From positions 1,054,001 to 1,118,000 of the forward strand of contig CANTFL010001445.1 of assembly GCA_947650285.1 (NCBI GenBank): 64,000 nucleotides of DNA, given 5' to 3'. This document shows, one piece after another, positions 1-64,000 of this stretch. A program made the translations under genes and the position numbers. The DNA comes from Hyaloperonospora brassicae. Its lineage: Eukaryota > Oomycota > Peronosporomycetes > Peronosporales > Peronosporaceae. Positions within the stretch are counted from its first letter, which is position 1. Every line of letters starts with the position of its first letter. The notes below the pieces were generated by a model. It was not told the origin of the DNA. It worked only from the letters and a program-made list of their open reading frames with translations, and did no database searches.

Positions 1-823
1 CTTTGATGTACTTGGACCTCCGGCCTCGCCACTCGCCCTGAACATCACGCACTTTGCGTTCGGCGACTTTGGTGGCAGGGATGTCGGCACAAAGCGATTC
101 TGTTGCATTCCCGAATCGACAGACGAGGTAGAATTCGGAGGGAAGAGAATTTGCTCCGTACACTCGTCTGTATCGCTCCGCACTTGCATCGCTGTGCGAG
201 ACTCGTTCTTCTCGCTGCACGAAGACTCTGATCGCTCTTCCTCGTCTTTGATTGACATCTCGTCGTTTCTTACACAGTAAAAGTGATTGTGATCTTGCTC
301 GTCGGACGTGTGTTCTCTCACAGTGACACTCTGCTGCTCTGAGCCCAATCGGCTATCGATCACGCGGCCTTTCTCGTCTTGTGGAGCATACTTGTCCACT
401 TGCAGCATCTTTAAAAGTCGCTCCTTACTATGAGCCGTCAATGAACGAGTACACACTTGCTGCATGAACTCATTCAACTGTCGAACGCGATGCACACATA
501 AGCGAAGGTTAGACGAGTGCAGACACTACTGCGAGCTCAAGACAACATATTCGTACCAACACTTGTCGAACTTCCACTGTCTCGGGTCGTAGCGAGCCTT
601 TGCGACTCCACCAGATCTTGGGCGGAAACTTCGCGGTAATACGTGCAGAGTTTTGGCCCAACTTCAGGTGCTTTGCGAAATATCGAAATTGCCGGTAACG
701 AATAAGCCGTTGATAGCACAGACCCTGGTAGTTCACGGACGTGCGGTACACCGTGTAGGCCAGCGGCGTGTCGGGGTGGCGCGTCTGTGAGCCAATGACA
801 GCCACACGCAGTTTCCCGGCCAT
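1..823 (-). CDS. PX-domain protein, 3' part outside window
   Basis: Two exons on the minus strand: 823-557 (89 codons) and 477-1, still open at the window edge (159 codons here). Exon 1 begins MAGKLRVAVIGSQTRHPDT and carries the core of a phox-homology (PX) domain: the RLIRYRQF strand (residues 40-47), the KHLK helix (51-54), a proline loop FPPK (66-69) and SLRPETVEVRQ (77-87). Exon 2 continues the domain in frame with LNEFMQQV, then runs into a Ser/Glu-rich, low-complexity tail. PX domains bind phosphoinositides (commonly PI3P) and place proteins on endosomal membranes; that role is inferred from the family. The reading frame also extends upstream to an ATG at 973, but those 50 residues do not look like PX sequence, so I prefer 823. 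The partner domains lie outside the window. This is the only ordinary host gene I can name here. Confidence 0.8.
478..556 (-). other. Spliceosomal intron in the PX gene
   Basis: A 79-bp phase-0 intron on the minus strand. It starts GTACGAATATG, has a CTAAC branch-like site and ends CGACAG. Unspliced, the exon 1 frame reaches a stop inside this segment. Removing it joins VEVRQVL to LNEFMQQV and restores PX homology. Length and signals suit oomycete introns. Not confirmed by transcripts. Confidence 0.8.
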
Positions 824-1952
824 ATCGTGGCTATCGCTGCTGCGAGGCAGAGACTCGCGCGGCTGACAGAAGCACCACAGACAACGAGGAAAGATGTCGC
901 GCAACAGAATTGTTGGTAGGTCTTGTTCAGTCCCAAATGGAGAATGGCCGCTGGGGAAATCTTCAAATGGCAATCTAAGTACGATTTAGGGCCACAAATA
1001 GTGCGAGTGTCGCAGAGAAAAAACGTGCACGTGTCGTGCATTCGTCAATTACCGGCCAGTGCGATGATGTAACACCCATGCAGATCGCACGATGTTGACC
1101 ACTCTCTCCTTGCGCAATATAAATTGACAATCGAGTTGCTAAATGAGAGGCTCGTAGACGGCAAACTGAGGCAGGCTATGCAAGCACAGTTGCGACGTTT
1201 TTCGACGATAAGCAACTTCAACGGGATGTATCGCCTCTTTCTCGTCACTTTTGACTGTACATATCGCCATCCAGCACCCACCCATTAATGACAAATGCTA
1301 GTAATGAACGTATATGATGAAACTGCAACTTATAATTGATGTGACTACAGTAGCATGAGTAGATAATATCCGATCATTAGTAGGATGTCTGGCCTTTCAA
1401 GCATATATTACTGAATTCCGTAGCATATTATTATATTGCTGCATTTAACACGGGGAGCTTCACGATTCTTAGCTTGATTATTTCTTATTGATTCCTTCAA
1501 GTTTTTAGGAATATACTTCAATCGGCAAAATCATAGCTAGCAAAATTAGTGTTATGAAATAATGAAGGGCTTTTTCTGTATCTGAACATTATTATTATGT
1601 CATTCTGTATCACACACTATAAATAAAGATGTCAATCGACCCGGATACTGATGGTTTCAAGCTAAAAAGAATTACAAATTAAAAATGCTTCGTTATGTAT
1701 ATTATTACGAAGGATAATTAGTTTTTAACTGTTTTCCACTCAGCTAAAAACTACAAAACAACATTTAGTATTAAATTGCAATCGTAAGGTATTTTAACGG
1801 TAAAATCTTTGGTTGTATCATTACAAATTAGTTTGCTATATAATCAGGTGCAACGATAGAATAATAAAAATGCGATAATCATGACAATTACCAAATAAAG
1901 AAGATATTACTCACAGAATACATTCTTCTTACAGTTGAGGTATTTTAAACAG
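824..1952. other. Spacer upstream of the PX gene
   Basis: The first ~450 bp has mixed composition and then becomes AT-rich. It should hold the PX promoter, but I see no motif that I can support. Reading frames here (for example 1045-1281 minus) have no recognisable domain. Confidence 0.5.
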
Positions 1953-2240
1953 TGTTACAGGGGAAGCCCGTTATAGGGTATTTTTTACAACAATAATGAT
2001 AAGGGATCATATTCTGTTTAGTATTCTTATCACAATATCACTAAATTCGGCGATATTGTTGCGGTGGCTCAAGGGGTTTTTTATTCGTTGATATTGGACA
2101 TTACATCAGCCTATAAATCGCTGCTAGACGCGCGAAAGGAAGTTGAGTAGATGCACCATACATAATTTGTTATAAAAATGGTTAAGACAGGACTCACAAG
2201 ACAAGACAAATTAAAACTTATATATACAGTTTCCCCTTAT
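1953..2240 (+). repeat. Decayed gypsy-family LTR
   Basis: Starts TGTTACAGGGGAAGCCCG, a mutated form of the TGTAACGGGGCAGCCCG start of the intact gypsy LTRs in this window. It then keeps, in order, the CAATATCAC..GATATTG hairpin, a TTGATAT block and AATCGCTGCTAGACGCGCG (intact: AATCGCCGCAAGACGCGCG). The right end is not clear. No internal element adjoins, so it is probably an old solo LTR. Confidence 0.6.
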
Positions 2241-5200
2241 AATCACTAATTGTAGTCGCTAAGTCTAACATCCTTTCTTTATAAGGCACAGTGTACATCT
2301 TTGAGAAGTGCCTTGGTTCTCGCTGCAGTCTATGAGAGCTTACTACGCACTGTACACAGTGCGTAACCACCCGTGCCTCGTTACAGTCAGCAATATCGCA
2401 GAGTTTAGAATATAAAATGCCACGACTGATCATGACGGGCAAGAGACGTCGTCGAGATTATACCTTTGTAACGAGTATTTTGAACTAAATAGCTTGTTTA
2501 GTCATACCTAGACGTGCGAACAAATTAGTTTTGCTTTCTTTGCAGATACTCGATGAAATCTTTTTCATAACAGATGAAAAGGGGCCAGCTTGATGATGAG
2601 ATGACGAACCCGAAACGGGTTGCTATGAGTAATCTTGCTTGGCCTTAATCTGCCAAGGCATACAATTATATCCGTAAAAAAGAATGTTGCATGGACCTAA
2701 TTGCGAAAACGTTCGCTTCGGCATTCCCTAAAACTTGTAAAACCCTTATGAGCGACAAAAAGTAAAATATGAATATTATAAGAAAACAATCCGTAGATTA
2801 GTAACATGTTTTTAAGCGCCACTGATGCATTTGACTATTATCGTAATATGCACATACCTGTACATATCTATATTGTAATATTTCGACCAATATGTGGGTA
2901 TTTACTTTCTGATTGAGACAGATACGAACCCTTGCGGCTTCTTTCGTCGACAATCATTTTGCAAGAGGCGTGTAAGGCGTTGCTCCAACAACCTTCAATT
3001 GAAGGTAATGTTTATCATTCGATTATACGGCCGCAATATTTTTTTGACTTAATTCAAATCGAATGATCCAACTCTGCATAGCATGCACTTCCATCATAGA
3101 GGTGCCTTACATTGACAGTAAAAAGCACTACAGTGTCACATTGTCGCTTACACTGATAGCTTGCTACATAATACTCACGATGGCATAAGAAGACATTGAC
3201 ACAAGCTAAAACTTACAATTCCACAAAGGAAGGGTAAGCGGAACATTTAATGATGTAGGAGGTCGTCACAAAAATTGTTGCAGATACGCATTGTGAAACG
3301 TATACGGATAGAGCGCACAATGCTGATGGAGTATTGTAATTGTAGCATAAAATAGCAATTGCAGATTGATTTTGATGTTCGTACGTCGATCGCTTTGTCG
3401 AGCAAAATATTTAGGAGGAATATTGTTTATTTAAGTCGAGGACACTGTGACTATTGCCCCCAATTTCCCTCTAATTCAAGTTTGTTAATGCACTTGAAGT
3501 TAAATGTGACGGTGATAAAGAGATTTATCTAGCGCCTAATTATATCAACCAACCACTTTAGGCTATAACGATATGTTGTGCAAAGGCAGGGCATAGTTTA
3601 GCATAACAATTGGTCAAAGTTTATTGATACACTTAGAACGCATCATCACAATAATATCGCCAAGTAAGAATATTTAATGGGGACAAAAAAATAGTTTTTA
3701 CTAGTTCTGTTCATATGGTTCAGCTGGAGCTATTGCGTGATCGATACTCCGCAACTAAATCCTCGAGAAAACTGCCTGAGCTCAGCAAATTTTAGACTTT
3801 TGCCTCGTGTGACTTCACAAAAGAATGGCAGACTTAAGCGTTTTTATAGGCCACCGAAAGCTGTATACACCCGACTAGAAAATTTACGGTGTTACCGGCT
3901 GAGAACCACCGGCTTATCTCCAGGCAAGTCTTCAACGGTCCCTGCTAGTAGGCTATCCGTATCGCCGCTCGTCAAGACTTCATACAATGCCGTCTGTTGG
4001 ATCACCCGTTTCAGTAATGACAAGAAAAAAGGCCGCCGCTACCGATTGAACACCACGTACCGACGTACTGTATTGGCGCTATTAATCTCAATTTCTAGAA
4101 GCTAGCTTCTCGAGGTGCGACATCAGGCATACAATTGACTACACACGGACAGCACAAATAAGTTTACGCGCGTCCTGAACATTGAGAAATCTTTTCTGTA
4201 TCGATTTTTGATTATTCTTCATCAGTAGAAGTTACATGTGTGGCTTCTACTCTCAACCTATTATTCTTATACAAACGTCTAGGCAACATTATAAAAATCT
4301 TCCCACACCCGATAAACTCAATTCGTCGAGTTCGATGCGATTAGTAGTTTGCAGCGCAAAAGGTTCGACTTGTTGTGTATTATGACTTTCCTAGTCGGTA
4401 GGATTATCGATTTCGACTCGTCGGGGAGTATAGCTCGTCGAGTTGTATGAGTCGTCGAGTTGGTAGATCCATCGAATTCGAATCCTCAGGTAGTTTGACA
4501 AGTCAGGCTAAATGAGTCGTCGAGTAGAAGGGCCCAACCAATGTTACTATTTAATTTATTATGTCGGTCTATGACTTGTCAAGTTGGCCGGATTGGCGAA
4601 TTATACAGGAAGTAATCCTCGATTAGAGGAGCGCACGTGAATATCCGTCTATAGTTAACATTGTAGTGAACAAAAAACATCTTTCTGCTTTCGAAGTTGT
4701 TTCACGTGATAACCACGCTAGAGTTATACGATGTAGACAACGAGTCATCTATATCAAAGAGCAAGTGTACGAAAAGTTTTATACTCATTTTACTCAGTGC
4801 CGGAAAAGACCAGGCAAAAGTTTGTTGAGATATGATCGTGTTGAACCCCCATTCACAATAATGGAGAGGATTAAATGTATTACAAGCACGCAATCATAAA
4901 AACATTAGAAGATAGTTTACGGGATTTCATTGCGTTCGGCTAAGAAGGTTGTAGAAGCGAGCTTGATACTAAAACGAAATTTATATGTACAAGACGCAAG
5001 TGTAGCAAAAGCTACTGACCCATCGTTCGCTATTTGATACGCTTGCCAAAATAATTTTAGTGAAATAGATAGGAACACAGATAAGGTTTAAGCTTTTTGA
5101 CATATAAGAAGGCAAATCGAATATGTCTAGTACTGGGCAAAGGTTATAATGCCTGCATTTTAAACTACATAAGGCCCAGTTGCGTACAAAGGAAAACTTG

Positions 5201-8200
5201 CGAGACCATCTGTATAATCGGTTCGATACCAAACATCAAATGGCGGATCTGGGAGCGCTCGTGAATGATCTGGGAAAGAGTGACAAGATTCTGAGTAGTC
5301 AACCGATGCATTCGTACTTAAATAATCTTCTTTTGGATTTACTCAATATATAATGGCTGAATACACGAAAGAATGGGTGCGTGAGCTCATTTTGACCGCG
5401 TCTTCAAGAAAAACCTGTGAATGAAATGCGTTCGAAAATTGCCTTCAACATTAAAACATCAGCACAGATATTTATTTGCAGCCGTTTTGTAGGAAGGGTG
5501 CAGCTTCAATTGGCTGTAAGAAGTGTTTAAGTAAGGTTGGAAGTGGACGTTTTCTTATTTGGTCACGCGCGCCACTATGAGCGTAAAAACCCGAAATTGA
5601 TGAGGAGGGACAATTCAGAGTAAGAATGCAAGCCAAAACACCTTATGCTAGGTGACGTCAAAACGTCACCGACGGCAAAGCAGTATCAAAAGGACCTAGC
5701 TTGATCGAACTTAATGATATACTAAAATGGTTATTTCGTAATAGGTGAAATAATGCGAAGATTATCGAAGGCCACAAATCGGATCCGAATTTTGGTTATA
5801 CTGGTACAAATTGGGAAGTTACTTTCAGTAGTGGATGTCTTACAACACTGTAAGATGTGAAGAAGTAGACCGAAGAATTCTTTGAGAAAAATACTAAAAA
5901 TGACCGTCGGGTTCGATCTGTGAGTGGATCTGATCCAAGAGGAGACTGAATCTAAGAAAGATCCTATCCGGGCCAATGGACGAATATAAATCAAAAAGCC
6001 TGCAATGTACGAGATACAGAGAGATTCATTAGACGACACGTGACGAGTGTCTTATATTATCGATATGCTAGGTTGTAGATTTAGCGATTCGGTCACCGAA
6101 GATTAATCAGACTTCAATTTACTACAAAAGAAACGCGTCACCTCTTTCGGGACGGACAGTTAGCCTCTTGACGAAATAAAAAGTTGTTGCGCCTCTCCTC
6201 TATACAATTGTCGCACCTGGATTGTATGGCCAGGTGCGTTCAGGGCTCTCACAAACATTAAGACAACGGCGATTGGGCGCAGCAAGAAAGCAAGGGTGAT
6301 CGAGATCGCGAGACGGCTTCATTGGTCAGAAGGTTAAGCAGATCAATATCTACATATTGGACAAGGCGATCTCGTAGAGATCCAGGTATCTCATATCGAG
6401 TACCTACAAGTGACCTGTGATCTAGCAAAGATATCCACACGATCACACTCGTCCCAAACACGGTCAAGTTTAGCATCGACACGTGTCCACCAAGAAGAGC
6501 TTGACCCGCCCTATCGACGGGTACACAATGTGACTAAGGATTATTACACGGAAATGGGGTGATTCTCCGGTAGTCGGTCGTCTGGTCACCAGTGGAGATG
6601 CGGGATCACATCAAGAAGTTTGTATATTCGCTGCACCATTAAGCTATAGGAGAGAGTGATTGATATCCAACCTTATTCGAATATAGACAAAATAAGCCTT
6701 TAACAGTAGCTTCGTTGCACAAATTGCTTAAGAGCATTTTCAATAACGATAGAACGCTTGATGTTGGTCAAAGTTCTTGGATTACGTGGGAATAAGTGTA
6801 ATTTGTTTTACGTTAATTAGCTCATTATCAATGTTATTAGATGGCATGGAACGTCAGTATACTAAAATATGTACAGTAATTGAATCATTGATACTTTGTA
6901 CGCGCGACCCATATAAGCGATTGTAGAACTTTACTGCACACACATGTATAAGCTCCAAGATTAAGTCACGGAGGAATTTTTCGACTGAGCAGCAGATTTT
7001 TGTATATTTTTCTGTTTAATGGAGTCGAAGACGTTGCTGTCTGGCATGATAGCCTGGGGCACAAGTGTCATGTTAGTTTGATTGACGGTGTAAAAAGACA
7101 TGGAACACATTAAGATGGACTATTAAATCGACATCTTTGCAGGAAACTACACAAACGTTAATATAAATTAAGGTTTATCGAAAATGTCAACGCCATGATT
7201 TTTTGCATGCCTCTTGATTATAATATACAACAATGGTTCAATTATCATACGAAGATTTTATAGTCTTCAAAAAGTGTAAATTTACGTTGCATAGAAGCAA
7301 CCCCACTAAATTCAAAAAAATGATAATGTTAATATTCTATAAACCGTGTATTGAATTAGCTATATATCAAAAATATAAAAAGCGTACTGTATCCGTGGAT
7401 AATTCGACAACTCACTTTGCACATCAAGTTTCAATCGATGAAAGGAAGTTTTATACAAGATTATTATTAAAACAGGTATTTATGGGCGGAAATAGTTTGC
7501 AAAAACGTTGGTCATGTGCATAAAAAAACCTTTAGTAAATGCTTTATGCTATCATTGGAAGGGTGAAGGAAAATTTAAGGCAGGCAGAATCAAAACACCA
7601 CTCATGGGTGTAAGCAATATAGAATGTAGAATACGTCAACGACCGCTTGCTCTGTGAGATGAAGAACGATTACCTATCGATCTTATGTATAATCCGAAAA
7701 CACACACATCAGATTCGAGCTATAAAAACTCTGGTATACTACCATACAAAAATATGAAGCGTAAGAATTTAGTGTGCATTGCAAAAATGTATTTGATACT
7801 TTATCGCGGCTTCGTTGTCAAATGAATTGCTAAACCGACAGCGTAATACATGTTTTGATAGGATGTCAATATCAATGAACGATATAAGAAAAACTATCGC
7901 TACGATGTTAATATTAAAGATACGTATAACTGGCTACACACGTCTGACGAGATCTTAGATACAGTGACCTAAAATATCTACCTAGTCACGCTGACTGTGA
8001 TGTATCACACAGGATTGTGAGTAATATCGAAGTGGATTGGTAGAATTATGCGCGCAATATTCGTATGTAAATTGTGTCGGGTTATGGCAATAGTATTGAG
8101 GTGCTCGACACAGTAAGTGAAACAAAATGCAATAAAGGCGACCAGGACACAGAAAGTAAAAAAAAGTGAGAATAGTGACCATTAATTTGTCGAAAGCAAC

Positions 8201-9781
8201 CATCAATCCGTAGAAAGTGAATTTCGAAGTGGAAAAATGATGAATATTTGGACCGCATTTGTAACGGGCCCCCGTTGACCCCATTGATGTATTTCAATTG
8301 GGCGCTACAGATGAACACGAGGAAGAGGAATTAAAATGCTATCTTTGCGCGGTATTATGATAGCTAAGATTTTATGAAACTGACTATCCTTTGTCAGAAA
8401 TAACACCAGAATATGATAAAGCATTGAAAAGTGAGGAGGTCAAGTATTCTTACTTGATTGGTACTAGTTATAAATGTAAGACGTTGTTAAATATATAATG
8501 GACACCAAAGCTATAGCCTACATGCCAGGAAATACCAATGAAACATATAATTAATTATTGAAGTCCTCGAGACATCGAGAAAATACGTCGCAAGAGGGAA
8601 CGCATATCTCGAAGGGCGTCGTAAAGCGTACTAAATCCAAGAAAGTCTTATAAGCGTAATCGTATTTTGCGTGACCCAGAGCGAAAAAAACAATAACACC
8701 ATTAAAAAGAATAGCGATCAAGCGCAACACTTAAAGTTCTTACGCAAAATATCACGTAAATACATTTCGTATCAGCGCGTGTATGATAAATACAAAAGCG
8801 GCACAATGAAGCGATAACATCAAAAAGCTTAGAATGGATGCCTTTAAACCTATAAAATGTTCTTTCGAAGACAAGTAAGTTCTGGACCTGATCATATGGT
8901 AAATCATGATATTTAAAAGAAGCATTGTAGAGAAGATGTGAATATTCAACCCAACATGTGATCACATTTATGCGATAAATCGATTCAGGGTGAATATCTG
9001 TGCATTTGGAGATAAGCAGTAGCAATATATCGATCACAAAATATTTTTTTTCTTGTGGCCATCGCAAGTGCATTCAGGCTCTTTGTCGCAATAAGTACAG
9101 AGATTAATTGAAAAATCATCAAGGCATCGTAAATTATACTTGCTTAAAAGAAGTTATATCAATTAGGCAGTACTAAAATGCACTTGTAATATTATTTGTG
9201 AGAAGGAAGTTTTTATGTCTGCGGTAAAACAAGACTCCACATAGTCTAGAGTATTCAAGACGGTAGCGCAATTTTAAAACTAACAAATGCTTGCATAGGT
9301 ACGATTTAAACGCTTTTATTTCAAGCCATGCCCGTACGTATACAGTTTAAATAGCGAATTATTGAACTCGTGGAGATCTACGTAGATGACTCTAATTGGT
9401 CTACTATAATTGGAGCATTATATGACGCACTTTTCTCTCACCTCGATGCAATTTATGGTCTAAATCATCGTGGACTCTAAACAAGTATTTAGTTCTAATT
9501 CAGACCTTAATAGTTTTGCGATGAATAAATTTTAGCCGTGATACTGAACTACAAAAGTTTAGGAACTCTTTTTGCGTATTTTCACGATAGGACGATTTCC
9601 ATGTAGTCAAACATTCGATTTGCCCCAATTGATGTGACTGATCAGGAAGATGACCATCGCAACCAAAAGCCTGTTTGGTCTAGATCGTCGTATCGGTAAT
9701 TCATTGACTCGATGGTGTATATGGCTCCCAGAAGCATGCCGGGTATAGTCTATGTCGTCGATTAGTGGATGCGTACATGCC
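2241..9781. other. AT-rich gene desert
   Basis: About 7.5 kb, AT-rich, with only short scattered reading frames. None gives a domain I recognise. An island at 3737-4105 is less AT-rich and has a frame on each strand (the plus frame starts at GTG), but I cannot assign it. A degenerate TCGTCGAGTT motif recurs at about 4323-4525. A 96-codon frame at 7233-7523 is Lys/Tyr-rich and unplaced. I see no RXLR or CRN effector signature. Confidence 0.5.
4319..4530 (+). repeat. Degenerate TCGTCGAGTT motif cluster
   Basis: The motif TCGTCGAGTT or a close variant occurs at about 4323, 4414, 4434, 4452 and 4515. Spacing is irregular and the DNA between is not clearly repeated, so this is a loose cluster and may be a relic of a tandem array. 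Confidence 0.4.
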
Positions 9782-9786
9782 CCCAC

Positions 9787-10231
9787 TGTAACGGGGTGAA
9801 TTCGTTACATAAAATTGGTACAAAAGTACCAATTTTTTTAATATTATTTGTTTTGATAATATCTAATTAACATCACTCGAAATGAATGATGTTGTCGGAT
9901 TATTATCGCCAAGGATAATATCCGTGGAGGGGTCCACTTCTCGGTTGATGTACAGTATACATCAACTAACTCAACCACCAATTGCTGCTGGACGCGCGCA
10001 ATGGGTGGTGAGCAAGCGACACACATAAGGGAAGATAAATTAATAGGATTGGAGAAAGTCAAAGATGATTTATCAACGTAATAACTATATTAAATAGACA
10101 GTTCTACTTCTCCCTCAAGACAGAGCTTCCGGGTTCTGTTTTACCTACCGCTTCCTCGGTTGCCTTGTGCACGATTGTCGGACACACGTCACCCTTGCGT
10201 TAAGTTCACGCATGGGGTGAGCTCCGTTACA
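9787..10231 (+). repeat. Solo LTR of a related gypsy subfamily
   Basis: 445 bp beginning TGTAACGGGGTGAATTCG and ending GAGCTCCGTTACA, flanked by a perfect 5-bp target duplication CCCAC (9782-9786 and 10232-10236). It shares blocks with the other gypsy LTRs here (ACGCGCGCAATGGGTGGTGAG, TACCTACCGCTTCCTCGG as short matches, CCTTGCGTTAAGTTCACGC) but is longer and diverged. It contains strong hairpins, for example AATTGGTAC-aaaa-GTACCAATT. No internal sequence remains: probably LTR-LTR recombination after insertion. Confidence 0.9.
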
Positions 10232-10236
10232 CCCAC

Positions 10237-11160
10237 TCCGCAGAATCTTAAGAACATTTAAAATCTATACGCCATTTTTACGGAATGTAAAAAGAAATTA
10301 GGGCATCTTATTATTTACCTATACCATTCAGAATAACATTATGGAACTACAATTATTGAAAGAATATAACTCGAATTCGGGTTATGATACTTACCTAGGA
10401 AACGTATCCATAAACACATCATAAAGTTAGCAGGAGATACGATTTGTGGGCAACAAGACATCATTAATGTTTCGATCACTGCTGAAACCAGGTATGTAGT
10501 GGCTTGAAAATTCTAGATGGTAGTACACAATTTAATTATATGCTGAGATAAGTAATAATAGATTTGGGAGTATATCTAATGCTTGGATCTTCAAACTAGC
10601 CAAAATCGAAATGGTAAGTGATCCGACTAATAGTCGACGTCTTCAAAACAACCAGCTTCGATAGCACTATGTGAACAATCATAGAGCGCACAAGAATGTG
10701 CATATATTTACATTTGAACGGGTTACAGCCCATTGTTGTAAACGAGCACACTCTTAATTAAACTGATAAGCGCTTTTATGGCTTTCTACAATATTGTGCG
10801 TGCTCCAGGACTTCACGTACACGTGAGTGTTGAGGATGTGTTACGAAAAAAATGATGAGCAAAGGAACGTTAGAAGAGGAGAATACTAAAATTTTATTTA
10901 ATGTAGACATGTATTTTAACCATCCTTCATTGTACTACATATATTATATTAATAAAGAATTTACTATGTTGGTCTCTCGATTACAACCCATTAAGCGCGT
11001 CTAGTACCGATTGGTGATTCATCAATTTGTTATGATGGTCTATACTACCCACTAAAAGAATTGTCTCGAAGGTAACCCTAGATATGTTTATATTCCATTA
11101 AGATCTTATTAGCCAGGTAAAAATGGTAGACAGCATAAATTATGATATAATTCAAATTTA
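10237..11160. other. AT-rich spacer, nothing recognised
   Basis: AT-rich, without a long reading frame or a repeat I can connect to the rest of the window. Confidence 0.5.
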
Positions 11161-11164
11161 TATA

Positions 11165-12345
11165 TTCAAGGGAAAATAAAAAAATGCCACAATTTATCAC
11201 GAAAATAAAAAAGGCCACGACTAGAGGCACACCCTACTTTTGCTAGGAGCACACCCATTTTGCTACGGGCACACCCTCCCGCATAAAATGATAAAAATGA
11301 CTTCTCAATTTATAGTGCAGAATAATATGTAAAACACTTAAGTTACTTACCACTGCTTCCTATCTCCCAACCTTATACGGCAGATCCGTTCTTGCGCAAA
11401 TACTGTCAATCCATCGTGGCCAGGTTGGATATCAAACGACCAATGGCTGATGGAATCTCTACTGTCTAATTACGGTATCCAATCCGAGGGTACGATGTCG
11501 AGTGACCTGACCATCGGCAGTGGCAACGGATTGTTTTTTCGACGTTTTTTTACGAAGACAGGCACGGGCAAACACATAAGGCTTGCAGTATGTGTAGCCT
11601 TTAAGGCTATGGTCTGTGACGAGGTACGTACCGGTACATACCGTTAAATTTCCCACTTCAGCCACAACATTTCAAGTAAGAAGATACAAAAAATTACGCA
11701 CGAAGTATTTCATCAACATGCTAGAATTCCGTCGCTTTCTTTCACCGTCAATGAGGTTGTGACTGCTCTATAGGTCCCGCCTCGATCGCACTTGTTATGT
11801 ACCGGTTGCAGGCCCCGCTTCGTTTTCATTGATCTGGCGACGATGATGGCATACCGCCGATAGCCGCAAGACGGTTTGAAGCTGCTTTCATTCCATTCCT
11901 GGAAATAAAACTGGTTCCATTGAGAGCGGCAGGTAGGGGTTGAAGCTATTCCAGAGACGGTTGTTCTCTATTGGGATTTCGTACGCCATTTTGTGAGTTC
12001 AGCTGGTGTGTGTGTTATTATCTGGTGTTTTCAGTCGTATTGTATGAGTATGAGTATGAGGGACATATACGCAATTGCGCGGCCATGAAAGGTGTTAAAG
12101 ACATGTTCTTCTTCTTTTGCAAAAGATATAATCCACGCCTTTAAACGCTAGATCTTTAGGCCAAGCACCATCAAAAATTCGGTTAAGTGCTTTTACATAA
12201 AATTGTACTGTGACGTACACACACATTCTTCTCCACTTTATAATGAGAAGTCCTTTTTTATCATTGTAGGCGGGGGTGTGTGCCCGTAGCAAAAATGGGG
12301 TGTGCCTCTAGTCGTGGCCAATAAAAAATGCCCCAAAAATTGAAT
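11165..12345. mobile_element. Inverted-repeat element, possible decayed DNA transposon
   Basis: An arm at about 11213-11321 (GGCCACGACTAGAGGCACAC..., then GCTACGGGCACACC) is matched in reverse complement at about 12232-12319. The left arm has an extra partial copy of the GCACACCC unit. The ~900 bp between holds short frames on the minus strand (one at 12095-12292 begins MLRAHTPAYNDKKG) with no family I can name. The right arm runs straight into repeat X, which recurs near 38.7 kb. The arms may therefore be ends of one transposon, or two opposed copies of one repeat. No clear target duplication seen. Confidence 0.5.
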
Positions 12346-12790
12346 TAATAATACCTACGCCCTAGTATTATTAAGTTAATGTGGCACACGTGAAAGCAAG
12401 TGTCCTTAATCATTTTTGTTTTCCCTTTCACGCCCGTGACCAAACCCCGCCCGGTTCGGGAATCCGCGAAAGGGTTCTGCCGTGGGCGTGCTGCGCTTGC
12501 ATTCACCATTTGCAGAACCCTCTCCGCAGCACGGCCATAAATATGGCGGGTTTTGGTCACGGCCCTTCCCAGTATGTCTGTGCTAATGTAGTTGATACTG
12601 ATCCTATTGATTTTTAATTGTTGTTTCAGTAGCTGTTGACGATATTGTTGCTGCTACTGGTGACGCTTCTGCTGTTGTTGCTGCTGCGGTTGTTGTTGTA
12701 GGTGCTTTTGTTGATGTTAATTGAAGTGTGGCTGCATCATGATTCTCGGCATAAGAGGCAGGTCTCAAGAATAGCGTGGTGGGCGCAGGA
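12270..12790 (+). repeat. Repeat X, copy 1
   Basis: Matches a second copy at 38640-39299 plus 44156-44680. Shared landmarks in order: GTGTGTGCCCGTAGCAAAAA-type start, CCTAGTATTATTAAGTTAATGTGG, the GTGACCAA..CCGCCC block, GGGTTCTGCCG.GGGCGTGCTG, a GTT/GCT-rich tract (12610-12720), then AAGTGTGGCTGCAT.ATGATTCTC. Coding capacity is doubtful; the GTT/GCT tract gives low-complexity peptides in several frames. Confidence 0.65.
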
Positions 12791-13269
12791 TACGGATGAA
12801 GTGAGATTTGGATATTGTGCTGCTTCGCTACAAGGTTCGTACATCAAATTTAAATCCAGCATATTCTGACTTGCGTAATCTTAATAAAAGTGTGGCGCCT
12901 TAAAAGAGATATCCTTATCAGGTAAATAACAAATTAAGAACTCCGGCGTGGGCGTGAAAACACGTGACGTAAGTGGTCAATGAGCACTGTTAGGCTTCAG
13001 AGTATTGTCTACAAAGACATCCGATACACTGCTAATACCAACCTGCCAATTTGTTTGCCGTTGACATCGCACTTAATTCTTGAATACATACTAATTATTT
13101 TCATCTTCAAATATGGCCTGGCAACTCAAGTTGTCGATAAGTACCAAGATGGTCACCAGCGCAAGCAGCGCACGTCGAACCGCTCGGTTCACAGTAAGTC
13201 GTACCTGAGCCGCGACAAGGCTTTTAAGAGCAGCAAGCGCCGCGACATGAATAGCAGAAAGCGTGTCCT

Positions 13270-14010
13270 GCGTACAGAGTGCCAGACGTGCGTCAGCAGC
13301 TGCTGGATATCACGAAGATCGACGATAGCGACCTCTATCATGGTCTTGGCTCTGGCCTCTTCGATTGGGGTCGGACCTCTTACGGCTAGTAACGATGGCT
13401 CAGCACGCATGCGGATTTCCTCGTCCGAAGAAGTCAAATCCGGCTTGCTGGGACACTACTTGACGGGCACCGGAGAACGCTACTACAATAAATAGCTGTA
13501 GCTGTGGTGGACGCAGTTTCCTACACTCGACCACCTCATGGAAAGGCTCCTGCAGACTGTCAAGACCACGATTACGGCGTCGCAGTCGATGCAGCCTTTA
13601 CGGCGCGTAAAGACCCCAAACGAAGCTGGCGGGAGCATTACCTATACTTAGTTACCCTCAGTGACGCGTGCGGGAGTGCGTATTATTAAGTGCTCGACAA
13701 CATCGTGCACTACGCTTCTACAAAATTGAGCACACTTTATAAAGCTAAGAACGACAATTCCCGGGTTGACTATTTGCGTTAAGCCGAGCAGCTCGCCTCC
13801 TTCTCGCAGTCTGTGGAGCTTGATTCGAGTAAGGGTCGCGCACTTCGACGAGACGTCGTTGCTCTAGTTGACCAAGTTCCGACAAAGAGCGAAAGGCGCA
13901 CGTGCTTTGTGTGCGGAAAATTGACCACATCGAGGCTGACTGTCGCAGCAAAACCCGTAAGAATCACGGTGAACGTCGTGGCAGAGGATGTGGTGTGGAT
14001 ATGGTTCTAT
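13270..14010 (+). pseudogene. Copia-A gag remnant with zinc knuckle
   Basis: Pieces of a copia-type gag are readable in shifting frames: DITKIDDSDLYHGLGSGLF near 13305-13365, a middle part through about 13840, and a nucleocapsid zinc knuckle near 13900-13950 (C..C....H....C, in GKIDHIEADC). Gag would form the particle that packages element RNA. Several frame changes and stops make it non-functional. Confidence 0.7.
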
Positions 14011-14094
14011 TGATAAATGAGAGTGGAGGCAAGAACAAGATTTCGTCGCATGGCAACAAAAGTACGGATCTAATTCATGAATTGATGATGCAAA

Positions 14095-15420
14095 CGACAA
14101 AAAGGCCACGTGGATCTTGGACAGTGGTTCAAGGCTACACCTTGTGAAGGACAAGAGCATGTTATTAAACACACAGGACTGCAACTATCAGTGCGACATG
14201 GCACATGGAAAACACTATCCTTCTAAGGGTCGGTCGCATCCGTTTATGCGTTTTGGCAGGTGTTTAGGAGAGGAAGGTTAAGCTTATCGACGTCCAAATT
14301 GCGACTGAACTCGAGCGCAACATTGTTAAATATAGAAAACGCGAGCTCAAGGGTTTTGGATCGGTGTACGATGGCGGGACGCGCGCGCCTGTCATTCTCA
14401 GGATAGGGGAAGTGGCTTTCTAGTTGACCATGTAGAACAACGTACTTTACGTTAAGACAATGGAAACTTCGCACTTAATGGATATGCCAATTGACGTACT
14501 GAGGGCTATACTGGCCTACGAAAGAACGGCTGAGTCATCGTCGGAAGTACAAAGGGGTACGCTCATAGATTTCAACCAGCGACTAGGACACCATTCCTTC
14601 TACACAGTGGATCGAATGGCGAAGGATGCTGCGTCAGGGATCAAGCTTACAGATCGGTATCGACTCACGTGCTCGTCATGTGCTGAAAGAAAGCAGACAA
14701 AATATTTTTAATCGCAAAAGAACACCAGCGTGAACGCATTAATCGACAGAATTGGTGAAGTCATCTGCCCGGATATACCAGACCAATAAAGCCGAAGCAC
14801 TGGCATGGAAACATATATCTTGTGATATTGTCGACCATAAGTCGAACTACTGCCGCGTCTTTCTAACTTCAACCAAGAATCGAGCAGTAAATCAGTTCAA
14901 TTACTTTTAGTGTTTTTTGAAAATCGCTTTTAAAGCGCTTTTATTGTCGTATATCACGTCCTGCGTACGGACGAAGGCGTGGAGAACCAAAATGTGGACT
15001 TTTTCTGCAAGCGCACTGGAGTAGCTCGTCAAGTCTCAACAGCGATAAATAAAGCTTCGAATGGCAAGGCGGATCAGATGCATCGGATCGTTGTAAATAT
15101 GGCTCGGTCCATGATCTTGCAAGCCACCAGCCCTTAGCATTTTGTGGAGATGCCAACAAATACGCAGCGTACATCCGGAACAGGAGCCTATAAAGCGCAA
15201 ACTTGCGAAGCGCGTCGCCACTACATGTACTCACGAAGTTTGTTCCCGACTTGCGCAACATAGTGGTATTCAACTCAAGTTGCACGCTCTATCGAGACCA
15301 TCGTATAAACTTGCTTGCACAACAAGCACAACTTGCATCATCGTTGGAAGGAGCGACGAAACAAAAGGCTATTGAACCATTTTGCAAAAGGACAACGTCG
15401 TAGTCGTCACGCAGCAGGTG
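14095..15420 (+). pseudogene. Copia-A protease and integrase remnant
   Basis: TWILDSGSRLHLVKD at about 14109-14153 holds the aspartic protease D-S-G. The pre-integrase His/Cys segment follows at 14460-14711 (LGHHS... CSSCAERKQ). Integrase core fragments then appear in different frames: SCDIVDHKSNYCRVF near 14820 and RTDEGVENQNVDFFC near 14967-15010, with a later ADQMHRIVVNMARSMI stretch near 15070-15115. These cut and join element DNA in an intact copy. Here the frame is broken many times. Confidence 0.7.
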
Positions 15421-15619
15421 AAAAACATTACGACGCTCAGGTACGAGCAAAAGGACTAGCCCCAGCGCGCGCTTGAATACGAGGAACAGTCCACCCCAGC
15501 TGTATCTATGAGTACAGAATCTGTTGCGCCGTCGACGGTATCGCTCGAGGTCTCATCAAAACCGAAAGAAAATGGAAACTAACTTTGCGTAGCGGAAGGT
15601 CAAAGAAGAATTCACCGAC

Positions 15620-16188
15620 CCGCTCGACACACGGTACGTGTGGCGCGTCGAAGTGCGCTCAGTTAGTCGCGTCACCGGAGGAGCCAGCGAGCAATATGGG
15701 CGTCGTAAACCACGTATACGAGCGTGATCCGAAGTACTATGGCAAAGCAATGCTAAGTTCTAAAAGAGAGGACTGGAAATGGCGATGTGTTCAGAATTAA
15801 AAGAGCTCGAGAGCATCAACGTCTAACGACTTATTAAGTTTACGAGCAGCATCAATGCACTCCACACATAGTGTGTTTACAAGTTAAAGAATACTGCTGA
15901 TGGAGACGTCGAACGCCTTGAAGCGCTACGATTGACGTGCGGCAATGAGCAAGTGTTTGAAGTCGACTATGTCCTCACATTTGATGCCGTTATGGACATG
16001 CCTACTGTGAAGATAATATTGGCTCTTGAGGCATCGTATGGAGTCATCGCAAAGCATGGCGATATCCCAAACGCCTACGTCAAGGCTGAAAACGAGTCCA
16101 ATCTGGACATACTTATACATATACCAAGAGGTATAGACGTGTGCAGTGATATCATCAAGTCACTGGGAGTAACGAGCGTGAGGGAGCC
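15620..16188 (+). pseudogene. Copia-A RT, 5' half
   Basis: DPKYYGKAMLSSKREDWKW (about 15726-15782) is the usual lead-in to copia-type reverse transcriptase. KHGDIPNAYVKAE at about 16055-16090 contains the first catalytic Asp, and IHIPRGIDV follows. The frame is broken near 15790-15930. It ends exactly at the Gypsy-1 insertion. Confidence 0.8.
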
Positions 16189-16579
16189 TGTAACGGGGCA
16201 CACCCTTGCGTGAACTTAACGCAAGGGTTTCGGTGCCCCGACAGACGTACACAAGGCAAGCGAGGAAGCGTAGTTAAGGTAAAAGTAGAACTGCTATATT
16301 AATATAATTAAGTCTTTTAACTACTGTCTCTCTGTTTGACTTAACTTAATTATACTAATATAACTGAGTGTATGGTGGCGTCTCGTCATCACTCATTGCG
16401 CGCGTCTTGCGGCGATTGGTGGGTTGATATCATCAATATATCAACCAATGAACAGACCCTTTGGTCGACCCTTCAATATCACCACTATTGGTGATATTGT
16501 TCAAAGAATATTCAACTTAATATTCTTTATTGTCATTGTTCTCAAATGACAATTCAATGTAACGAGCTGCCCCGTTACA
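16189..16579 (-). repeat. Gypsy-1 3' LTR (391 bp)
   Basis: In sense orientation it runs TGTAACGGGGCAGCTCG ... GTGCCCCGTTACA. It carries the 3'-type markers shared with the Gypsy-2 3' LTR: CAGCTCG near the start, TTTGAGAACAATGAC, CACCAATAGTGG, GCACCGAAA, and AAGTTCACGC near the end. The ends are inverted (GTAACGGGG/CCCCGTTAC). A G-rich polypurine run (CAGGGGGGTGA in sense) lies just upstream. Confidence 0.93.
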
Positions 16580-16709
16580 TCACCCCCCTGAACGGATAGT
16601 CACTGTGTGACTATCGAAAATATGGAGGCCACCCGTTGGCCACCATTGAAACAGGGAGCACTGGTTGGGTCCGTTCCATTCACTTTTCGCTTGACCTCGC
16701 ATAGTTAAC

Positions 16710-17825
16710 ATGTCTATGCGGGGTGACTCAAGACCTGCACAGCCCGGTGCTGTTCCAGCCTCCGCGGCAGACGATTCGTCGTCTGCTGCTCCTTCTTCGC
16801 CTGCAGCAACAGGTGCTGCAGGTGCACGCGGTACCACACCGCGTGCGCATGATGACCTCGACGTAGAGGTCATCTACTCTGGCGAGTCAGACGTGTCTGA
16901 CTCGGGCAATGCGCCAGAGGCGTCTCGCTCACCGGCGACGCCCCAGTGTTTGCCAAGGCCACTGCCGAACGAACGGACTCGTGATTTGCATCGCAGTCTG
17001 TTCGGCAGTGATGACGATGATCAGGGTGGTGAGGAGTATTACTCCTTACCACCGCCGGCTCGTGCCCCTTCGCACGAGCGTGATGACGACGGCGTAAGCC
17101 GTCGTCAATATGGGAGCCGTGGTACCAACAAAGGTACCACTGTGAAGCTTGATGAGCTGAGGCCGTGGCGTTTGCCAGAACGGCTCATCAATAGCTTTTC
17201 TCACGAGACAAGCCAGCACCATCGAATACCCTTATTCGATGCGACTGAGCTTCACGGATTGAGTTCCAGCGCGAAGAACTTTCGCGCTGAAGAAGATTTT
17301 TATCTCGATGTCTTCATTAGACATCGATGGTACAACAGCTACCAAAAGCGTGACAAGTCCTCGCTTTCGGCTGCGTGAAACGCGTTCGTGTAAAACGTAA
17401 AGAATTTTGGACGAGAAGGGTGGCTCAAGAAACTTGAGGCGACACGCCTCAGGTTCGAAAGGCGAACGCCAACCGGTGCTAGGTACCGGTTGCATTGTTT
17501 ATCGAGTGTGGCAGGCATTCCTTGCCTCACATGGGGAGACCCTTGTGCGAGTTGTGTTGACAACTCGCAACGTGCACATAGGGATGTGTATTCCCAAAGT
17601 TCGCCCTGGGGAACTGCACACATCTTGGCTGAGATGCGTGACGCGATTGCAAACTTGCAATCCGTCTACAAGCGCCTAGGGCGCGTGTTTACCGATGGTC
17701 CTGAGGACTCATCGGATGGGTCTCGTCATACTGGCGGACGAGACCTTCAACGTCCATCAACAGCTGAGAGCAGGGCTCCCAGCTTGTTTAGGAGGGCGTG
17801 GTACCCCCGCCACTGGACGAGGTAG
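16710..17825 (+). pseudogene. Antisense ORF of Gypsy-1, N-terminal part
   Basis: A frame opposite to gag-pol, starting MSMRGDSRPAQP at 16710. Without two in-frame stops (one TGA where Gypsy-2 has Trp at about 17376, then one TAA) it would run about 371 codons to ...PRHWTR at 17825. The first ~130 residues are Ala/Ser/Pro and acidic, low complexity. They are followed by an aromatic-rich region (LRPWRLPERLINS; FRAEEDFYLDVF; RHRWYNSYQKRD) that is well conserved with Gypsy-2. I recognise no known family. The function is unknown. The stops are private to this copy, which suggests that the common ancestor was open. Confidence 0.65.
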
Positions 17826-18398
17826 CTCGTCCTTGATCCTAAATCGTCACGGTGATTCATGATACGCTCCACTAGAAAGCGTTGACCACCGTGAGCATCC
17901 ACCAAAGAATGTGAAGGAGGAGGAAAGACTCCTCCATATCGTTCTGCTCACCATCTCGACCCTTACGAGATGGATCGCGCAATAGATGAATTGCGCGATG
18001 ACTTGAAGCACGAGCGCGACCGACGCTACGCTTTGACCGACACCGTGCGGAAGAACCGCAAGGATCACGAGGCTGATCGGGCGAGGGATCGCGCCGATTA
18101 TGCCACAGCGCAGCTTCAGGTCGAGCGGGATGTCCACTCCTATTCGGCGAGCTGGCGACAGCTCGCGGGGAGATATCTCGGTTGAGTTCCGAGGTATCAT
18201 ATCTGCGCGACCAGACGGATCGTCTGGAGCGCGAACGCAAGAACTTGATGGATGTTCTTGAACGTGGGGGCTATCTTCATCGGAAGAAGAAGGCTCGTAC
18301 TGACAGTACGAACTAATACTCCCCACGTAAAACGTAGGATGCGTGCGCATCCTACGTGGCAATTCGAGTGTGTATGAATTGCCCTTGCGATGCAACAC
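17720..18398 (-). pseudogene. Gypsy-1 integrase tail and chromodomain
   Basis: After an in-frame TGA (shared with Gypsy-2) the sense frame continues VLHRKGNSYTLELP and RTHPTFYVGSIS, the C-terminal end of the integrase, then a long linker. A chromodomain fragment at about 17720-17900 corresponds to VERIMNHRDD..SRTSYLVQWRGY in Gypsy-2. Chromodomains on integrases bind modified histones and steer insertion. Frameshifted. Confidence 0.65.
17970..18315 (+). pseudogene. Antisense coiled-coil ORF of Gypsy-1
   Basis: Starts MDRAIDELRDDLKHERDRR and is rich in charged heptads (DRARDRADYATAQLQVERD), with a frameshift near 18135-18150. It then continues LSSEVSYLRDQTDRLER and ends KKARTDSTN at about 18315. 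It looks like a parallel coiled coil. It lies opposite the linker between integrase and chromodomain in the sense strand, so part of its conservation could come from the other strand. Confidence 0.5.
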
Positions 18399-19530
18399 TC
18401 AAAATGGCCCAATATACTTCGGCAGTAGTTTACTACTGCCGACACTAGTGACTGCCTGTCCAGGTAAGTTTACCGTAGACAGTAGTACTAGGTCGTTACC
18501 CTTAAATGAAAGAACATTTGCTCTTCCATTCTTGTCTGCGTTCCGTTTCTGCCGGTCCACCGCATTTGCGATGGAGTCCTGAACGAAACGGACTACCGCT
18601 TCTCGAGTCAGCAGGAAGTTCTCTGCTGACTCTTTGTTTTGTCTTTCAGTGCGCTTCGTGCGCACTGCTAAGAGATTGCTCTCTTCTTCATCGAGGTTGT
18701 CTTCTTCCTCGCTGGCATAATCGTTGACGATGCTGAATATACCAGCATCGTCATCATCATCCGAGTCAATAATAGCGTCATCGCTATTATTGAGGTGATC
18801 TTCTTCATCGATGTAGACTTGATTGACATCGGCATCATACGTGACGACGTTAGCGTCGACACGTGCTGAGCAAGAGCCAAAACGGTTTTTGCTCGAGCGA
18901 GTCCCTCCCCCCTTATCCAAGAGTCACACTCTATAAGGGTGGGCACTCGTGGATGGCGTAGGCCATTCACGTAAAACGGTGTGTGCTGTGTGGAAGCATG
19001 CACCGAATTATTGATGGCGAATTCGACCATGGGTAGGAATTCGCTCCAACTCGGAAACGAGTGGACACATCCTCGAAGGATCTCTTCGAGGACACGGTTC
19101 GCACGTTCCGTCTGACCATCTGTTTCTGGATGGTCAGAAGTGGACATCTTTAATCGTGTTCCGAGAGTACGGAACACGGTTTGCCAAAATTCCGCCGTGA
19201 ACCGAGGGTCACGGTCGGATACGAGTTCACGGGGTAACCCGTGGAGTCAAAAGACCGTGTCTAGAAAGACACGAGCACAACCTTGATCCTTGATCGACTC
19301 AGGGACAGCAGCAAGATGGACCATCTTGCTGAATCGGTCAACAAACACAAGAATACCATTATTATTGTGAGCGTCTTCGGGGAAACCGAAGACGAAGTCC
19401 ATTGAAACGGACTGCCAGCACTCTGCCGGAACAGGCAGAGGCTGCAATGGCGCACGGGATGAAGGACTAGGCTTCACCCGTTGACAAACCTCGCAAGCAC
19501 GTATGTATTTGCGGGCAAACTGATACTGGC
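18399..19530 (-). pseudogene. Gypsy-1 integrase core with acidic insert
   Basis: Zinc-binding and core fragments: SVSMDFVFGFPEDAH (first catalytic Asp), a TGA in place of an expected Arg just before LHG, then SDRDPRFTAEFW (second Asp) and DHPETDGQTERANRVLEE (Glu). An unusual acidic stretch (DSDDDDDAGIF, SEEEDNLDEEES) lies at about 18670-18830, before the C-terminal SH3-like part. Two frame changes make it non-functional as it stands. Confidence 0.8.
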
Positions 19531-19534
19531 GTGG

Positions 19535-21774
19535 TCAGTAAAAGTCACGACTTACCGTGAGGTAAGTCTTTTCTCTCCCACGATGGCCGCTTGTTAGGGC
19601 ATCGTGACACTCATACATGATGCGCAAACGCAAATCATGATGAGCGGGTACGACGACACGAGGTGTGTCGTCGGCAACAGCTGTATAATACAGCAATCCG
19701 TTGCGTGTACTATACCGATCCGATGAGGATCGGTACAAAGCCGGTAAATTCCGCATGGATTTACTGGATGGATTCACCAGATGATCCATCAATCGCAGAA
19801 GATCCTTATCTTCCGCGTATGACTGTCGTACGTTGTCAAGTAAACTTGACGACGGGACACTGACTGACAGTGTCGCAACAGTGGGCTTATCCTCACTGTT
19901 GATTTGTGCGTCCGGCTCGAAATCGGGCCGGCGCGAAAGAGCATCAGCGACGACATTGAGTCGTCCTGGTTCATACTCCACGGAGAAGTTATACTCCGCG
20001 AAGAAAGACAGCCACCTTGCCATCCTTTGCGAGAGATGTGGGCTGTTTACGGCCGTCCGTAATAGTGCATGGTCCGTATAGACGATGAACGGTCTATCTC
20101 CCAAGAGATAGACCCGGAACTTAGCCAGTGCGTACTTCATGGCAAGGAGTTCCTTGTCATGCACTGGTTAATTACGCTCAGCTGCTTGCAGCTGACGCGA
20201 CTGATAACAGATGACGCGCTCCGCGCCATCTGCATCGAACTGCATTAACGCACAGCCGATTGCAAAATCGCTAGCGTCACAGACCACATGAAATGGTCTG
20301 TCCTGATCTGCAAACGCCAAGATCGGCGATTGCATCAAGATTTGCTTGATACCTTCAAAGGAACGCTGGCACTCAGCGTTCCATGACCACTTGACATTTT
20401 TCTTGAGCAAGCAAGAAAGATGAACAGTCATCTTGGCGTAGTTGCGCGAGTACTTGTGCAAGTACGCCGCTAGTCCAAGGAACTTCCTTAGTCCCTTGAC
20501 ATCGACTGGCACTGTACAGTCGGTGATCGCCTTAATCTTTTCGGAATCAGGGCGTACGCCGTGTTTACCCACGATGCACCCAAGAAGTGGTATTTCGCTA
20601 GCCGCGAATATACACTTCTCGAGGTTGGCATACAACTTATGCTTGCTCATAAGTTGAAGAACCTGACGAACGTGAGTTCTGTGAACTTCAACGTCCGTCT
20701 TTCCGTCCATAGCCCGGCTATGGACGAACACATCGTCGAAGTAACTCGGTGCGAAGTCTCGCACCGGTCTCAACAGATTTGTACTACATCTGTTGATATT
20801 ACAGGGGCGTTACTCAGCCCCTGTGGCATCACTAGCCACTCCCACAGCATCCCGCTGGGGGTACTCACTGCCGTGAACGGGACGTCCCGTTCACGCATCA
20901 GGATCTGATAGAATCCATCCATCAGATCCATGGACGAAAAGATGGTACTCTTTGACATACCATCTATGATTACGTCCTTCCTCGGTATCGGCGTCTGAGC
21001 CGGTACCGTTGCAGCATTCAACTTGCTGATAGCGTGCACTATCCGCCATCCTCCTGTGGCCTTTCGCACACAGAAGGTCGGAGAGCTGTGAGGGGATGTT
21101 GATTCCCTGACATGGCCCGCTGCTAAGCGATCGGCAAATAACTTGTCGATCGCTAGTACTTGTTCACGAGGCAGTGGCCACTGCTTCATGACACAGTATT
21201 TCGAGCCCGGTTTGAGCTCGATCTCGTGTCGAGTGCCTTTGTCCTTAGGCAATTCGCAAGGTACGGATTCAGGGAACACATCCCTGAATTCGATCAGATC
21301 TTTATACAAAGGATTTTCCTGAAGTGACTTCCAGGATTGAGACGTGTATCGCTCAATCCGAGTCTTCTCATCGAGGAAACTTTCGTCCATCGATGAGCTG
21401 CTGAGAACCCGTTCGTTCTCAGCAAATACTGTAGCCGACCGAATATCGGCCACATATTCATCCTCTGTGAAGAGTATGCAGATCTGCTTGACTTTGCCAC
21501 TACGCAGATCACGCAAGAACCGTTTCGGTTCTAGCGTTGGCAACTGAGTTATCTCCGAAGTTGACTTCGGAGGCACAATCAGATCAAGCGTATAAGCGCC
21601 TACGCTTGATCCGTCACTAACCAAGACGTTCAACGTCTCGGTTTCTTCCTGGGAACTTTCTTCCACAGGTTGCTGAGGGCTTGATCCCTCATCAAGTGAC
21701 TCTTGAGGAATTCCTTCCTCAAGTACGTGGGGACTTATTCCCTCGACGTCTTCCGACTGTGGCTGTGCAACCAC
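19535..21774 (-). pseudogene. Gypsy-1 reverse transcriptase and RNase H
   Basis: The first frame (21774-20770, 334 codons) has a Glu/Ser-rich leader, the RT lead-in KDKGTRHEIELKPG and FSSMDLMDGFYQI (first RT Asp), but shifts frame after MPQGLSNA. The second (20773-20168) has SYFDDVFVHS (catalytic YFDD), the thumb and the start of RNase H (VVCDASDFAIGCAL). The third (20164-19535) continues RNase H (HDKELLAMKYAL, VYTDH) and the HHCC region (SGHRGREKTYLTV). It ends at a TGA where Trp is expected. Confidence 0.85.
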
Positions 21775-22026
21775 AGTCAGGCACCGATCCTCTACGGTCG
21801 ACTCTCCAGTCGACCTCGGATGTCCATGTTGCTCTTAGGAGGCAACAGGTTTCTTTTGTCTAAGATGCTGCCCGCTAGGCATGCATCCATGTCCCGGTCC
21901 ACTCGACTTATTCGAGTGTTGGACCTTCGGCGCCGCATGTACCTCTGTACAGCCGCCGGGAGCTTTCTCCACAGTGTAGTGATCAACTACACTGTGATCT
22001 TGTGCAGTCGTGCTAACGACCGTACC

Positions 22027-22640
22027 TCAAGTGAGGCCATCGCACTCACTCGAAGAACATCCACACGCTTGTGGACGCTCCAAGATGTTCATCAGATGGC
22101 CATATGATGAACAAGCGGCAGGCATCTTCACGGATCGATGCTGCCAGCTTACCCTTGGCTCGTACTTTCTGAGCCAAGTTAATCCCAGGATGACATCAAA
22201 TTTGTCATTCAGATCTAGTACGATGAAGTCATCATCGTACTGTTCGCCCTCTAACGTGTAGTGCATTCCTACTACACGTTTCTCAACAATTATCGATGCG
22301 CCTGTTGCAAGGCGCACCGTCATCCTTGTGAGGGGAATGTCGCGCTCAACGAACTTGAGCCTACGACCCTCTAGTGACTGGCGTCAAACAAAGTTTTTCG
22401 ACGCCCCACAGTCTACTAGGGCACTAAGCGACAAATCATTTGTCGCTTCCAACTTCAAGGTGATGAGCGAAACTTCATCACCAGGTGCAGAGACACACAA
22501 TGATTGTGTATCTGGAGCAACTTTCGTCAAGAGATTTGCGAATTCTGTTGAGGTTGCTGGATCAGTAGGGCGCTCCGCCCCTACTGACCCGACCATTTTT
22601 TGATGGTCCGTCTCGCTGTTGCGGCTTCGCAGCAGCACAT
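22027..22640 (-). pseudogene. Gypsy-1 protease
   Basis: Contains LSALVDCGASKNFV. D-C-G-A stands where most retroelement proteases have D-S/T-G-A. A TGA follows (Gypsy-2 has CGA, Arg). The fold continues with RMTVRLATGA and FDVILGLTWLRKYEP (flap and second half). Needed to cleave the polyprotein in an active copy. Confidence 0.75.
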
Positions 22641-23736
22641 GTACCCACGCCCATTGCTCTTTCTGGCAAATGGTCGTCCATTTTGCTCAGTACTGTTTGG
22701 TACTGGGCGTGGAGCACTACACACATATGCATATTGCCCTAACTTCTGACAGCGATTGCATCTCTGCATTTGCTTGTTGTTCGAAGAGCGAGGTCTCTCG
22801 CTCTCAACATAGCAGAGGTCCATTGGTTCTGGACCTCCGATCTCTTGTCGCCTCGGTGGACGATAAGCGTTTGAGCTAGCATGAGCCTGTCTCATGCTAA
22901 AGTCTTCCTGTTCCGCGGCTGATATCTCTTCTTCCAGCGTATTCAGCTCAAGGCGGAACAGGTGGCTCCTGACGGGCCCCTCTGCGAGCCCTTGCATGAA
23001 CACCGTAATCAACGTGTGTTCATGGACTGGGTTGGCAGTTATACTACTCGCAAGGAGTCGTATATGTTGTGCGTAAGCGTGGACTTCACGCTTACCCTGC
23101 TTGAGTTTCAGGAGCTCTGAACGAGCCCTGAACTCAGCCCGTGGCGGCTCAAACGTTTGTCTGATCCGGGCCTTGAAGTCATCTAGCGACCTAAATGCAT
23201 TTTGGGTCGCTACTCTCGAGTCCCAGAAACCAAGTTTTGGCTTGCCCTGCCAAGTGGGTCTGAGCAAATGTGAGTTTCATTTGATCATCTTCGACGCGAC
23301 GAGCCCTTAGGGCTCTGTCGAGTTCGACAAACCACAGTAACAGGGAGTCCTCCGGGACTCCATTGTACTTGGAGATGTCAACTTTCATGGCCTCGGGACG
23401 CCTCGCATGCGCCGTCCCGCCCACAGCAGCATGGAATTGCTGCTGTCTCAACAGCTCTGTCTGTTGAGCACCGAGTTCTCTCAACTGCTCGGCCTGTTGA
23501 GAGCCTTGCTGGTGAAGCAAGGCTACTTTCTCCCTCTCGATGGCAAGTTCATTTTGAACGAACTTGGCTATAGCGGCATGTTGTTGGTCTCTGTCTAGAG
23601 ACTCCAACATGGCGCTAATGGCGAACTCGCCTACGGTAGAACTCATTCGTTCTACCGCACCCCATTCGATGTCACTCAAATGGGTAAACCCTTCACGCGT
23701 GGCGTGAAAGGTGTCTTCTTCATCCAACATGTTCAT
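22581..23736 (-). pseudogene. Gypsy-1 gag
   Basis: Two overlapping frames: 23736-23191 (begins MNMLDEEDTFHATREG, coiled-coil-like Gln/Glu-rich part) and 23267-22581 (capsid-like DFKARIRQTFEPPRAEF and EHTLITVFMQGL, then the zinc knuckle). The frame change is at CCCAAAAT (about 23199-23209) and is present identically in Gypsy-2. The zinc knuckle reads CNRCQKLGQYAYVC, with Gln in the place of the usual His; this too is shared. Confidence 0.85.
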
Positions 23737-23780
23737 GTTGGATGATGTGGTCCTTGGAAGGACTACAAAGTGCTACCAGG

Positions 23781-24173
23781 TGTAACGGGGCACACCCTTG
23801 CGTAACTTAACGCAAGGGTTTTAAGTGCTCCGACAGACGTACACGTGGCAAGCGAGGAAGCGTAGGTAGGGTAAAAGCAGAACTGTTATATTAATATAAT
23901 TAAGTCTTTTAACTACTGTCTCTCTGTTTGACTTAACTTAATTATACTAATATAACTGAGTGTATGATGACGTCTCGTCACCACTCATTGCGCGCGTCTT
24001 GCGGCGATGGGTGGGTTGATGTCATTAAGATATCAACCAATGAACAGACTCTTTGGTCGACCCTTCAATATCACCACTTTGGTGATATTGTTCAAAGAAT
24101 ATTCAACTTAATATTCTTTATTGTCAATATCTCTTCAAAGGACAATTTCAATGTAACGGGCTGCCCCGTTACA
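23781..24173 (-). repeat. Gypsy-1 5' LTR (393 bp)
   Basis: In sense: TGTAACGGGGCAGCCCG ... GCAAGGGTGTGCCCCGTTACA. It has the 5'-type markers also found in the Gypsy-2 5' LTR and the 36.9-kb solo LTR: CAGCCCG and AAGTTACGC, with CACCAAAGTGG in the two gypsy copies. Immediately inside is TGGTAGCACTTTG, a possible tRNA primer site. Confidence 0.93.
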
Positions 24174-25305
24174 GAGCCGGCGTTGCAGCTTCGCAAGAAT
24201 TTGTTCGGCCTTAACCAGGACGGGAGGCTCTGGAGTCAATTGCTTCATGCACGGCTTATTGACGCTAGTTACCAGTAGTGCGTGTCGGATATGTGCTTAT
24301 ACTCACAGAAGGATGGGAGGGACCTCGTGATTGTCGGGGTCTACGTTGACGACCTGATAGCTATTGGTTCGGACGTGGCAGAAGTCGACCGTTTCTTTGC
24401 GAGTCTAGGCATTCAATCTATTAAGAACCTAGGGGCAGTCAATAAGTTCCTAATAATGCGAGTGGAGACCTAGATCAACGAAGGTTAAATACCGACATGG
24501 AAAATGCAATCAACGACATTCTGAAAGAGCATGATCTCGACGACGTAAACTCAACGCGAACTACCATTGGTGCGGATTGCTACGCGACCCCGACAACAGC
24601 CAGCATTCTTCTTGTTGATGTAGACGGAGGAGCTCCAAGCATTCAAGGCTTCCAGTCGCTCGTCGTCCGTCTTCTTTGGGTGTCGAGATGTACGCGGCAA
24701 GACATTGAGTTTGCCGTCCACAAGGCGACACGACAGACGCACCAGCCTCAAATCCATGACTACAAGCTCGCTAACCGTATCGAGCGGTACTTGAAGGTTA
24801 CCTGCAGCCTAAAGCTGCGCATGACATCAGCGCCGTGTACGCGAAAGACATAAAACTTGGAGTCATACTCAGACGCGGACTTTGCTGCTGATAAGCTGGA
24901 TCGGATGTCGTTTACAGGAAGGGTCATACTCTTGAACTGCATGGCGGTGCGTTGGACGACCAAGAAACAAGGCGACGTATCTCTATCCACCATGGAAGCC
25001 GAATTCGTTGCCGCTTCGGAGCAAACGCGTGAGTTACCTGTAATTCACGATTGGAATGCCGCCCGGACTGCCGATGATGCTGTACATCGACAATCAAGCT
25101 GCGATCAAGCAGCTGGATGGCGAGGCATCCTCTTTGAAAGCCAAACACATCAATGTGCGGCTCAAGTTTTCGCGGGAGTACTCACGAAGCGGGGTTTTAT
25201 CGGCGCAGTACGTCAGGTCTGAAGCCCAGATTGATGACCTAATGACGAAAGTCATGTATGCGGTCAAGCTTGCGTCCGTGTGCAAGTTAATGGGCCCCGG
25301 GTAGC
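24174..25305 (+). pseudogene. Copia-A RT 3' half and RNase H
   Basis: Resumes the RT exactly where Gypsy-1 interrupted it: LRKNLFGLNQDGRLW, then VGVYVDDLIAIGSD (catalytic YVDD, about 24336-24377). RNase H follows at 24857-25060: SYSDADFAADKLDR and STMEAEFVAASEQ. The tail IDNQAAIKQLDGE and AQIDDLMTK runs to about 25300. Stops at 24276 and elsewhere. The 3' end is unclear; GGAATATTGCACGTGGG near 25368 could be the start of its 3' LTR. Confidence 0.85.
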
Positions 25306-25449
25306 GGTAGGGCTCGAAGAGAAATAGGGGATTACGGTGGTGCCACAGCCAAAGAGGAAGTATTAAAGGAATATTGCACGTGGGCATGAAAGAGGTGAGA
25401 TGCGGCTGACGACACTGTCTGTCTGTTCTGTCTGGTCAACCAAAGTGCT

Positions 25450-25640
25450 GCACTGCAACTAACCGACTGAATGGTAAGGAAGAATACAAGCTTATACAGT
25501 TTACTGGCAGGCTAAAACGAAATAACAGAATCCATTTTACCACTGATCACTTAATTAAACAATAACCACCCGATGGTGCACACTGGTCGCCACCGTGGTA
25601 GCCGTGAGAAGCCGTCGACGGACCCAACAAAGACGCAGTT
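25450..25640 (-). pseudogene. LINE RT, distal fragment left of Copia-C
   Basis: After one copy of the ATTAG duplication is removed, the minus-strand frame continues from the LINE part right of Copia-C. It reads LCWVRRRLLTATTVATSVHHRVVIV, shown here in two pieces (VRRRLLTATTV and ATSVHHRVVIV), which fits the thumb/connector of oomycete LINE RTs. It fades by about 25450. Confidence 0.6.
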
Positions 25641-25645
25641 ATTAG

Positions 25646-25899
25646 TGTTATGTCGAAGGAAAATTGGAAAGTGTATTGAATTAGTTTTCCTATGAACTTA
25701 CTCGTCGTGTTATCTTCTTCTACCTTGTAGCTTTCCCTGATCTTGATGGATTCTAGAACATACACTCAAGGTAGTTCTAGAATCATCAGACTGCACGTGA
25801 ACCGTTTACACCCTGTCGTATCATCGCTGTCTTGTCACTTGTGCGTAGCAAATCACAGTTGGCTTTGTTGACCGTGCATTGACAGTGCACCCATCAACA
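25646..25899 (-). repeat. Copia-C 3' LTR (254 bp)
   Basis: In sense it runs TGTTGATGGGTGCAC ... CGACATAACA. Identical to the 5' LTR except for one base near the end (CA here, AA in the 5' LTR). Confidence 0.96.
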
Positions 25900-25906
25900 C
25901 TCCCAC

Positions 25907-28900
25907 TCACTGTTGATGCTCGGGTCCATCACGTACCTTGATGTCCATTCCGGCACGGAGGTACTGGAATCGCTTGGTGCCGAGTGCCTTCGTTAGTATG
26001 TCGGCAAGTTGATGTTCCGTCTCCTTGTAGATCACCTTTATATCACCGGCCAGAACTTTCTCTCGGACAAAGTGGTGACGTATGTCTACGTGTTTAGTCC
26101 GCGCATGGTATCCTGGGTTTGTTGCGAGAGCAATGGCTCCTTGATTATCCTCGTAGATGACAGTAGGATTCTTCTGCTCGAATCCGAGGTCAGCCATTAA
26201 CATCCTTGCCCATAGTATGTCTTGAGTGCACATGCTTAGCGCCATGTATTCAGCCTCAGAAGTACTCAATGCAACGGTGCGTTGGTACTTAGACTTAAAT
26301 ATAACAGGGCCTCCATTAAGCACCAGCAAAACACCAGATACCGATCGACGGTCGTCCAAGCTGTTTCCCCAATCGGCGTCACTATACGCTGTTAGTTGTT
26401 GCTGTAGTTTGTCAACACTGTAGTGTAATCCAAAACCACTCGTCGAGCGGAGATATCTTAGCACTTTGATCAGTGCCTTCCAGTGTTGTGAGCCAGGGTT
26501 TTCTGCAAATCGTCCAAGTTGGCTCACAGGAAAAGCTGCGTCTGGTCTGGTCGTGGTCACTATAAACAGCAGTCGTCCCAGCAATTGGCGGTACGGTGTA
26601 CGACTCATGGCTTGTATTTCGACATCGGACTTTGGACTGTTTGCGCTGGACAGTTTCATGCTCTGATCACATGGGTTACCAGTTGGTCGGGCTTGAGTCT
26701 GTCCAAACATGTCTGCAGTGTCCTCGATGTATCTTTGTTGCGAAATAAACATCCCACGCTTCTTTCGGTCGTACATAACTTCCATTCCAAGCAAGTGCTT
26801 CACTGGACCAAGGTCTTTGGTTTGAAACCGCTGAGAGATTTGTTCTTTCACCTTGCGTACCGTGGTTGCTTCTTTTGCAGCCACAATCATATCATCAACG
26901 TATAAGCACACGTACGCCCAGCCTTCACCATCCTTTATCTTGTATATGCATCGATCAGCACCGCACGCGACAAATCCCATCTCCAGTAATGCATTGTGAA
27001 TCGTCTTATTCCAGGCATTTGCAGCCTGCTTAAGTCCGTAAAGCGCGCGATTCAATTTAAGTACAAACTCGCTGCCAAATTTCATCCCTTTGGGTGGTAA
27101 CAAGTATACTTCTTCTTGTAGGTCGGCATTCAGGTAGGCCGTATCAACATCAAGCTGGTCGATCACATATCCTGCTGCGCAGCAAATCGACAATAGCATC
27201 CTGATGGAGTTCATACTGGCGACAGCCGCGTACGTCTCGAAAAAGTTGATACCATATTGTTGCAGGAATCCGAGCGCCACAAGTCGTGCTTTGTATCGAC
27301 CATCACTCTTTTTAGCCCATACCCACTTCGATCCAATTGGTTTCATTCCAGGCTTGCGTACAATTGGTGTCCACGTCTTGTTACGCTCATGAGCCGCAAA
27401 TTCATTCTCAATAGCTTTAATCCATTCGTATCTGTCAGGTCCATTCACTGCCTCCGCATAAGAGCCAGGTAAATCACGAGCTATCATGGCAACTTCTGCT
27501 ATCAATGCCACATCGCTGTTTATTCGCGATCGCTTGGAAGGAGGTTCGTCATCTTCACTCCCACTGGCTTCATGGTTTTCATTGTATGGCACAATGCTGT
27601 TTTCTGTTGTGGTACTAGTGTTATTGTCTTCCAACAAGAGCTGAACAGGTTGCTCAATTGGTAGCATTTCATCAACACCTCCTCGTGGTCCGGATTCACT
27701 TCTCCCACTGGCATCGTCGGTAAGAACACGATACTGATGCTCGCGACCGGAACGACGCTTAAGTTGTGGACGGAACACCATCGCTCCAGAGTCGTGCGGA
27801 TTGTGTAATTCGAGTTCTTGGTGACGAGGTCCTTGTTGAATTACTTGGGAAGTGTGTTGATGTTGTTCGTTGTTCATATTTCTTGCAAGATAATGATTGC
27901 TTGTCTCACTCGAAGGTGTGTTACTGATGTCATTGTCAGAACTCGGTACTTCCATCTTCACATCTTCGACAATTTCGTGCTCTTCCATTTCAACATCTTC
28001 ATCACCATCTTGTTGCAAGTTACTTGGTTGATCTCCATCATCGTCATCTTGTCGTATTATTATCATCTTCGGGTGTGGTACAACCGGATTGTCTTCGTAA
28101 ATGTTACTAACTTCACGTTCATCTAACGCGATCGAACGACTGATCTTGATCGTACCAGTCTCCAGATCAAGCACCCTGTAACCCTTGGTGTGTCTTGCAT
28201 ATCCTAACAGCATGCAGCGAAACCCTTTCGGGTCGAATTTCGTGCGCTTTGAGTCATCGATATGTGCGTATCCAAGTGAAACAAATACACGTAGGTGAGA
28301 AATTTCGGGCTTCGTCTTAAAGCACAGTTCAAAAGGAGTCTTATCCTCGTGATTGCAGTTCGTGGTTCTGTTAAGTAAATACACCGCCGTATTCACAGCT
28401 TCGGCCCACCACTTCTTTGCCACCCGCTTGTAATGCATCATGCTTCTGGCCGTCTCAACAATCGTACGGTTCATCCGTTCAGCAACACCGTTTTGTTGAG
28501 GACTGTAGGGTACTGTCTTCTGATGGATGATGCCGTGTTTCTTGCAGTACGAAGCAAACCTCTTGTTTTTGTATTCACCGCCATTGTCAGTACGTATGGC
28601 CTTAATACGAAATCCACACTGCTGCTCCATCTCGGTCCGAAATTCAATGAACTTCGACAGTACTTCACTCTTGGACTTCAGAAAATATACAGTCACTAAT
28701 CTTGAAAAATCGTCCACGAGAGACAATACGTATCGTGACCCACCAGGAGTTGGGTTCTTCATAGGGCCCATGACGTCAGAGTGAATAAGCTGCAGTGGCT
28801 GCGTTGTCTTTGTCTTCGACTCTTGTGGAAAACTCGCGACACACAGTTTCCCTTGTAGACACCCTCCACACAAATTCTTGTTCGTGTCAGGTACTACATT

Positions 28901-30148
28901 CGGTAGTCCTTCCGTAGCCTCCTTTGTCTTTTTAAACTTGTTGTGGCTAATGTGACCCATTCGTGCATGCCACAGCTCCCACTTGTTACCAGCGTCTTCA
29001 TGTTCTACCAACATCGCGTGCTCATACTCCACATCAAGAGTGTACACGCTTCTCATGCGCTTCGCAGAAATCATCAACACATTATCCTTGTAGATACCGC
29101 AGTATTTTTCACCGAATCGAACGTTGTACCCACGCTGGACGATCTTGGGTACCGCTAGTAGTCGTCTGTCCAGCGTTGGAATGTGCAATACTTCATTCAC
29201 AGTCACTGCTGTACCATTCGTACAGCGAAGTCGAATGCTTCCTCGTCCAATTGCATTCATGACCGCACCATCGGCAACGCGAACTTGAATGGCTTCTCTC
29301 AATTTCTCGTACTCAAAGAAATCTTCTTCGGCTGGGGTCATATGTGACGAGGCGCCGCTGTCCAACAACCATCCTTTTTTTAATCCGTTTGTGGCCGTGA
29401 ATGCCATTTCATTTCCATCATTCTTGGTGGCAGATCGGCACTCAAACTGCTTGTGTCCGATCTTGTTACAGCGGTGACACTTCCCACGAAACGGCTGTTT
29501 CTTCTTCCAGCTCTCTTCTGCACCACGTTGTTTGCGTATTCCACGACCACGATCCTGTTTATGGCCTCCACGACCAACGCGGAAAGCTCCTTCGGAGACC
29601 TCTTGCTGCTGCTTCTTCTTGTGTTCCTTCAACAGCTTTTCTTTCACATCCACCATCGTCACACCCATGGAATTCTCAATGATGGACACAATCATCTCGT
29701 ACTCTGCCGGTAAGCTACTCAGCAGAACTGTCATCTGGCGTGCGTCGTCCATGGTATCGCCCACCGCCTCCATACTCAAAACAAGTTCATCGAAACGGTC
29801 GAGGTGGCTCACCATGTCGCCTCCCTCATCCATACGAAATTCGTGCAATCGACGTGTCAGTGCCACTCGATTCTGAAGGTTTGTCTTGTTGTAGTAGTCG
29901 CGTAGTGTTTCCCATGATTCCTTCGCAGTGCGAGCATGTCGGATCTTCGTCTGATGCTTTACTTCGATCCCTTGAGCAATAATAGCAAACGCCTTCATGT
30001 CCTTGACCTTCCAATCCTCCGTCATCTCCTGCTCCGACTTCACTTCCAAGATGTGCTCTAGCAGGCCCTTCCTCGCAAGTGTCATCTTCATATTGAATTC
30101 CCAATGGAAGTAGTTGTCTGTTCCAAGCAGGTCATCGGGTTTCTTCAT
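25907..30148 (-). CDS. Copia-C Gag-Pol polyprotein, 1413 aa
   Basis: Order and key residues: copia-type gag (about 1-190) with zinc knuckle CHRCNKIGHKQFEC (224-237); aspartic protease LLDSGASSHM (D263); pre-integrase H394, H399, C427, C430; integrase core D458, D521, E557, a DD35E triad; a long acidic, Ser-rich linker (about 690-880); RT with D1000/D1002 and YVDD at 1083-1086; RNase H with D1257, E1298, D1334; end PEHQQ. It makes particles, copies element RNA to DNA and integrates it. Gag and Pol are one frame with no stop or shift, as in many copia elements, so the Gag:Pol ratio must be set another way. The start ATG at 30148 is 28 bases inside the primer site, with nothing better upstream. 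No missing catalytic residue seen. Confidence 0.97.
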   Translation of the reverse strand: MKKPDDLLGTDNYFHWEFNMKMTLARKGLLEHILEVKSEQEMTEDWKVKDMKAFAIIAQGIEVKHQTKIRHARTAKESWETLRDYYNKTNLQNRVALTRRLHEFRMDEGGDMVSHLDRFDELVLSMEAVGDTMDDARQMTVLLSSLPAEYEMIVSIIENSMGVTMVDVKEKLLKEHKKKQQQEVSEGAFRVGRGGHKQDRGRGIRKQRGAEESWKKKQPFRGKCHRCNKIGHKQFECRSATKNDGNEMAFTATNGLKKGWLLDSGASSHMTPAEEDFFEYEKLREAIQVRVADGAVMNAIGRGSIRLRCTNGTAVTVNEVLHIPTLDRRLLAVPKIVQRGYNVRFGEKYCGIYKDNVLMISAKRMRSVYTLDVEYEHAMLVEHEDAGNKWELWHARMGHISHNKFKKTKEATEGLPNVVPDTNKNLCGGCLQGKLCVASFPQESKTKTTQPLQLIHSDVMGPMKNPTPGGSRYVLSLVDDFSRLVTVYFLKSKSEVLSKFIEFRTEMEQQCGFRIKAIRTDNGGEYKNKRFASYCKKHGIIHQKTVPYSPQQNGVAERMNRTIVETARSMMHYKRVAKKWWAEAVNTAVYLLNRTTNCNHEDKTPFELCFKTKPEISHLRVFVSLGYAHIDDSKRTKFDPKGFRCMLLGYARHTKGYRVLDLETGTIKISRSIALDEREVSNIYEDNPVVPHPKMIIIRQDDDDGDQPSNLQQDGDEDVEMEEHEIVEDVKMEVPSSDNDISNTPSSETSNHYLARNMNNEQHQHTSQVIQQGPRHQELELHNPHDSGAMVFRPQLKRRSGREHQYRVLTDDASGRSESGPRGGVDEMLPIEQPVQLLLEDNNTSTTTENSIVPYNENHEASGSEDDEPPSKRSRINSDVALIAEVAMIARDLPGSYAEAVNGPDRYEWIKAIENEFAAHERNKTWTPIVRKPGMKPIGSKWVWAKKSDGRYKARLVALGFLQQYGINFFETYAAVASMNSIRMLLSICCAAGYVIDQLDVDTAYLNADLQEEVYLLPPKGMKFGSEFVLKLNRALYGLKQAANAWNKTIHNALLEMGFVACGADRCIYKIKDGEGWAYVCLYVDDMIVAAKEATTVRKVKEQISQRFQTKDLGPVKHLLGMEVMYDRKKRGMFISQQRYIEDTADMFGQTQARPTGNPCDQSMKLSSANSPKSDVEIQAMSRTPYRQLLGRLLFIVTTTRPDAAFPVSQLGRFAENPGSQHWKALIKVLRYLRSTSGFGLHYSVDKLQQQLTAYSDADWGNSLDDRRSVSGVLLVLNGGPVIFKSKYQRTVALSTSEAEYMALSMCTQDILWARMLMADLGFEQKNPTVIYEDNQGAIALATNPGYHARTKHVDIRHHFVREKVLAGDIKVIYKETEHQLADILTKALGTKRFQYLRAGMDIKVRDGPEHQQ

Positions 30149-30176
30149 CGTACTGGCTTCTGGCAGAGGTCCTTAA

Positions 30177-30194
30177 GCTCTTGGGCTCATAACC
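30177..30194 (-). promoter_or_regulatory. Copia-C primer-binding site
   Basis: In sense GGTTATGAGCCCAAGAGC, directly after the 5' LTR. Its complement contains GGGCTCATAACC, the anticodon arm of a Met tRNA (CAT anticodon). This is the internal, half-tRNA type of primer known for Drosophila copia, not the 3' CCA end. Confidence 0.75.
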
Positions 30195-30448
30195 TTTTAT
30201 GTCGAAGGAAAATTGGAAAGTGTATTGAATTAGTTTTCCTATGAACTTACTCGTCGTGTTATCTTCTTCTACCTTGTAGCTTTCCCTGATCTTGATGGAT
30301 TCTAGAACATACACTCAAGGTAGTTCTAGAATCATCAGACTGCACGTGAACCGTTTACACCCTGTCGTATCATCGCTGTCTTGTCACTTGTGCGTAGCAA
30401 ATCACAGTTGGCTTTGTTGACCGTGCATTGACAGTGCACCCATCAACA
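30195..30448 (-). repeat. Copia-C 5' LTR (254 bp)
   Basis: In sense TGTTGATGGGTGCAC ... CGACATAAAA, followed directly by the primer site. It should hold the promoter and the RNA start and end signals. One base differs from the 3' LTR. Confidence 0.96.
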
Positions 30449-30459
30449 ATTAGTTCGGC

Positions 30460-31374
30460 TGGACCAGCTTCCATGTTCCTTCCTCATACCCCAAGTATCG
30501 GACTGTGCCATGGACAGGCACCATAGATATGCCCTGTCATTGCTGAAGCCGACTAGACGTGTTTAAAAAGATAATCTTGTTTTTCGTCGGTTGTGCGTGC
30601 AATCCGGAGAGCACGCCGAAGCGCCGGACGAGTCTTAATGCTGGCTGGAGTTGATTCGCCGTCTGGAGGAAAAAGTGGATTCATCGCCAAAAGCCGAAAA
30701 CATGTGCTTGACCCCTGTCACCCCAGGTACTAAAAGCCCGCTGAGCCCCGGGTGCTAATGGATGGCAAAACCTAGCAATTACACAACGATCAAAAAGAGT
30801 AACGGGGATAGGGGCAACCTTGATGAATGCCGAATCGACAAGAACAGACTCGGATTGATCTCTATCAACCGCAAACCGTGCTGTTTTTTTCGCTTCCAGA
30901 CGCTTCATCAGTTGGATAAACTGTTCTTCAAAGTGGAACTGTCGAAGGAAATTAATATACAAACTAACGGCCCACCGTGTCTTAAGCTTTACGTAAATCC
31001 AATAGCAGAATCACTCGGCTGGAGAAGGCGGAGAGATCGGCCTCGTCGCGAGAGGTCGAAAGTAAAGAGTGCATCATAGTCATCAACTTACGCATTCGCC
31101 TGCCACGAACTAATCTTTGTTGCGAGTCCCTAATTAATAGCGGCAGAAGCTGCTGCAAGCGCGTTGCTAAAACCTTCGCGAAAATTTTTAGCTGGTCTGG
31201 ACCAAGAAGATGGGGCGGTAATCGAGCGCATCCGCTGAATCCCCCTACTTGCACTATACAGTCACAAGAGCTTCCATAGATGACGGTGGAAGAGGGGACC
31301 CGCGAAAAAATCTCATTGCTCACCGCCACCAGATCTAATGAAAACAAAAACCGCCGTGTCTTTGTAAAAGTCAT
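30460..31374 (-). pseudogene. LINE reverse transcriptase fragments
   Basis: The frame at 31374-30982 carries DQLKIFAKVLATRLQ, LIRDSQQRLVRGRRM and SRVILLLDLRKA, the finger and palm start of a non-LTR RT. Then comes YINFLRQFHFEEQFIQLMKRL and TARFAVDRDQSESVLVDS (30962-30700), then RFGVLSGLHAQPTKNKIIF and a PILGYEEGT-like piece near 30470-30640. The catalytic DD region is lost in a broken stretch. Target-primed copying was its role. Confidence 0.8.
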
Positions 31375-32029
31375 TTTTTAGTCTATCAAAATTAGCAGAT
31401 TTATGGCGGCTGATGGACGATACAGATTAAAGGACGTCTTGTTCGTAGGACACAGCGATTAAGGCGTGATTGTCAAACGGAGACAACCGGAGCTCAGCCG
31501 ATGTATAGACAAGTTCGTGGATCAAACGCTGAAGGGCGGTCGATGGTGTCGTTCGATGAACGTAGCCGATAATGGGCGATCACTCCGAGGCAAATTTGTC
31601 GTCCACGCTTATATTGCGCTCAAAAGCTAGACCGTGAAAGTTGTCAAACCGAGACACGGTGTGGTCGCGTTCCCAGTCGGCGACGCGCCAAAACGAACAC
31701 CGCAGGAGGGAGGTAGTGACTTCAAGACCCTTCCCGATCCGGAGTATGTGCTCGTGATGGAGCTCTGCTACTTAAGCTGAATCCATCAAAATAGTATAAG
31801 AAATTGACGCCGATCGCGCTGAAACAATTTTAGATGATAAACGATACCGCCGTTGTTGCTCCCGATTGCGCACCCGGCGTATGTACCGTGTTTACGCAGC
31901 AGATGTCGTGTCCCGGTCGAGGACTTATGCCGTCCTCCCGATCCCTAAAGCAACAATCTCATCTAAGAGTTCGGAGACAACCATGTCCGGCTGGCCGGAG
32001 TGAATGGGGTACGACACGGACCGTCCGCT

Positions 32030-32810
32030 AAATTAATGCAGACACACCGCTGAACACGAAACTGAAGCTCCACTTCTTGGTCGTCCAAAGCACACGACGT
32101 CGTATAAACTGCAACCCAGCAGACCTGTGATTCCCAATTTTAATGAAAGTAGAATCGATCGATCCGACTGGCCTTCTCCTCCTCCTAGTATGTAACGTGG
32201 TCCATGAGCCTGTCCGCATCCTCATCTTACGCGTGGGTACAGAGCAATCTGGTCTCATACCAAGCTTGCTGGTCGAGATACGCTTCCAGCTCTGGACTCT
32301 CCGGTCGACTCGAACGCGGGAAACCCAAGCGATCGAGCAAAGGATTTATCACACAATTAAGATCACCGACAAGCAGTGAGCTCGCGCTATTAAAATCCCA
32401 ACGGTACAGAGCATTAAAAAACTGTTCACGTTTGGGCCTGAGCGAAGAGGCATAAACATTAAGGGAAAATTGGGACGTAATTGGATACGAATATTGACCT
32501 TGTAGTCCAATAATTCTGGATCCACGCCATCGCTCTCTTTGCCGACTTGAGTCTAATTAAAATCGCCACCCCCTTCCCGCGTGGAACCAGTACTCCAGTA
32601 CGATAGAGGCGGGTGATCGAGAGCACGTTGTCTTCTCCAAAATAACGCTCACTGTAAACTCAATGCCCTCGACGCATCAAAGTCCAAGACGTGGGTTGCT
32701 TAAATGCAGCACGTCACCAGATGATCAGGAACCGGCCGACCTTGCTAAGCAAAAATCTAACTGGCGCGTACACTGTGTTTAAACCCACGCACGTTCTGGG
32801 TAATAAATTT
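32030..32810 (-). pseudogene. LINE endonuclease (EEP fold) remnant
   Basis: Pieces of an exonuclease-endonuclease-phosphatase domain: VLVPRGKGVAILI (about 32570-32612), GSRIIGLQGQYSYP, then LLVGDLNCVINPLLDR (GDLN at 32357-32368), and ASRIDRFYFH (about 32144-32170). In an intact LINE this enzyme nicks the target DNA. Frames shift between the pieces and stops are present. Confidence 0.75.
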
Positions 32811-32899
32811 GGATTCGGCTGTCCTTTTTTGGATGACCAGACAACCCAATAGTCTGGGGATGAGACCACTCTGACAGCAACGCATTTCGTCCAAATTAT

Positions 32900-35800
32900 C
32901 TGCTTCTTGGAGATCATCACCGCGTAAACGCACAGCTGGGCCGACTCTATGCTTCCATTAGTTCTAAAACAACTGATGCTCCCTCACCTGAGCGAGAGCA
33001 GCAGAGAAAAACGAAGGAACGCGCACCAGTTCACCGCTGAAGCATCGGCAGTATAAAGGCCGATTTGTAGCGCGGTTTTTTTTGAGCAGCTCCAAGTGGC
33101 GCCATTACGAATCTGTAAACGATACACATTCGCTGTGGATATCGGTAAGAGCTGTGATCTTCGCGTCGAATAAAATAGCGCAAACAAGACGCTGACTAAA
33201 CCGGACCTTTGTGTGCGGGTCACACAGTTTTATAATATCGTCCGCAGCATGGTTGAGCTCCCGGAAATGAGACCAGTCGTCATCAGAGCCGAGCAGAGTG
33301 GGAAAGTTGGGCAAGGTAGATCGATACGGTATACTGGCAATCCGTTGATCCAGCCAAACGTGGATCGGACATCCGGTCCTGCACCTGGCCGCAATATGTT
33401 CGAAGCCCAACTAGACGGCACTGCTGACGCCAAATCGCGCTTCAGTATACCGAGACGTGAACATTAAGGCTGTCCGGGATCTTACTTAAAAAGGAAAAAC
33501 GACGGACGTGTTGAAGCAAAAGTAGAAGATCGTGTTGTCTGCAGTAAAATTCAACTTTCACTTAAGCCGTGAGCCTGAAGAAACAGAGTTGTTGCTGTTG
33601 TCGGCCACGCCGAACCAAGCGCTAGCCAGACCGATAGCCAGTCGTCTCGGTCGATACCACTATCGGAGAGCTGAGCGTGAACCGCCTCGACGACGCCTCA
33701 CCTGTCGTCCGGGTTTATGATACTGGCGATGTAGTTCTGACTAACCAACGGCGCCTTTGTAGAGAAATCCTCCGAAGTTGAGTCATTGCCACGAAGCCGC
33801 ATCTGAGCTGTAGAAGGCTGCCCAGTGCCCGCGATAGCCCCGAAATTAAATAGTGGATGGGACCCTTCGAGCGGACGGTGGTCAACAGGATGTTCCTTGC
33901 GTACAACAATTGCACACCCTGGGATCCAGAAGCGGCCTCCGGACGCTACGAAAGCGCTAGGATGGGGAAGGCGCCTACCTGAAAAGGCTGGACCAAATCC
34001 GGTTTCCCCGAAGAATTCGACGAGAGGCTCGGGCCGGCTGAATCCTTACTTAATCAGGAAGTGCCATACCAGGCACCGACCGGAGCATCTCTGAATAACT
34101 TTGTCCGTAATACCGTAAGACAAGCGGAGGAATGCCCGTGCCTGCTGTCTTGGACGCCTGTAACTCGGACATACAGTCGGCCAGGGTCAATTAATTATTC
34201 ACGGACTGTTTAAAGCAGCCCGTTTATTATTCGTAAATACGCTAGCGCAAACGTTCCGGTATCCGTATATTGTCTCATTCGTGTCTCAAACGGGAAAAAC
34301 AAAAACATATCGTTGCAGAAACATGGCCACCATATCCAAGGTAACACTCCGCTCCAATCCGGTACACTATGATGGATGTGCAATCCGAGGAGGTACGATA
34401 ATAATAGCCAATTACCAGCAATATCGGGCTGCTGATTCCTTACGCGTCATCCGTGTCCAGCCCCGCGCGACATTATGAAGACTCAGTACTCTCACGTCAA
34501 GGGCATATAATCCTCTGAATAGATAAGTACCGCCAAGGCGATGCCAATTTTGAAAGAAGCCTTTAAATTTTCTTGATCTGCACTCGCCTGCGTCAATTTC
34601 GCGTCGGCAAAAGCCTGCGCTACGGCCATAGCCATACATTTTCCGGTAGAAGAAGTGACTACTTCCTTCAACCCTAATATGCACCCGAGGATGCGTATAT
34701 CGATCGGGTGTACCAATGGACGTTGTTCCAGGGACAGCCGATGATTCTACCCTGGCCCGAGGGTGCGAGCGAGCTTCGAGCATTCGGCGCGTTGTTGACC
34801 CTTTAATGGCAGCAACACTGTCGTAGACTGCAAGGGTGAAGTACCTCTGCCCAAAGACTACTGACTTCTGGACGTCTCCAGTGGAGGTCAGGAATCCAGA
34901 ACCGCGGTCTTGGGTTGCGCCATGGAGGGGGGTAGAGACGGCCCGGTCGGCGCACCCTCCCCAAGGCCAGGATCGTCATTCGTCTCCAGTACTGAAAAAC
35001 AACCGGAAGAGACGGGTACGTATGACTCGACAGAAGGCGACGTGGTTCCGGGAGTCCTCGACCCACAAATGTGTTTCGTAATTTATGGCTGACACGCAAC
35101 CGGTTTGAAAGACCGGCTGTGAAAGCGTGGAGGAGCGATTGGCAGGGGTATAAATTGACCCGGTCCTGGCCGGTTCCGCACCGACGGATTCTTGACACCC
35201 GGTAGGAAAGGTTTAGGAGACTACTTGGAGAGTTACAGCGGCTTAAGCCGCCGCGGCTTCAGATTGTTGGCTCAAATTCGCTCGTCTGCCATGCGACGCA
35301 TCTCAATGATGCTACTAAACGGCTATGCTACATCCTCGACATTTTGAATATCGTGATCGGTACTTTCAACCCCCTGTACCGCGCAATTGTGTGTCGGTGG
35401 ATCCACACCGAGCTGCGTTTTGGACTAAATCACCGCATTGCAGGCATTGTAAACGACTACCCACATTCATCTGCCAAATAACAATCGTAGTCTTGAACCA
35501 CAAAATCCGCACAATACCCTGAAGTAAATCTGGACACCCGGCGAGCTGAAAGATTACCTTTTATGTGGTTGAAGTACGCGACATAGGGCGGTACGTGTAG
35601 AGGTCTTCAAACTCGGAATCGAGCTGGAATATTTTTTTTAAGATAAGCAACGACTCACCCGATCTTCTTTAATTTTGGTCAAGCTATGCAAGAGAATCAA
35701 GTGCTTAGCCCGTTGCTGCCACGACCGACCGTTCGGGCCTTTCCGGGTCCGCCAACTTATTCCACTCTACGGAAGATGCGCATTGGTCAACGAAGACACG

Positions 35801-36931
35801 CGACCCCTATAAAGAATCATGACGTCCTTAAGACGGACTGCAGTCCCACGCAAAAAGAAGAATAAATAAATTGATCGCGTCGACCGGTCATAGTTGATGG
35901 ACTTGGTCATGCCAGAAAGTGATGATGCTACGCCAAATTACCCTTGGCTAGCTCCGTCGATTCGAGGATCTGTTCTTAATTGACCAGTTTGTCTGACGGC
36001 AAATTGGAATGCGCTGGTCGCGCCCTTCATGGAGAATCAGCTGGCCTTTAACCTGAGATTGAATCGTGCTGTAAAAACGCAATCGTTCGTTACTGTCAAA
36101 TACCTCTGAGAAATGGAGGCATACATCGACAGGCGATATGCCCCTCAGTAATTCCTATAATTATCTGCTAATTGTCCTCGGTCCCTGACAGAATCTACCT
36201 TTCTGCCCTGTTGGCGGAGCATCGCTCGCAAAGCGCCTGCCATTTAACCACCTTTTCCGCGGAAAATTTGAAGGGGTCAAACATGAAGTCATTGTATTGA
36301 GGATGAGGAGCAGGGAACTCTAGCACATCCGGCACCGCCGCACCCTGAGGGACCACTTGCGCCCACTGATGGTACAACGAAGCCTGGGCCCACTTGTGTT
36401 GACTGAACAGCCGCCGAATAACGTTAGTGAAAGCTTGATCGGTGGACAGAACATCCTTACAACAAGTATGGCTTAGTGGTTTCCAGTCGGAAAAGGTGCC
36501 GACGCACTTAGCAAAAACCTAGTTGAACATGCGCAGAAGACAGGTCGTCGACACCGCTTTTAAACGGGGAAACCGAAGCTTTGAGGTCGGCAGTCTAGCT
36601 GTAGTAACCCGCAACTTCCCCAATATCACTTGGAAAAGATCCCGAAGAGTTAGAAGCCAAGTGCCAAGGTGTTTCGTGCCTATAAAACTCTTCATGTATG
36701 CTACTATAGCTGCAAACATGGCAGAAGGTGTCGGGGAGTGAAGAGGGTGATGATGTTCTTCGGCAACCGACAATATATTTGGGGCGGACCCCGCTACTGG
36801 AGGAGGGGGAGCGCTGGAGGCGCCAACTCCCGTAACAGCGCTGCCCCGCGGAGCCGAAGTATTACCGGAAGTAGCGTTTCCCTGCCCGAAATGGGATAGG
36901 GGATGCTGGTCCTCAGACGAAATTGGCCTAT
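32900..36931 (-). pseudogene. LINE ORF1-like region, decayed
   Basis: Upstream of the endonuclease, minus-strand frames look once-coding but are broken. Examples are GFEHIAARCRTGCP with DIIKLCDPHTKVRFSQRL (33410-33105), LYHQWAQVVPQGAAVPDVLEF with DPFKFSAEKVVKWQALCERC (36377-36195), and a Pro/Ser-rich start QHPLSHFGQGNATSG (about 36900). I assign it to the LINE by position and strand. No RNA-binding motif could be confirmed. Confidence 0.45.
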
Positions 36932-37321
36932 TGTAACGGGGCAGCCCGTTACATAATATTGTCACTTAAGGAAAGTGACAATAAAGAATATAAAGATGGA
37001 TATTCTTTAAACAATATCACCGAAGCGGTGATATTGAAGGGTCGACCAGAAGGGTCTGTTCATTGGTTGATATCGTGATGATATCAACCCACCAATCGCC
37101 GCAAGACGCGCGCAATGAGTGGTGACGAGACGTCACCATACATGCAGTTATATTAGTATAATTGAATTAAGTCAAACGAAGAGACAGTAGTTTAAAGACT
37201 TAATTTATTAATATAACAGTTCTACTTTTACCCTACCTACGCTTCCTCGCTCGCCACGTGTACGTCCGTCGGGGCACCCAAATCCCTTGCGTTAAGTTAC
37301 GCAAGGGTGTGCCCCGTTACA
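36932..37321 (+). repeat. Solo gypsy LTR inside the LINE
   Basis: 390 bp, TGTAACGGGGCAGCCCG ... GTGTGCCCCGTTACA, with a perfect target duplication CCTAT (36927-36931 and 37322-37326). Belongs to the Gypsy-1/2 family, with 5'-type markers (CAGCCCG, AAGTTACGC). Its inner hairpin reads CACCGAAGCGGTG where the gypsy copies have CACCAAAGTGGTG, a paired change. Confidence 0.95.
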
Positions 37322-37860
37322 CCTATCGTTCACTCCCCCTTCGGAGGGGGGCTGGTAGGCGGGATTGATCCCGTCGTGCTTCCAATAACGAAGCTGTTCT
37401 TTACCGTACGCGCGGTTCTAGAAAAAGTCGATGATCCGTTTTATTCGTCGAAAATTTTGATCTGCGTCCAAAACAACGTCAAAAACGCCTGACATAGGAG
37501 TAACGATCGAGCCATACAGCCGCGTGAAGCCCCGCGGCGAGAAGAAAATATGCGCAGCATGTGACCTGCGCGTTGCTCTGCCCATTGTCGTACCGCAATT
37601 TGTCCCATTGTGGTGCTGTACGACTTCCTCTTTTTACTATCGTACACTGCTTGCACGACCATCGGAGACGGTTGCTGAGCAGCGCGGCGTTTGCGCATGG
37701 ACGACAACGCAGCAGCTGGCACTCCTTGGTAGCAGCCCCCTAAAACTACTCGGTCGGTTTTCAGTGGGCGTCGCACGATCGTTTTGGGTGCCAACTACCG
37801 CGACTCGACCAGGTTAGCAGGTGCCACATATACACATTGGGGTACTTGTGGCTATTTAAA
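37322..37860 (-). pseudogene. Probable 5' end of the LINE, or a separate ORF
   Basis: The minus frame at 37794-37441 gives MAPKTIVRRPLKTDRV with RQWAEQRAGHMLRIF. The stretch next to the solo LTR reads on in frame into the Pro/Ser-rich region across the insertion (YQPPSEGGV joined to SSEDQHPLSHFG), so it was one sequence before the LTR arrived. No domain recognised. Confidence 0.4.
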
Positions 37861-38639
37861 TTTGACCTCGGGATAATTTTTTACTGACTTTTTGTGGATA
37901 TGAAATGTGTATTTGACTTGCTTAGGTGCTCGGAGTCGCTGCGGGCGATCTTTGACACTGCAGCAGCGCCGGAAAATATCAAGATTATCATTTGTGATAA
38001 GATTCATCCTTCGAAGAACGAGCGGTCGTGCGCCGACGTGTGTATCTAGCTCGTTGGGGAATACGAGTGGCGCCGCGCACAACTGGTGTCGTCTCAAATC
38101 AACGCTGTTAATGCGAAGGTTCGTCATTGGCGATGCGTCTGGTAGTACTTCTTTGTGGGCGTCTGTTGACACTTTAGCTGCTGCTGATGGGTTTGGTTCG
38201 ATCGTACGCTGTGTAGGGGCTTACTGCTGCGAGGTTTGAGACGGAAATGACCCATCATGGACGATTATTTCTGCCTGACAATTGACTTGCACATGTCTTT
38301 GTCCGCGAATGGGACGAGATGATCATCGCGCAGTGGGGATCGATCGAGAATCCGAACGCCATCATTTCGATCTATTTAATTTCCACTGAACATTTGACGG
38401 ATCACCGTTGAAGTGGATGACCTGCATTACTATAACCTATATAATAGGGAAAAGGAAGTATTAGCGGTGCTTATGGGGGGTGTACCGAATAATGCAAGCG
38501 GATAATACACGCAACGCTGTGTGCTGACACATAAGAGGTCTGTATCACGGAGGTGTGTGTAGAAAGCAAAGAATATTTATATGGGATTTTGTATGTATAA
38601 GTGTGCAGAGCCTATTAAGGGAATTTACGGTACTACTGG
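37861..38639. other. Unassigned stretch
   Basis: The minus frame 38172-37852 (107 codons, starts MSTDAHKEVLPD) has no recognised domain. It may belong to the LINE or to another relic. Nothing else supported. Confidence 0.35.
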
Positions 38640-39299
38640 AGAGGCCTCTATTCCAGGGTTGTGTGTACGTAGTAAAGGGTAGGTGTGTCCCTATAAAGCT
38701 CCTTAAAATGCCATAGATGATTGAAAATATAAAAAGTGCCCTATATAATTAGAAAATAATACCCAGACAATGGGAAAATATAAAAAGTACCCACGTCCTA
38801 GTCTTCTCAAGTTAATGTGGTACACATGAATCACACATTTTATATCATTTCATTTCCCATTTTACTGCCGTAACCAACCCTCGCCCTGTTTTGTAAGACG
38901 TGGAGAGGGTTCTGCCGCGGGCGTGCTGCGCTTGCAGCCACCAGTTGCGGGCTCATGACGCGAGATATGAGGACGTAAACGCGTCTTCGTATCACTGGTC
39001 GCGGCCGTAAACACAGTCAGTCGGTGCTGATGATGTTGATATCATTATTATTGTCTTGTCATTGTTGTTTTAGTTGCTATTGCTGATGTTTGCTGCTGGT
39101 GTTAGTGTATGTGATGCAGTTTTTGTTGTTGTTGCTCTGTTAATGATGCTACTACTACTGCTGTTGTTGATGAAGGTGCTGCGGTTGCTAATGATGTTGT
39201 TTAACTTGTGGTATCGCATTTACGTGCTTACCGGCGTCAATGTGTCGACTTGGGTCGTCGACGTTCCGCAGCTGGCGACGACGACGCTTGCCACGTTCG
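38640..39299 (+). repeat. Repeat X, copy 2, left part
   Basis: Matches 12270-12720 in order: GTGTGTACGTAGTAAAGGGT, AAAATGCC, TCAAGTTAATGTGGTACAC, GGGTTCTGCCGCGGGCGTGC and the GTT/GCT-rich tract (about 39040-39200). Cut by Copia-B at 39299. Confidence 0.65.
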
Positions 39300-39607
39300 T
39301 GTTGCAGATCGACCGTTGCTGTCGCATAACACTTTACGTGATTTATGATCACGCCAGGTAAACGTTAACCACAAATATTGTTGTAGTAGCCGATGATGAT
39401 GCCAGGTCCATGGGAAGACGCAAGATCATTAGAGAGGAAACAATGCATGTCAGTGGTAGTGGTTAACACGTCAATATATTTCTCAGTTCACAATTACCCT
39501 CACAGTACGCAAGTACTACTACATCCAGCAGCGAAGAGTCGACTGCTGAGTTCAAGAACTCCGGCGCGCACGAGGCTAGAGAGCGGACGCGTCGTAAACA
39601 GAGAAAA
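39300..39607 (+). repeat. Copia-B 5' LTR (308 bp)
   Basis: TGTTGCAGATCGACCG ... GTAAACAGAGAAAA. Differs from the 3' LTR at CGCATAAC/CGCTTAAC, TTAACACG/TTAATACG and GCACGAGG/GCACAAGG. Confidence 0.95.
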
Positions 39608-39623
39608 GGTTATGAGCCAAAGC
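39608..39623 (+). promoter_or_regulatory. Copia-B primer-binding site
   Basis: GGTTATGAGCCAAAGC touches the 5' LTR. Same type as Copia-C: complementary to the anticodon arm of a Met tRNA. Confidence 0.65.
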
Positions 39624-40740
39624 GGGGAACATGAAGGTGATGACATCTTCCCACCAACGAGAAACCTCACTACCCTGTTTGAAGACATGGGATCGTCTCG
39701 GACACCTGATGGAAATGGAGGGCCTTCACTTCCATCTTCGTCATCCGAGAATCAGACGCCGATGACTCCATATGCTCAAATGGATTTGATGCAACTCATT
39801 GCAACCTTGCAACAAGAGGTTCGCGAGTTGAGAGACAAGCCCAAGCATCGAGGCAAACCGACTCTAATGTGACAATGCACACCGCCTCACCGGCGACATC
39901 GTCTACAACATAGCGTCCAGTTGGTACACCCAAGTTGAAGGACTTCAAGGTCATTGAGTTCACCGGAGAAGAACGACACTCAGGACTTGGAGCAGATTGG
40001 GACTCGTTCAAGTACCAATTTTATGTGCAAATACATACGCTCGAGACATTCGATCTCGTAGTCTGGAATGAAGAGCATCGACTGAGCGCTATGGCGATGT
40101 GCTTTTGCGGTGCTGCCTTTGGCTATTTCAAGTATCTCGCGGATCGAGGACTTACCGCCAACTACGACAGTGTCTGCAGGTACATGAAGAACCGATTTTG
40201 CTGTAAGCTGAGTCAGTCTCAACTGGGAAAGCTACTTGAAGCACCCAAGGGAACCAACACAACATGAACATCTCATATTGAGTACATGAGAGCTGTGGCG
40301 AGCCGTATGGATGGAAATCCAAGCAAGATTATCCTTGAATACTTCTGCTCATACTCTTGTCCATCAGAGGAGAGAAGCTTGCTGGCGAAGATTGATCAAG
40401 ACTGCTCGGAGTACGGGATCGAGCTCGAGAAAGCTATACGATATCTGAACTCCATCACAGGAAACGGAAAGGGATTCGTCTGTAAGCCAAAAGGGGCGAC
40501 AAATTTGTACGAGCGTGCTGAAAGAGACAAGCCGAAGTTTGAGAAGAAACAGCGGAAGTCAAGACATGAATATGGTGATGCGTACAGGGCAGGAGGAGCC
40601 AAGAAGTATCCTAAGCGAGCCTGTTTCTTCGGTGAGGATGAGGGTCATATTGCATTAACAAAATTGGTAATAAAAACTGTCAGTACGCATCATACTGGGC
40701 AGCATTCAGAAGCATCAGTGATGACCGGAATAATTGCTAG
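39612..40740 (+). pseudogene. Copia-B gag
   Basis: Starts MSQSGEHEGDDIFPP in the frame that opens at 39612 and stops at 39872. It resumes KDFKVIEFTGEERHSG (39935-40267), stops at TGA, then 40286-40753 with RACFFGEDEGHIALTK, a degenerate zinc knuckle (C...G..GH) that has lost a Cys. At least two in-frame stops. Particle protein in an intact copy. Confidence 0.75.
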
Positions 40741-40952
40741 ACGTAGGCGCTAGTCATCACATATGCGATACCGGATTTGCGCTGCAAAACGAGTACGCAT
40801 GCAATCTGTCCGTGACTATCGCAGATGGTCGCACCATCAGGTCTTCCACGTGTGGCAACATCGTGATGGAGATCAATGTCAACGGAAATCAAAGCAAGAT
40901 TCTGTTGCAAGACGTGCACGTAATTCCAGGGCTGCGCAAAAACCTGCTATAG
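40734..40952 (+). pseudogene. Copia-B protease
   Basis: Begins LDVGASHHICDTGF. The catalytic Asp is present, but D-V-G-A stands where D-S-G-A is usual. Continues VTIADGRTI and HVIPGLRKNLL and ends in a stop at the junction with the pre-integrase part. Confidence 0.75.
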
Positions 40953-42056
40953 ATTGGTCAACTTGCAAAGAAAGGTATTCATACCTCGTTTACCGACAAA
41001 GGAGCGTCACTGTGGAAGCTTGACGACACGGGAGTCAAAGTTATTGCTGGTTGTGCGACGTGGGACAATGGGCTTTGCTACCTCAATGGGCACGCAGTCG
41101 AATCAGCTATTGCGAGTGTCGCAGCGAAACCTGATAACAGCATCATGGAATGGCATGCTCGACTCGGCCATGTCAACGTTGAGGATGTGGCGATGATCGA
41201 GAATCATAAATTGGCTGATGGTTTACACATCACTGAAAAGAAGAGAAGTGACTGTGATGCATGTCGCGAGGGGAAACAAACAAGAGGTGCTAAAGCCCAA
41301 ACAAACACATCCGAATCAGCACCAACGGACGAGATTGGCGCCGATATTGGATTTGACATTACGACAAACGTCAAGCCTCACAATTACAGAGGCTGCACCC
41401 ACTCTTTGCATGTCGTTGACTATGCATCTAGCTATGGAGAAGTCTTTCCAATGCGTGTTAAGTTCGACTGGTTTCCGTTGCTGACTGAATTCATTACAAG
41501 ATTCAAACGACAATATGACGTGCGAGTGAAGGTCATCCGGAGCGACAATGAATTTGACACGAACAAGATAAGGTCGTGGTGTGCACAACGCGGTATCCGA
41601 CAGCAACTAACGGAACCAGACGAATCGACTATAAATGGAATGGTGGAGAGGCGCCACAGGACTTTGTTTGACGGCATGCGGGCTCTGATGTTTGATGCTG
41701 CCAATGCTCCTCGGTTCCTATGGTCGGAAGCACTACGACATCAGTCATGGCTAATAAACCGACTCCCGACACGTGCGAATGGTGGAAGCATGTCGCCTAT
41801 TGAAGCCCTCACTGGACACAAGCCCAACCTTAGTCGCATACTAAAGTGGGGACAAAGGGTCACGGTTCATGTCAAGAGCAAGTCCATGGGTACCAGAAAG
41901 AAGTGTGAGCACGGAATATTCATCGGATATGATGATAAGGTGACGGGTCATCGCGTGTACATCAAGCGTACTAAAAAAGATGTTGGTATCGCAGCACGTC
42001 CAGTCAATAGACTCGGCCAAGAAGGGTATCGACAAAGATCCGAATGCTGGAAATGA
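40953..42056 (+). pseudogene. Copia-B integrase
   Basis: His/Cys motif in WHARLGHVNVEDV and CDACREGKQ (about 41145-41280), core with VVDYASSYGEVF, IRSDNEFDTNK (second Asp) and TINGMVERRHR (Glu). In the main frame (41145-42056) it is open for 303 codons. Where the first catalytic Asp is usual the line reads EIGADIGFDI. Joined upstream and downstream parts are in other frames. Confidence 0.8.
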
Positions 42057-43790
42057 TGCACCCGCCTACAATATCTCTGACGAAGAGAGCCTACCACGTC
42101 AAAGTGAAGATGGCTCGAGCATTTCTGATTGCGAGGAATCTGGGGTTGATTTAAACACTGGCAAAAATCAATCGCTAGCAGAACGACGTGAGCGTCGTCA
42201 TGTCACCATGCCTGCTAGATATGCTGATGGTGCCGCTATGGTGGTCGTACGAGTGTAAGAGCCAAGATCCGTTAAAGAGGCCATGACTCTTCCTGAAAGG
42301 CAGAACTGGATCGATGCGATGAAGGCAGAGCTCGATGCACTTGTCGAAAATGGCACTTGGGAGGTTGTCGATGAACCAAACGAAGGTACAAACATCGTCG
42401 ACAGCAAGTGGGTTTTGAAGATCAAGTTTGATGCTAATGGTGACGTTGAACGCTTTAAAGCAAGACTTGTAGCTCGAGGGTTTAGCCAGAAGTACGGCGT
42501 TGATTTCTCGGAGACATTCGCACCTGTCATCAAGATGAGCAGTGTGCGTTTATTTTTTGCACTATCAACCTTGCTTGGACTACGACTGACTCATGGCGAC
42601 GTTCCAAACGCCTACGTGAAGGGTTTGTTGTGCGAACTCATCTACATGAAGGCGCCAAGAGAGATGGACGTCGAGGAGGGCAAGGTACTCAAGCTGCTTA
42701 AGCCATTTTATGGGCTAAAACAGTCGGGTCGCTGCTGGAATGATACGATGAACGAGTACATCATCGTACTTGGATTTAGTAAGTCACGACTCGACCCGTG
42801 CATCTATTACAAGTGCGACAAGAAAGAGCGGGTGATGTTCCTTGGGCTTTACGTGGATGATGTGCTGATCGCGTATCATGACGAGGAGGAGCTGCGCGAT
42901 GTCACACTGAAGCTGGAAGAACGGTTCAGCATCAAGATGCTTGGACCAGTATAGAAATTTCTTGGTATCACAGTACACGAAACCCAGCAAAGTTATTTTT
43001 TGTCGCAGCAGGGCATGATTTGTAACGCCCTCCGCGCGTTCAATCTGAAACATGTTAGAACTGTAACGACTTTAATAGATCCAAACACAGATTATAATGG
43101 TGCTGACAGTGAGGAAATAGTGGATTTACATCGTGTACGTGAAGCTCTTGGTACGCTACTTTGGATTGCTAATTCTACACGCTCGGACATTGCGTTTGCT
43201 ACCAACTTTGCGTCTAGACATCGCGAGAAGCCTCGTAAGTGCCATTGGGAGCTGATCAAACGGATTTTTCGCTACCTTAAATGCACATCGGATCGTGGTT
43301 TGCGCTACTGGAAGTCAAGTGAGGCTGTTTCAATTGAAACACTTGAGGTCAACATTTGGTCCGATGCTGATTGGGCTGGTGATCGAGTCGACCGAAAATC
43401 AACGAGCGGAGCCTTCCTTTCGATAAATGGGCGGCCGATAGCATGGAGTTCAAAGAAGCAAGCCGTTGTTGCGATGTCGACTATGGAAGCAGAGTTCATC
43501 GCCGGTGCAACAAGTGTTTCTGAATGTGGATGGATTCGACAACTTCTTCAAGAACTGCTCAGCATCAAGATTGTCCCAAGTATCATGGTTGACAACCAAA
43601 GCGCGATTTGAACGATGAAGAATGAGATGGTGTCAGCTGCTGCAAAGCACATTGCTCTGCGGTATCACTTCATCAAGATATGAAACTAGCAAAGGACTCG
43701 TAAGTGTGAAATGGTGTGCCAGTAAGGACCAGTTGCAGACATTTTGACCAAGCCGCTACCGCGTCAAATTTTCGAGGAGCTAAGATGTCA
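42057..43790 (+). pseudogene. Copia-B reverse transcriptase and RNase H
   Basis: RT at 42283-42954: WVLKIKFDANGDVERFKARL, LTHGDVPNAYVKG (first Asp) and GLYVDDVLIAYHD (YVDD). It stops at TAG (42952-42954), where a codon such as Lys or Gln would be expected before KFLGI. RNase H at 43000-43611: WSDADWAGDRVDRKS and MSTMEAEFIAGAT, MVDNQSAI, then TGA. The end AKHIALRYHFI and DILTKPL is readable beyond the stops. All catalytic motifs remain; only chain breaks prevent function. Confidence 0.88.
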
Positions 43791-43847
43791 AGTTCAGGTG
43801 GCGAAGCGCGAGTTACAAGGTAATTATCTCATTACGGTCAGGAGGAG

Positions 43848-44155
43848 TGTTGCAGATCGACCGTTGCTGTCGCTTAACACTTTACGTGATTTATGATCAC
43901 GCCAGGTAAACGTTAACCACAAATATTGTTGTAGTAGCCGATGATGATGCCAGGTCCATGGGAAGACGCAAGATCATTAGAGAGGAAACAATGCATGTCA
44001 GTGGTAGTGGTTAATACGTCAATATATTTCTCAGTTCACAATTACCCTCACAGTACGCAAGTACTACTACATCCAGCAGCGAAGAGTCGACTGCTGAGTT
44101 CAAGAACTCCGGCGCGCACAAGGCTAGAGAGCGGACGCGTCGTAAACAGAGAAAA
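43848..44155 (+). repeat. Copia-B 3' LTR (308 bp)
   Basis: TGTTGCAGATCG ... CAGAGAAAA, followed by the target duplication GTTCG. Three differences from the 5' LTR. Confidence 0.95.
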
Positions 44156-44680
44156 GTTCGATCCGACGACAGCGTAGTTTAAGTCGTAGTCGCAGCCGGA
44201 CTTGGAGTCACAGTCGGAGATCGAGTCGTACACGCAGCAGCCGGAGCAGCCGCAGATGACGATGCAGTCGCGTGTGGAAGAGGCAAAGGCCCGAGATGTA
44301 GTCGATGCAGTTGATGGGGCCGCGTGCGCGAACACCCGCAAGACGAGCGTGCTGTTGCTCAATGACGGACAGTGTACGTGTCTGCTTCTGTGTGTTGCTA
44401 GAAAAAGACGAGTGTGGTGCTGCATCTACCGAGCTGCGTTGAAGGCTAATGACACAATTTACGATAAGGATCAGATTTAAGCAACCAGCACTTTATAATT
44501 AGCACCTACTGTGAGGGGTTAGGGAAGTTTGCATCGTGCTCAAACAAAGTGCGGTGAGAACCATCATAACCAGAACCAGAACTTGTGTCGATGAGCTGCG
44601 CTTGGGATCATTAAAGTGTGGTTGCATTACGATTCTCGACAAGAGAGGCACTTGACTATACTAGGACGTGGTTTTTTTTC
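44156..44680 (+). repeat. Repeat X, copy 2, right part
   Basis: Continues repeat X beyond Copia-B. TAAAGTGTGGTTGCAT.ACGATTCTCGACA (44610-44645) matches 12720-12750 of copy 1. The first 300 bp is richer in GC and has a 92-codon frame (44202-44480) with no recognised domain. Confidence 0.55.
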
Positions 44681-46579
44681 GATTATCTGGGTCATGATTT
44701 TTTATTTGTAATAATAGGGCATTTTTTCTTCCTTTTTTATGTAGTAATTTTGATTTACTCCAATACATTTTTAATTTTATACTTTGTCGACTTCGTAGGC
44801 TCTACCAAATAATCCGCCAGAAAAATTATTAGCTTATCAATGTGGGTATAATCCTTTCACTCATTTCTATCTGCTAGACACTGACGTAGGCATAGGCTCG
44901 TACACGATGCTCTATAAGATGTTCGACAAAAAAACTGAGATAGCATGAGATGACCTATAGTCATGCTTAATCAATGTAGACAAGAGTGTTGATAGATGAC
45001 ATATTTACTTCATTGCTATCGGTCATGGTCACGCGGATAATTGGGGCCACAGCAGGAAAATCGCAAGCTTTACTACAACCTTACATAAATATAATATTAA
45101 ATGTCTACGATTCTCCATTTGATCTCCAGCAACTAAACGTTCGACCATTATTATAGATTGTTGGTGCAGATTGGGCTTTCAATTTATATGTTTTGCTGCA
45201 TTATAATATTAAACCGCTATATAGCGATCACCTTCTTGCTAATTACCCCTCAGTCCCACATATTTCGAAATCTAGTATGCGAAGTGTAATTTAGGAACAT
45301 TTCATTGAAATTACTCACATGTACATACGTCATGAAGAGACTCTTGCGCTTCTTGGAATTTAGTTGATCGATATGGTGTTGAGCCGTTATCGCCATGTTT
45401 CTGCTGCTAGGATGTTCTACAAGCCTGTGATACCAGTGACTAATCTATATGTTTTTGTGTTGTGTTTGCTGCTTTGGTAGCGTGTATGCTCATGATCACG
45501 GAATAGTTACAGTGGTTGCTGGCATCAGCAAGGATTTCCGTGAATATCGTAGCTCGCATTTTGCAGGTAAATCCTATGTGAAGATTTAATGCTTACCGCT
45601 GTTGAAAATTGGAGTGATATCAAAAGGGATACATGGACATGTCAGGTCATTGTATGGAAAAGGGACAGGTTGTTTTGTGGGGACGAAAAATACCGTTGGG
45701 ACTAATGAAGACGCTATATGGAAACCGAAAACACCGATAAGATAGAAAAAAACCAGCCGGTACCACCACAAATTTATTAACTTCTCGCTTTACCTTATAC
45801 AATGCAAGTGTGTGAGCAGGGTTATGAGCCTAATACTGATAAAGTAACCGAGGAAAGGGGTGTCGGACGCATGGTCGTAAAGGGTTTATCACATGTGCAA
45901 TATCTTAGTGCTATGCTCGTCTCAGTATGGAATCATACCAGCGTATTCCAGGACCTCAAGTTTGGGCGGGGTACCGTTGTGAAAAGAAGCAACTCTATTT
46001 TACCTCTAAAATGGACCTGAAGACTTAAGTCGTCAACCTCCAAAGAAATTTTGTAGGCCAACGAAATAAAGCAGGCAAGTTTATTCTACTCTTTTCAGGT
46101 TTAAAATTGTCATGGTGATGTAATTGTCCTGTCACCTGCAATTCGCACAAATTGTATTTACACAATTGCGATGCTAAGTTAGAATACTTATTAGTATTAT
46201 TGTCTTAAGTCGGTATATAACGCATTTACCCATGAAGTAATGTTCAGCGACGCTCGACGTTTGAATGACATGGGTCATAACATATATTTAAAAACATTAA
46301 TATCTGCTTAAAGCGCACAATGAGAGTTTCATATGGTCAAATCAGAGAACGTGCCTCTGTTTAATGATTTAACCTTTTAATACAGGTTTCAATTCGCTTA
46401 ATTTGAAGTCTTTTATTACCCACCAAATATTATTCGCCTACAAGTACCGTGAACTTGAAGCGTTGTTCGACACACTTTTCTAATGTCGGCTTAAGAGATA
46501 TTAATTTATTCGGTATGCGTGTGAATAGAGTATACGTTAGCACTTCGTGATTTGTGTAAAGCCACGCTCACCTCTTCCA
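44681..46579. other. AT-rich spacer, nothing recognised
   Basis: AT-rich, short frames only (for example 45802-46020 plus, 72 codons, no domain). The 46100-46250 part may be LTR-like, since it sits where the 5' LTR of Gypsy-3 would be, but I cannot align it. Confidence 0.4.
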
Positions 46580-47879
46580 TAATGATTGCATTAGAGGAAC
46601 GCTTTAAATCACGCGTAAAAGCTGCTTTGATTTGATCGATATCGACTGATTTTACTTCAACAATAAAAATTCTGTATTTACCGACATCGCCATCGATGCC
46701 ATGATAGATCCTCTCGAAAGAGACCAACAACATGCCTTTATTGTCAAATTTGTATAAAAAGAAATCGATTCAGAATAGCGAAGGAACCTGGATTCGCAAG
46801 CAAGGCTCTCGATCTACAGAATATTTTTAAGAACGGTGTGCTCAACATACATATCTGCTAAGACAGCAAAACTTTAATGCTTTTGTCGGAGGGGCTAAGC
46901 CCACGGCGATCTGAAAACTTAAATATTGGCATCCGAAGTACAAGACAGTCGGAAAAGACTCCCTGTGGAGGTGTGTTTTTGATATCGTTAGACGACGCCA
47001 TGAGGGCTTATCGCATAGTCGAGCACGAAAACAGCAAGTCATATTCGCCCAATCCAACTAGGTTGGAATACTTAAGACTTAAGCCTTCCGGATAAAACTT
47101 CACGTCTAATATGCTTTTAGGCCGTTTTTATTCTTCATCAAATTGACTCAGATCTATTGTTTAGCCGCCATGAGCCGATTTTAGGGCTCGTGCTAATCTT
47201 CCTCAAACAAAGACAGGGTAAACGCGGTGTGCGTGCTAACGAGAAGCACCAGTATGCCTATCGAAGAGCATAGCTGCTAACTGGATTTAAGAATCCGCCA
47301 AAATATTTGTGATCATCCAGGGTCTTAGAGATGGACCTTTTAAGACCCACCTGTTTGCTAAAAATGCGAGTGACAAGGTCAATTAATTTTAGTTACGGAA
47401 CATAAATGATTTATCTTGAGACAGGCTCAAACTAGCTTTTCTATCTATCATTCAGCAAGACGGCAGGATAAAGGAAGTTCGGAACCGATGGGTTTCTGCT
47501 ACGTGGCGAGCGAGGTCAGTCGCTCTCTTGGATACAAACGATTGCATAAATTAAATTTTGTCAGAATATAGAGCACTACTATACCGATGATATATTGCGC
47601 GAACCAAGTATTACACACGATAGTACCCAACGACTGCACACCGCCAAAGGAAGGACCGAGACGCGGGTAAAACGCGTTTCCAAAATCGAAACAGCGAGGC
47701 GGACGCTACAAACGGTCGTGTTTAGTTAGGTGGAAGGTCCTGATGATCCAGCAACGTCAATCAATGTGCATAGCCCTTGCCCAAAGTTGCTTTCAACCCT
47801 CAGTCAATGTGTGTTACTTCCCCTGGTGATGAGATATTCCTCCTGACCTCGATTATTTGACTAAAGCCGTATCATTTCG

Positions 47880-48261
47880 GGTCCTAGTCGACAGTGGGGC
47901 TTCATAAACTCTTGAAATTTGACGTCAGTTGCTGGAGAATATTACGCATAAGTAGATGGAGCATGAAATCCAATTAAAAAAGATGACAGTGCGACTTAAA
48001 ATATGCACATACGTAACCGTTATTTATCGTGTAGTGTATTCCCACTACACGCTAGGAGATGAGCAGCACGATGACAAATTCGTTGTACGGGACTTGGAGA
48101 ACGAACTTATTGTCATCCTTCGTCTACCATGGCTCAGAAAAAACAATCAATGGACCAACAGGTATCATTATGCGTTGCATAATCTGCTGCTTGTTCGTCA
48201 GTGTGTTTTTTCTGATAAATCGATTGGAGCGTTCACAAGCGTGTGGATGTACTACGAGTGA
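47880..48261 (+). pseudogene. Gypsy-3 protease remnant
   Basis: Frame VLVDSGAS followed by a stop, then KMTVRLKICTYVTVIYRVV with YTLGDEQHDDKFVVRDL and ILRLPWLRKNN, clearly the same protein segment as in Gypsy-1. It keeps the canonical DSGAS, which suggests that the Cys in Gypsy-1/2 came later. It holds the hairpin at 48029-48050 whose loop reads inverted relative to Gypsy-1. Confidence 0.75.
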
Positions 48262-51239
48262 TTGGAAAGATGGCCTTACGTATGGTTCGGTCGCTCGTAC
48301 GACAGTGCAAGACCTCATTGTATCTGGCTACTTTACCGGGAATCAAGCTGTTGGCAACAATGTGTTTACATACAGGCAAAGCCGAAGGTTCACCAATCAT
48401 ATAATATTAAAGGACGGGAACATGGATGCACGCCTACAAGTGTAATCCAAGAAAGATGACAATTCTTGCACAGATGGGTCAACAGTGAACAAAGTCACAT
48501 GAAAAGGTTATACTGAAAGAAATTCTTGCTGTGGGAACATCGCTCCATCAGCCTAAGAAGAAAAGTGTGCAGGAAAGTAATGCAATCAGTTCCCAGGATC
48601 GGCACTAAATGTTTTCATTAATGACGGGATAAGTGTAGACGCGTTTGCATTTGACATGGTAGAATTTACGAATTTCAATTTGAAGGCAGCTCAATACCTA
48701 ACGCCTGAATTTAAACGGCTTTTGCGAGAAATGCATAGTGGCAAGAGAGCAAAAATTGATGTAATCGTCGCGAAGAATAAGTTCATCACCGATACAACAT
48801 CGGCAGTAATGTATGCTGGTCACAAAATGGGTTTTTGGAAGATCATCGATGGACGTAAGTGTCGTCGATGGGAAGATTTGAACTGAGCTTTACACGTATC
48901 AAAATGGGTACTCGCTCATAGCAAATGCTTTATACAAGGGTTGATTTAATACGAGTGCATTTTCTAAATCTGTGCCGTGGGCGTTGTCTACGAATCAACG
49001 AAGTAGTCACGAGAACAAGCTGAACCCCGATTTGAAGTAATTTATCACGAAAACTGTCCACCGCCTCGGGAACAGGTGATTGCGTACGGCATTCCAGTGC
49101 TGATAGCCTAGCAGCACACTATTTAAGAGAACCAAGCTCCGCGCATAGCTCTCCAACCTTCTTTGTGAAATACAATACAGGGATATGGCGGAACCTGAAC
49201 GCAATAAACAAGTTGGATGCTGTAACGGAACTGGATCAAATGACGAAGCCTAAGACGAAAGTGATCATACACAATTTGTATAAGACTAATATATTTTTGT
49301 CCAACAATTCAATGGATTGTTTCCATTAGAGTCCTTATGCGTAAACGTAACATTCTTTGCACAGAAATTAGAGCTCTCATCGGTATTTCTGGGAATGGAT
49401 AATTCTGCCACAGCTGCTAATTAATGCCCCTGCCACGCTCAATTTATGTTCAACAAAGCTGTTACGACCAGTGCGAGATGCCGCACCAAGTTTATTCGAT
49501 GACATTTTGGCCTTAAGCAATATATGGATGGAAATATGGAAGTAAATTTAAACCGAATCTACGTCTGGTAGATTCTTACACCTATGCGCGAGCATAAATT
49601 GTACGCCTATTTCAAATTCGTAGCAAGCGAACACATATTCGTGTGTAATTTCTCGTTATAGTTTAGCACGTTCTGATCCGAATATATCAAGTCAATCTAT
49701 ATTGTCTCGCGCTGGTCGTTGACAAGGAAATATCAAAGGTTTTATGTCGTGTCGGGGTATTTTTACAATCACTCGCTTAACTTCACTAAGATGACCGGTC
49801 ATATCTTAAGGTTGGTAACGATTAACACCTACTTTTTGTGGAGTGCTGAGTGTAAGCACTTCTTTGAATTTATCAAGAAGCGGTCAGTGCAATAGCCTAT
49901 GTTGGTAATTGCAGATCAAGGCTGACCATTACGTGTAGCTTCAGGATCCAGAAACTCTTCAAACGGCTTCGAGCTAATACAACATGACACATTCTGCGCA
50001 TTGTATATTCAATGTCGTCATTAGCATTTGCTTCAACAGTTCAAGCGCAATCATTTAGTGCGTGATACGGAAAACCTTGCAATAATTTGTTCACTCTATG
50101 GATAAGTTTCGCGTTCATTGCCTAAAAGACAGGACTTTCATCGTCTGAACGGACCATGAGTCATGACACATGACCTTAAACAGTCATCATTTCTCTACAC
50201 GCGAGTATAGGCCACTGTCGTTCATTACGTAATATACCTTATTTGTGGTAAAAAAAAAGGCATAAAGCCTCTACGTTGTCACTGAATAACCTTCCTCCTC
50301 GACGGCCTGATTCGAACTCGGCTGTGTCATTATACCGGTCGGGTGAAATTTGTATTGCAGTACTAGCTAGCCGCGTTCCGTCGTCGATTTAGCTTGTTGA
50401 CGCGAAACAAGTATACGCATACAAAAACGAGATCCTGAGTCTGATGAACTATCTGTCCGATTAATGCCGCAACGCTTTGGAAACCTGGCCAGAGTCGTTT
50501 CGTTACGTCGACAACACATCTTAAAACCCTCCATGTACTTCTGTAAGGTAAGTGGAGATCGCTCTGTTAAGAATTCGATCATAACTATCCACTGATGCCC
50601 GGACGACCTGCTAAAGAAGGGGGTATTCCAATTCCGTGCTGTAAGCTTTGCTCACCTTGTGTGCCCGTCGGTGAAGCAGGTTGCAATCGTCTAGGGAGGC
50701 TCAAGTCGATGCCAATCTTGACCGTGTTTGAGATTGGGGCTGTCGCGTGGAAGCCTTTACACGGTAGCGAGTGTACTTGTAAGGAGCTCAATATGAATCA
50801 CCTTGATCTCTACAAAATCACCTGCCCAACGGTGATACTTGATTTGCGAGACTTCTGACCACTTGAGCCGTCTCGCGATCTTTCACTCTTTACCTTTACT
50901 TGTTTAATGCGTCTGATCGCAGTTGGAATTGTTGTTTGAGAGTCCTTGATCCCTGACCAAACAACCAAGGGATATCACTTGATTAGAGTATGTAACTTCT
51001 ATTAAAGTCAGGTGGCCAATAATTCAGCCCGGAAGAGAAGTCGACACGTTTACCTGTAAGCAAGTTGAATTCTTTTTAATGTTAACCAATCAAACCCAAA
51101 ATGTAACACATCGATAGGCCTATCTGTGACACGAATTTCGACGCCACGCGTCTCCCTTAAGATATCGTTTCTTTGTACCTGTGTACCTCACACCAAGTGC
51201 GCTTTCTTTGTAAATTTGGCGTGACCCACACCCGACATG

Positions 51240-51320
51240 TATACAACTGACTCCTGGCTTGTGATCTACGATCGAGATATCAGATCGAGATCGAGATATC
51301 GGGCTCGCGAGATCGGATCA
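51240..51320 (+). repeat. GATCGAGATATC short repeat
   Basis: ATCGAGATATC recurs with small changes at about 51270-51320 (ACGATCGAGATATC, AGATCGAGATCGAGATATC). A small, simple, partly palindromic repeat within the Gypsy-3 relic. Confidence 0.5.
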
Positions 51321-52620
51321 AGAGCGTGAAATTCACCCATTTCAGCCAGTAATCTTCCAATCAGAATCCTTTACTCCCTCAACTGACGCCTGCGATCTGT
51401 GAGCTCCCACGTCCCAACTCAACGGTAAGAAGCTCGTAATTGCTTTATCACAGCCGTAAAAAGCAGCTATCTCCGGCAAAATACCACGTTTCTTCGTGCC
51501 CACTCATACTTATTTGCGACTATAGATCATGAATGGTCTTCCTTAAGTGCCAGCATGTGGGTTTAATGGTCTTAAGCATAGTTTCTCTATGTCACCTTTG
51601 CTAGCCCTTCCTGTTCGAAAGGTAATTGGTTCTTGAGAGTTTTTCAGCGGGTGAAGCGTGCTCGTTCTCTCGTGTATCATTGCAGGTCTCCACCGGCTCC
51701 TAAAGAGTGATTGGAGTCCGTCGAAATGTCCATCGCCTTTGAATTTTTCATATATAAGAGGCAGAAGACAAGTTTTCTTGCTTTTGGATATATTTTTAGC
51801 AAGACGGTGCATCTTGTCGATATACCGGTACCATTACGTCTGAAAACAGTACCGTGGCTTTACGAACCTAACATTTCGACCCCAAGGGTGACCCCGTGAC
51901 CCGTCTAGGACAAACACCTTCGTTTAATTGAGTTATTTTGAGAAAGCGTTTACATTAGTTGAAAACATAGTTATAGATGCCTTCTTATTACCATATGAAA
52001 TTGGATGGCCGAATCGAAAGCGAAAAGCCTGTTCTTAAAATAAATTTTGAGGATATGTCCACAAGTTTATGGGCTATGTTGAGTTCCATCCAATGGTCGA
52101 GCTCGCCTTCAATTACGCGATGAATGCACGCCTTTGCATACATCGTCCTACGTGGATATTTTACGCTTACACCATACACGAGTCCCCACCTTATTGAACT
52201 GTAACTATCAAGGGGGAGTACTTTCTGGAGCAAAAACTTGAAGTCATAATCATCACGCACCGAGGTGTTTCTAGATGCGAGAAGCGACAAGGTCTACGTG
52301 ATCGACGCCGAACGTCTCAAAGAATACAACATCATCGATAACGATGACGCTATTGTTAACAAATATGATGATGACCATGCTGGTGTTCCCATCATTGGCA
52401 ATGAGTATATCAGCGATTAAGATGACAGCCTCGCTGAAGAAGAATCGAGAACGCTCTTTGCCATGTGCAAAAGGCGCGCTAAACAAAACAAATTCCAGCT
52501 AGCAGCAGGAAAATTTCTACTGGCCGACATGCAGCAACCCGTTTCGTGCCGTATTTTTTTTTCGCCAACGCGGTAGACCGACAGAAACTGAACGTTGATC
52601 GATAGGAAAGAAAATAGACT

Positions 52621-53386
52621 TTCGTTTTTACAGTGCTATTGATCTACTCTCTACCTTTATCCTACCTAGATACGTTGTGGCGAACGTTTGTAGCAGTAAG
52701 CCTATATAGCGTCGTCACTCTATGAATTACACCGCATAGCATCGCATCATACACAATATAGATGACATGTAGGAAGCGCACGCATACCCTGCTTTACGAA
52801 GAGACTATCCGCCCATTAGGTCAGTACGATACCTCCTTTGACGACGAAGACAGCCTCCGCCTTTAAAAATATCCATCCTATTCTTTGGCGTGCGCTACAT
52901 TTGTTGAGCCTGTTGCGCAGCTACGAGATGTCTCCAAGTACTGGGAGACCTCCTCACAAGCTATTGCCTGTTCATTAAGAGGACAGAGATTGTCTCGCTT
53001 TTTCCGCGAAAATGCGAAAGCGAAATTTTCACCGTTTTTTTGCTCGATGTGTACGTGATCTCGTCGCCTTGATACCGCACATAGTCAGTCATACATAGGC
53101 TTTTGTCCCGCTCGTTCACCATATATCGTCCGAATCAAGGATTGCGAATTATATCTCGCGGAGGTCAAGATTGTCTGGCTAATCACCTTGGAAAGTTTTT
53201 CCGCCTCCACTACACTCCATGGTGAACTAGCGCGGTAATCATCACTTTCTAATTGAGCTTTATAACGACCCCGACGTCAAGAGAGATGGACGGACATCTG
53301 GACCTTTGTCGTTTTTACCCACCGACTTAATGTAGCTAAGGAAATCGCTATCAGCTGATGACCGAAGTTCTCGTTATTGATTAATA
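52621..53386. other. Spacer between Gypsy-3 and an unplaced ORF
   Basis: CTACCTTTATCCTACCTAG near 52660 resembles the TTTTACCCTACCTACGCTTCC block of the gypsy LTR, so part of this may be the decayed 3' end of Gypsy-3. Nothing else recognised. Confidence 0.35.
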
Positions 53387-53800
53387 GTGCGACGATATTT
53401 TCTCGTTGGATTGGATGAATCATCCGAGAACGATCAAAAGAGGGTTCGTAATAGCATTGCAAGCCTTCATTACTTCGTACATCTCAGAGGCGATGCGGTC
53501 CCTACACTAGGGCTGGTTAGGGAGGGAGATATCTCTAAGGGCGCAAGCAGAGTTGCCAGTATACTTGTTAAAATTATATTTCCACGAGAATCGGTTAAGG
53601 CTGACCATCTTGACAACTGTTACAGCCTGTTTTGTGCACTTGTTGATGCTTTCAGCTCGAACTTAATACGAGATGTAGTAATTTGTCAAGCCAGTCCTTA
53701 TGACCATCACTTTCCACAAAAAAAAGATAAAGTTTTAACCTTAAACCGATTTAGCACCGTCTCGACAATGGTGGTCATGACGACAGCTGTGTACATATAG
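53387..53800 (+). CDS. Hypothetical ORF, 137 codons
   Basis: Begins MRRYFLVGLDESSEND, contains VREGDISKGASRVASILVKI and DHLDNCYSLFCALVDAFSS, and stops six bases before the Gypsy-2 LTR. No domain recognised, no Met context or intron support. It may be the end of a host gene, a transposon fragment or chance. The Gypsy-2 insertion lies just past its stop. Confidence 0.3.
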   Translation: MRRYFLVGLDESSENDQKRVRNSIASLHYFVHLRGDAVPTLGLVREGDISKGASRVASILVKIIFPRESVKADHLDNCYSLFCALVDAFSSNLIRDVVICQASPYDHHFPQKKDKVLTLNRFSTVSTMVVMTTAVYI

Positions 53801-53806
53801 AATATC

Positions 53807-54196
53807 TGTAACGGGGCAGCCCGTTACATAAAATTGTCACTTTAAGGAAAGTGACAATAAAGAATATGAAGTTGGATATTCTTTGAACAATATCACCAAA
53901 GTGGCGATATTGAAGGGTCGACCAAAGAGTCTGTTCATTGGTTGATATCGTGATGATATCAACCCACCAATCGCCGCAAGACGCGCGCAATGAGTGGTGA
54001 CGAGACGTCACCATACACCCAGTTATATTAGTATAGTTAAGCTAAGTCAAACAGAGAGACAGTGGTTAAAGACTTTATTATATTAATATAACAGTTCTGC
54101 TTTTACCCTACCTACGCTTCCTCGCTTGCCACGTGTACGTCTGTCGGGGCACTTGAAACCCTTGCGTTAAGTTACGCAAGGGTGTGCCCCGTTACA
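53807..54196 (+). repeat. Gypsy-2 5' LTR (390 bp)
   Basis: TGTAACGGGGCAGCCCG ... GTGTGCCCCGTTACA. 5'-type markers (CAGCCCG, CACCAAAGTGG, GCACTTGAAA, AAGTTACGC). Strong hairpins at 53808-53827 (GTAACGGGGCAGCCCGTTAC) and at about 53834-53855 (TGTCACTTT-aagg-AAAGTGACA). Confidence 0.95.
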
Positions 54197-54198
54197 CC

Positions 54199-54212
54199 TG
54201 GTAGCACTTTGT
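54199..54212 (+). promoter_or_regulatory. Possible Gypsy-2 primer site
   Basis: TGGTAGCACTTTGT begins two bases after the LTR. TGG is the usual complement of a tRNA 3' CCA end. The tRNA is not identified. Gypsy-1 has the same sequence. Confidence 0.45.
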
Positions 54213-54240
54213 AGTCCTTCCAAGGACCACGTCATCCAAC

Positions 54241-55396
54241 ATGAACATGTTGGATGAAGAAGACACCTTTCACGCCACGCGTGAAGGGTTTACCCATTTG
54301 AGTGACATCGAATTGGGTGCGGTAGAACGAATGAGTTCTGCCGTAGGCGAGTTCGCCATTAGCGCCATGTTGGAGTCTCTAGACAGAGACCAACAACATG
54401 CCGCTATAGCCAAGTTCATTCAAAATGAACTTGCCATCGAGAGGGAGAAAGTAGCCTTGCTTCACCAGCAAGGCTCTCAACAGGCCGAGCAGTTGAGAGA
54501 ACTCGGTGCTCAACAGACAGAGCTGTTGAGACAGCAGCAATTCCATGCTGCTGTGGGCGGGACGGCGCATGCGAGGCGTCCCGAGGTCATGAAAGTTGAC
54601 ATCTCCAAGTACAGTGGAGTCCCGGAGGACTCCCTGTTACTGTGGTTTGTCGAACTCGACAGAGCCCTAAGGGCTCGTCGCGTCGAAGATGATCAAATGA
54701 AACTCACATTTGCTCAGACCCACTTGGCAGGGCGTGCCAAAACTTGGTTTCTGGGACTCGAGAGTAGCGACCCAAAATGCGTTTAGGTCGCTAGATGACT
54801 TCAAGGCCCGGCTCAGACAAACGTTTGAGCCGCCACGGGCTGAGTTCAGGGCTCGTTCAGAGCTCCTGAAACTCAAGCAGGGTAAGCGTGAAGTCCACGC
54901 TTACGCACAACATATACGACTCCTTGCGAGTAGTATAACTGCCAACCCAGTCCATGAACACACGTTGATTACGGTGTTCATGCAAGGGCTCGCAGAGGGG
55001 CCCGTCAGGAGCCACCTGTTCCGCCTTGAGCTGAATACGCTGGAAGAAGAGATATCAGCCGCGGAACAGGAAGACTTTAGCATGAGACAGGCTCATGCTA
55101 GCTCAAACGCTTATCGTCCACCGAGGCGACAAGAGATCGGAGGTCCAGAACCAATGGAACTCTGCTATGTTGAGAGCGAGAGACCTCGCTCTTCGAACAA
55201 CAAGCAAATGCAGAGGTGCAATCGCTGTCAGAAGTTAGGGCAATATGCATATGTGTGTAGTGCTCCACGCCCAGTACCAAACAGTACTGAGCGAAATGGA
55301 CGACCATTTGCCAGAAAGGGCAATAGGCGTGGGTACATGTGCTGCTGCGAAGCCGCAACAGCGAGACGGACCATCAAAAAATGGTCGGGTCAGTAG
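54241..55396 (+). pseudogene. Gypsy-2 gag, in two frames
   Basis: 54241-54786 (MNMLDEEDTFHATREG; long Gln/Glu-rich helix with HQQGSQQAEQLRELGAQQ) and 54710-55396 (DFKARLRQTFEPPRAEF, EHTLITVFMQGLAEGP, zinc knuckle CNRCQKLGQYAYVC at about 55217-55258, His replaced by Gln). The +1 frame change at GACCCAAAATGC (54769-54780) is the same as in Gypsy-1: either a defect of the parent or a programmed shift inside the capsid part, which would be unusual. Confidence 0.85.
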
Positions 55397-55980
55397 GGGC
55401 GGAGCGCCCTACTGATCCAGCAACCTCAACAGAATTCGCAAATCTCTTGACGAAAGTTGCTCCAGATACACAATCATTGTGTGTCTCTGCACCCGGTGAT
55501 GAAGTTTCGCTCATCACCTTGAAGTTGGAAGCGACAAATGATTTGTCGCTTAGTGCCCTAGTAGAGTGTGGGGCGTCGAAAAACTTTGTTCGACGCCAGT
55601 CACTAGAGGGTCATAGGCTCAAGTTCGATGAACGCGACATTCCCCTCACGAGGATGACGGTGCGCCTTGCAACAGGCGCATCGATTACTGTTGAGAAACG
55701 TGTAGTAGGAATCCACTAAACGTTAGAAGGCGAACAGTACGATGATGTCTTCATCGTACTGGATATGAATGACAAATATGATGTCATCCTGGGATTAACT
55801 TGGCCCAGAAAGTACGAGCCAAGAGTGAGATGGCAGCATTGATCCGTGAAGATGCCTACCGCTTGTTCATCATATGGCCATCTGATGAACATCTTGGAGC
55901 GTCCACAAGCGTGTGGATGTTCTTCGAGTGAGTGCGATGGCCTCACTTGAGGTACGGTCGTTAGCACGACTGCACAAGAT
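55339..55980 (+). pseudogene. Gypsy-2 protease
   Basis: LSALVECGASKNFV: the catalytic Asp seen in Gypsy-1 (DCGAS) is Glu here, which should abolish cleavage. The frame goes on to VEKRVVGIH, then TAA where Gypsy-1 has TAC (Tyr). The second half, DDVFIVLDMNDKYDVILGLTW, is readable after the stop. Confidence 0.8.
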
Positions 55981-56004
55981 CACAGTGTAGTTGATCACTA
56001 CACT

Positions 56005-58439
56005 GTGGAGAAAGCTCCCGGCGGCTGTACAGAGGTACATGCGGCGCCGAAGGTCCAACACTCGAATAAGTCGAGTGGACTGGGGCATGGATGCATGCCT
56101 AGCGGGCAGAATCTTAGACAAAAGAAACCTGTTGCCTCCAAAGAGCAACATGGACATCCGAGGTCGACTGGAGAGTCGACCGTAGAGGATCGGTGCCTGA
56201 CTGTGGTTGCACAGCCACAGTTGGAAGACGTCGAGGGAATAAGTCCCCACGTACTTGAGGAAGGAATTCCTCAAGAGTCACTTGATGAGGGATCAGGCCC
56301 TCAGCAACCTGTGGAAGAAAGTTCCCAGGAAGAAACCGAGACGTTGAACGTCTTGGTTAGTGACGGATCAAGCGTAGGCGCTTATACGCTTGATCTGATT
56401 GTGCCTCCGAAGTCAACTTCGGAGATAACTCAGTTGCCAACGCTAGAACCGAAACGGTTCTTGCGTGATCTGCGTAGTGGCAAAGTCAATCCGATCTGCA
56501 TACTCGTCATGGAGGATGAGTATGTGGCCGATATTCGGTCGGCTACAGTATTTGCTGAGAACGAACGGGTTCTCAGCAGCTCATCGATGGACGAAAGTGT
56601 CCTCGATGAGAAGACTCGGATTGAGCGATACACGTCTAAATCCTGGGAGTCGCTCCAGTCATATCCTTTGTATAAGGATTTGATTGAATTCAAGGACGTG
56701 TTCCCTGAATCCGTACCTTGCGAGTTGCCTAAGGACAAAGGCACTCGACACGAGATCGAGCTCAAACCGGGCTCGAAGTACTGTGTCATGAAGCAGTGGC
56801 CACTGCCTCGTGAACAAGTACTAGCGATCGACAAGTTCTTTGCCGATCGCTTAGCAGCGGGCCATGTCAGGGAATCAACATCCCCCCACAGCTCTCCGAC
56901 TTCTGTGTGCGAAAGGCCACAGGAGGATGGCGGATAGTGCACGCATTCAACAAATTGAATGCTGCAACGGTACCAACTCAGACGCCGATACCGAGGAAGC
57001 ACGTAATCATAGATGGTATGTGAAAGAGTACCATCTTCTCGTCCATGGATCTGATGGATGGATTCTATCAGATCCTCATGCGTAAACGGGACATCCCGTA
57101 CACAGCAGTGAGCACTCCCAGCGGTATTTTTCGAGAGTGGCTAGTGATGCCTCAGGGTCTGAGCAACGCCTCTGCAACATTCAACAGATGTGTCATCAAT
57201 GTGTTGAGACCGATGCGAGATCTCGCACCGAGTTACTTCGACGATGTGTTCGTCCATAGCCGGGCTATAAACGGAAAGACGGACGTTGAAGTTCACAGAA
57301 CTCACGTTCTCCAAGTCCTTCAACTTATGAGCAAGCATGTGTTGTATGCCAACCTCAAGAAGTGTATATTCGCGGCTAGCGTAATACCACTTCTTGGGTG
57401 CATCGTGGGTAAACACGGCGTACGCCCTGATTCCGAAAAGATTAAGGCGATCACCGACTGTACAGTGCCAGTCGATGTCAAGGGACTAAGGAAGTTCCTT
57501 GGACTAGCGGCGTACTTGCACAAGTACTCGCGCAACTACGCCAAGATGACTGTTCATCTTTCTTGCTTGCTCAAGAAAAATGTCAAGTGGTCATGGAACG
57601 CTGAGTGCCAGCGTTCCTTTGAAGGTATCAAGCAAAGCTTGATGCAATCGCCGATCTTGGCGTTTGCAGATCAGTACAGACCATTTCATGTGGTCTGTGA
57701 CGCTAGCGATTTTGCAATCGACTGTGCGTTAATGCAGTTCGATGCAGATGGCGCGGAGCGCGTCATCTGTTATCAGTCGCGTCAGCTGCAATCAGCTGAG
57801 CGTAATTACCCAGTGCATGACAAGGAACTCCTTGCCATGAAGTACGCACTGGCTAAGTTTCGCGTCTATCTCTTGGGAGATAGACCGTTCATCGTCTATA
57901 CGGACCATGCGTCATTACGCACGGCCGTAAACAGCCCACACCTCTCGCAAAGGATGGCGAGGTGGCTGTCTTTCTTCGCGGAGTATAACTTCTCCGTGGA
58001 GTATAAACCAGGACGACTCAATATCGTCGCTGATGCTCTTTCGCGCCGGCCCGATTTCGAGCCGGACGCACAAATCAACAGTGAGGATAAGCCCACTGTT
58101 GCGACACTGTCAGTCAGTGTCCCGTCGTCAAGTTTACTTGACAACGTACGACAGTCATACGCGGAGGATAAGGATCTTCTGCGATTGATGGATCATCTGG
58201 TGAATCCATCCAGTAAATCCATGCGGAATATACCGGCTTTGTACCGATCCTCATCGGATCGGTATAGTACACGCAACGGATTGCTGTATTATACAGCTGT
58301 TGCCGACGACACACCTCGTGTCGTCGTACCCGCTCATCATGATTTGCGTTTGCGCATCATGTATGAGTGTCACGATGCCCTAACAAGCGGCCATCGTGGG
58401 AGAGAAAAGACTTACCTCACGGTAAGTCGTGACTTTTAA
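56005..58439 (+). pseudogene. Gypsy-2 reverse transcriptase and RNase H
   Basis: 56005-56937: leader with a Glu/Ser-rich stretch, then KDKGTRHEIELKPGSKYCVM and the RT start. One base is missing near 56900 relative to Gypsy-1 and shifts the frame. 57045-58439 (464 codons): MDLMDGFYQIL (first Asp region), YFDD at residues 64-67, thumb through LAAYLHKYSRNYAK, RNase H with D219, E261 and D287, then HHCC residues (SGHRGREKTYL) and TAA. The catalytic residues remain in this second frame. Confidence 0.88.
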
Positions 58440-59580
58440 AGGCCCCGCCAGTATCAGTTTGTTCGCAAGTACATACGTGCTTGCGAGGTTTGCCAACGAA
58501 TGAAGCCTAGTCCTTCATCCCGTGCGCCATTGCAGCCTCTGCCTGTTCCGGCAGAGTGCTGGCAGTCCGTTTCAATGGACTTCGTCTTCGGTTTCCCCGA
58601 AGACGCTCACAATAATAATGGTATTCTTGTGTTTGTTGACCGATTCAGCAAGATGGTCCATCTTGCTGCTGTCCCTGAGTCGATCAAGGATCAAGGTTGT
58701 GCTCGTGTCTTTCTAGACACGGTCTTTTGACTCCACGGGTTACCCCGTGAACTCGTATCCGACCGTGACCCTCGGTTCACGGCGGAATTTTGGCAAACCG
58801 TGTTCCGTACTCTCGGAACACGATTAAAGATGTCCACTTCTGACCATCCAGAAACAGATGGTCAGACGGAACGTGCGAACCGTGTCCTCGAAGAGATCCT
58901 TCGAGGATATGTCCACTCGTTTCCGAGTTGGAGCGAATTCCTACCCATGGTCGAATTCGCCATCAATAATTCGGTGCATGCTTCCACACAGCACACACCG
59001 TTTTACGTGAATGGCCTACGCCATCCACGAGTGCCCACCCTTATAGAGTGTGACTCTTGGATAAGGGGGGAGGGACTCGCTCGAGCAAAAACCGTTTTGG
59101 CTCTTGCTCAGCACGTGTCGACGCTAACGTCGTCACGTATGATGCCGATGTCAATCAAGTCGACATCGATGAAGAAGATCACCTCAATAATAGCGATGAC
59201 GCTATTATTGACTCGGATGATGATGACGATGCTGGTATATTCAGCATCGTCAACGATTATGCCAGCGAGGAAGAAGACAACCTCGATGAAGAAGAGAGCA
59301 ATCTCTTAGCAGTGCGCACGAAGCGCACTGAAAGACAAAACAAAGAGTCAGCAGAGAACTTCCTGCTGACTCGAGAAGCGGTAGTCCGTTTCGTTCAGGA
59401 CTCCATCGCAAATGCGGTGGACCGGCAGAAACGGAACGCAGACAAGAATGGAAGAGCAAATGTTCTTTCATTTAAGGGTAACGACCTAGTACTACTGTCT
59501 ACGGTAAACTTACCTGGACAGGCAGTCACTAGTGTCGGCAGTAGTAAACTATTGCCGAAGTATATTGGGCCATTTTGAGT
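58440..59580 (+). pseudogene. Gypsy-2 integrase with acidic insert
   Basis: RACEVCQRMKPSPSS (zinc-binding end), SVSMDFVFGFPED (Asp), RFSKMVHLAAVPES, then TGA before LHGLPRELVSDRDPRF (Asp) and PETDGQTERANRVLEEIL (Glu). Frame change to 59057-59578, which holds about 60 residues rich in Asp/Glu (NNSDDAIIDSDDDDDAGIF; YASEEEDNLDEEES), then FVQDSIANAVDRQKRNADK and GNDLVLLSTVNLPG. It ends F-TGA; Gypsy-1 has the same TGA. An acidic insert in this place is not usual for gypsy integrases. Confidence 0.85.
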
Positions 59581-60290
59581 GTTGCATCGCAAGGGCAATT
59601 CATACACACTCGAATTGCCACGTAGGATGCGCACGCATCCTACGTTTTACGTGGGGAGTATTAGTTCGTACTGTCAGTACGAGCCTTCTTCTTCCGATGA
59701 AGATAGCCCCCACGTTCAAGAACATCCATCAAGTTCTTGCGTTTGCGCTCCAGACGATCCGTCTGGTCGCGCAGATATGATACCTCGGAACTCAACCGAG
59801 ATATCTCCCCGCGAGCTGTCGCCAGCTCGCCGAATAGGGAGTGGACATCCCGCTCGACCTGAAGCTGCGCTGTGGCATAATCGGCGCGATCCCTAGCCCG
59901 ATCAGCCTCGTGATCCTCGCGGTTCTTCCGCACGGTATCAGTCAAAGCGTAGCGCCGGTCGCGCTCGTGCTTCAAGTCATCGCGCAATTCATCGATTGCG
60001 CGATCCATCTCGTAAGGGTCGAGAAGGTGAGCAGAACGATATAGAGGAGGTCTTTCCTCCTCCTTCACATTCTTTGGTGGATGCTCACGGTGGTCAACGC
60101 TTTCAAGTGGAGCGTATCATGAATCACCGTGACGATTCAGGATCAAGGACGAGCTACCTCGTCCAGTGGCGGGGGTACCACGCCCTCCTATACAAGCTGG
60201 GAGCCCCGCTCTCAGCTGTTGATGGACGTTGAAGGTCTCGTCCGCCAGTATGACGAGACTCATCCGATAGGTCCTCGGGCCCATCGGTAA
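59581..60290 (+). pseudogene. Gypsy-2 integrase tail and chromodomain
   Basis: VLHRKGNSYTLELP, RTHPTFYVGSIS, then a ~150-codon linker with stops, then GGQRFQVERIMNHRDDS and SRTSYLVQWRGY (about 60090-60180). With a frame change, SWEPRSQLLMDVEGLV and QYDETHPI follow. The order (VERI..HR....YLV.WRGY..SWEP) is a chromodomain, as in chromoviruses. Inferred role: targeting insertion to marked chromatin. Confidence 0.75.
59661..60068 (-). CDS. Antisense coiled-coil ORF of Gypsy-2 (135 codons)
   Basis: Opens MKEEERPPLYRSAHLLDPYE, then long charged heptads: DELRDDLKHERDRRYALTD, DRARDRADYATAQLQVERD, EISRLSSEVSYLRDQTDRLE. It ends KKARTDSTN. It reads as a parallel coiled coil with a basic C-terminus. 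Intact here, frameshifted in Gypsy-1. It lies opposite the integrase-chromodomain linker, where the sense frame itself has stops. It may be the end of the longer antisense gene (60171-61266), joined by a splice or a frame change. Coding status is not proven. Confidence 0.5.
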   Translation of the reverse strand: MKEEERPPLYRSAHLLDPYEMDRAIDELRDDLKHERDRRYALTDTVRKNREDHEADRARDRADYATAQLQVERDVHSLFGELATARGEISRLSSEVSYLRDQTDRLERKRKNLMDVLERGGYLHRKKKARTDSTN

Positions 60291-61266
60291 ACACGCGCCC
60301 TAGGCGCTTGTAGACGGATTGCAAGTTTGCAATCGCGTCACGCATCTCAGCCGAGATGTGTGCAGTTCCCCAGGGCGAACTTTGGAATTACACATCCCTA
60401 TGTGCACGCTGCGAGTTGTCAACACAACTCGCACAAGGGTCTCCCCATGTGAGGCAAGGATTGACTGCCACACTCGATAAACAATGCAACCGGTACCTAG
60501 CACCGGTTGGCGTTCGCCTTTCGAACCTGAGGCGTGTCGCCTCAAGTTTCTTGAGCCACCCTTCTCGTCCAAAATTCTTTACGTTTTGGACGAACGCGTT
60601 CCACGCAGCCAAAAGCGATGTTTTGTCACGCTTTTGGTAGCTGTTGTACCATCGATGTCTAAGAAAGACATCGAGATAAAAATCTTCTTCAGCGCGAAAG
60701 TTCTTCGCGCTGGAACTCAATCCGTGAAGCTCAGTCGCATCGAATAAGGGTATTCGATGGTGCTGGCTTGTCTCGTGAGACAAGCTATTGATGAGCCGTT
60801 CGGGCAAACGCCACGGCCTCAGCTCATCACGCTTCACAGTGGTACCTTTGTAGGTACCACGATTGTCAGTATGACGATGGGTTGCACCATCGTCAAGTCG
60901 CTCATGCGAAGGAGCACGAGCTGATTGCGGTGATGAGCAAACATACTCATCACCCGATTCGTCATCACTACCAAACAGACTGTGTTGCAACTCACGATTC
61001 CGTTCGTTCGGCAGTGGCCTTGGCAAACACCGAGGCGTCGCCGGTGAGCGAGACGCCTCTGGCGCATTGCCCGAGTCAGACACGTCTGACTCGCCAGAGT
61101 AGATGACCTCTACATCAGGGTCATCATGCGCACGCGGTGAGGTGCCGCGTTCACCTGCAGCACCTGTTGCTGCAGGCGGAGAAGGGGCAGCAGACGACGA
61201 ATCGTCTGCCGCAGAGGCTGGCACAGTAGTGGGCTGTGTAGGTCTTGAGTCACCCCGCATAGACAT
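60154..61266 (-). pseudogene. Antisense ORF of Gypsy-2, N-terminal and middle part
   Basis: The frame 61266-60388 (292 codons) starts MSMRGDSRPTQPTTVP, with an Ala/Ser/Pro-rich acidic N-terminal part (ADDSSSAAPSPPAATG; VEVIYSGESDVSDSG). A conserved region follows: LRPWRLPERLINSLSHETSQ, FRAEEDFYLDVFLRHRWYN and WNAFVQNVKNFGREGWLKKL. A TAA where Gypsy-1 has TAT (Tyr) ends it. Beyond the stop the same frame continues EMRDAIANLQSVYKRLGRV to ...PRHWTR (60154), as in Gypsy-1. The start lies ~130 bp inside the 3' LTR, in opposite orientation to gag-pol. No known family. The two copies have different stops, so the ancestor was probably a ~371-codon gene. Confidence 0.65.
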
Positions 61267-61385
61267 GTTACCTATGCGAGGTCAAGCGGAAAGTGAATGG
61301 AAAGGACCCATCAAGTGCTCCCTGTCCCAATGGTGGCCAACGGGTGGCCTCCATATTTTCGATAGTCACACAGTGACTATCCGTT

Positions 61386-61395
61386 CAGGGGGTGA
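61386..61395 (+). promoter_or_regulatory. Gypsy-2 polypurine tract
   Basis: CAGGGGGTGA, touching the 3' LTR. Expected primer for plus-strand DNA synthesis. Gypsy-1 has the same with one more G. Confidence 0.6.
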
Positions 61396-61787
61396 TGCAA
61401 CGGGGCAGCTCGTTACATTGAATTGTCATTTGAGAACAATGACAATACCGAATATTAAGTTGAATATTCTTTGAACAATATCACCAATAGTGGTGATATT
61501 GAAGGGTCGACCAAAGAGTCTGTTCATTGGTTGATATCGTGATGATATCAACCCACCAATCGCCGCAAGACGCGCGCAATGAGTGGTGACGAGACGTCAC
61601 CATACACCCAGTTATATTAGTATAATTAAGTTAAGTCAAACAGAGAGACAGTAGTTAAAAGACTTTATTATATTAATATATCAGTTCTGCTTTTACCCTA
61701 CCTACGCTTCTTCGTTGGCCACGCGTACGTCTGTCGGGGCACCGAAAACCCTTGCGTTAAGTTCACGCAAGGGAGTGCCCCGTTACA
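61396..61787 (+). repeat. Gypsy-2 3' LTR (392 bp)
   Basis: TGCAACGGGGCAGCTCG (TGT to TGC at the start) ... GAGTGCCCCGTTACA. 3'-type markers shared with the Gypsy-1 3' LTR: CAGCTCG, TTTGAGAACAATGAC, CACCAATAGTGG, GCACCGAAA, AAGTTCACGC. Roughly 25-30 differences from its own 5' LTR by eye. Confidence 0.94.
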
Positions 61788-61792
61788 ATATC

Positions 61793-62677
61793 AATTTAAG
61801 CTTCATGCTCAGTGCGATGTATATTGCACAGACGATAAGGCCATGAAGTCTTGAAGAGTCTAACCAGGTATTATAATCTTCTCATGGTCACGCCATGCCA
61901 CTTCTCAAAATCGTCGTGGCGGTATCCAAAGCTTGTTGATAGATACAACGCGCAGCATGTCGCAGTCTAGCTCCTCCTGCTTGGTGTCAACATAGATCCA
62001 ACGCTACGGAATCAATGATCAGCTTGGCTCCGGTAAATCGACGAGTAATCTCCGGTAATTTAACGATGGCCATCGCCATTGTGTCACGAGCTTAAGTCGC
62101 GCTCCCATGAGGGCGATCAGATCGATTCCCTCAACAAGTCATCTGGTTGGACAAACGACTCGAACATTTTGCTACACCAATACTTCGCGAGTCGGCGATC
62201 ATGACCCGACCTTGACGTCGTCGTCTACACGTCCACTAGGTATTATCGGACATTGCAGGTGGTTTCGGTTCAGATGCGGCATCCAACTCGCCCGAGTGTA
62301 CAACCTCAAAATCGGGATTTTTTGCGACACAGTTACACCCACACGCAGAAGCCTCAGCGGGTGTGTTAGCTACACGTGTTACATTACCACGTACACCTAC
62401 AACGTCAGGCGGTACAGGATTTCGGTCGCATCACCAGGCTAGTTAACACCTGTAGATGTGTCTTACTTGCCTTATGGCCAAGTGGACTCATTCTTGTACC
62501 CGCATTTGCAGTATTCTTTGCTGCACATCCCAAGATGTAGTAGCCATGCGGTTACACCTTGATATGCGTCGTCTGAGAATAACAAGTGCTCCTTTTCCCA
62601 GAGCAATCCACAGTGGTCAATCTGACGTCGATCAGCCCGAATCTGACGCTTGAGTGACCGATGGCTAAGGGGTATAA
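61793..62677. other. Unassigned stretch before a relic LTR
   Basis: Short frames only (for example 62107-62442 plus, 111 codons, Thr/Arg-rich). It ends in GGCTAAGGGGTATA, which could be a decayed purine tract before the relic LTR, so this may be the 3' inside of an old gypsy element. No domain recognised. Confidence 0.35.
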
Positions 62678-63000
62678 TGTAACGAACGCGGTGAGTCTGC
62701 TACGTGTCATTGGCGAAATCGTGTCAGCGTGAATGTAATCATGTGATAATATCCAATAATATTCACTCGTCAAAGTACATAAAGAAGGAATGTTATCGGC
62801 AAGGGTAATATTCAGGGCTGCTCCAGTTATTAGTTGACACGGACTATAAAATCAATCAAATATTGCACTAATCGCTGATGAACGCGTGCGATGGGGTGGT
62901 GAGCGAGATTCTACATTGGTTGTTTGTAGTTTAATATCGATTAGTTAGGCCCTAGAGATTTTATTACAAAGGTTTCACTCGATTAAATGTAGTTTCACTT
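62678..63000 (+). repeat. Decayed gypsy LTR related to the 9.8-kb solo LTR
   Basis: TGTAACGAACGCGGTGAG start. GGAATGTTATCGGCAAGGGTA, TTAGTTGACAC, CTAATCGCTGATGAACGCG and GATGGGGTGGTGAGCGAG match in order GGATTATTATCGCCAAGGATA, CACCAATTGCTGCTGGACG and the ATGGGTGGTGAGCAAG block of the LTR at 9787-10231. The right border is not clear. Confidence 0.55.
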
Positions 63001-64000
63001 CCCCTCATTTGGGCCAGATACTTGCTCAGGTACGTCTCTTCCTCTGCACGTATCGTGCACATACGGATTGGTAACACATATCCTCTTTTTTCACAGCGCC
63101 GGCGGAAGACCTTACACCTTATCTGGTAAGAAGTGTACTCCATTGCAAAATCAAGTAAACTATTGATGGAAAGTGTGATGGTCGTTGTCGACCGAGAGAT
63201 CGCACTTGGCCACCATAATCGTCGATGAATGGCTATCCCGATTGCACGCCTGCTGGACGAAAGACGGCAATCAAGAGATGCGATTATGTTAGGTAGCAAA
63301 TGAAATCCAGTCGCTGCTGACCGATATGGCAGCATACAAGCCGATGGGGATGACGGCTGGGAAATTTATTGTCTCTTCTTGTACATTGAAAGGCGTCATC
63401 TTACACCAAGTTTTTCACGGAGATAACTTGCTAACAAGGACAAAAAATTGCTCGATTGTGTACCCGTCTAGCGGCAGCCGATATTAGGAGTGTATCTAGA
63501 AGCAATCCGTTATCCTGGGGGGTGGCAGTCGCATCTGAGACAGATACTTTCGGAGATAGCAGGTATTAATGTACCTGGATTAACCTCAACATCATTTATA
63601 TATGCAAGCATAAGGATTGCTGTTGTCAAGAGGAAATCAGCAGATGTGTGACATGAGCAAGATTAGGACGCGCGTGAAGCAAACTGACCAGAATTGCTGC
63701 GGTGTATAGTGATGAATAGATGAAGGCTTCTGATTGATTCTGGGCGACGTTGCATGTACAACTAAAAATTTTTGCTATTGGGTAGGACCAATAGGGTGGA
63801 GGACCGGTAGATCGGGTTGGTGAGTAATCGTGAGGCGCAAGATTATTGCAGCAAGCTCATCTCTTCGTGTTTTTTACTTTCCGTGTAGCGGAGCTACCTT
63901 AGCTGACGACGTAATGTCACGTAGTCGAAAGGAACTAAGTAAGTTTAGAATTAGATAGTCACACAAGCTCGTAGAGCTTTTTAGTCCTCCTTCAAGGGAC
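63001..64000. other. Right end of window, nothing recognised
   Basis: A minus frame at 63335-62964 (123 codons) has a basic composition and no domain. The last 600 bp is mixed, with short frames only. Confidence 0.4.

What the first reader, a model, noticed from the sequence alone, without database searches (positions are those of the whole stretch)
53807..61787. A gypsy family built almost wholly of short hairpins
Seen directly: in Gypsy-2 (and Gypsy-1) a short inverted repeat with a 2-10 base loop occurs every few tens of bases, in the LTRs, gag, pol, the acidic insert and the antisense ORF. Examples: 53808 GTAACGGGGCAGCCCGTTAC; 55531 GCGACAAATGATTTGTCGC; 56405 CTCCGAAGTCAACTTCGGAG; 58103 GACACTGTCAGTCAGTGTC; 58127 GTCAAGTTTACTTGAC; 58409 GACTTACCTCACGGTAAGTC; 58648 GCAAGATGGTCCATCTTGC; 59188 AATAGCGATGACGCTATT; 61073 GAGTCAGACACGTCTGACTC. 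Copia-B, Copia-C, the LINE and the spacers do not show it by eye. Arms of 7-10 bases at this density in coding DNA are far beyond chance. Possible causes (inference): selection for RNA structure (packaging, RT pausing, escape from or entry to RNA silencing), or a mutational process in which template switching turns near-palindromes into perfect ones during replication or reverse transcription.
Basis: seen in the sequence. Interest (0 to 1): 0.9.

Follow-up and report, generated by a model that had tools for sequence, protein, structure and literature searches.

The report
Retrotransposon family saturated with perfect hairpins
A high-copy family of jumping genes carries a short, perfectly paired hairpin about every 55 bases along its whole length; the pattern looks less like selection for folded RNA than like a copying habit that keeps rewriting one half of each hairpin to match the other.

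Summary
Confirmed and strong. Gypsy-2 holds 113 perfect inverted repeats (arm >=7, loop 0-12) against 6.0 +- 3.2 in dinucleotide shuffles. A copy with long open frames holds 145; its pol ORF has 72 against 3.8 +- 1.8 in codon-preserving shuffles. The trait belongs to one chromodomain Ty3/Gypsy clade and is graded: family A 17.9 per kb of pol, sister families 8.4 and 4.5; other elements tested lie at or near chance. Density is even over LTR, gag, pol and 3' region.

Selection on RNA folding fits badly: in stems, G-T mismatches are about as rare as A-C, the excess is confined to loops under about 16, and both strands fold alike. Four loops are exactly inverted between copies; the inverted forms occupy 10, 2, 20 and 53 genomic places, as template switching leaves. 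Best explanation (0.55, inferred): reverse transcription in this clade repeatedly 'perfects' near-palindromes. Selection for strand-symmetric DNA hairpins stays open. Arm rewriting itself was not caught: 6 of 1653 difference clusters are templated, all loop inversions.

The parts
53802..53806 (.). left target-site duplication ATATC of Gypsy-2
53807..54196 (+). 5' LTR of Gypsy-2 (TG...CA), itself full of hairpins
   Evidence: identity to the 3' LTR 92.6%
54205..55396 (+). gag, in two frames (54205-54786, 54701-55396); Retrotrans_gag hit in the second
55951..59578 (+). pol in broken pieces (55951-56937, 57024-58439, 58440-58730, 58731-59309, 59054-59578). RT, RNase H and integrase zinc-binding hits in 57045-58439; the zinc-binding domain goes on, below cut-off, in 58440-58730; no hit in 56005-56937, 58731-59309 and 59057-59578. 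The acidic run is in 59054-59578 (by eye)
59579..60232 (+). Tf2-1-like SH3 (59579-59896, below cut-off) and chromodomain (59897-60232, over cut-off) pieces
60388..61281 (-). antisense ORF, 297 codons stop to stop in this copy, 540 in L036; no Pfam hit over cut-off; 18 inverted repeats v 1.04 in codon shuffles
61396..61787 (+). 3' LTR of Gypsy-2
61788..61792 (.). right target-site duplication ATATC
54232..54257 (+). hairpin e4; loop GAAC here, inverted (GTTC, 2 differences) in L037; inverted form in 53 genomic places
58583..58605 (+). hairpin site e3; in L036, L039 and L033 the loop is TTT, inverted to AAA (3 differences) in L040; inverted form in 20 genomic places. Gypsy-2's own inner bases differ slightly
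59979..60004 (+). hairpin e2; central bases inverted (4 differences) in L040; inverted form in 2 genomic places; perfect arms in 672 places
61190..61209 (+). hairpin e1; loop ACGAAT here, ACGAAG in L038 and L040, inverted CTTCGT (6 differences from ACGAAG) in L037; inverted form in 10 genomic places; perfect arms in 664 places
16189..24173 (-). Gypsy-1, second copy on the minus strand, 96% identical, LTRs 23781-24173 and 16189-16579, TSD GAGCC (16184-16188, 24174-24178)
36932..37321 (+). solo LTR of the same family with TSD CCTAT and LTR hairpins
   Evidence: read by eye

Best explanation
Gypsy-1/2 belong to a high-copy chromodomain Ty3/Gypsy family (family A; single hairpins of it found in 664 and 672 places) whose whole genome, LTRs included, has become a string of short perfect hairpins. 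Shown: the excess, its restriction to one retroelement clade among those sampled, its evenness, the lack of a marked G-U preference, its lower level in most older copies, loop inversions carried by several copies, and some double changes that keep pairing. Inferred: the cause is a copying process tied to the element's own reverse transcription. When the growing strand stalls at a near-palindrome it switches template (to its own arm or to the complementary strand) for a few bases and back; this makes the arms perfectly complementary and now and then flips the loop. Each round of retrotransposition would restore pairing lost to point mutation, so live lineages stay near-perfect, while inserted copies, replicated only by the host, lose it. 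Protein selection removes some unfit outcomes. The hairpins would then be a by-product (a drive), not a selected RNA fold.
For: (1) Strand symmetry. Stem mismatches G-T v A-C: 12 v 14 (Gypsy-2); 8 v 11, 2 v 0, 0 v 1 in the open-frame copies L036, L030, L028; outer, inner and internal mismatches of these three together 94 v 89; one-sided changes at L036 stems in eight other copies 153 v 185 (summed by hand); shared broken types in 15 copies 66 v 88. Were G-U favoured five to one, 10 or fewer of 22 would have p = 5.6e-5. Both strands fold well. (2) Loop inversions: 4 events (6, 4, 3, 2 differences, exact reverse complement) among 1110 interior pairs, with the arms unchanged; the inverted forms sit in 10, 2, 20 and 53 genomic places, source copies included. 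(3) Short loops: the excess ends at loops of about 16 (longer loops were not set against shuffles). (4) Even density: LTR 20.5, gag part 19.2, pol 17.9, 3' region 17.2 per kb. (5) Clade limit: family A, then L030, then L028; twelve loci outside their group at 0.2-1.5 per kb around the RT. (6) Age: 18.2 and 17.4 per kb in the two copies with LTR identity >=99.7%, 13.6-15.0 in the other five with an LTR value. (7) Hairpins keep their centre through sequence change: L028 v L030 share 6 (of 16 and 21; chance 0.20) at 70% nucleotide identity, a few through amino-acid-changing double changes. Template switching is a published route to such stems and loop inversions (PMC8794818, abstract and passages read).
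Against: Arm rewriting was not caught: of 1653 distinct clusters of >=3 differences 6 match the reverse complement of the partner copy nearby, and all 6 are loop inversions (3 events). Of 28 centres with a double change, 25 have just one, explicable by two single substitutions; of the 3 with more, two lie at LTR or locus edges where the alignment is doubtful. Column pairs with both Watson-Crick types in two or more copies each: 5, no more than slid controls (1-5). No loop inversion was found in the sister families' pol pieces (35 interior pairs). Between families, the pairing excess among doubly changed cells has p<0.08 in 5 of 9 comparisons, two of them with the hairpin-poor L032, so it does not need living hairpins. 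Wobble is not wholly even: L036 alone has 69 v 54, and one-sided cells between families are 195 v 155, the tilt lying in the three comparisons with L032 (78 v 44; without them 117 v 111, summed by hand). In L036 pol, hairpins avoid the codon phase costliest for protein (30/13/29, p = 0.02; 26/9/27 with another stem definition), as selection at silent sites would also give; L030 shows none of it (16/14/15). L038 (LTR identity 98.7%) has only 14.4 per kb, as low as older copies. Loop inversion may follow from having hairpins and need not be their cause. No enzyme was tested.
Confidence: 0.55

Rival explanations
1. Selection for DNA-level hairpins or cruciforms (or for hairpins in both strands, e.g. 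sense and antisense RNA or cDNA) maintains each stem; loop inversions are secondary accidents of existing hairpins.
For: Strand symmetry and perfect Watson-Crick stems are also what selection on double-stranded DNA or on both strands predicts; some stems persist at the same centres in sister families; codon-phase bias in L036 pol.
Against: About 1160 base pairs in 121 stems per element would each need effective selection against single mismatches, while amino acids under some stems change; density is even over parts of very different function; stems and loops differ in sequence from hairpin to hairpin (lists; no motif search was run) and spacing is irregular (mean 55, sd 35 bases).
Confidence: 0.22
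2. Genome-scale ordered RNA structure: selection for folded genomic RNA (packaging, stability, evasion of or entry to RNA silencing).
For: Very low folding energy along the whole element; double changes that keep pairing; codon-phase bias in L036 pol; a slight, non-significant G-T surplus in L036 (69 v 54).
Against: No marked preference for G-U over A-C; three pair positions show C-A 22 v T-G 0, C-A 4 v T-G 2 and A-C 12 v G-T 3 among the roughly 100 places listed for each (hand counted); the excess lies in tiny hairpins; the antisense strand folds nearly as well; inherited loop inversions have no place in it.
Confidence: 0.12
3. Ordinary template switching in host DNA replication acts on all sequence and these elements merely show it.
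For: Template switching in DNA replication is documented (PMC8794818).
Against: Copia pieces and spacers in the window and other elements of the genome are at or near chance; most older copies, exposed to host replication longest, have fewer hairpins.
Confidence: 0.03
4. Chance, base composition, codon usage or assembly artefact.
For: None found.
Against: Dinucleotide and codon-preserving shuffles; single hairpins with perfect arms in 664 and 672 places.
Confidence: 0.01

Closest known systems
Template-switch mutations that create and maintain hairpins (Monttinen and Loytynoja 2022, PMC8794818; abstract and passages read)
   Same: Perfect stems, double changes that keep pairing, exact loop inversions.
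   Different: Described for RNA genes and DNA replication; here a whole LTR retrotransposon, coding and non-coding, about 18 hairpins per kb, tied to a retroelement clade. 'reverse transcript' and 'retro' have no occurrence in that paper's main text.
Genome-scale ordered RNA structure of RNA viruses (recalled; only a search listing was seen)
   Same: Folding energy lowered along the whole genome.
   Different: Excess in short local hairpins, about 40% lower energy, no marked G-U preference, strand-symmetric.
Ty3 genomic RNA mapped by SHAPE-MaP (PMC11381356; abstract and passages read)
   Same: Ty3/Gypsy element with structured genomic RNA; a short palindrome used for dimerisation.
   Different: Ty3 has a well-folded core of about 19.4% of the RNA; the passages read describe no uniform chain of perfect hairpins.
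Small loop inversions in plastid hairpins (search listing only; details recalled)
   Same: Loops between short inverted repeats flip.
   Different: Organelle DNA, scattered hairpins, not a retroelement.
Quasi-palindrome correction and snap-back synthesis by polymerases and reverse transcriptases (recalled)
   Same: Proposed mechanism.
   Different: Recalled from reporter hot spots and in vitro cDNA, not as a force shaping a whole element.

Membership tests
Ty3/Gypsy LTR retrotransposon, chromodomain type | LTRs with TG...CA ends and short target-site duplication | tested here: met
   5-base duplications in Gypsy-2 (ATATC), Gypsy-1 (GAGCC), L036 (GTGGG)
Ty3/Gypsy LTR retrotransposon, chromodomain type | gag with CCHC knuckle; protease, RT, RNase H, integrase in that order | tested here: met
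   L036 ORFs: Retrotrans_gag over cut-off, zf-CCHC below cut-off (over it in L030), RVP_2, RVT_1, RT_RNaseH, Integrase_H2C2, rve over cut-off
Ty3/Gypsy LTR retrotransposon, chromodomain type | chromodomain after the integrase | tested here: met
   PF00385 over cut-off in window 59897-60232 and L036:6784-8016 and in L030
Genome-scale ordered RNA structure | folding energy well below shuffles along the whole sequence | tested here: met
   37 of 39 windows with z < -2 on the + strand, 38 of 39 on the - strand
Genome-scale ordered RNA structure | RNA-type pairing: G-U accepted more than A-C | tested here: not met
   a tilt to G-T only in comparisons with hairpin-poor L032
Template-switch mutation footprints | exact loop inversion between related copies | tested here: met
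   4 events; none in 35 pairs of the sister families
Template-switch mutation footprints | multi-base one-step double changes or rewritten arms | tested here: not met
   3 of 28 centres have >=2 double changes, two of them doubtful; no rewritten arm among 1653 clusters
Template-switch mutation footprints | process acts during reverse transcription | not testable with these tools
   needs cDNA or new-insertion sequencing

The most novel reading that the evidence does not exclude
A clade of chromodomain Gypsy elements encodes a reverse-transcription machinery so prone to short strand switches at near-palindromes that it drives its own genome, protein-coding sequence included, to an equilibrium in which a third of all bases sit in perfect hairpins: a mutational drive that rewrites proteins and is undone only by point mutation after insertion.
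Probability: 0.48. Interest if true: 0.9.

Novelty: new variant of a known kind. Interest (0 to 1): 0.76.

Why it matters
If the drive reading holds, a polymerase's habit alone can impose genome-wide secondary structure and steer protein sequence: a warning for inferences of functional RNA structure from folding energy, which is extreme here although the G-U test speaks against an RNA fold. The family gives a natural laboratory of hundreds of copies in which creation, flipping and decay of hairpins can be counted, which bears on the long-open question of how perfect stems arise. If instead the hairpins are selected, an element that keeps some 120 DNA-level hairpins would be just as unexpected.

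Tried and rejected
Rejected: chance, composition and codon usage; host-wide template switching; plain RNA-structure selection (wobble counts). A fifth loop-inversion site (the 56405 hairpin) was dropped, because the intermediate GTTAAC explains both forms by single substitutions. A first inversion scan was wrong: loci L002, L004, L006, L007 lay on the other strand and L033 holds an inverted neighbouring fragment; redone. Arm-rewriting scan: 6 of 1653, inversions only. Compensatory excess between families: weak. Amino-acid identity is lower in loops and arms than outside (e.g. L036 v L032: loops 39/71, arms 59/106 and 65/106, outside 324/498), which does not separate drive from tolerance. The antisense proteins have no Pfam hit over cut-off. 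One viral-contig scan found no relative. Rfam found nothing in the window. Loci L021 and L023 show very high counts in single kilobases that were not examined; L021 holds 100 and L023 1301 N, and N was counted as pairing with N in that script (not). In print: nine answered paper searches showed no hairpin-saturated retrotransposon among the rows listed; several lists were cut, and that library holds no preprints and few subscription journals.
Full report
WHAT IS THERE. Gypsy-2 (53807-61787, TSD ATATC) and Gypsy-1 (16189-24173, minus strand, TSD GAGCC) are 96% identical copies of one LTR retrotransposon family. Both have short, interrupted frames. Another copy in the genome, L036 (LTR identity 99.7%, TSD GTGGG), keeps long frames: gag 396 codons, pol 1339 codons, a sense frame of 411 codons with SH3 and chromodomain hits, and an antisense ORF of 540 codons. 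The family is thus a chromodomain Ty3/Gypsy. Single hairpins of it occur with perfect arms in 664 and 672 places of the 100.6-Mb assembly, so copy number is in the high hundreds.

THE EXCESS. With arm >=7 and loop 0-12, Gypsy-2 has 113 perfect inverted repeats against 6.0 +- 3.2, L036 145. With protein and codon usage kept, L036 pol has 72 against 3.77 +- 1.78 and its antisense ORF 31 against 2.05; all six Gypsy-2 pieces exceed every one of 200 shuffles, two Copia pieces do not. Folding energy is 41% and 36% below shuffles on the two strands, 1-2% in three controls. Mirror repeats: 9. The excess is confined to loops below about 16 (longer loops were not set against shuffles) and is even over LTR, gag, pol and 3' part. 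Spacing is irregular (mean 55, sd 35 bases).

A CLADE TRAIT WITH A GRADIENT. Twenty loci were cut around RT hits (of 150 scored) and their RT pieces put in a tree. Family A (five rows) and the sister pair L028/L030 are hairpin-rich: in the main ORF 72, 26 and 45 repeats against codon-shuffle means of 3.8, 4.3 and 5.8. L032, about equally distant from both (60-62% amino-acid identity), has 8 against 4.05 +- 1.83 (maximum 9), within the shuffle range, though 17 inverted against 6 mirror repeats over the whole element. Three further Gypsy-like loci (L026, L027, L034) and nine loci whose RTs look non-LTR (labels recalled from motif and tree, no call names them) have 0.2-1.5 per kb in a 4-kb core; by codon shuffles a few are mildly above the mean (L027 6 v 2.2, L031 11 v 5.9, L025 7 v 3.3), none above the maximum. 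Support for the A and L028/L030 forks is moderate (88/97 and 91/98), and the place of L032 is unresolved. The process therefore belongs to this clade, not to the host.

LIVE COPIES ARE NEAR-PERFECT, MOST OLD COPIES ERODE. The two copies with LTR identity 99.7-100% have 18.2 and 17.4 hairpins per kb; five with 87-98.7% have 13.6-15.0, among them L038 at 98.7% with 14.4; L033 and L040 gave no LTR value. In L036, 121 non-overlapping stems hold 1159 Watson-Crick pairs and 25 internal mismatches by a method that favours perfect stems. Something seems to restore pairing in the replicating lineage and to stop after insertion.

NOT AN RNA FOLD. A stem selected in the coding-strand RNA should accept G-U far more than A-C. 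Counts of G-T v A-C: Gypsy-2 12 v 14; L036 8 v 11, L030 2 v 0, L028 0 v 1; outer, inner and internal mismatches of the three 94 v 89, p = 0.77, L036 alone 69 v 54; one-sided changes at L036 stems in eight other copies 153 v 185; broken pair types shared by at least two of 15 copies 66 v 88, cells 543 v 603. Between families, one-sided cells are 195 v 155 over nine overlapping comparisons, 117 v 111 without the three that involve hairpin-poor L032. With a five-to-one preference, 10 or fewer of 22 has p = 5.6e-5. At three single pairs, the roughly 100 listed of 395, 538 and 490 places gave, by hand count, T-A 78, C-A 22, T-G 0, C-G 0; T-A 54, C-G 40, C-A 4, T-G 2; G-C 69, A-T 16, A-C 12, G-T 3. 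These pairs were picked because they vary, and one lineage can weigh heavily; they only show that A-C is not the rarer intermediate.

TEMPLATE-SWITCH FOOTPRINTS. Among 1110 pairs of same-length interiors bounded by identical arms, nine rows are exact reverse complements; they collapse to five sites, one of which was dropped. The four left differ by 6, 4, 3 and 2 bases with arms intact; the last is the weakest. The inverted forms, with one flank fixed to tell orientation, match exactly in 10, 2, 20 and 53 places, source copies included, so they were spread by retrotransposition; e1 and e4 occur on two flank variants, hinting at repeated flips, recombination or later substitution. In the pol pieces of the sister families (35 interior pairs) none was found.

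EVOLUTION OF STEMS. Between L028 and L030 (70% nucleotide identity in 2.6 kb of pol), 6 hairpins share a centre against 0.20 expected; A shares 3 with each (0.56 and 0.36 expected). Some keep pairing through double changes that alter amino acids, e.g. R/K at the SWPTP site and F/L at the HFA/HLA site. In 15 copies of family A, 81 of 1619 stem column pairs show two Watson-Crick types, against 17-36 in slid controls, but only 5 have each type in two or more copies (slid 1-5). Between families the pairing excess among doubly changed cells ranges from p = 0.008 to 0.85 over nine comparisons.

MECHANISM. The likeliest account is perfecting of near-palindromes by short template switches during reverse transcription, a drive balanced by point mutation and protein selection. 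About 2% of stem pairs are mismatched in L036, so restoration could be up to some fifty times commoner than breakage per pair (inference; the stem finder favours perfect stems). Against it, no rewritten arm was seen among 1653 difference clusters, and most double changes are single (25 of 28), which short conversion tracts or two-step substitution under selection would both give. Selection for strand-symmetric DNA hairpins stays open. I put the drive at 0.55.

KNOWN GROUND. Template switching as maker and keeper of stems, with loop inversions, is published for RNA genes (PMC8794818: abstract and passages). Ty3 genomic RNA has a folded core of about 19.4% (PMC11381356: abstract and passages). 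Nine answered searches of the open-access library showed nothing on a hairpin-saturated retrotransposon among the rows listed.

Noticed in passing
window 36932-37321: Solo LTR of the same family with target-site duplication CCTAT; by eye its hairpin CAATATCACCG/CGGTGATATTG differs from L036 by an A-T to G-C double change.
   Followed up: partly
window 60388-61281 (-); L036:7394-9013 (-); L030:7450-8844 (-); L028:7401-8915 (-); L032:1245-2660 (+, antisense to that element): Antisense ORFs of 465-540 codons between pol and 3' LTR in four related families; by BLASTP only the L028 and L030 proteins are recognisably alike (43%); L036 has weak coiled-coil-type hits below cut-off. Role unknown.
   Followed up: partly
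L028:945-9901: An L028-type element sits inside a family-A copy, so the moderately hairpin-rich family moved after that copy was in place.
   Followed up: no
L033: A mosaic copy: one part is 91% and another 97% identical to L036, and an inverted fragment of the family lies beside it.
   Followed up: no
L040, first part of the element (about 2513-3600): The gag part of L040 is far more diverged from family A than its pol, yet has a hairpin of its own; perhaps recombination with another lineage.
   Followed up: no
window 25907-30148: The Copia ORF has slightly fewer inverted repeats than its shuffles (1 v 2.5-3.0); may be chance.
   Followed up: no
window 1-12000: AT-rich stretch with a modest excess of inverted repeats (22 v 9.6, max 17 of 20 shuffles).
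   Followed up: no
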